From Verrucomicrobiota bacterium (lineage in GTDB: Bacteria > Verrucomicrobiota > Verrucomicrobiia > Opitutales > UBA2995): a stretch of DNA of 32,045 nt. The notes below the pieces were generated by a model, which saw only the letters and a list, made by a program, of their open reading frames with translations, did not search any database and was not told where the DNA came from. A program made the translations under genes and the position numbers. Position 1 is the first letter of the stretch, and the number at the start of each line of letters is the position of its first letter. The DNA is taken from contig JAQBYJ010000068.1 in NCBI GenBank assembly GCA_027622555.1, positions 1 to 32,045 of the forward strand. The letters are read 5' to 3'. Positions 1 through 32,045 of this stretch are shown piece by piece.

Positions 1-101
1 TTTTTGAGGTCCTGTGGTTGTTGTTCGCTACGCTATTTTCTTTGGTGAGATTACGTATTGCCACGGCGTCGGTGACTGATTGGAAAGTTTGTGCATCTGG
101 A

Positions 102-171
102 AATCGGCAGCAAGCTACCTCCTACAGAAAAGGATCGATATTCGATTGTGGGAGTGGAGCTTGCTCCCGAT
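102..171. repeat. REP-like inverted repeat pair
   Basis: Two arms lie tail to tail: 102-127 reads as the reverse complement of a TGTAGGAG...AGCTTGC...CCGAT sequence, and 147-171 reads TGTGGGAG...AGCTTGCTCCCGAT directly. The arms match at roughly 20 of 24 positions. The same type of sequence occurs with the opposite arrangement at 20497-20566. This resembles the widespread TGTAGGAGC(N)GCTTGCTCGCGA class of bacterial REP elements. The rest of 1-330 shows no convincing gene. Confidence 0.6.
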
Positions 172-330
172 CTGTACCAAACGCAGTGACATCACCCTCA
201 TCAAATGTGTCCGCTCCGCCATTTGGAAGAAATGAATAAAATAGAATAGAAGCTAACATTTGATTCCTTGTTTTAGTCTTTCGTATCCTGTGGTCCGCCT
301 CAGGGGTCGATTCTGCTCGTTCGGTTCTGC

Positions 331-1761
331 CTACTCTTTCTTGGTTTTTTCCGCTTTGCGCTTGGCCCGTTCTTCCTTGGAGAGCTTGGGCTTTTCTTCG
401 CCGGTTGCTTTAGCTGCGGGAGGCAACTTGCCTCCATTGGCGGATTTGATCATTTCCAATTTCCAGGCGGCGTGGAGCTGGGTCAGCTCTTTCGCTTTTT
501 CCGGATAATTGGCGGCGACGTTTTTCTTTTCTGAAGGATCGTCTTTCAGGTTGTAAAGCTCGACGACGTCTTTTTCCCCCCAGGCTTTCCAATCGCCCTG
601 GCGGACTCCCCAGGTGTGTTTGGGTTCGCCGATATCCCAGTGGAGCACCTCATGATGTTTGGTCGTTTCGCCATTGATCAAAGGTAAGAGACTTTTTCCA
701 TCAAAAGGATTATTTTTTGGAGCCTTCAGACCAAGCGCATCGAATACAGTTGGAAGAATATCAAATGAAATAACGGGTGTATCAATCGTGCGACCGCCTT
801 TGAACTTCGCTGGCCAGCTGACTATCCAGGGGGTACGGATTCCACCTTCGTAGACCATCTGCTTGTAACCTCGAAGAATGCCGTTGTTGGCATCCATCGC
901 ACCTGCGCCACCATTGTCAGTGAGGAAAATCAGAAGGGTGTTATCCCAGACCTTTTCGTCCTTCAGCTTTTTAACCACGGCACCGACACCTTCATCTAGG
1001 TGATGCAGCATAGCCATGAGGATGGTTCTTGTTTCGCTGAGTCCAGGATAGAGTTTCTTGTAATGATCGATATCTTTTTGAGGAGCTTGCGCCGGAGTGT
1101 GAACGGCATTGTAGGCCAGGTAGAGGAAGAAGGGATTGTCTTTCTCACGATCTATAAAGTCTACGGCTTCCTCAGTGAATCGAGTGGTTGTGTAGCCTTC
1201 GTATTCATCGGCCGGTATGCGTGTTTTGTTTCTATAGATGGGAGCATAGTCATCGGAATTAACTCCCTTGGATTCGAAATAGTCATGCCCCCCGCGACCC
1301 ATGAAATTGTAGCTTTCATCGAATCCACGGCTTACCGGATGCCACTTCAACTCCGGGTAATCATCATCCAAACCCAGGTGCCATTTTCCGATCGCCATGC
1401 TGGTGTATTCATCGGGAAGCATTGAAGGGAAGATGGGTAGCTTGGGATCGAATCCACTTCCACCTTGTCCCGCAGTATAAATCCCGATGCGCTGTTGATA
1501 GCCTCCGATCATTATGCCGGCACGAGTAGGTGAACAAACGACGCCACTGGTGTAAGCTTGTTTAAAGTATACCCCTTCTTTGGCCAGACTATCCATGTGA
1601 GGCGTGGACACTTCCTTAGGATGGTCGGGATTAAAGCTGATGTCGGCATAGCCTTGGTCATCGGTGAGGATAACCACAATGTTTGGCCTGTCTGCTGCAA
1701 AGGCGAAAACAGAAAGTAGCAAAGCGGCAACGCTGAATAGCAATATCTTAGGGAACTTCAT
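331..1761 (-). CDS. Sec-exported S1-type sulfatase
   Basis: A 476-residue sulfatase of the alkaline-phosphatase superfamily, expected to hydrolyse sulfate esters, probably on a glycan, outside the cytoplasm. Residues 1-23 form a Sec signal peptide ending in AFAA. The metal-binding TDDQGYAD follows at about 33-40. The maturation motif is C76-S-P-T-R80, in which Cys76 would become formylglycine. GKWHLG follows at about 124-129, and a later LTDNGG supplies further metal ligands. Length is normal for the family. The C-terminus is a Lys/Glu-rich tail (SKEERAKRKAEKTKKE), resembling the tail of the sulfatase at 3389-5104. It points away from its neighbours, with a decayed sulfatase fragment upstream. 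The family is certain; the substrate cannot be read from sequence. Confidence 0.95.
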   Translation of the reverse strand: MKFPKILLFSVAALLLSVFAFAADRPNIVVILTDDQGYADISFNPDHPKEVSTPHMDSLAKEGVYFKQAYTSGVVCSPTRAGIMIGGYQQRIGIYTAGQGGSGFDPKLPIFPSMLPDEYTSMAIGKWHLGLDDDYPELKWHPVSRGFDESYNFMGRGGHDYFESKGVNSDDYAPIYRNKTRIPADEYEGYTTTRFTEEAVDFIDREKDNPFFLYLAYNAVHTPAQAPQKDIDHYKKLYPGLSETRTILMAMLHHLDEGVGAVVKKLKDEKVWDNTLLIFLTDNGGAGAMDANNGILRGYKQMVYEGGIRTPWIVSWPAKFKGGRTIDTPVISFDILPTVFDALGLKAPKNNPFDGKSLLPLINGETTKHHEVLHWDIGEPKHTWGVRQGDWKAWGEKDVVELYNLKDDPSEKKNVAANYPEKAKELTQLHAAWKLEMIKSANGGKLPPAAKATGEEKPKLSKEERAKRKAEKTKKE

Positions 1762-1879
1762 TTATCAATTGGAGCTAATTAGTTTCTTGAGCGAGGTAGA
1801 TGAGGAAATGTCTAATCTTAGGAAAAAGTAACGCTAAAATTGTATCATGTTGGAATGGGAGTAAATGGCTATTTAAATC

Positions 1880-2322
1880 TAGCCTTTGCCATCACCTATT
1901 TCCCATTTCCAGCCTTTGGGGACTTAGCTTCCATTTTTATAGTCGATACTGGGTTTTCCCGGAGGGAGGGTGCCCACAAATGCATCGTAGTGGTTGCGCA
2001 TGTTTGCGACGATCTCGGGACGCTTAGTCGCCCTATTCTTGGTTTCTTTTGTTTTCTTCTTCGGGTCATGCAAATGCCAGCCATCCAGATGGTTGATCAA
2101 GCGCCAATCTTTCTAACACACGACATAAAGATTCCGGGGAGGTTCGTCCATGGATCGGCGTTGTGCCAAGAAATGTATTCATGGACATCGGTTTGTTTGT
2201 CTCCTTCTAGGAATGGGCACCAGGTCCGAAACGTCGCATCGATCAGGCAAGGGTTTGCCGGCCGACGCAGCAACTGTGGCGTAAAAGTCTATAGTTTCGA
2301 TTTGATTCAGGGGAGGTTGAGA
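1880..2322 (-). pseudogene. Decayed C-terminal fragment of a sulfatase
   Basis: Read on the minus strand, this stretch matches about the last 140 residues of the sulfatase at 13714-15060, but with stops and frameshifts. Recognisable pieces in order are TIDFYATVAASAGKPLP, DVHEYISWHNADP, DGWHLHDPKK, RPEIVANMRNHYDAFVGTLPP, and VPKGWKWEIGDG. The intact gene has TIDFYATVAAAAGKPLP, DVHEYIFWHNADP, DGWHLYDLKK and VPKGWGWEIGNG at the same places. The catalytic N-terminal half, including the CxPSR motif, is absent. It is most simply a remnant of a duplicated or rearranged paralogue. The 1762-1879 interval beside it holds no gene that I can support. Confidence 0.85.
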
Positions 2323-2521
2323 GTTTTGTTTAGTTTCACCGAGTTATCTCTTTGCCTGTATTGCGTTATGTACAAACCACCGTGCCTTATAAAAGGCTGC
2401 TCTTTCGGCAGGCATTGTATACATCCGTATTTCTTGACCTTCCGGGGTGAGGGTCTGAACCCGGTGACTTCTGGGGTGCAGCGTCCTATTACCATTAATT
2501 CGTTTTCTTGAGAACACGACC

Positions 2522-2995
2522 ATGTCAACTTCGCATATTGATATCGTTCGCGGTAAATTAAAGTCGTACTGCAATCGCGGTGTGTTTCGCGGATATTCTG
2601 AAAGCTCCGGTCGCTTGGGGAAAACTGTTTTTAAGTTTACCTGGCTACTGGATCGCGGGTTCGTTTTGGAGTGTGATCCACAAAAGCATACGCTGACTTT
2701 GAAAAATCTGCTGCCTCATGTCCCCAACCGGTCGCATATGGATCAGGACTTAAGAGGATTTGTTCAGGATCGAGATTCAAACGATCTCCCAGCCCACCGC
2801 CGGGTGGATGCCAAGCGGGCCAATCTCAGTTACGCCAACCGCAAAGGAACAGTGTCCTTAACTCTCACAGTAAAAAAGAATCAATACAGCTACGGTGTTA
2901 CAAAATTGCTGAATACAACAAACGAGCTTTTCGGTCACCTCCATATGGTTCATATTTCCTATTTATGGAAGTATTTCGAGGTCCCCGAGGAGTAA
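2522..2995 (+). CDS. Conserved-looking hypothetical protein, first of a pair
   Basis: A 157-residue soluble protein with no signal peptide or membrane segment. I do not recognise a named family. It looks like a real gene: it is compact, rich in Arg, Lys and aromatic residues, and has regular alternation suggestive of beta strands (FKFTWLLDRGFVLECD, HTLTLKNLLPHV). A basic central stretch follows (AHRRVDAKRANLSYANRKG), then a helical C-terminus. The next gene starts one base after its stop codon, so the two are very likely co-translated. A basic, signal-less protein of this size could bind nucleic acid or a protein partner, but nothing here proves that. Confidence 0.65.
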   Translation: MSTSHIDIVRGKLKSYCNRGVFRGYSESSGRLGKTVFKFTWLLDRGFVLECDPQKHTLTLKNLLPHVPNRSHMDQDLRGFVQDRDSNDLPAHRRVDAKRANLSYANRKGTVSLTLTVKKNQYSYGVTKLLNTTNELFGHLHMVHISYLWKYFEVPEE

Positions 2996-2996
2996 G

Positions 2997-3293
2997 ATGA
3001 AACTATTTTCTTCCGCCGTAGTTTTGGAACTGGATGGAAGTGATTATCTGGAAGCTTCCTACCTGCGACAAGAAGACCTGCCTCTCGGTGTAATTATCAA
3101 AGCACAATTCCCCAATGATTTGTCAGATTGGTCTACGGAGTTCGTCATTGAAGGTGATACGCCGTCTAACGATATTGTCGCGACTCTGGGCGATCCGGAC
3201 GACGGGATGCGAAGGATAGCCGTTCTTCACGGAACAGCCGTTGACTATCAGAGTAGCTATCGCTTCATCCGATTCCATACTGAACAGAGATAG
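2997..3293 (+). CDS. Small acidic hypothetical protein, second of a pair
   Basis: A 98-residue protein beginning one base after the stop of the preceding gene (TAAGATGA), a spacing typical of translational coupling. It lacks a signal peptide, a Cys-rich motif or a membrane segment. It is rich in Asp and Glu (LELDGSDYLEASY, GDPDDGMRR), in contrast to the basic partner upstream. The charge complementarity suggests a complex, which is inference. No family recognised. Confidence 0.55.
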   Translation: MKLFSSAVVLELDGSDYLEASYLRQEDLPLGVIIKAQFPNDLSDWSTEFVIEGDTPSNDIVATLGDPDDGMRRIAVLHGTAVDYQSSYRFIRFHTEQR

Positions 3294-3388
3294 ACGGTGA
3301 TATATACTTTTTTCGTTACTTTTTGGCATAGGTAGGCGTATGCTTCTTAGCTTCTACTGTTAAGGTCATAATACCCTAGGAAAGCTCT

Positions 3389-5104
3389 ATGATTCGATAC
3401 CTCCTTGTATCTCTGTTTTTAAGTTCTGTACTTTGTTTTCAGGGCCTAGCTGCAAATAGGCCAAATATCATCCTGATTCTAATAGACGATCAGGACAACG
3501 GGAGTATCGGAGCCTTTGGCGGCGACACCTACACTCCGAATCTGGACCGTATGGCGGCAGAGGGTATGAAGTTTACCCAGGCTTATGTCAGTAGTGCGGT
3601 GTGCACACCATCGCGCTATAGTTTCGCTACGGGCCGCTACGCGGGGAATTCCTACAGCAAACGCTACTTAGAAGCCTGTGGGGGTCTGGATCAGCAAGGG
3701 CATCCGAATTTCAACATGGCCCTTGAAGCGGACCGTATGAACATCGGCCGAGTGCTTAGCGATGCCGGTTATGCCACAGGCTGGGTGGGGAAGTTTCACA
3801 TCGAATCTGAATTGGACTTTCCGGAGTTTTTCAAAGGAAAGAATGGGTTTCGCAGTTTTCCGAAAAAAGGTCTGGAGGACAATGCGGAAACCACCGCGAT
3901 TTTCGCGCACAATGAAAAGGTAATGCGACGTTACATCCAAAATCTAGGATTCGATTGGGTGAAGCATACTTACTCAGGAAATATGAGTGCGCCTTACAAT
4001 CACCACAACCCGGAGTGGACAACCGAAGCAGTTTTGGAATTTATCGAGGAAAACAAAGACAATCCTTTCTACCTTCACTATTGCACCACATTGTTGCACG
4101 GAGGCGAAGGTTCATGGAGAAAGTCTATGGATTTTCCGAACTCTTCAGGGGAAGGGCGGCTGAAGGCATTGCCCGATGTGATGACTCCGCGTGACGAGCT
4201 GTTGGAACAGGTAAAAGCAGCCGGGTTCGATCCGAACAGTCAAACATCTGGAGAAGCCTGGATCGACGACGCGATTGGTGCCGTGCTCAAAAAACTGAAA
4301 CAACTTGGAATCGACGACAATACACTGGTTTTATTTGCTCCCGACCACGGACGTCGCGGCAAGGGTTCCCTTTACTCGGCCGATGGTCTCAACGTTCCGA
4401 TGATTGCGAGATGGCCTGCTCAGATTGCATCTGCTTCAGTTAACAACGAACTTATCCAAAATGTAGATTGGGTGCCCACCGTTTTTGAAGCGGCCGGAGT
4501 TGAGCTTCCAAAGAACTACCAAATGGATGGCCAAAGTTTTCTGCCTATATTGCGGAACGAGGAGAACGCAAAAGGCCGCGATCATGTATACATGGAAATG
4601 GGGTTTGCCCGTGGAGTCGCCACTAAGCGTTGGAAATACATCGCCGTTCGTTATCCGCAGGAACAAATCGACATTATCAAACGTGCCAGTCCGGAGAATT
4701 TACCAAGGGCCTTATCCTACATCGGTCGACTGGGTATCGGTGTGCGCGGAGCCGACCGACCCGGCTTCTGGGACGGTGATCAACTCTACGATTTGAACGC
4801 AGATCCTGAGGAGCACACCAATCTAGCTTCCGATCCCAAGTTTGCCAGACAGCTCAAAACAATGAAGCAATTCCTGAAAGAGGATCTGGAATCTTTCGGT
4901 CGTCCCTTTGGCGAGTTTGTTCCTGGAGGAAACGCTGTTCCAGGAGGTCAAATCGACGAGCAAATCGCGCTTGTGAAAACGCTTAAGGTACAGGGTAAGA
5001 CGGTTACCATTCCGGCCGCCATTATTGAGCCTAATCCCGTCCCATTACGGGCAAACAGGGAAGAGCGAAAGGCTGAACGACTAAAACGAAAAGAGGCTAA
5101 TTAG
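3389..5104 (+). CDS. Sec-exported S1-type sulfatase, large form
   Basis: A 571-residue exported sulfatase. Residues 1-22 form a signal peptide ending in GLAA. The metal site begins with LIDDQDNGS at about 31-39. The formylglycine motif is C72-T-P-S-R76, and GKFHIE replaces the more usual GKWHLG. APDHGRRGKG carries later metal ligands. The protein is longer than the other sulfatases here because of a C-terminal region after about residue 480 that ends in a basic tail (NREERKAERLKRKEAN). A purine-rich AGGAAAG lies just before the start. The PhoD-like gene begins 13 bases downstream, so the two probably form an operon. Substrate unknown. Confidence 0.94.
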   Translation: MIRYLLVSLFLSSVLCFQGLAANRPNIILILIDDQDNGSIGAFGGDTYTPNLDRMAAEGMKFTQAYVSSAVCTPSRYSFATGRYAGNSYSKRYLEACGGLDQQGHPNFNMALEADRMNIGRVLSDAGYATGWVGKFHIESELDFPEFFKGKNGFRSFPKKGLEDNAETTAIFAHNEKVMRRYIQNLGFDWVKHTYSGNMSAPYNHHNPEWTTEAVLEFIEENKDNPFYLHYCTTLLHGGEGSWRKSMDFPNSSGEGRLKALPDVMTPRDELLEQVKAAGFDPNSQTSGEAWIDDAIGAVLKKLKQLGIDDNTLVLFAPDHGRRGKGSLYSADGLNVPMIARWPAQIASASVNNELIQNVDWVPTVFEAAGVELPKNYQMDGQSFLPILRNEENAKGRDHVYMEMGFARGVATKRWKYIAVRYPQEQIDIIKRASPENLPRALSYIGRLGIGVRGADRPGFWDGDQLYDLNADPEEHTNLASDPKFARQLKTMKQFLKEDLESFGRPFGEFVPGGNAVPGGQIDEQIALVKTLKVQGKTVTIPAAIIEPNPVPLRANREERKAERLKRKEAN

Positions 5105-5117
5105 ATAACTTTCGAAT

Positions 5118-6587
5118 ATGAAAATCAGAATAATCACTTTAGCGGCTTTGTTGGTAGGGCCCTATTTAGTTGGGCAAGCAGCCGATGGTCCCTATCTGGC
5201 TACCGGCATCAAAATCGGCGAAGTAACAACGGATAGCGCAATTATATGGCTGCGACTGACGGCTAATGACGATCGCGTATGGGAAGAGGGCGGGATGCCT
5301 GAGGTTCAGTATCTGAATTCGGAAACAGGTAAATTTGAACCGATGCGTAGTCGGCCGAATGCCACTCCAAAAGTTATTTTCCCGGAAGGGAAGAACGTGA
5401 GCACCATAGAAGGCGCCACACCGGGAACATCTGGAAAAGTAAGAGTGCTTTACAAAACAGCGGCTGAGCCGCGGTGGCGGGAAACGGCCTGGCAGTCAGT
5501 TGATGCCGACAAAGACTTCACCAAACAGATTCGTTTGAATGATTTGCAGTCCAACACCGCTTACCAACTACGGGCCGAGTCGGAATCGGGTAATGTGGTT
5601 GAAGGTCAATTCCAGACCGCGCTCGAAGCCAACGAGGAGGGACGGGTATTGTTTACGGTTTCTACTTGCCAGGGATACAACGATAAGGATTCAGCCGATG
5701 GTTTCAAAATCTACGAATCCATGTTGAAGCTAAAGCCGCAGTTTTATGTAAATGATGGCGATATCCTCTACTACGATGGTCGAGCAAAGACACTTCCTCT
5801 TGCACGCTGGCACTGGCAACGCATGTATAGTTTACCGTCCCTGGTTGAATTTCATCGGCAGGTTTCTTCCTACTTTGTCAAAGACGATCATGACACCTGG
5901 ATGAACGATAGCTGGCCCGGATGGAAAACCAAATTCATGGGAGAATTCACCTTTGAGCAGGGCCTGGAAGTATTCCGGGAACAAGTTCCCATGGGCGAGA
6001 GTACCTACCGCACAGTTCGCTGGGGAAAGGACCTTCAAGTCTGGTTTGTTGAGGGTCGTGATTTCCGTTCGCCGAACACGATGGAGGATGGTCCTGAAAA
6101 GACTATCTGGGGAAAAGAGCAGATGAATTGGTTTATGAATACAGTTCAAGCGTCTGATGCCACGTTTCGCATTCTGGTCAGCCCGACCCCCGTTATTGGC
6201 CCTGATCGCGTGAATAAGAAGGACAACCATGCCAATGAAGGATTTCGTTATGAAGGAGATAAGCTACGGTCCTTTATCGCATCTCAGAAAAACATGCTGA
6301 TCATTTGTGGCGACCGTCACTGGCAGTATGTATCCGAACACCCTGAGTTGGGCATCCGGGAATACTCGGCCGGTCCGGCTTCCAATGCACATGCGGGTGG
6401 ATTCAGCGAAGACCTTCGTACGGAAATGCATAAGTATTTAAATATCACGGGAGGCTTTCTTTCCGTCGCGATTGAACGCGAAGGAGACGATGTGCAAGCC
6501 GTCCTGACTCACCACGATGTGGACGGAGGGGTAAACAACCGGGATGTGGTCAAGGCGGTTGATAGCGAGCAGGTATGGCGTCGATGA
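5118..6587 (+). CDS. PhoD-like metallophosphatase, exported
   Basis: A 489-residue member of the PhoD alkaline phosphatase/phosphodiesterase family. Residues 1-21 look like a Sec signal peptide. An Ig-like N-terminal domain (about 25-165) is followed by the catalytic domain. Visible metal-ligand motifs are STCQGY with Cys184 (the position that binds iron in Bacillus PhoD), NDGDILYYD at about 212-220, DDHD at 256-259, and CGDRHWQ near the C-terminus. It would cleave phosphate esters or diesters outside the cytoplasm. It directly follows a sulfatase, suggesting joint removal of phosphate and sulfate substituents or nutrient scavenging. The exact substrate is open. Confidence 0.9.
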   Translation: MKIRIITLAALLVGPYLVGQAADGPYLATGIKIGEVTTDSAIIWLRLTANDDRVWEEGGMPEVQYLNSETGKFEPMRSRPNATPKVIFPEGKNVSTIEGATPGTSGKVRVLYKTAAEPRWRETAWQSVDADKDFTKQIRLNDLQSNTAYQLRAESESGNVVEGQFQTALEANEEGRVLFTVSTCQGYNDKDSADGFKIYESMLKLKPQFYVNDGDILYYDGRAKTLPLARWHWQRMYSLPSLVEFHRQVSSYFVKDDHDTWMNDSWPGWKTKFMGEFTFEQGLEVFREQVPMGESTYRTVRWGKDLQVWFVEGRDFRSPNTMEDGPEKTIWGKEQMNWFMNTVQASDATFRILVSPTPVIGPDRVNKKDNHANEGFRYEGDKLRSFIASQKNMLIICGDRHWQYVSEHPELGIREYSAGPASNAHAGGFSEDLRTEMHKYLNITGGFLSVAIEREGDDVQAVLTHHDVDGGVNNRDVVKAVDSEQVWRR

Positions 6588-6686
6588 AATTCTTCAACTC
6601 CTGATTTTAGTCATATCGAAAGAGCTCTATCCATCCCAATGCTTATTCCACTCTGCCAGGATTTACGGAGAGACACTTTTGGTCAA

Positions 6687-6800
6687 CTACGCCGGTTTCG
6701 GCAGTCGAATGGGGTCCGGCAGTCGACCGTTGAGCGGTAGTTTTTCGCCAAGTTCTCCGCGCATGGTTTCGAGGCGATTTCGAAGTTCGTCGCGTTTTGA
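6687..6800 (-). other. In-frame continuation after a sulfatase stop codon
   Basis: Immediately after the TAA of the sulfatase at 6801-8057, the same reading frame stays open for 37 codons and ends at TAG (6687-6689). It encodes a plausible helix plus tail (SKRDELRNRLETMRGELGEK, then a Pro/Leu/Arg-rich end). This composition fits a genuine sulfatase C-terminus much better than random sequence. The likeliest reading is a nonsense mutation that trimmed the protein; readthrough or a base error is possible. Confidence 0.7.
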
Positions 6801-8057
6801 TTAATACTTCGATTGATCGACCAGATTGTTTAGCTGGTAGGGATCTTTTTTCAGGTCATAGAGTATCCAGTCACCTTCCATGTGATAGGCGTAGACCCAG
6901 TCCTTGGTGCGGATGCCACGCCAGTCACAGCCCGGTCCACCGCCGTTGTGCGTGTTGAACAAGAATGCGGAATCGCGAATTTCGTCCGCTCGGCCATGAA
7001 ATTGGTTTGTATGGTCAATTCCCTGAACGGCATCAGGAATTTCAGCTCCACAGAGACCGAGCAGGGTGGGCATGAGGTCGACAGATGACACTATCCAATC
7101 GCGCTTTTGACCGGGCTTGATTTTGCCAGGTTGCCGGATGATGAACGGCACGTTGATGGACTCCTCCCAGGGGCGTTGTTTCAGTTTGTGTCCCTGGGAA
7201 CCGAGCATGTCTCCATGATCGGAGGTGAATACAAAGATGGTGTTTTCCGCCAATCCGCTTCGCTGTAATTCTGCCGATATGCGGCCGACACATTCGTCAA
7301 GGCTGGTTATCATGGCGTTGTAGTGCAGCAATTGATCCTGGTCCTTTTTGTCGGGCGGCGGGACGTTGGGACGGTCCTCCAGTTTGCGGCCCTCGTATTG
7401 TTTAACGAATCGCTCGGGTGCTTTGTAGGGATTGTGAGGCGGGCCGTAAGACACCATAAGGAAGAAGGGATTGTTCTTCTGTTGGCGAATATACTCGATC
7501 GCAACATCGGTCTGCACTTCGGGTTCCCAACCATTCACCGTGACGGCTTCGGTCTCGTTGTTGACCCAGTATTGTGGTTCAAAGTGTGCGTGAGAACAGT
7601 TGCGAACAGCCCAGAAATCCCAGTTTCTCCGGTCCTCCTTTGCAACGGGATTTTTGCGGTGTCCGGCCAGATGCCACTTGCCGATGTAGCCGGTGTGGTA
7701 GCCGTGTTTTTTGATTTGATCGGCTATCGTGGTTTCTGAATTGGGGAGTTTGATGTCGTTATGAACGACTCCAGTCGCATGGCCATAGCGACCGGTCATG
7801 AGCTGCCCGCGATATGGTGTACAGACAGGCGAGGCGGCGATCATATTTGTGGTCATCAAACCCTGACTCGCCAACTTGTCCAGGTTTGGCGTGATCACTT
7901 GGGGATCGCCCATACAATGCATTGAGTGGGCCCGCATCTGATCGGCTAACAAAAAGACAACGTTGGGACAATCACTCCGGTCGGCTGCATAAAGGTTTGA
8001 TGCTGCGGTTGCTGTGACACCGGCGACGGCGGTTTTTAAAAAGTCACGACGTTTCAT
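6801..8057 (-). CDS. Tat-type S1 sulfatase, C-terminus apparently trimmed
   Basis: A 418-residue sulfatase. The N-terminus MKRRDFLKTAVAG is a twin-arginine (Tat) signal, so export of a folded enzyme is expected. The metal site is FLLADQMRAH at about 35-44. The maturation motif is C79-T-P-Y-R83, with Tyr where most family members have Ser but the CxPxR core intact. GKWHLAG and TSDHGDMLGSQG are also present, and the latter is typical of choline-sulfatase/arylsulfatase relatives. The stop at 6801-6803 appears premature: 37 more in-frame codons follow. The catalytic core is complete, so activity is likely preserved. Convergent with the PhoD-like gene. Confidence 0.93.
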   Translation of the reverse strand: MKRRDFLKTAVAGVTATAASNLYAADRSDCPNVVFLLADQMRAHSMHCMGDPQVITPNLDKLASQGLMTTNMIAASPVCTPYRGQLMTGRYGHATGVVHNDIKLPNSETTIADQIKKHGYHTGYIGKWHLAGHRKNPVAKEDRRNWDFWAVRNCSHAHFEPQYWVNNETEAVTVNGWEPEVQTDVAIEYIRQQKNNPFFLMVSYGPPHNPYKAPERFVKQYEGRKLEDRPNVPPPDKKDQDQLLHYNAMITSLDECVGRISAELQRSGLAENTIFVFTSDHGDMLGSQGHKLKQRPWEESINVPFIIRQPGKIKPGQKRDWIVSSVDLMPTLLGLCGAEIPDAVQGIDHTNQFHGRADEIRDSAFLFNTHNGGGPGCDWRGIRTKDWVYAYHMEGDWILYDLKKDPYQLNNLVDQSKY

Positions 8058-8292
8058 ATCTGTTTATTATTCGATGAAATACAAAAAATAAGCAATCGAC
8101 TTTATGGAGCCTGAGTAAAATCAAGAACCTGAACGCCGCTCTGGCGTGAAGGCTTCGAAAAAGCAGTGTCTCCTTTCAGCTGTCTTTTGTCTCCTCACCC
8201 TACTTGTCTGGCGAAGGACTTGAGATAAGGCTACACCCTCAGCGGCCAGTCCGGAGGCCAGTCAAAGGGCTGTGTCGTTACAAAGCAAATCT

Positions 8293-8810
8293 CTATCCTC
8301 TAAACAGATTGCCTAACAGTTTTATAAGTTTTTTTGCCAGAGCCAGGAAGAATACGATTTGAATTCGGAACAAAGTAACAAACCAATCTCCCAGTTTCAT
8401 ATCGTAAGGACTGCGGATGCATCCGATCTGTTGAAGCCATACACGATCATTAAAATTAAATTGCTTCACAAGATTCAGCATTCGCTCGGGGTTATTTCTT
8501 GTATGGATGATAACCGGATCTCCAAAGATAAAATTTTCCCATGTTGAGAGAAAGTTGTATTCGCTGGGGAGTATTCCAAGTTTGATCTCATGCCTCAATT
8601 CTCAAAGCAATTTTCTCATGGTTGGTTGATCCCAGATTCTTGATCCGTAGGTCTGTTGCCAGGAAATCGATTGTTCAAATTCTTCATCCCAGGTTTCCAC
8701 TTTATTTTTCTAAGCGATTTTTATGAAGGCAACATGGTCGCTCTAAAATCCTGCAACCCTGATTATGAGGTCGAAGTCTCTGTCGAAGGCACGATCAATG
8801 ACAGCTGAGG
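8293..8810 (-). pseudogene. Probable decayed glycosyltransferase remnant
   Basis: On the minus strand, fragments in broken frames suggest one former gene: AVIDRAFDRDFDLIIRVAGF, then WDEEFEQSISWQQTYGSRIW, then an open stretch of about 100 codons containing LGILPSEYNFLSTW and PVIIHTRNN. The arrangement (bulky residues around LPSEYN, then VIIH) resembles the C-terminal part of nucleotide-diphospho-sugar transferase-like enzymes. Stops interrupt it, for example just before ELRHEIK. The resemblance is from memory and weak. The remaining parts of 8058-9227 show no intact gene. Confidence 0.4.
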
Positions 8811-9227
8811 CCCCGACCATGGCTGGCCCATGGGCTTGCCATTCCCTTAAAACTCTTTGTCGGAGTGGACTCCTTTAGCCCGGTCGCCGCAGGAAATCGC
8901 TGGGCATTTCAAGCCATTCGCCAGGAGCGCAACGACCCGACTGGAAACCGTCGCGTTTGGTCGACGCTCTTTCCCTTATTGGAGGAGAGTCCGAACGTCC
9001 ACGAACCCGATTCTTTTGGCTTTTTGGAATTTGTCGTCTAGTTGGCTTCCAAGACCATTAGTATTGGACAGACCGTTTTCAATTTTCACTTATAAACCAG
9101 GCCCTGACACCTTTTGCTTTTCGGCCCATTTTGCCTTCACATGCATAGACTTGCTTGCTTTGCATTTTTTTGAGTTACCGGTAACCGACGATCCTATTTC
9201 GGTCGTTGTTGATGATGTCTAAACTAT

Positions 9228-10823
9228 ATGAAATTAAAACTGGTGCCTTCCTCTCCCTTCTGGCTGGTTATTCCCCTTGTTGCGGGGCTCATTGCGTTCT
9301 TTTGGCTTGGCCGTGATTCTGCCTTGAATTTCTCCCGTCCGGGACTTCAACACGCATCCGATGCCGGCCGACAACCAGATGCAAATGACATCTTCCGTTA
9401 CACCCCACCCGTTAAAATCGACCGTTTGATCAATGAATGGGAAACTCAGGAGGCCTTGATCATTACGCTCTCGTTTCCTGAAGCCCGAGGGAATTCGGAA
9501 ATTGTCGTAAGTACCATCGATGTGCTCGAGGCAGCCCATGAATATCTGAATATCTATGTCTTTTGTGAGTATGAACACAGCCGGGAATTTGCCTATTTTC
9601 TCTCGAAGCTCAGAGAGCACCCCAAGGGGGAGGCCATTCTCGAAAAGACCCATTTTGTCGATTCGAGAAACTTGATGCGGTGGGTGCGGGACTTTGGCCC
9701 GGTCTTCGGTGTTGGCAGAAAGCAGGAGCTGGTGGCGATTGATTTCGTATTCCGAAATATGTTGAAAGATCTCGAATCGCTTGCAAGGCAGACGAACGAC
9801 GCTTTCAGGGACTTCATGGCCTTGCAGGGAGATGCCATGCCGGCAGACGTGGTGGCGATGATAGAAAGGGAGTTTGAAACCGAGGTGCAATTGATTCGTC
9901 CGCCTGTTTCCATGGATGGAGGCGATCTTATCAGTGACGGCCGAGGCAACGTCTTTATTTCTACTCAGACCCTGGCCCGAAACGGGACCAACAGACAGGA
10001 GCTGGAAAAAGTATTCCAGGAGTATTTCGGTGCAAAGAAACTTCATGTGCTGGAAGCGCTTCCGGGCGCGTCGGTTCGCCACCTGGACATGATTTTCAAG
10101 TTCATCGACCACGACACGGTGGTCCTTCCTGATTACAAAGTGGATGAAACGGCGACACTAAATTCCTACCGCAAGGAACTTACCCGGAAAGTCCTTTCGG
10201 TTCTGGAGAAAAATGAAGCGTACCTGCGCAAGAACTTTCCCAAACATACGTTCATAAAGGTCCCCATGCCCCCCATCCTGTTTTTGAGCAAGGAGGAGAT
10301 TTTTCACCTTACCCGTCAGGAGTTTTACCGCACTTTTGTAAAGGACAGGGATTTGCTGACGCCGGAAGAATTGGAAAAGCTTACTCCCGTACAACGCCAG
10401 AGGATGGAGGCCCAGATCTTGGAGATGGTCAAAAAAGAGACGGGCTTGGCCGATGTTGGGACCACGGACGGCTTCAATGCAATACTTGCTGTCTATGATC
10501 AGCCGCCCCTTGATTCGTTTTTGGACCTGGATGCGGAAGCGGTGACCCGATACCGCTCATATATCAACAGTGTGTTCCTTAACCCAAAAAGCGGGAAGCA
10601 GGCATTCCTTGTTCCCCGATTCTCCGGACAGAATGCACGGGAAAGTGCTCTGATCGATTCCTGGGAGAAAATGGTGGAATCCGCTTACCGGAGCGCCTAC
10701 CCCAAGGCTGATATCCGGTGGATTAATTCTGATTCGATGGTGGAAGATATGGGTTTTCTGCATTGCATTACGATCACCGTGCCCGCTCTGCCGTTGAATT
10801 CACGGCAATCGAGTGCGTTGTAG
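9228..10823 (+). CDS. Membrane-anchored agmatine/peptidylarginine deiminase-like protein
   Basis: A 531-residue protein of the guanidino-group-modifying superfamily (agmatine deiminase and Porphyromonas-type peptidylarginine deiminase). One N-terminal membrane segment (about 11-27) would place the enzyme outside the cytoplasmic membrane. All catalytic motifs are visible: WVRDFGP at 152-158 (Asp155), DGGD at 230-233, RHLDM with His285 and Asp287, and GFLHCIT with the nucleophile Cys513. It is much longer than a normal agmatine deiminase (about 350-370 residues), with a charged segment of over 100 residues between HLDM and the last motif. The predicted reaction converts a guanidino group to a ureido group and releases ammonia. 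Free agmatine versus peptidyl-arginine cannot be decided here. It stands alone, convergent with a protease gene. Confidence 0.82.
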   Translation: MKLKLVPSSPFWLVIPLVAGLIAFFWLGRDSALNFSRPGLQHASDAGRQPDANDIFRYTPPVKIDRLINEWETQEALIITLSFPEARGNSEIVVSTIDVLEAAHEYLNIYVFCEYEHSREFAYFLSKLREHPKGEAILEKTHFVDSRNLMRWVRDFGPVFGVGRKQELVAIDFVFRNMLKDLESLARQTNDAFRDFMALQGDAMPADVVAMIEREFETEVQLIRPPVSMDGGDLISDGRGNVFISTQTLARNGTNRQELEKVFQEYFGAKKLHVLEALPGASVRHLDMIFKFIDHDTVVLPDYKVDETATLNSYRKELTRKVLSVLEKNEAYLRKNFPKHTFIKVPMPPILFLSKEEIFHLTRQEFYRTFVKDRDLLTPEELEKLTPVQRQRMEAQILEMVKKETGLADVGTTDGFNAILAVYDQPPLDSFLDLDAEAVTRYRSYINSVFLNPKSGKQAFLVPRFSGQNARESALIDSWEKMVESAYRSAYPKADIRWINSDSMVEDMGFLHCITITVPALPLNSRQSSAL

Positions 10824-10869
10824 CGTTGGGAGAATTAATTTCACACCTAACAAGCGACTTCAGGTTTTG

Positions 10870-10931
10870 ACTTTTGATTAGAGGAGTATCGCTTATTTGG
10901 GCGATGCTTCGAAGAGGCGGCTACACTCCTG
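10870..10931. terminator. Possible bidirectional hairpin between convergent genes
   Basis: The short gap between two converging genes holds imperfect palindromic sequence: AGGAGT near 10881 pairs with ACTCCT near 10924, with an inner ATCGC...GCGAT stem. There is no long T tract. It could end transcription from both sides or be another dispersed repeat. Confidence 0.3.
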
Positions 10932-12092
10932 TCAAATGGAAGTGCTGTCTAGATAGATGGCGCTACCCAGATTCTGTAGAAGGTATTCGTAAGTGGCGAT
11001 CCCATACCCGGCTAATCCCCATTTTGTTCCATAGGAGTTTTTAAAGATAAAACGTATATCCTCGAGACGTCCACTTTCACAGGTGTAACCAACCAGTGTC
11101 ACTGCGTGAGAGTAACCTTCCCTTGGTTTTTGTTTGGAAAGGAAGTGGTCGTTGCCCAGGGTTCTCCAGGTTGGCCAGCCAATGCCAACCACCACCGGTT
11201 GATGCGCATTGAGAATCTTTAAAATATACTCGAGACTCGTGGCCGGATCGCGGGCGGCGATACTATAAGCTACAATTTTGCTCCGCTCACGCGCCTGTTT
11301 AACGATGTCATCGGGTGGAGGTTCAATGGCGTTCATTTCTTTACCAAAAGTGTTCGGCATTTCCTTTTGGGCTGGAATTCCATAAGAGCGGAGGGCCGAT
11401 ACCACTTCCATCAGGGCAAATCCCGCATCGGAAAAATCTGTTCCGTCTTCACTCGCTTGCATTTCCATTTTATCCAGACCAAGCGATTTTCGCGTTGCCC
11501 AAACCAGGTACTCTTCCGAGAGCTGAGTCGCCCGATTGTTGAGTCGTGCGTTTTGAATTTCCAAAGCGCTGACCACGGCAAAGACCGCACAACTGGGACG
11601 GAGGCCCTGGTTTTTGGATATGAGGGATAACTCTCGGATTCTGGGTCGAAGATCGGTCGATGGTTTCAACTCAAGCGGACTGTTTAACAGCTGCTGCAAA
11701 TCCGTTGCATTACGATTAGCCTGCTTTTTGGATTCCATCGATTGCAAGCGCTCGGCCCTCGCCTGATTCTGTTCTTGTGAGCGCTTATGCTGCTGCCGGA
11801 GGTAGGCCGCTGATTTTTCCGGATTGTATTCGAACGCTTTCTGAAGATCCGGCGACAAGTCAGAGAGTGAGATCTGGGTGATTCCCTTGGAGTGAAAAAT
11901 GGTGATCGATTCCGGAGTCACATTTCTAACCCTAACTTTATAAAATGAAGTTTGGCCGACCGTAAGTTTGTCGAATTCTAGAGGTCCCGGGATTTCGGAT
12001 TCGGCAGCTAAACTGGACAATCCCCCTAACCCAAGCATCAGAATGAATCCTACCGTCCGCAGACGGAGGAGTTGGAAGATTTTCAGATGCAT
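10932..12092 (-). CDS. Exported papain-like (C1) cysteine protease
   Basis: A C1-type cysteine protease of 386 residues if translation starts at 12092. An upstream ATG at 12134 would add 14 residues, but the hydrophobic signal peptide follows the internal Met (MHLKIFQLLRL) and ends near SLAAES. Numbered from the longer start, a beta-rich domain spans about 48-100, with the pattern FHSKGITQISLSDLSPDLQ followed by YNPEKSAAYL; I associate this module with Verrucomicrobiota proteins. A Gln/Arg-rich coil follows at about 112-150. The catalytic domain has NQGLRPSC (Gln176, Cys182, the papain spacing), SHAVTLVGY (His343) and KNSYGTKWGLAGYG (Asn366). All catalytic residues are present. The target is unknown; it may act on the cell's own exported proteins or on external protein. 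Confidence 0.85.
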   Translation of the reverse strand: MHLKIFQLLRLRTVGFILMLGLGGLSSLAAESEIPGPLEFDKLTVGQTSFYKVRVRNVTPESITIFHSKGITQISLSDLSPDLQKAFEYNPEKSAAYLRQQHKRSQEQNQARAERLQSMESKKQANRNATDLQQLLNSPLELKPSTDLRPRIRELSLISKNQGLRPSCAVFAVVSALEIQNARLNNRATQLSEEYLVWATRKSLGLDKMEMQASEDGTDFSDAGFALMEVVSALRSYGIPAQKEMPNTFGKEMNAIEPPPDDIVKQARERSKIVAYSIAARDPATSLEYILKILNAHQPVVVGIGWPTWRTLGNDHFLSKQKPREGYSHAVTLVGYTCESGRLEDIRFIFKNSYGTKWGLAGYGIATYEYLLQNLGSAIYLDSTSI

Positions 12093-12134
12093 TTCATGTG
12101 ATTTGAAATCAGTTAGCCGGAGCGATGCCAACAA

Positions 12135-12524
12135 AAGGCCTTAAATGAATCCAAGTTTGAGAATTCTTTTATAAATCGTGGCTAACGGATGTTATCCATC
12201 TTTATATACGCTGTAGCAAAAAGTCTAAGGCTAACCATGGAATTGACTTTTGTTGGGTTTAAAAGCCATAAAAGTATGTTTCCCAAATGAGAACAATCTT
12301 CCGCTCAAATCACATCACACCGAGATACTAATGACCCTAGTACATGCTTCTTTCCTTACATGTCACAGCGTGGCTCGTGCGCTAGTCGGAATACCCCCAC
12401 CTCGGCGGCTTGTCCTGAGCCCAGGTGAAGGGCTGCGCCGCAATATCGAGAAGCAGATGACAAGCCTAGTTGCAAACTGCCGTACGATTCGCAACGGACC
12501 GAGCGCTTTTTTTGAAACGAAGAC
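12135..12524. repeat. Gene-free interval with left copy of a flanking direct repeat
   Basis: No gene seen. At about 12391-12451 lies ACCCCCACCTC...CCTGAGCCCAGGTGAAGG followed by GCTGCGCCGCAATATCGAG. A diverged copy occurs at about 13317-13376, on the other side of the gene at 12525-13274. The central part resembles the common bacterial CCTGAGCCTGTCGAAGG short repeat. Confidence 0.5.
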
Positions 12525-13274
12525 ATGATACTTCGCCGCGTCATCGAACATTACAAGAAGCAGGAATGGACTGCGATCTGGATTGATTTCGTCATCGTCG
12601 TTGTGGGCGTCTTTATCGGATTGCAGGTCAACAACTGGAACGAGACGCGCACCGATCGGTTTCGCGAGGCGATCTATCTTGCAGGCGTTTCGACAGATGT
12701 CAGGAGCGACATCGTCGATATCGAGGAAATTATTCGCGTCTCGACCTCACGGATGTCCGCAATGACCTTCCTGCTTGAATGCGCATCGGGTTCAGCACTT
12801 CCCGACGGGTTTGACTCAGCGCGCGGTCGAATCGAGATCGAAAATGCGCCGCCCTATCAGGAAGATGATCCGAATTCGATCGGGATCGCACTATTCATTC
12901 TGACCACTTTCGAGGGCAACCGGCTCGTCTATGACACAATGATCAACACCGGCGGGATTGGCATCATTCGCAATGCAGAATTGCTTCGAGAAATTCAGAC
13001 CTATTATGCCCATGTTGACAAGGTCCTGCATTTCGAAACGCAACTGGAGGAAAACCGCGTCAAGCTTGTCGACGCGCAGCAACAATCTGGGATTTCTCCG
13101 GTCGACTTGTTGCCCGCCCGTGACCTCGCTCAGCGCTTTACGGAAGACCCGAGCCTTCTCGCTGCGGCGAAGAATTACTGGCTGTTCACCAACCGGCATC
13201 TCAAATTGATGAACGATTTGAAGCGGGACGCCGAAATGCTTGTGGCGGAGATTAAGAACGCGGACAAGGCATGA
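12525..13274 (+). CDS. Single-pass membrane protein, DUF6090-like, probably transferred
   Basis: A 249-residue protein with a short cytoplasmic N-terminus (MILRRVIEHYKKQEW), one membrane segment (about 20-36, IDFVIVVVGVFIGLQV) and the signature NNWNETR directly after it. The remainder is a mostly helical extracytoplasmic domain. This layout is that of the DUF6090-type family, whose function is unknown to me; the closest-looking forms I know are proteobacterial. Codon choice appears richer in GC-ending and CGC/GTC codons than its neighbours. The gene sits alone between two imperfect direct repeats, pointing to acquisition as a cassette. Transfer is inference. Confidence 0.7.
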   Translation: MILRRVIEHYKKQEWTAIWIDFVIVVVGVFIGLQVNNWNETRTDRFREAIYLAGVSTDVRSDIVDIEEIIRVSTSRMSAMTFLLECASGSALPDGFDSARGRIEIENAPPYQEDDPNSIGIALFILTTFEGNRLVYDTMINTGGIGIIRNAELLREIQTYYAHVDKVLHFETQLEENRVKLVDAQQQSGISPVDLLPARDLAQRFTEDPSLLAAAKNYWLFTNRHLKLMNDLKRDAEMLVAEIKNADKA

Positions 13275-13713
13275 TCTTACACCGTTCGTATGAAGGAGTG
13301 TCGAAAGAATTGCCATACCTCCCACCTCTGCGTCCTAACCTGAGCATGGATGAAAGGCTGCGCAGCTATATCGAGTCGTAGGCCATCTCCCGCCAAATAA
13401 AAAAAATCCGATTCGGGAGTTATATGTCGGAAGTATGTAGGATCAGCCCCGATTTTTAAGTATACCGATAACGAATTCCTCTGATTGAGATTTACCCACC
13501 GCCTTGGACCGGGCCATCTGTCTGATCGGTTTACCTGCGTTGCATCATGGGGAGCTTGCTGGAATCCGATCTGGGAAAAAAGTTGAAGATAGTCCGTTAC
13601 CTTTCGGAGAACTGGAACGTATTTCTATATCGCTTCTCTGACGTTAGCCTCCTATTGGTCTACTCTAAAATAGTTTACCCTAAATTTAATCCCTGCCACA
13701 CGCATTCCAAATC
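13275..13713. repeat. Gene-free interval with right copy of the flanking repeat
   Basis: The 13317-13376 segment (ACCTCCCACCTCTGCG, then CCTGAGCATGGATGAAAGG, then CTGCGCAGCTATATCGAG) matches the repeat near 12391-12451 at most positions. The rest, up to the sulfatase start at 13714, is AT-rich and probably carries that operon's promoter, but I cannot place a convincing -35/-10 pair. Confidence 0.5.
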
Positions 13714-15060
13714 ATGCATAGTCAAAACCGAAGAGATTTTTTAAAAACATCCGTTGCCGGTGCCATCGCCGCGGGTTTGAGTCCAGCAATCAGCCTGGGG
13801 CAGGAAGTTGCCCGGAAAAAGCCAAACGTGGTTATCCTGTTTATCGACGATCTCGGCTACGCCGATATCGCTTGTTTTGGAAACGATCGGGTTCCGACGT
13901 CCCACATCGATTCCCTGGCCGATAGGGGTGCCAGGTGCACGATGTCCTACATCACCAATCCGCCGTGTTCGCCCAGTCGCTGCAGCCTGATGACCGGCAT
14001 GTACGCACAGCGCTTTGGGAAGTCGGGAATGGCGCGCGGTCTGCCGATTCCCGAAGATCATCCGACTCTGGCGGAATTCATGCGGGACGCTGGTTATGTG
14101 ACCGGACAAGTGGGTAAATGGGATATCGGTGCCAACGGGCAAGGTCCGCATCAGCGCGGATTTATGGAAGTTGCCCGAAATGCGCCCGGCGATCAATACG
14201 ACCGCGAGCGTGAAGACGGTAGTTACGTTTACCTTACCGATCTCGATGGTGACTACATGGCTGAGTTCGTTGATCGAAATGCTGACAAACCCTTCTTCCT
14301 TTATTTTTCGCCCCTTGCTGTCCATTCGAAGGTTGCAAATACACCGCAGCATTACCGCGACCGCATCCCGGGCGGAAACGGCACGGCCTACGAGGGTGCG
14401 GTATTAGCCGTCGATGATGCAGTGGGAAAACTACTCGCTATGCTGAAGAAGCACGATCTGGAAGATGACACCCTTATCCTGTTCACCGGAGACAACGGCG
14501 CCAATAGAACAGAGGGCGGTAGTTCCGAGCCCTACCGCGGTGGAAAGAATAAGGACACCCAACAGGAAGGCTGGGTGCACACGCCCACCATCGTTACCTG
14601 GCCGAAAGTGGTGCCCGCCGGTACAACCTTCGAAGGAATGATCGGGACCATAGATTTTTATGCCACGGTCGCCGCTGCTGCTGGCAAACCCTTGCCCGCA
14701 CGTTGTGATGGTAAGAGCCTGTTGCCTTATCTTAAAGGTGATAAGAAAGGCGATGTGCATGAATACATCTTCTGGCACAATGCCGATCCTACGGATGAAC
14801 CTCGGCGCAACCTTTACGCCGTACGGTGGAAAGACTGGCGGCTGATCAAGCACCCCGATGGCTGGCATCTCTACGACCTGAAGAAGGATCCAAAGGAAAT
14901 GAAGGATCAGGCGGCGAAATATCCCGAGGTAGTGACCAATATGCGCAAACACTACGACGCCTTTGTTGCCACACTACCGCCATTAAAGCCTAGTGCAGAT
15001 TTCAAGGGCGGTGGTCAGGTGCCCAAGGGTTGGGGCTGGGAAATTGGTAATGGGGGTTAA
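13714..15060 (+). CDS. Tat-type S1 sulfatase, first gene of the central cluster
   Basis: A 448-residue sulfatase. The N-terminus has NRRDFLKTSVAGAIAAG, a twin-arginine export signal. The metal site is FIDDLGYADIACFG at about 43-56. The formylglycine motif is C85-S-P-S-R89, the standard form. GKWDIGA replaces GKWHLG. FTGDNGANRTEGG provides later metal ligands. The C-terminus ends in VPKGWGWEIGNGG, the stretch that is also recognisable in the decayed copy at 1880-2322. It opens a run of five same-strand genes ending at 20501, so it probably helps remove sulfate from the glycan that the cluster attacks. Confidence 0.94.
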   Translation: MHSQNRRDFLKTSVAGAIAAGLSPAISLGQEVARKKPNVVILFIDDLGYADIACFGNDRVPTSHIDSLADRGARCTMSYITNPPCSPSRCSLMTGMYAQRFGKSGMARGLPIPEDHPTLAEFMRDAGYVTGQVGKWDIGANGQGPHQRGFMEVARNAPGDQYDREREDGSYVYLTDLDGDYMAEFVDRNADKPFFLYFSPLAVHSKVANTPQHYRDRIPGGNGTAYEGAVLAVDDAVGKLLAMLKKHDLEDDTLILFTGDNGANRTEGGSSEPYRGGKNKDTQQEGWVHTPTIVTWPKVVPAGTTFEGMIGTIDFYATVAAAAGKPLPARCDGKSLLPYLKGDKKGDVHEYIFWHNADPTDEPRRNLYAVRWKDWRLIKHPDGWHLYDLKKDPKEMKDQAAKYPEVVTNMRKHYDAFVATLPPLKPSADFKGGGQVPKGWGWEIGNGG

Positions 15061-15155
15061 CAATCCATTCAGGAGGAATAACTGCCTATCTCAAAATTAT
15101 GAGAACTGTCTGAGAAAAGTCGTGAATTTCTACAGAACAATTTATTTCTAAAAGC

Positions 15156-16454
15156 ATGTTACGTTTACTAGCGATTGTTTGCTTATCCGGTTGTGGAGCT
15201 GTTGGGCTAATTGCTCAGAATAATCAAAACTTATTAAAGCCTTATTCCGGTCCTTCTGTGGCAGGTGTCGATGTGAGCACGTTGGACAACAAAGTGATGG
15301 CAGGCTACCAGGGCTGGTTTAATACCCCTGACGATGGGGCAGACCTCGGCTGGACTCACTGGTCAAGAAGCAAGGACAAACTTTTTGGGCCAGGCAATGT
15401 GACCGTAGATTTGTGGCCGGATGTGTCTGAGTACGACGAAGACGAACTTTTCGAAACAGGATTTCACTTTGATGACGGTAGCGCCGCCAAGGTTTTTAGT
15501 TCGCATAACCGAAAGACCGTGTTGCGCCATTTCCAATGGATGAAGGATTACGGGATCGACGGCGTTTTTGTTCAACGCTTTGCGAACGGGCTGAGAAGCG
15601 AATCGATGAAGTATCACAAAGATGTGGTGCTTTCTCATGCACGTGAAGGAGCGAATCGCAATGGCCGGACCTATGCGGTGATGTATGACCTGAGTGGCTT
15701 ACCCAAAGGAGGTACGCGCTCTGTTCGTGACGATTGGAAATTGCTGCGAAGTAAGAGGAAGATCACGGAAGACCCGGCCTACCTTCACCATGAAGGTAAC
15801 CCGGTGGTTACGGTGTGGGGCGTCGGTTTTAATGACCAAAGTAAACCCAGGGAATACACAATCGCTGAGTGCCGTGATCTCGTTGAATTTCTAAAGCAGG
15901 ATGGTTGCACGGTGATGTTGGGTGTACCCACGGGTTGGCGGACACTGGATCGCGATGCATTACCAGATCCGGAGCTGCATGAAGTTGTTGAAATGGCGGA
16001 CATCATCAGTCCCTGGACCCCCGGGCGCTATCGAGATTTGAACGGAATTACCAAGCATGCGGACGCCTATTGGGTCCCCGATAATGAATGGTGTCACGAA
16101 AAAGAACTAGATTACCTGCCAGTTGTTTTTCCCGGCTTCAGTTGGCATAACTTGAAAGGTGCCGAGTTGGGCGCGATCCCCAGACTGAAAGGCCAGTTTT
16201 TCTGGTCGCAAATCGCTGCCGCGAAACGCGGGGGTTCAAACATGATCTATGTGGCCATGTTTGACGAAGTGGGCGAAGGAACGGCTATTTTTAAATGCAC
16301 CAACAATCCGCCTCGGGCAGATGGCACCCCATTTCTTGATTATGAAGGATTGCCAAGTGATTTTTACCTTCAACTTGCTGGACATGCTGGAAAACTCTTG
16401 AGAGGAGAAATTCCATTGAGCGAAATAATTCCGGAATCCGTCACCAAAAACTAA
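15156..16454 (+). CDS. GH71/GH99-like glycosidase, likely lipoprotein
   Basis: A 432-residue protein resembling the bacterial GH71/GH99-related glycosidases, often annotated xylosidase/arabinosidase or endo-alpha-mannosidase-like. The short hydrophobic N-terminus has a lipobox-like LSGC (Cys13), so attachment to a membrane is likely. Family-type motifs are VMAGYQGWFNTP (about 48-59), GIDGVFVQRF, TYAVMYDLSG, and an acidic YVAMFDEVGEGTAIFK near the C-terminus that probably carries catalytic carboxylates. The fold is expected to be a TIM barrel. It lies 95 bases after a sulfatase and 81 before an oxidoreductase gene. It is the only clear glycan-cleaving enzyme in the window, so it is the best pointer to the cluster's target. 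The substrate linkage is uncertain. Confidence 0.75.
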   Translation: MLRLLAIVCLSGCGAVGLIAQNNQNLLKPYSGPSVAGVDVSTLDNKVMAGYQGWFNTPDDGADLGWTHWSRSKDKLFGPGNVTVDLWPDVSEYDEDELFETGFHFDDGSAAKVFSSHNRKTVLRHFQWMKDYGIDGVFVQRFANGLRSESMKYHKDVVLSHAREGANRNGRTYAVMYDLSGLPKGGTRSVRDDWKLLRSKRKITEDPAYLHHEGNPVVTVWGVGFNDQSKPREYTIAECRDLVEFLKQDGCTVMLGVPTGWRTLDRDALPDPELHEVVEMADIISPWTPGRYRDLNGITKHADAYWVPDNEWCHEKELDYLPVVFPGFSWHNLKGAELGAIPRLKGQFFWSQIAAAKRGGSNMIYVAMFDEVGEGTAIFKCTNNPPRADGTPFLDYEGLPSDFYLQLAGHAGKLLRGEIPLSEIIPESVTKN

Positions 16455-16535
16455 ATTGCTAACGTTTCTAATACTCATTGGTCTCACGATCAATGCTACT
16501 TCTCGAAGTTTTTCCAAATAACACTCCAAGTACCT

Positions 16536-18335
16536 ATGCCTTCGATTTCTGTTTCCCAAAAAAAAGCTGAGTACGACGTCGCGATCGTCGGCTCGGGTGC
16601 TGGCGGTGGCCAGATGGCCTACACGCTGACTCTGGCTGGGTTAAAGTGCGTCATGCTTGAAGCTGGCCGCTCTTACGATCCCGTTTCGGAGACTCCCATG
16701 TTTCAAACGGCCTATCACGCTCCGCTTGGCGGTGTTTCCACGCCGGACAAGGACATGGGTTTTTGGGACTCCACGGTTGATGGCGGTTGGGAGGTTCCAG
16801 GTGAGCCTTACACGCAAGCGAGCACGAACAAGGATCAGGAGTTTACCTGGTGGCGAGCCCGCATGATGGGAGGCCGGACCAATCATTGGGGACGCATCTC
16901 ACTGCGCAACGGTCCTTACGATTTTAAAGGACGCAGTCGCGATGGTCTGGGGTTTGACTGGCCGATTACCTATGACGAAATCAAGGCTTACTACGACAAG
17001 GTGGAAATGCTGATTGGGGTGTACGGCACGAATGAAGGCATGGAAAATACGCCCGATTCGTCTCCCGGTGTTTTACAGCCACCTCCGAAAGGAAGGGTGG
17101 GTGATTTGATGACTCAGAAGGCCGGTAAAAAAGTCGATGTTCCAGTCATCCCGATTCATCGGGCAGTGCTTACACGTCCCCTCGATGCTGGCACGATTCC
17201 GGCCAAGCTGCATCCCGGTAATACAAAAGCTCAAAAGATTGTTGGCGATGCCATGCGCGCTCGCGCCGCCTGTTTCTGGGCAACACCTTGTGGTCGCGGT
17301 TGCAGCATTGGGGCTAATTATCAAAGTACCACCGTTCACCTGCCACCGGCTTTAGCCACCGGTAACCTGGACATCATTCCGAACGCCCATGCTCGCGAAG
17401 TCTTGATCGGAAAAAATGGAAAAGCCACTGGAGTGTTGTTTGTCGATAAAACCACAGGTAAGGAGGAACGGGTGAATGCGAAAGCCGTAGTGCTTGCCGC
17501 CAGCAGTGGAGAATCGGTTCGCATTTTGCTAAATTCGAAGAGCAATCAATTCCCCGAAGGAGTGGCGAATAGTAGTGGTCTTGTCGGAAAGTATATTATG
17601 GATACAGTGGGTTCGAGCCTCAGTGGACAAATACCTGCTTTGGAAAATCTGCCACCTCACAACGACGATGGGGCGGGGGGGAGTCACTTTTACAGTCCGT
17701 GGTGGTTGTATAAGGAGCAGCTGGCCGGAAAGCTGGATTTTGCTCGTGGTTACCATATTGAAATTGGAGGAACGCGCAGCATGCCGGGTGGCAACAGTCC
17801 GGTGCCCAGTGAGTATACGCGTGGGCTTTATGGAACAAAACTCAAGGAAGAGGCTCGGCGTTACTACGGGTCCTTTATAGGACTGGCCTGTCGCGGTGAA
17901 ATGATTCCGAATGAAAACTCCTTTGCCGAGTTGGATCCGACCGTAAAGGACAAATGGGGTATTCCTGTGCTTCGATGGCATTGGAAGTGGACCGATCACG
18001 AACTCAACATGGCCATGCATGCAGAGCGCACATTTGCTTCCATGATTGAAGCGATGGGCGGCAACGTTCGTGGAACTCCTGCCAAGACCGGTTTGGATAT
18101 CATTCGACCTGGAGGCAATGTGAAGCACGAAGTGGGTGGCGCCCGGATGGGGGACAATCCCAAGGATTCTGTTTGTAATTCCCTGAATCAAACCTGGGAC
18201 GTGAACAACCTGTTTCTTACCGATGCGGCTCCCTTTGTAACCAACGCCGACAAGAACCCGACGCTGAGTATCATGGCATTTTCCTGGCGCTGCGCGGATC
18301 ACATCATTGAACAAGCCAGACAAGGTAACCTTTAG
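16536..18335 (+). CDS. GMC-family FAD oxidoreductase, large subunit
   Basis: A 599-residue glucose-methanol-choline oxidoreductase. The FAD-binding Rossmann motif VAIVGSGAGGG is at 15-25, ending in MLEAGR at 40-45. The family motif MMGGRTNHWGR lies near residue 115. The C-terminal FAD/substrate region has HEVGGARMG and then NLFLTDAAPF and NPTLSIMAFSWR. It has no signal peptide of its own; the partner encoded 10 bases downstream carries a Tat signal, so the folded complex could be exported by hitchhiking, as known for related gluconate and sorbitol/fructose dehydrogenases. It would oxidise a sugar or sugar alcohol and pass electrons to a quinone or cytochrome. The substrate is unknown. Confidence 0.9.
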   Translation: MPSISVSQKKAEYDVAIVGSGAGGGQMAYTLTLAGLKCVMLEAGRSYDPVSETPMFQTAYHAPLGGVSTPDKDMGFWDSTVDGGWEVPGEPYTQASTNKDQEFTWWRARMMGGRTNHWGRISLRNGPYDFKGRSRDGLGFDWPITYDEIKAYYDKVEMLIGVYGTNEGMENTPDSSPGVLQPPPKGRVGDLMTQKAGKKVDVPVIPIHRAVLTRPLDAGTIPAKLHPGNTKAQKIVGDAMRARAACFWATPCGRGCSIGANYQSTTVHLPPALATGNLDIIPNAHAREVLIGKNGKATGVLFVDKTTGKEERVNAKAVVLAASSGESVRILLNSKSNQFPEGVANSSGLVGKYIMDTVGSSLSGQIPALENLPPHNDDGAGGSHFYSPWWLYKEQLAGKLDFARGYHIEIGGTRSMPGGNSPVPSEYTRGLYGTKLKEEARRYYGSFIGLACRGEMIPNENSFAELDPTVKDKWGIPVLRWHWKWTDHELNMAMHAERTFASMIEAMGGNVRGTPAKTGLDIIRPGGNVKHEVGGARMGDNPKDSVCNSLNQTWDVNNLFLTDAAPFVTNADKNPTLSIMAFSWRCADHIIEQARQGNL

Positions 18336-18345
18336 CTCTTACACC

Positions 18346-19005
18346 ATGGAAACACACGAATCACTTCCACGCCTTTCCCGCCGCGATGTTCTTAAATGGT
18401 TTGCCGCCGCCGCTGCCGCTTCTCAGGCAACCCCGTTCCTGGCTTTCTCCCAGGATTCTGCTCCCGATGCGGTCGGCTACGGTAAGGATCCCCAGTTGAA
18501 TCAAATCTATAAGCGTGGTGACTTTTGGCCACTGACGCTTTCATCGAAACAACGTAAGGCAGTGACGGCCCTGGCGGATGTTATTCTTCCGGCAGATGAT
18601 CTCGGTCCTTCGGCCAGTCAGTTACGCGTGCCCGATTTTATCGATGAATGGGTGAGCGCGCCTTACGCCAAACAACAACAAGACAGAAAGACGGTCTTGT
18701 CGGGACTCAAATGGATCGACGAAGAATCGAACCGACTCTTCACAAAGAATTTTTCGGAGCTGAATATAAAGCAGCAGCAATCGATTTGCGACGTGCTGTG
18801 TAAACAGGATCATCAGGACTCAAAGCTCAAGCAAGCAGCCTCATTCTTTCGTACCTTTACCTCACTTTCAATGGGTGCCTACTACAGTACTCCAGAAGGT
18901 TGGAAAGCGATCGGCTATACCGGAAATATTCCATCGCCGACCTTCGCCGGACCACCCCGGGAAGTGCTGACTAAGCTCGGTCTGGAACAAACGGTTAAAA
19001 CATAA
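18346..19005 (+). CDS. Gluconate 2-dehydrogenase subunit 3-like protein, Tat signal
   Basis: A 219-residue small subunit from the start at 18346. An in-frame ATG at 18307 lies inside the upstream gene and is less likely. LSRRDVLKWFAAAAAA is a twin-arginine signal. The body matches the gluconate-2-dehydrogenase-subunit-3 type: LTLSSKQRKAVTALADVILPADD, followed by a helical middle and a C-terminal GYYST-like segment (GAYYSTPEGWKAIGYTGN). Such subunits accompany GMC oxidoreductases and supply the export signal. It follows the GMC gene by 10 bases and precedes a sulfatase by 11, so the three are almost certainly one transcript. No heme motif is seen in it. Confidence 0.88.
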   Translation: METHESLPRLSRRDVLKWFAAAAAASQATPFLAFSQDSAPDAVGYGKDPQLNQIYKRGDFWPLTLSSKQRKAVTALADVILPADDLGPSASQLRVPDFIDEWVSAPYAKQQQDRKTVLSGLKWIDEESNRLFTKNFSELNIKQQQSICDVLCKQDHQDSKLKQAASFFRTFTSLSMGAYYSTPEGWKAIGYTGNIPSPTFAGPPREVLTKLGLEQTVKT

Positions 19006-19016
19006 ATACAAATTAA

Positions 19017-20501
19017 ATGACTTCTAATAACATATTTCTTCCAGCCCTTTTTGCTCTGTGTTTTTTTGGATGTGTAAACGTGTTTTCTCAATCTCGACCA
19101 AATGTGCTGTTCATCGTCTGCGACGATTTGAATACCCATGTTTCGACCTCGGATTACCCGTATATTTCGACGCCGGCCTTCGATGAGTTGGCAGAGAGAG
19201 GCATGACCTTCAAGCGAGCCTACTGTCAGTATCCGGTTTGTGGACCTTCGCGTGCTTCCTTCCTGAGCGGTCTGTATCCGGAATCAACAGGTGTCACCAA
19301 CAACACCGACGACATTCGTGATAAAAGACCGGGTACGATGACCATGCCTCAGGCTTTCAGGGAGCAAGGTTATTGGACCGCTGCTACCGGGAAAGTATTT
19401 CACAACTCCACAATCGATCCCGGAGAAGCCGTCTGGGATGAGAAAACCTTTTTTGAGAACGATGAAATGCCGTTGGAGAAGCAGGCGCGTAAAGAATTTG
19501 AGGCGAAGCATGGATCGATTGAAGAACGAAAGAACCGCCAGCTCTGGAAAAACTTTCTGCTCAAGTATGCGCCACAAACCATGAACCAGACTCCGGGGTG
19601 GGGGCCTTCCGGGCTGACCGATGAACAACATAGAGATGGGAAAAATGCAGCGCAGGCGAAAGACTGGATTGAAAACAAAAGTTATGGTGACAAGCCCTTC
19701 TTTATGGCGGTTGGGATACACAAACCGCATATCCCCTTCCTTGCGCCCGACAAATACTTCGATATGTATCCGAAGGAGGAATTAAAGTATGTGAAGACGC
19801 CGTCCAATTTTTGGGATACCGTTCCGATGGCGGCGATTTCCAAACGCTATGAAGGATTCGGGTTCGAGTTTGCTGTTGAGAACGATGCGCTTCGTCGCGA
19901 ATACATGCAGGCCTACCATGCCTGTATTAGTTTTATCGATGCGCAGATCGGACAGATATTTGACAGCCTTAAAGCTAACGGACTCTGGGAAAATACCATC
20001 GTGGTTCTTACCTCCGATCACGGATACCATCTCGGCGAACATTTTATTTGGGGGAAGGTTACTCTCTTTGAAATCTGCAACCGCGTGCCTCTCATTATCC
20101 GGGTTCCTGGCCAAACGAAACCTGGTTCTGCTAGCCAAGGTCTTGTCGAGCTTGTCGATCTCTTTCCAACTTTGGCAGAACTGTGTAAGGTTAAGACTCC
20201 CGAAGATATTCAAGGGCGTAGCTTGATACCGAATTTCAAGGATCCTAATGCTCCGGGTAAGAAAGTTGCCTATACCGTGGTGACTCGAGGAAAGACTTTG
20301 GGAAAAGCCATTCGAACCGATCGTTGGCGCTACGCGCTCTGGCCTGATGGCGGGGAGGAGCTCTACGATTTGGAAAATGACATTGAAGAGCATCGTAACC
20401 TGGTTTCTTCAAAGGACCATTCGGCCACTTTGGCTGACATGCGAAAAAACATGGCGAGGGCGGTGGTCACAGCTGTGTCGAAGCGGAATTTTAAACTGTA
20501 G
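19017..20501 (+). CDS. Iduronate-2-sulfatase-like S1 sulfatase
   Basis: A 494-residue sulfatase resembling the iduronate-2-sulfatase branch. The signal peptide is at 1-25, with Cys15 and Cys19 in its hydrophobic core but no proper lipobox. The metal site is FIVCDDLNTHV at about 32-42. The formylglycine motif is C75-G-P-S-R79, preceded by YCQYPV as in that branch. AATGKVFHNS, GIHKPHIPFLAP, LTSDHGYHLGEH and WGKVTLFE are further hallmarks. It probably removes a 2-O-sulfate from a uronic acid or related sugar. It is last in the tight GMC, small subunit, sulfatase run. Its TAG stop lies inside the left arm of the inverted repeat at 20497-20566, so the repeat has evidently inserted at, or supplied, the end of the gene. 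Confidence 0.93.
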   Translation: MTSNNIFLPALFALCFFGCVNVFSQSRPNVLFIVCDDLNTHVSTSDYPYISTPAFDELAERGMTFKRAYCQYPVCGPSRASFLSGLYPESTGVTNNTDDIRDKRPGTMTMPQAFREQGYWTAATGKVFHNSTIDPGEAVWDEKTFFENDEMPLEKQARKEFEAKHGSIEERKNRQLWKNFLLKYAPQTMNQTPGWGPSGLTDEQHRDGKNAAQAKDWIENKSYGDKPFFMAVGIHKPHIPFLAPDKYFDMYPKEELKYVKTPSNFWDTVPMAAISKRYEGFGFEFAVENDALRREYMQAYHACISFIDAQIGQIFDSLKANGLWENTIVVLTSDHGYHLGEHFIWGKVTLFEICNRVPLIIRVPGQTKPGSASQGLVELVDLFPTLAELCKVKTPEDIQGRSLIPNFKDPNAPGKKVAYTVVTRGKTLGKAIRTDRWRYALWPDGGEELYDLENDIEEHRNLVSSKDHSATLADMRKNMARAVVTAVSKRNFKL

Positions 20502-20566
20502 GAGCAAATTTATTCGCGACCCTTATATTTGTCTAGTTCCAGGTCGCGAACAAGTTTGCTCCTACA
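20497..20566. repeat. REP-like inverted repeat at operon end
   Basis: Two 25-base arms, 20497-20521 and 20542-20566, are reverse complements at all but about two positions and are separated by 20 bases. Arm sequence type is TGTAGGAGCAAA...TTCGCGACC, the same class as at 102-171. The left arm includes the TAG stop of the sulfatase. Such a hairpin can stabilise mRNA ends or stop transcription; there is no T tract. Confidence 0.75.
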
Positions 20567-20701
20567 GTTGTGGAATCGAAATTCATGAGTAGAAGTTTGC
20601 ATACCTGCCCTGAACTTATCGAAGTGGCTGGTGAATGTATATTTTCGGCACCGTCTAAGCCGAATGAACTTTAACAGACAGTTGAAGCGTTTATATACAC
20701 A

Positions 20702-20741
20702 CGCTGAACCGCTGAACCGCTGAACCGCTGAACCGCTGAAT
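20702..20741. repeat. Five tandem copies of an octamer
   Basis: The unit CGCTGAAC is repeated five times without a break, the last ending in T instead of C. A nearby GAACTCAGCGGT could pair with a unit. The 20502-20822 interval otherwise contains the REP-like hairpin and no gene. The array lies about 80 bases upstream of the next gene, where copy-number change could alter expression. Confidence 0.85.
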
Positions 20742-20822
20742 TATTTCCTTCAACTTCGCCTTGAACTCAGCGGTCGGCTTCGCCTAAATTAATTTGGTGA
20801 AATCCGAAGTGAAAGTTTCCTT

Positions 20823-21500
20823 ATGAAGATACCAAAGTCCGCCCTCTCGATTTTAGTAGCTTGGATTGTTGTCTTTATTTTATCATTTGTGCTGCCGCGG
20901 TTTACCGTAACCGGAGGCGATGGATTTACGCGGGGATTGGATCGAGTTGGTGCCTTTTTCATGTGGCAACTGGCGGCGGTGTTTCTTTCCGTGATCTTGG
21001 CACTTGTTGCCTGGAGTAGAATGAGATCCCGTCCAGGATTGAAGTGGCTCTTTTCCGTTCCGCTGATGCTTCACATGGTTCTCGTTATATTTGTGATTGG
21101 TGTATTCGTAATGGCAAATTTCAGAAAGCCTCCAGCTTCCTATTATGAACCACCGGTCACCGCTACTCCAACCGCGACTGGTCCGATCGCAGAAGCTGTG
21201 CCCGCAACTACCCCGGTTGCGCCGAGTTCTGAACAACCAACTATTGGCCAAAACGTTCAGACCTACATGGGTATTTACAAAAGTGGATTTGAAATGAATC
21301 ACTTTTATACAATGGAAGGGCAGGGTCCCTGGTGGCTCGAATCAACCGACGAACTCCACGAGAAATTACAATCTTTCTATGTAGAGCGACCAGGGCGTGG
21401 GGGCGGAGTTACGGTTGCGATGACCGTTAGTGCCTACACAAGCGACATTGGATCAGGGTTCAATCATCTCGCACCGATCGAAAAAAGATCCACCTCGTAA
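20823..21500 (+). CDS. Three-segment membrane protein with frameshifted C-terminal domain
   Basis: The open frame gives 225 residues. Three membrane segments lie at about 8-26, 47-65 and 77-98. A Pro/Thr/Ala-rich linker follows (about 104-140), then a beta-type domain with YMGIYKSGFEMNHFY and GPWWLESTDELHEKL. That pattern (GxYxxGFExxxF...WWL) is one I recognise from many bacterial lipoprotein domains of unknown role. The frame ends abruptly after six A residues at 21481-21486. Reading one base back there restores KIHLVTIDSVRELSLEEFDQ and more, to a stop at 21574, giving 250 residues and a natural domain end. It is either a recent mutation, a base-calling error, or slippage on the A run. Function unknown. 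Confidence 0.7.
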   Translation: MKIPKSALSILVAWIVVFILSFVLPRFTVTGGDGFTRGLDRVGAFFMWQLAAVFLSVILALVAWSRMRSRPGLKWLFSVPLMLHMVLVIFVIGVFVMANFRKPPASYYEPPVTATPTATGPIAEAVPATTPVAPSSEQPTIGQNVQTYMGIYKSGFEMNHFYTMEGQGPWWLESTDELHEKLQSFYVERPGRGGGVTVAMTVSAYTSDIGSGFNHLAPIEKRSTS

Positions 21501-21574
21501 CGATTGATTCCGTACGCGAACTGAGCCTTGAAGAGTTCGATCAGGTTTTAGCGACGGTTAAGAAATACCCTTAG
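21501..21574 (+). other. Out-of-frame C-terminal tail of the preceding gene
   Basis: After a one-base backward shift at the A6 run (21481-21486), codons AAG ATC CAC and so on stay open to TAG at 21572-21574, giving 28 residues from IHLVTIDSVRELSLEEF to VKKYP. The strand pattern continues the domain upstream of the shift, which argues that this tail belonged to the gene. Confidence 0.7.
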
Positions 21575-21667
21575 CTAATTCTGTGTAACCCGTCGGTGGC
21601 CAGTTAAGGACACAAAGTCCTCCGTAAATGGTCCATCCGATTTCTGTATTTTCTGAAAGTGGAAGTA

Positions 21668-21934
21668 ATACCAAATTTGATTTCAAATGATAAAATGGCA
21701 AAAAGGCTTTTTCGACATGAGCAAGGCTGCTGTGCTTGGTTGGGCCAAGGCCCTGACAAGCTCAGGGAACGCCGTACATGCCCCCAAACCTTCTGTCCCA
21801 TAGGGATGCGTTCATTGTGGAAGTTCGCAGCGTTCCGTCAGCCGGGCAGTATCTGGATACAATCCGGCTGACGCGCCTTGCGCTGCTTCCAGAATGAGCT
21901 GCACGATATGATCATTTCAAATCGAATTTGATAT
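21668..21934. mobile_element. 267-bp element with 24-bp terminal inverted repeats
   Basis: Termini 21668-21691 and 21911-21934 are reverse complements at 21 of 24 positions (ATACCAAATTTGATTTCAAATGAT type). Inside lies a perfect 9-base stem, GTCAGCCGG at 21837-21845 with CCGGCTGAC at 21864-21872. It encodes no protein that I can support, so a non-autonomous (MITE-like) element is likely. The rest of 21575-22400 shows no gene. Confidence 0.55.
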
Positions 21935-22417
21935 AAGGTCAGATTCCAGACAAGAGTTGCAGGACCGGTAAGGAAACCGGACGCCGGGCATGAGCTTCCG
22001 TGGGAACAGTCCTGGCAATACCGGTTTCGCAAAATTACAAATTTTTCCTCAGTCGGATGTGATTGTTTTTCACTTCGTTGGCGATCAAGACCTCGGTACA
22101 GTGGATGTCAGAAACGAAAGAATCGCCAAAGTTTAGGAGACAGCCAACTGATCAAGTAAAAGTTGAATAATTGCGAAGGAATGTGTGTGAATGTCTTCTG
22201 ATTGACTAGGCGCGCGGACAAATGAAAATACGAAAAACAATTACATATTAACATATAACAGTATTATGTGGCCAGTATGATAAAGCACAGATCATCGGAG
22301 ATGCCCGTTATACTTCGAGCGGGCCTAAAAAATTAATGACACGTAAAGTACCCGGTATTGTACCAGTATGCGGGGCAGAAAGTTTAAGGATCTCGATGGA
22401 AAACTGGACGGTATTAG

Positions 22418-22927
22418 GTGGATTTTATGCACGGGTTCGATCTGGACCAGTTGTCCGAAAGGTATGGAAAATGGAATAGCGTGTGGCGTTGGTTCAGCCG
22501 CATCTGCCGGAGCGGACTGTGGACTGAATTGCTCCGGATGATAGCCGCCGGGTACCCTGATCTGGCCCACCGAATAATGATCAATGCTTCTCATGTGAAG
22601 GCTCATCAGGATTCGACCCGATCGACCCTCAGCTCCGAAGAACAGAGGCTTGGCAAGACCTAGAAAGGCCGTAACACCAAGATTAGCGCTTGCGTAAACG
22701 CCTTGGGCAAGGCGCGACCTCAATGACTCTTGTTTGCGGCAATGAACGCGACCGCAAGAAGCTTCGATGCGGTTCTGCCCAAAGACTGTTCGGGCGTCCA
22801 AATATTAGCGGATAAAGCCTACGCGACGGCATCCGCCAAACTATTCTTGTTGTGGGAGGCATCGCGGTGATCCCTCCGAAGAAAAACCGCAAAGGCGACA
22901 TCCCCTATGTCCGCGAACTGGGAAAAC
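22418..22927 (+). pseudogene. IS5-family transposase remnant
   Basis: Broken frames still spell a DDE transposase in the order of IS5-family enzymes: WILCTGS, LSERYGKWNSVWRWFSRICR, IMINASHVKAHQD (the first catalytic acidic residue now reads Asn, where relatives have IMIDASHVKAH), GRNTKISACVNALGKA, ILADKAYATASA (second Asp) and VIPPKKNRKGDIPYVRELGK. Stops occur after LGKT near 22661 and elsewhere, and frames change at least twice. The coding remnant ends exactly where the second element is inserted at 22934; I find no continuation beyond 23690. It is dead as an enzyme. Confidence 0.85.
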
Positions 22928-22955
22928 TAAATAGGGCTTCCTGAAAAAGTCCGAC

Positions 22956-23393
22956 TCAGGCAGCGAGAGGTGATTCCTTCAGGTTGTGCTGTAAGAGGAT
23001 TCGGACAAGTCTTGGAAGCGCCGAACTCAATGGGCGTTTGTTTGACGGTGTAACGAGAGTAATGAGGCACTCCGCGCACTGGATTTTGAGCCAACAAAGA
23101 ACCTCACCGAAACGACTGCGAAAATGAACCATCATCGACGGATCAAGCAACCACTCCTGCCGGTATTCGCACAGTCCCCAAAAGTATTGCAGGTAAGGGG
23201 TCTCCGCGATCTGTTCGACGGTTTCCTCGTCGGTCACTCGCAGGCGTTCCTTGATCATGAGCGTTCCGAAGGCGATTCGTCCGCTCTTCGCAGGGGCTCC
23301 CATTCCCGTTCCTTCAAGGCTTTGACTGTAACACGCTTCGACTTCACCCCACGGAACCAGGGCCACTAGCTTTACCCAACGGTTGGAGGACAA
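22956..23393 (-). pseudogene. Truncated DUF772-type transposase (IS1182/IS5-like)
   Basis: The open stretch gives 145 residues. It matches the N-terminal DUF772-type domain of IS1182/ISNCY-like transposases: SSNRWVKLVALVPWGEVE, GRIAFGTLMIKERLRVTDEE, TVEQIAETPYLQYFWGL, and LDPSMMVHFRSRFGE. The coding sense may extend upstream into FGGKLL before the annotated Met. After FRSRFGE the sequence switches to material that runs straight to the end of the element, so the catalytic DDE part has been deleted. It could still bind DNA ends but cannot transpose. Confidence 0.8.
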
Positions 23394-23415
23394 CAGCTTG
23401 CCTCCGAAGGGCAGG

Positions 23416-23530
23416 TATACTGCCGCGCATCAAGAATTGCGTTTTTTGGACCATTGTTAGTATCGATACGTGGTGCTATTCCTGTGTTTCGGCGAAACTG
23501 CCTCTTCAAAACATGATGCGCGGCAGTATA
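23416..23530. repeat. 115-bp segment with perfect 17-bp inverted termini
   Basis: TATACTGCCGCGCATCA at 23416-23432 is the exact reverse complement of 23514-23530, with 81 bases between. It lies just upstream of the truncated transposase's start, inside the deleted insertion sequence. It looks like a MITE-type insertion or a long regulatory hairpin. A second perfect inverted pair, AGGTGCACGGA and TCCGTGCACCT, lies nearby at about 23576-23619. Confidence 0.65.
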
Positions 23531-23812
23531 GAAATCAGCGTATTCTATTTGATCAGGGTCATTTCGATACATGGCAGGTGCACGGATTTGAAGGCTAATA
23601 CTAATAATTCCGTGCACCTAAGCCACCAAAAGGTGACTGATTTCTCACGTTTTTCAAGGACTACCTAGTTTTTCAGGAAACTCTAAATAACACCGGGTTT
23701 GTCTTTTCCCGCTTTTACTTTATATCTGCCCGGTTAGATTCCAGTCTCAAATTATAGGTGGGTAAACTTGTTTTACAGATAATGGAGAAAGTCGCCGGTT
23801 CAGCGAAGGGAA

Positions 23813-23838
23813 GGTTTCTTGGGTACGCCCAAGAAATC
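23813..23838. terminator. Strong 11-bp hairpin with TACG loop
   Basis: GGTTTCTTGGG, loop TACG, CCCAAGAAATC: nine perfect base pairs plus one G-T and one G-C pair. UNCG-type loops are unusually stable in RNA. There is no following T tract. It lies about 100 bases before the next gene and could act in its leader or as a leftover element end. Confidence 0.4.
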
Positions 23839-23935
23839 AAACTAAGGGTGCTTGTAATTTATGCTAATTTGGAGATATGTCTTAAATCTGGATTCAGGAC
23901 ACTGTAGAATCCAAGTAAGAAGGTTGGAAAAATAA

Positions 23936-24352
23936 TTGTTATACATGCACATCGATATTCGGAGGATAAAGTTTAGGAAATTAGATATTCGCAATTTGGA
24001 CCTTCGAAAAACCGCTATTAGTTTAGCCGTCGGCCTTTTGGGTGTCGCGATCGTATCGCTCCCATTGATGGGATCTACGTTTCATCTGGATGCAATAGAT
24101 ACTGAAAATCGTCTTCCTTACCTGAGAATTCTTTTACTTTCCTCAGGAGTCTTTACCATTGGTTTGGCATTGATAATTTTTTCAATCAACCTGATGAAGA
24201 AGATTATTTGGGGAAGCCTTGTAGCACTTTTGTTTGTTGGATTTGCACTGGGTTGTTTTGCTTTGGGATTTTTTCTGAAATGTTTCCTAATAGTGATCGT
24301 AGCCTTAATGGCTGTCGCCTGGGAGATTGGAAAATTCGATGTAGAGTATTAA
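23936..24352 (+). CDS. Small integral membrane protein of unknown function
   Basis: A 138-residue protein, or 135 from the second ATG at 23945. The N-terminus is basic with a short repeating pattern (DIRRIKFRKLDIRNLDLRK). It is followed by three to four hydrophobic segments at about 26-45, 64-84, 87-103 and 108-128. The C-terminus is short and acidic (GKFDVEY). No family recognised. Its coding character is supported by the clean hydrophobic periodicity and the positive-inside N-terminus. It is flanked by mobile-element debris upstream and converges with the VOC gene. A small inverted repeat TTCCCT/AGGGAA at about 24508-24523 may serve as a shared terminator. Confidence 0.6.
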   Translation: MLYMHIDIRRIKFRKLDIRNLDLRKTAISLAVGLLGVAIVSLPLMGSTFHLDAIDTENRLPYLRILLLSSGVFTIGLALIIFSINLMKKIIWGSLVALLFVGFALGCFALGFFLKCFLIVIVALMAVAWEIGKFDVEY

Positions 24353-24548
24353 CTCAACATGCGGGATTGCCATTATCGGTTTGAATTCCGCTTGGAAATG
24401 GATTTAAGACTGCTTCTCTTTAAAGACAGCCAACGCGGCGGGAGTAAAACAGCGAAACACGTTAAAGAAATATTTGGCCCTATTTCTTCATGGCACCGCA
24501 ATCTGTTCCCTTCTTAGGGAATTGTATTTTCTATGTTCGTCGCTGAAC

Positions 24549-24983
24549 TTAATCCGAAAGATTCTTAAAGAATTCTACGTGCTCACCGTTGGGGCCGATA
24601 ATAAAAGCTAATCGGGCATGAATCCCTTCGAGCTGTAAGACTTTCGGTTCGATCCTTACGGCGTAACCGGCATCCCGGCAACGTTCTGTTGCGGCATCCA
24701 CATCGTCAACGGCTAGAGCGAAATGAAATATGGTCAAGGAGGTGTTATCGTAATCGGGGAGGTCGTATTTTCCGTCCTTTAATGGAGAAAACAGTTCGAT
24801 CAAATCTCCACCACCCATGTTGAGAAACAGAACCTCGCGATGGGGCAGTTGAAATCCGCCCACCTGTTCCATGCCCAGAATGTCGATATAGAAGCGCTTG
24901 GATTCCTCCCAGTCGCGGGTTTGAATTGCCAGGTGGTGCAGGCGGCCTTTTGCCGGGTTCATATTGTCTTGTCCGTTTTCCAT
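24549..24983 (-). CDS. VOC (glyoxalase/dioxygenase fold) family protein
   Basis: A vicinal-oxygen-chelate protein of 144 residues from the ATG at 24983. Starts at 24962 (MNPAKG) and 25040 are also possible, the last leaving only 10 bases to the divergent gene. Paired beta-alpha-beta modules are visible: RLHHLAIQTRDWEESKRFY then DLIELFSPL, and FHFALAVDDVDAATERC then NGEHVEFFKN. The His and Glu residues at these places are the usual metal ligands. No signal peptide, so it is cytoplasmic. It is divergent from a galactonate dehydratase gene, suggesting a role in sugar-acid metabolism such as an epimerase, lyase or detoxifying glyoxalase. Reaction not determinable. Confidence 0.8.
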   Translation of the reverse strand: MENGQDNMNPAKGRLHHLAIQTRDWEESKRFYIDILGMEQVGGFQLPHREVLFLNMGGGDLIELFSPLKDGKYDLPDYDNTSLTIFHFALAVDDVDAATERCRDAGYAVRIEPKVLQLEGIHARLAFIIGPNGEHVEFFKNLSD

Positions 24984-25050
24984 ATATACTTTCGATTGTT
25001 CTAAGTCCTCTCCGAGGGCTATCTTTAAGCTCTGTTCCATATTTCTTTCT

Positions 25051-26199
25051 ATGAAAATTACTTCACTTACCCTGTATAAAGTTAAGCCCCGCTGGGTGTT
25101 TTTAAAAATCGAGACCGACGAAGGTATCTCAGGGTGGGGTGAGCCTATTGTCGAGAGCCGGGCTGAAACTTCCATTACTGCGGTAAAGGAGCTGGAAGGA
25201 TTTTTGATTGGTGCGGACCCCAGTCGGATTGAGCATTTGTTTCAACTGATGTATCGTGGTACTTTCTACCGTGGTGGTCCTGTATTGATGAGTGCCATCT
25301 CCGGGGTTGAGCAGGCTCTGTGGGACATTCGCGGCAAGGCATTGGGGCTGCCCGTATACGAAATCATGGGTGGCGTTGTTCGGGACAAGATAAAAGCCTA
25401 CGCCTGGGTTGGCGGGGACGATCCTGAAACTTCGGACGAAGATGCAAAAGTTCGATTGGAGCAAGGGTTTCGTAATATCAAGATGAATGCAGTAGGTGCC
25501 TGCGAACGCATTGGCAGTTATGGCGAAATAGATTCAGCCGTGGCACGTCTGGCCGCAGTACGTGAGGCGGTAGGCCCGGATGTAGGCATCGGAATCGATT
25601 TTCACGGGCGCGTTCACAAATCGATGGCCAAGACCTTGGTTAAGGAAATGGAACAATATCGCCCCATGTTTTATGAGGAGCCAGTGCTCCCTGAGCATCT
25701 GGACTTCCTGCCGGAGCTGGCTCGACATACTTCGATTCCGTTGGCGACGGGTGAACGGCTTTATGGTCGTTGGGGATTTAAGGAGCTTATTTCACAAGGA
25801 ACAATTGATATAATTCAACCGGACCTATCCCACGCTGGTGGCATTTGGGAGACACGGAAAATCGCGGCTATGGCCGAGGCTTATGACATCGGTGTAGCAC
25901 CCCATTGTCCTTTGGGTCCTTTGGCCCTGGCCAGTTCCATGCAGCTGGATGCCTGCACGCCCAATTTTGTCATTCAGGAGATGTCGATAAAAATGCAATA
26001 CAACACCTCGGGTGATCTGCTCGACTGTGTGAAGAACAAGGATGTCTTCGATATTACCGACGGCTATCTAAGTTTGCCGAAACTTCCGGGACTCGGAATC
26101 GATATCGACGAAGAGGCGGTTATCGAAAATGACAAAGAAGGCTTTGCCTGGAAACCTCGCGACTGGCGACACGAAGACGGTTCGGTGGCAGAATGGTAG
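25051..26199 (+). CDS. dgoD: D-galactonate dehydratase
   Basis: An enolase-superfamily (mandelate-racemase-type) dehydratase that converts D-galactonate to 2-keto-3-deoxy-D-galactonate in the cytoplasm. The start at 25051 gives 382 residues, equal to E. coli DgoD, and begins MKITSLTLYKVKPRWVFLKI as that family does; an upstream ATG at 24964 would add an unlikely leader. The E. coli catalytic and metal positions are all matched by number: Asp183 and His185 in DFHGR, Glu209 in YEEPV, Glu235 in TGERL, and His285 in APHCPLGP. The C-terminus WRHEDGSVAEW is also characteristic. It implies that galactonate is formed or imported. The MFS transporter gene converges on it. Highly confident in the family; closely related sugar-acid specificity remains possible. 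Confidence 0.93.
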   Translation: MKITSLTLYKVKPRWVFLKIETDEGISGWGEPIVESRAETSITAVKELEGFLIGADPSRIEHLFQLMYRGTFYRGGPVLMSAISGVEQALWDIRGKALGLPVYEIMGGVVRDKIKAYAWVGGDDPETSDEDAKVRLEQGFRNIKMNAVGACERIGSYGEIDSAVARLAAVREAVGPDVGIGIDFHGRVHKSMAKTLVKEMEQYRPMFYEEPVLPEHLDFLPELARHTSIPLATGERLYGRWGFKELISQGTIDIIQPDLSHAGGIWETRKIAAMAEAYDIGVAPHCPLGPLALASSMQLDACTPNFVIQEMSIKMQYNTSGDLLDCVKNKDVFDITDGYLSLPKLPGLGIDIDEEAVIENDKEGFAWKPRDWRHEDGSVAEW

Positions 26200-26305
26200 G
26201 CGGTGAAGCCGCAGGGTGAAAACTGAAGGTGTCAGTTGTCAGGTGAGAATGGGTTGGATTTCGGCCGAGTTGGGTGCTTATACCTTCTATGAGCTCAGTG
26301 AGCTT

Positions 26306-27652
26306 TCAAGCCTCCAGAGGTTTGTCGTCCGGATCGATTGGTTTTGTGCTATCGATGGTAAGCCAACATAGTGCGGTTATCACATATAAAATGGCAACCA
26401 TGACAAACATCGGGTAATAATTGGTAATGGTTTCTGAAACACCGTTAACCAACTCAATGGTTGAGTAGTGGTCTAATAGTGGGCCTACCAAAAACCAGGG
26501 TATCAGGATAGCGCCTACATTACCTGCTGTGTTCACAATACTGAAAACGGTTGCCGAGTACCGACGACCTAAATCTGTGCAGGTTCCCCAGACGGTTGGT
26601 TGCGACCAGTCACTGAAAAACTTTACAAAGAACAGACCTATGGCGATGGCCAGGACATTATTTTGAGCTATGGTGGGAAATAAAACTATGGCCGCTATAA
26701 TTTTTCCCGAGGATCCCATGATGCGTCTTCCCCATTTGCGGCTACCGGTTTTCCTGATTAGGTAATCATTTAAGAAACCACCGAAGAACCCCCCTAATGC
26801 TCCACCAAAAAGAGGGAAGCTTGCGTAGATGCCCATCTCGCCTAACGAAATTTGCTTCGAAAGAAAATAGCTGCCCAAAACAGAAGTGTAGACGACATCG
26901 GCTCCTGCATTTGCAACTTGGGCAAATACCATGATAGACAGTGCCCTGTTTTTAATCGCCTGCTTGAAACTTAATACTCTACGTTTGGATTTACTGGATA
27001 AAGTGTCTTCTAAAAAAAGATCCCGTTCGGCCTGATTGACCCTTCCATCGATATCCGGTTTGTTGCGATATAGAACCACAAAAGCAAGCGCTAGAAACAT
27101 GCCTCCCATAGCCATAATGATAAGGGCGGTTTTCCAATCGAATCCGAAATAGCTCATTAAAACCGTTGCCATTATGATCGGAGCCAAAGCACCTCCTGCA
27201 CGTCCGGCAAAACTTGCAACAAATCCTTGCATCGTGGTCCGGTTGCTTGGGGGAAACCAGTTTCTGGAAAGATTATTAAGGCTGGGGTATGCACCAGCTT
27301 GAACGGCTCCAAAAATCAACCTGGACGCACAAAAAGCAAAATAAGATCCGGCCACTGTAAACAGGATTAAAGAAAGCGACCACCCAAACATGATTGAACC
27401 TAAAAAAAATCGGGCACCAAAAAAGTCGGCAATAATTCCACTGGGAATTTGACCGGTGGCGTAGGAAAAGTTGAAGAATGCAAATATCCGCTCCAGCTCG
27501 GTATTGGTAAATCCATACTCACGGGCAAGTTCAGGACGGATGACTGCCCAGGTGTAGCGATGAAGATAAAGCATCATCGATGTCAGGGAGGCCAAGACTA
27601 AGACCAGCCAACGAATTTTAGTCGGGCGTGTGTTGTTTGAAACGGAACTCAT
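26306..27652 (-). CDS. MFS transporter, sugar-acid (ACS) type
   Basis: A 448-residue major facilitator with about 12 membrane segments, starting at the Met of MSSVSNNTRPTKIRW (27652); an upstream ATG at 27727 adds a doubtful leader. The first segments carry YLHRYTWAVIRPELAREYG and the loop GIIADFFGARFF, the place of the canonical MFS loop 2-3 motif. SRLIFGAVQAGAYPSLNNLSRNWFP is typical of the anion:cation symporter branch (hexuronate, galactonate and glucarate carriers). Placement beside dgoD, facing it, fits import of galactonate or a related sugar acid. The family is certain; the substrate is inferred from context. Confidence 0.88.
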   Translation of the reverse strand: MSSVSNNTRPTKIRWLVLVLASLTSMMLYLHRYTWAVIRPELAREYGFTNTELERIFAFFNFSYATGQIPSGIIADFFGARFFLGSIMFGWSLSLILFTVAGSYFAFCASRLIFGAVQAGAYPSLNNLSRNWFPPSNRTTMQGFVASFAGRAGGALAPIIMATVLMSYFGFDWKTALIIMAMGGMFLALAFVVLYRNKPDIDGRVNQAERDLFLEDTLSSKSKRRVLSFKQAIKNRALSIMVFAQVANAGADVVYTSVLGSYFLSKQISLGEMGIYASFPLFGGALGGFFGGFLNDYLIRKTGSRKWGRRIMGSSGKIIAAIVLFPTIAQNNVLAIAIGLFFVKFFSDWSQPTVWGTCTDLGRRYSATVFSIVNTAGNVGAILIPWFLVGPLLDHYSTIELVNGVSETITNYYPMFVMVAILYVITALCWLTIDSTKPIDPDDKPLEA

Positions 27653-27870
27653 AGGGTAAGGCTGATCTGAAAGAAGATTTCGGATAATCCCGATGAATAA
27701 ACCGTTTAGCAATAATGAAGATGCCAATGTCTAAGAGTATTGAGTTTAACCTGGATTGGAGGAATCGACATTGTTTCAATTCTGAAGGTTCATCCGTTAA
27801 CAAATCCGTCCTCAAAAAAAGATAACATGAATCGATTGCTTTCCTAAAGTGACTTCCTACTTTTGTCGAA

Positions 27871-29250
27871 ATGCAACAATCAGCCTGGTCTTCAAATAAA
27901 CCCTTTTTGGTCATTTTCAGTGTCTTCATTCTGGGGCTGTTTCAAGCGTGTTCCAAACCTGATGGTTCCGCTAGACGATCAAAGCCAAACATCATCTTTA
28001 TAATGGCGGACGACATGGGCTATGGTGATTTGGGTTCCTTTGGTCAGGAGGTAATTCAAACGCCTTATCTGGATCAAATGGCGAAGGAAGGCCTCAGATT
28101 TACCCAGGTATACGCGGGGTCCCCGGTTTGCGCTCCATCCAGATCAGTTCTGATGACCGGGCTTCATACCGGGCATACAACCGTGCGGGGAAACTTTGGG
28201 AAATTTGGTGTTGTGGGCTTGGCCGGTGGTGAGGGACGTGTTCCTCTTTTCGCGGAAGACATCACGGTTGCGGAAGTATTGAAAGAAGCCGGCTATGTGA
28301 CCGGAATGTCAGGTAAATGGGGTCTTGGTGAGCCTGGTACAAGTGGTGAACCAAACGATCAAGGTTGGGATGAATGGTTTGGTTATCTCAATCAGCGGAT
28401 GGCTCATTCTTATTTCCCCGAATTTCTTTGGAAGAATAAGGAACGAATTGATTACCCCAATAATTTGGAGGGGAAAAAGGGAACCTATTCACACGACCTG
28501 TTTACGGATTTTGCGCTTGAATTTGTTCAACGGCATAAAGATGAGCCTTTCTTTTTGTATTTACCTTTTACGGTTCCTCACAGTCGTTATGAGATACCGG
28601 ATACGGCTCCATACACGGACCGACCCTGGTCGGATGATGAAAAAGTGCATGCGGCAATGATCACCCGACTTGATCGTGACATGGGCCGACTATTTGAATC
28701 GTTAAAAGATCTAAATATCGATCAGGAAACCATAGTCTTCTTTTGCTCGGATAACGGAGCTGCCGAACGCTGGGAAGGTCGCTTCGATAGTTCCGGGAAA
28801 CTGCGTGGCCGTAAGCGCGATGTTTATGAAGGCGGTATTCGTACGCCCATGATTGTTCGTTGGCCGGGTAGGGTGGTCGCCGGAGAGACGAATGACTTCC
28901 CCTGGTACTTTGCCGACGTGTTACCAACCTTGGCTGACCTCGCTGGAGCTACTTCACCAGCGGGCCTGGACGGAGTCAGTGTAGTTCCGTCGATACTTGG
29001 TAAACCGCAATCGAATGATCGTTTCCTGTATTGGGAATTTTTTGAAAGCGGATTTCAACAAGCGGTTCGATGGAAAGATTGGAAGGTTGTCCGAATGGCC
29101 CCCGGCTTGCCGATTGAGCTGTACGATCTCTCCAAAGATGAAAGTGAAACGAGGAATATCGCCACTCAGTATCCAGAACTTGTAGCAAAATTCGAAACCT
29201 ATTTAGCCTCGGCTAGAACCGAGTCGGAAAATTGGCCAGTCGGAGAGTAA
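27871..29250 (+). CDS. Probable lipoprotein S1-type sulfatase
   Basis: A 459-residue sulfatase. The N-terminus has a hydrophobic run ending in GLFQAC (Cys27) followed by SKPDGSARRSK, a plausible though non-ideal lipobox (Phe at -3, Gln at -2). The metal site is FIMADDMGYGDLGSFG at about 43-58. The formylglycine motif is C87-A-P-S-R91, followed by the arylsulfatase-A-like SVLMTGLHTGHTTVRGN. GKWGLGEPG, LPFTVPHSRYE, FCSDNGAAERWEG and YEGGIRTPMIVRWPG complete the family set. If lipidated it would sit in a membrane while other sulfatases here are soluble. It is divergent from the MFS gene and convergent with the cytochrome gene. Confidence 0.93.
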   Translation: MQQSAWSSNKPFLVIFSVFILGLFQACSKPDGSARRSKPNIIFIMADDMGYGDLGSFGQEVIQTPYLDQMAKEGLRFTQVYAGSPVCAPSRSVLMTGLHTGHTTVRGNFGKFGVVGLAGGEGRVPLFAEDITVAEVLKEAGYVTGMSGKWGLGEPGTSGEPNDQGWDEWFGYLNQRMAHSYFPEFLWKNKERIDYPNNLEGKKGTYSHDLFTDFALEFVQRHKDEPFFLYLPFTVPHSRYEIPDTAPYTDRPWSDDEKVHAAMITRLDRDMGRLFESLKDLNIDQETIVFFCSDNGAAERWEGRFDSSGKLRGRKRDVYEGGIRTPMIVRWPGRVVAGETNDFPWYFADVLPTLADLAGATSPAGLDGVSVVPSILGKPQSNDRFLYWEFFESGFQQAVRWKDWKVVRMAPGLPIELYDLSKDESETRNIATQYPELVAKFETYLASARTESENWPVGE

Positions 29251-29296
29251 GTCCTTTTTTGGTAAAGCCCTTATCGGGGTCAGATGGTCGCTCCAA

Positions 29297-29644
29297 TCAA
29301 TCCAGGAGAGGTCGACGAATTTTTGGGTTATAATTCTCTTTAGATAGGCCGTAATTTGTTTCCAGGTAATCGAGGATCTTTGGTTCGATGTCCCCAAGTT
29401 GCCACAGGCCGTTTTTTTCCTGCATCATCCGGATAATTTTTTCCCAATTATTTCGATCAAGCCGAACGGCGGTAAAACCCTTTGTCGAATGACAAAGCAT
29501 ACAGTGGGTCGCCACTAATTTCCAATTGTCGGCGATGATCAGGCCGGTGGCCGGATCCGTTTTTGTTTCCTCGGCATTTAGGGCAAACAGGAACGTAAAT
29601 AGAACCATCCAGGCGCTAATGTGACACAGCATTTTTGTTTTCAT
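29297..29644 (-). CDS. Small c-type cytochrome, sulfite dehydrogenase partner
   Basis: A 115-residue monoheme cytochrome c from the start at 29644, which follows the upstream gene's stop by one base (TAAGATG); a Met at 29656 inside that gene is an alternative. The signal peptide covers about 1-24. The heme site is C48-M-L-C51-H52, and a downstream MM pair near residue 75 may supply the axial Met. It probably accepts electrons from the molybdoprotein encoded directly upstream, as SorB does for SorA or SoxD for SoxC. It would be periplasmic. Confident as a cytochrome; the pairing is based on adjacency. Confidence 0.88.
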   Translation of the reverse strand: MKTKMLCHISAWMVLFTFLFALNAEETKTDPATGLIIADNWKLVATHCMLCHSTKGFTAVRLDRNNWEKIIRMMQEKNGLWQLGDIEPKILDYLETNYGLSKENYNPKIRRPLLD

Positions 29645-29645
29645 C

Positions 29646-30890
29646 TTAGGCAACATAAACAGCGATTCGGTGGCAGGAGTTGTTCAAGTAACCCTTGGGA
29701 TTCCAGCCCGGAATTAACATCGGCTGGGAGGTGCCCTCCGAGTCAACCGCCCGTGCCCATACTTCGTAGTAACCTTTTTTAGGAAATGTTATTTTGGCGC
29801 TCCATTGTTGCCAGGCCAGGCGATTGATGGGTTTTTTAAGATCTGTTTTAATCCAGGTTTGCCCAAAGTCGATTGAGAGCGAAACACTGGAAACGGCCAG
29901 ATCGCCTGCCCAGGCATGACCGTTGATTTTTAGCGAGTCCTTAACCTCGATTTCCGCCCCGCTTTTTGGGTGAGTGATAAGGGATTTCACCGGCATCGAC
30001 TCGATGATTTTCATATCTTCTTCCGGAACCGATGCTCCAGCCTTCACGGGGAATTTGGGAACTTGATACGAGCCTTCTGTCATTTTCGTTCCGTCGTGAA
30101 CAATGTTACGAATATCAATTTGTTTAACCCACTTTCCGGATGTCGATCCAGGCCATCCGCCACAAACCATACGCAACGGGTATCCATGATGTTCAGGTAG
30201 AGGTTCACCATTCATTCCCCAGGCGATCATGGATTCTTTTTCAAGTGCCTTTGCGATTGGAACACCTCTGGAAATCGCATCCTTTTTGGGGTCCTGACTG
30301 AGGTGCTGATCAGCTGAGTGGTAGGCCACATAGACTGCGTCATTCTTAATGCCGCAATCTTCGAGAACATCCTTGAGTCGTACACCATTCCAAACGGGGC
30401 AACCCACGGCTCCTACCGTCCACTGATTTCCGCTGGCAGGAGGGTAAAACTCAGCGCGACCGTTTCCGCCACATTCGAGGGTGAGTGCGAGTTCGATGTT
30501 CTTAAAATTTGTTTTCAGATCCTTCAGTGTGTAGGTCTTCGTTTTAACGACCGATTCTCCTCCAATGGTTAAGGTCCATGTATTGGGATCGGCATTGACT
30601 GGAGGAAGTCCGTTGTTTCTGACGAATAATCGGCTGGCCGGTGTGACGGCGTCGTTTAGGAGATGTGCGGGGGTTTCGGCGTTGAGGGGCCTGTCATTTA
30701 AAATGGTCAACCCTGGTTTACCTGGAATGCTAAATGGCTCCGAAGTTTGCGCCAACAAAACGGGGACCAGGCCTTTGGGCATCCAATTCGCAAAAACGAT
30801 ATTGGCTCCGAGAGCAGTGGTCATTGCTTTTACGAAGGAGCGCCTGCTGAAGCCTTCAAACGGATTCGGTATATTTTCTTTTGGGTTCAT
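29646..30890 (-). CDS. Sulfite dehydrogenase-like molybdopterin protein (SorA/SoxC type)
   Basis: A sulfite-oxidase-fold molybdoenzyme of 414 residues from the Met at 30890; the longer frame to 31016 adds an implausible leader. FSRRSFVKAMTTALGAN is a Tat signal, as expected for an enzyme that folds around its cofactor before export. The molybdenum-binding Cys is Cys140 in TLECGGNGRAEF. VGCPVWNGVRLKDVLEDCG, HGYPLRMVCGGWPGSTSGKW and the C-terminal dimerisation domain (SLSIDFGQTW, YEVWARAVDSEG) are typical. The likely reaction is sulfite to sulfate, with electrons going to the cytochrome encoded next. Sulfatases release sulfate, not sulfite, so this pair more likely serves sulfonate breakdown or sulfite tolerance. 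Confidence 0.88.
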   Translation of the reverse strand: MNPKENIPNPFEGFSRRSFVKAMTTALGANIVFANWMPKGLVPVLLAQTSEPFSIPGKPGLTILNDRPLNAETPAHLLNDAVTPASRLFVRNNGLPPVNADPNTWTLTIGGESVVKTKTYTLKDLKTNFKNIELALTLECGGNGRAEFYPPASGNQWTVGAVGCPVWNGVRLKDVLEDCGIKNDAVYVAYHSADQHLSQDPKKDAISRGVPIAKALEKESMIAWGMNGEPLPEHHGYPLRMVCGGWPGSTSGKWVKQIDIRNIVHDGTKMTEGSYQVPKFPVKAGASVPEEDMKIIESMPVKSLITHPKSGAEIEVKDSLKINGHAWAGDLAVSSVSLSIDFGQTWIKTDLKKPINRLAWQQWSAKITFPKKGYYEVWARAVDSEGTSQPMLIPGWNPKGYLNNSCHRIAVYVA

Positions 30891-31081
30891 AGAATAGAAG
30901 AACAGTATCTTTTCTACACGACAAGTAATGGCGTATCGGGTTCTCTCGCAATTTTTTTGTGAGCTTTCCTGCATTTTCCCCCAATTCCGTCTTCGTTTCT
31001 GAGTAGGTTCCAGCACATTTCCTTTTCTCAGGGACGATTTTTCTCAACCTTTTTGAAAAGTGTCTGTTAGTCTGCCGAGAT

Positions 31082-31849
31082 ATGATATTCGACCAGTTCA
31101 AACTCACTAATCGCAACGCTCTAATAATCGGTGGAAACCGGGGACTTGGAATTGAAATGGCGAAAGCACTTGCTGAGGCTGGTGCGTCCGTGGCCGTGGC
31201 TGCTCGCGATGCCGATCGCAATGCGGAAGCGGTTTCTATACTGGAGCCATTGGGTGATGGAAAAACGATGGGCGTGGTTTGCGACGTGTTGGACGAAGCA
31301 AAAGTCAATCGGGCAGTTCAGTCGGTAAACGAGGAGTTGGGTTCGGTGGATATTCTGATCAACAGTGCCGGAATCAATTTTCGGGGTGCTATCGACGAAG
31401 TTCCGGTTGAAGAATTTAAAAAGGTCATGGACGTGAATGTGACCGGAACCTGGCTCGGCTGTAAGGCGGTTACGCCTTTGATGAAAAAGCAGGAGTACGG
31501 AAGGATCGTAAACCTTGCTTCCATTTTTAGTGTGGTGGGATTTGCCGATCGCACACCCTACAACTCCAGTAAAGGTGCCGTGCTCAACATGACCCGTGCG
31601 CTCGCTATCGAACTGGCGCCCTGGAAAATTACGGTTAATGCCATGTTGCCCGGACCTTTCGCCACCGAAATGAATTTGCCGCTTCTCGACGACCCGGAAA
31701 AGTTTAAAAACTTTGTTTCCAATATTCCTATGAACCGCTGGGGTGAACTTACAGAAATCGGTGGGCTGGCTTTGTTTCTTTCTTCAGACGCTTCCTCCTT
31801 TTGCACAGGCGGTGCCTACTCAATCGACGGTGGTTGGACAGCGAGGTAG
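31082..31849 (+). CDS. SDR-family oxidoreductase, sugar-acid type
   Basis: A 255-residue classical short-chain dehydrogenase/reductase. The cofactor motif is GGNRGLG at 17-23, Gly-first instead of the usual Thr. CDV at 67-69, NSAG at 94-97 (usually NNAG), Ser147 and Y160-N-S-S-K164 complete the active site. The C-terminus FLSSDASSFCTGGAYSIDGGWTAR is typical of gluconate 5-dehydrogenase/2-keto-3-deoxygluconate dehydrogenase (KduD)-like members. An Ala-Arg-Asp at 41-43 after the second strand suggests NADP preference, which is inference. Near dgoD, it may act on a keto-deoxy sugar acid or a sugar. It is divergent from the sulfite dehydrogenase gene. Confidence 0.87.
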   Translation: MIFDQFKLTNRNALIIGGNRGLGIEMAKALAEAGASVAVAARDADRNAEAVSILEPLGDGKTMGVVCDVLDEAKVNRAVQSVNEELGSVDILINSAGINFRGAIDEVPVEEFKKVMDVNVTGTWLGCKAVTPLMKKQEYGRIVNLASIFSVVGFADRTPYNSSKGAVLNMTRALAIELAPWKITVNAMLPGPFATEMNLPLLDDPEKFKNFVSNIPMNRWGELTEIGGLALFLSSDASSFCTGGAYSIDGGWTAR

Positions 31850-31937
31850 CAACATAGGGTAGGGATGGTTTGATCTACGTCCAATGATTTTAGTTTTTGC
31901 CAATTCCTTCTTCTGTATTCATCTATCAATTTAAATC

Positions 31938-31988
31938 ATGAAAAACCTTCTCCTATTTTTCGCCCTTACAACAGTTAAAGGATCGTAG
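31938..31988 (+). pseudogene. Signal-peptide-like start cut off by a repeat
   Basis: ATG at 31938 gives MKNLLLFFALTTVKGS and then TAG at 31986. The first dozen residues look like a lipoprotein or Sec signal, the usual beginning of an exported protein in this organism. The frame is lost where the 43-base-period repeat begins (31969). It may be a gene destroyed by repeat insertion or an artefact at the end of the assembled sequence. Confidence 0.4.
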
Positions 31989-32045
31989 ATCATCGTAGCA
32001 TGATCTATGTCCAACAGTTAAAGGATCGTAGATCATCGTAGCATG
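31969..32045. repeat. 43-bp-period palindromic direct repeat at window end
   Basis: A 34-base unit starting CAACAGTTAAAGGATCG occurs identically at 31969-32002 and 32012-32045. The segment from GGATCGTAGATCAT to ATGATCTATGTCC is an imperfect palindrome able to form a stem of about 12 pairs. A half site, TGATCTACGTCC, lies at 31870-31881. The array continues to the window edge, so the copy number is unknown. Confidence 0.8.

What the first reader, a model, noticed from the sequence alone, without database searches (positions are those of the whole stretch)
20823..21574. One-base frameshift at an A6 run restores a conserved-looking domain end
The six A residues at 21481-21486, followed by G, form A-AAA-AAG. 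A one-base backward slip after the AAA codon gives KKIHLVTIDSVREL and 23 further residues, completing the GxYxxGFExxxF/WWL domain. Homopolymer slippage by ribosome or polymerase could produce both 225- and 250-residue products, or the gene has lost one A.
Basis: seen in the sequence. Interest (0 to 1): 0.5.

Follow-up and report, generated by a model that had tools for sequence, protein, structure and literature searches.

The report
Membrane-protein gene broken near its end
A small membrane-protein gene in an Opitutales-related genome falls out of frame at a run of six A bases just before its end, most likely through an ordinary one-base loss in a dispensable gene beside an already truncated neighbour, not a programmed frameshift.

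Summary
ORF 20823-21500 (225 aa) leaves its ancestral frame at the A6 run 21481-21486. The -1 frame continues to a stop at 21572-21574, giving 250 residues, with 16 residues after KKIHLVTIDSVREL rather than the 23 stated. An intact same-genus relative (54% identical, 229 aa) continues as the shifted frame does (14 of 27 identical); a degenerate copy in G237 and a remote relative in G716 also run through the junction that way. The recoding reading is poorly supported: A-AAA-AAG is out of phase with the gene (codons GAA AAA AGA), the relative has no A run, downstream RNA folds no better than shuffles (z -0.23), and A6 is short for transcriptional slippage. The gene is confirmed in only 2 of 6 same-genus genomes and is broken or shortened in all three more distant genomes where it was found. 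Its neighbour, an arylsulfotransferase complete in 4 of 6 same-genus genomes, survives here as about 35 codons, followed by transposon remnants. Best explanation: a recent one-base deletion in a dispensable gene. An assembly error cannot be excluded without reads. Ordinary; low interest.

The parts
20823..21500 (+). ORF as read in frame 0, 225 aa: N-terminal hydrophobic part (three helices in the model of the relative), Pro-rich linker, C-terminal domain GIYKSGFEMNHF...GPWWLES...GFNHLAPI, then a foreign end (RSTS) and stop
   Evidence: 54% identity to L002; three helices 5-27, 34-66, 71-100 of P0001 modelled with block pLDDT 65-83
21481..21486 (+). A6 run where the ancestral frame is lost
   Evidence: homology in frame +3 ends at 21479 and resumes in frame +2 at 21485
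21485..21574 (+). ancestral end of the gene, now in the -1 frame: KIHLVTIDSVRELSLEEFDQVLATVKKYP and stop
   Evidence: 14 of 27 residues identical to L002; differences by codon position 10/4/18
21579..21677 (-). remnant of an arylsulfotransferase: last 33 residues of a reading frame of 568, 70% identical
   Evidence: one search puts it at 21582-21686; full-length orthologues in 4 of 6 same-genus genomes
22932..23685 (.). transposon remnant with DUF772 transposase fragment (22956-23393, minus) between 17-nt inverted arms 22932-22948 and 23669-23685

Best explanation
A recent one-base deletion in a run of A, by replication slippage, put the last 29 codons of a dispensable membrane-protein gene out of frame. 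The gene belongs to a small, patchily distributed family: a hydrophobic N-terminal part, a Pro-rich linker and a small C-terminal domain. As read in frame 0 it makes a 225-residue protein that lacks the last conserved strand-like segment (KIHLVTID) and the segment after it. Shown: the frame change, its place, the homology of the shifted end, and the truncated neighbour. Inferred: that the change is in the organism's DNA, that it is recent, and that function is lost or weakened.
For: The shifted frame matches the intact relative, a degenerate copy in G237 and a remote domain relative in G716 through the junction. The relative reads GGAACAAAGATT there, so no A run is conserved. The gene is confirmed in 2 of 6 same-genus genomes and degenerate or shortened in G237 (TAG plus frame change), G290 (57-residue piece) and G305 (N-terminal part only). 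The neighbouring arylsulfotransferase is a remnant here but complete in 4 of 6 same-genus genomes, with transposon remnants beyond. PMC3711429 (passages) says singletons near a 3' end are more likely indel mutations than errors, compared with other locations. No second copy in the genome.
Against: No reads, so an assembly error is not excluded; the same paper expects BLASTp-validated singletons in general to be sequencing errors. The out-of-frame tail shows no clear decay yet (dN 0.33 against 0.22 for the rest of the domain and 0.34 for the whole body; only 27 codons), which a recent deletion, an error, or continued use of the tail would all explain.
Confidence: 0.62

Rival explanations
1. Assembly or consensus error: the organism's gene is intact and the draft contig lacks one base of the run.
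For: Draft genome of 238 contigs. The tail shows no clear sign of decay. PMC3711429 (passages) expects singleton frameshifts with BLASTp support to be sequencing errors.
Against: Of 43 homopolymer runs of 6 or more in the window, 32 lie in the 22 ORFs I listed and 31 of those are in the other ORFs, which stay open (not each ORF was checked against a family). The neighbour is independently truncated, which is no base-call error.
Confidence: 0.26
2. The 225-residue form is a working protein with a new short end; the lost tail is not needed.
For: 187 codons upstream of the break align with the relative (103 identical residues) and stay open; the shift removes 29 of 250 residues.
Against: The tail is conserved in the intact relative, and the segment at the junction has a counterpart in a remote relative (REFKLISIKNI), so it is probably part of the domain fold. 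The structure model of the domain was too poor to test this (pLDDT under 50).
Confidence: 0.08
3. Recoding: ribosomal -1 slippage or transcriptional insertion at the A run makes both the 225- and the 250-residue product.
For: A Lys tRNA on AAA could re-pair one base back; slippage of a single peptidyl-tRNA-Lys is described (PMC9307594, passages). Transcriptional insertions in A runs occur and rise with run length (PMC5574713, passages).
Against: In the gene's phase the heptamer is A AAA AGA, so the second tRNA would have to re-pair from AGA to AAG. No downstream fold above shuffles (z -0.23, 81 of 200 shuffles as good). The run is absent from the relative. Six A is short (PMC1088944, passages).
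Confidence: 0.04

Closest known systems
Homopolymer-indel pseudogenes (singleton fs-genes of PMC3711429)
   Same: Single frame change at an A run near the 3' end, homologue in one frame, no conserved slippery site
   Different: Nothing notable; the reads are not available
dnaX-type programmed -1 frameshift (A AAA AAG with stimulators)
   Same: The letters AAAAAAG occur
   Different: Phase is wrong, no downstream hairpin above shuffles, not conserved in the relative, and the shifted product is the ancestral full-length one
Transcriptional slippage at A9 (Thermus dnaX, IS elements; PMC1088944)
   Same: A run of A in the coding strand; one inserted base would give the -1 frame
   Different: Six A instead of about nine; not conserved

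Membership tests
dnaX-type programmed -1 ribosomal frameshift | Slippery heptamer X XXY YYZ in the phase of the 0 frame | tested here: not met
   0-frame codons GAA AAA AGA; A AAA AAG is in phase with the shifted frame. The X XXY YYZ rule is recalled
dnaX-type programmed -1 ribosomal frameshift | Downstream stimulatory hairpin | tested here: not met
   21488-21580 folds at z -0.23, 81 of 200 shuffles at least as stable
dnaX-type programmed -1 ribosomal frameshift | Shift site conserved in homologues | tested here: not met
   The only intact close relative reads one frame throughout, without an A run
dnaX-type programmed -1 ribosomal frameshift | Both products made | not testable with these tools
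   needs mass spectrometry or a reporter
Transcriptional slippage gene | Run of about nine A or T | tested here: not met
   six A; length of nine from PMC1088944
Indel-broken gene (pseudogene) | Homologous protein continues in another frame after a single break | tested here: met
Indel-broken gene (pseudogene) | Indel present in the organism's DNA | not testable with these tools
   no reads and no second assembly of the species at hand
Indel-broken gene (pseudogene) | Relaxed constraint on the lost part | tested here: inconclusive
   27 codons, differences 10/4/18 by codon position: no clear decay yet

The most novel reading that the evidence does not exclude
Low-level single-tRNA -1 slippage on GAA AAA AGA (Lys tRNA in the P site, AGA waiting in the A site), or a one-base insertion during transcription, still makes some full-length protein from the broken gene, so the deletion is tolerated as a leaky switch between two C-termini.
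Probability: 0.04. Interest if true: 0.35.

Novelty: new member of a known kind. Interest (0 to 1): 0.08.

Why it matters
Little beyond annotation: the gene should be marked as frameshifted, not as a 225-residue protein with a true end, and it should not be cited as a recoding case. The locus is a small example of gene decay beside transposon remnants.

Tried and rejected
Programmed -1 frameshifting: rejected on phase, fold and lack of conservation. Transcriptional slippage: run too short and not conserved. Identification by family library: Pfam and NCBIfam gave nothing above a curated cut-off for the window protein, the intact relative or its C-terminal domain; no solved structure matched by sequence. 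Structure prediction of P0001 on a four-row alignment: only the N-terminal helices were usable; residues 102-223 were under pLDDT 50, so the claim that the tail completes the domain fold was not tested by structure and no fold search was made. Weak matches in G003 (L003) and in G253 (L009) were read as chance: L003's match crosses stops and lies inside a 668-codon ORF of another frame, and L009's crosses stops. The match in G030 (L004) and those in G748 and G794 (L037, L039) were not inspected. A literature search for indels in metagenome-assembled genomes found no paper with all six terms. A promoter and terminator scan of 20500-21800 gave nothing above shuffles.

Papers: only passages found by term search were seen of PMC1088944, PMC5574713, PMC3711429 and PMC9307594; the others appeared only in search listings.

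Full report
What was checked. The window is the whole of contig C68 of a 238-contig, 6.0 Mb draft genome. ORF 20823-21500 reads 225 residues in frame 0 and ends ...FNHLAPIEKRSTS. At 21480 the codons are GAA AAA AGA. The six A at 21481-21486 and the following G are there as described. The -1 frame is free of stops from 21431 to 21571 and stops at 21572-21574; body (221) plus tail (29) makes 250 residues.

Homologues. Among 36 genomes (window's own included) searched with the 225-residue protein, 4 had a match at E 0.01 or better: the window itself, G004 (same genus, E 1e-60, 54% identity) and two weak ones. The weak one in G003 is chance by its context; the one in G030 was not inspected. The G004 gene is intact, 229 residues, and ends ...FNHLAPIGTKIHVVSINSIRSLSEDEFGQLLEAIQK. 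A scan of genome contigs with the two-row alignment returned one locus, the same stretch, titled an uncultured Opitutales bacterium MAG contig, CALGUT010000823.1; the first scan with the window protein alone returned none.

Tblastn of the relative's protein against the window gives frame +3 up to 21479 and frame +2 from 21485 (14 of 27 identical, E 2e-4), which pins the frame change to the A run. Searching 384 genomes of the class with the relative's protein found 5 with a match, and 372 of the order with the alignment found 5. Besides G000 and G004, three hold pieces of this gene. G237 (one contig) has an in-frame TAG and a change of frame, and its C-terminal part runs through the junction as the shifted frame does (KWLHIVPIESFRGHSLKAFEQV). 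G290 has only a 57-residue N-terminal piece. G305 has only the N-terminal part. The fifth match, G253, crosses stops and was read as chance.

With the C-terminal domain alone, 5 of 387 genomes of the phylum matched. Apart from G000 and G237 these are weak (E 0.002-0.008). One, G716, is a 234-residue protein whose stretch GFEQNEF...WWI...GYGHFSAYKREFKLISIKNI aligns across the junction with the relative (79 aligned columns, 25% identity). So the domain's own end is the shifted one. G748 and G794 were not inspected.

Why it is not recoding. The -1 heptamer must be in phase with the gene (recalled rule). Here the in-phase heptamer is A AAA AGA, and A AAA AAG is in phase only with the frame after the shift. 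The relative has GGA ACA AAG ATT at that place, no A run. The 93 bases after the run fold no better than shuffles (z -0.23). A run of nine is where selection against slippage becomes evident in a large proportion of bacterial genomes (PMC1088944, passages), though insertions also occur in shorter runs and rise exponentially with length (PMC5574713, passages). Single-tRNA slippage remains possible at low level (PMC9307594, passages).

Why a real deletion is preferred to an error. The gene is dispensable by distribution: confirmed in 2 of 6 same-genus genomes, window's own included (G002 is only 75% complete), and decayed or shortened in all three more distant genomes where it was found. The next gene on the other strand, an arylsulfotransferase (Pfam PF05935 in G004), is complete in G001, G002, G004 and G005 but survives here only as its last 33-35 residues at 21579-21686. 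Beyond it lies a DUF772 transposase fragment between 17-nt inverted arms. In G004 a gene with weak DUF1569/DinB matches below Pfam's cut-offs lies between the two; tblastn of the G004 frames found no trace of it in the window. Against this, no reads are at hand, the tail still looks constrained (differences 10/4/18 by codon position), and PMC3711429 (passages) expects BLASTp-validated singletons to be sequencing errors in general, while noting that those near a 3' end are more likely true indels than those elsewhere. I put a real deletion at 0.62 and an error at 0.26.

Function of the protein. Unknown by family libraries and by sequence against solved structures. The model of the relative supports three N-terminal helices only; the C-terminal domain was modelled with pLDDT under 50. 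My inference is a membrane-anchored protein with a small C-terminal domain outside the membrane.

Noticed in passing
window 22050-22145: A dispersed repeat of about 85 bases with ten further matches in the own genome (80-88% identity over 47-86 bases, similar edges in most) and none in the five other same-genus genomes. No Rfam match in 20400-24500.
   Followed up: partly
window 20702-20740: An 8-base tandem repeat (CTGAACCG units) between the sulfatase and this gene, with 92% identical stretches on contigs C11 and C18.
   Followed up: no
window 23416-23530: An inverted repeat with 24-nt arms (23416-23439 and 23507-23530, 88% complementary) inside the transposon remnant.
   Followed up: no
window 3389-20501: Sulfatase genes on the same contig, among them 3389-5104 and 19017-20501 (Pfam Sulfatase); several other ORFs look like sulfatases by eye but were not scanned.
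   Followed up: no
window 21836-21873: A hairpin-like inverted repeat of 18-nt arms with 2 nt between them (83% complementary) in the degraded stretch after the arylsulfotransferase remnant.
   Followed up: no
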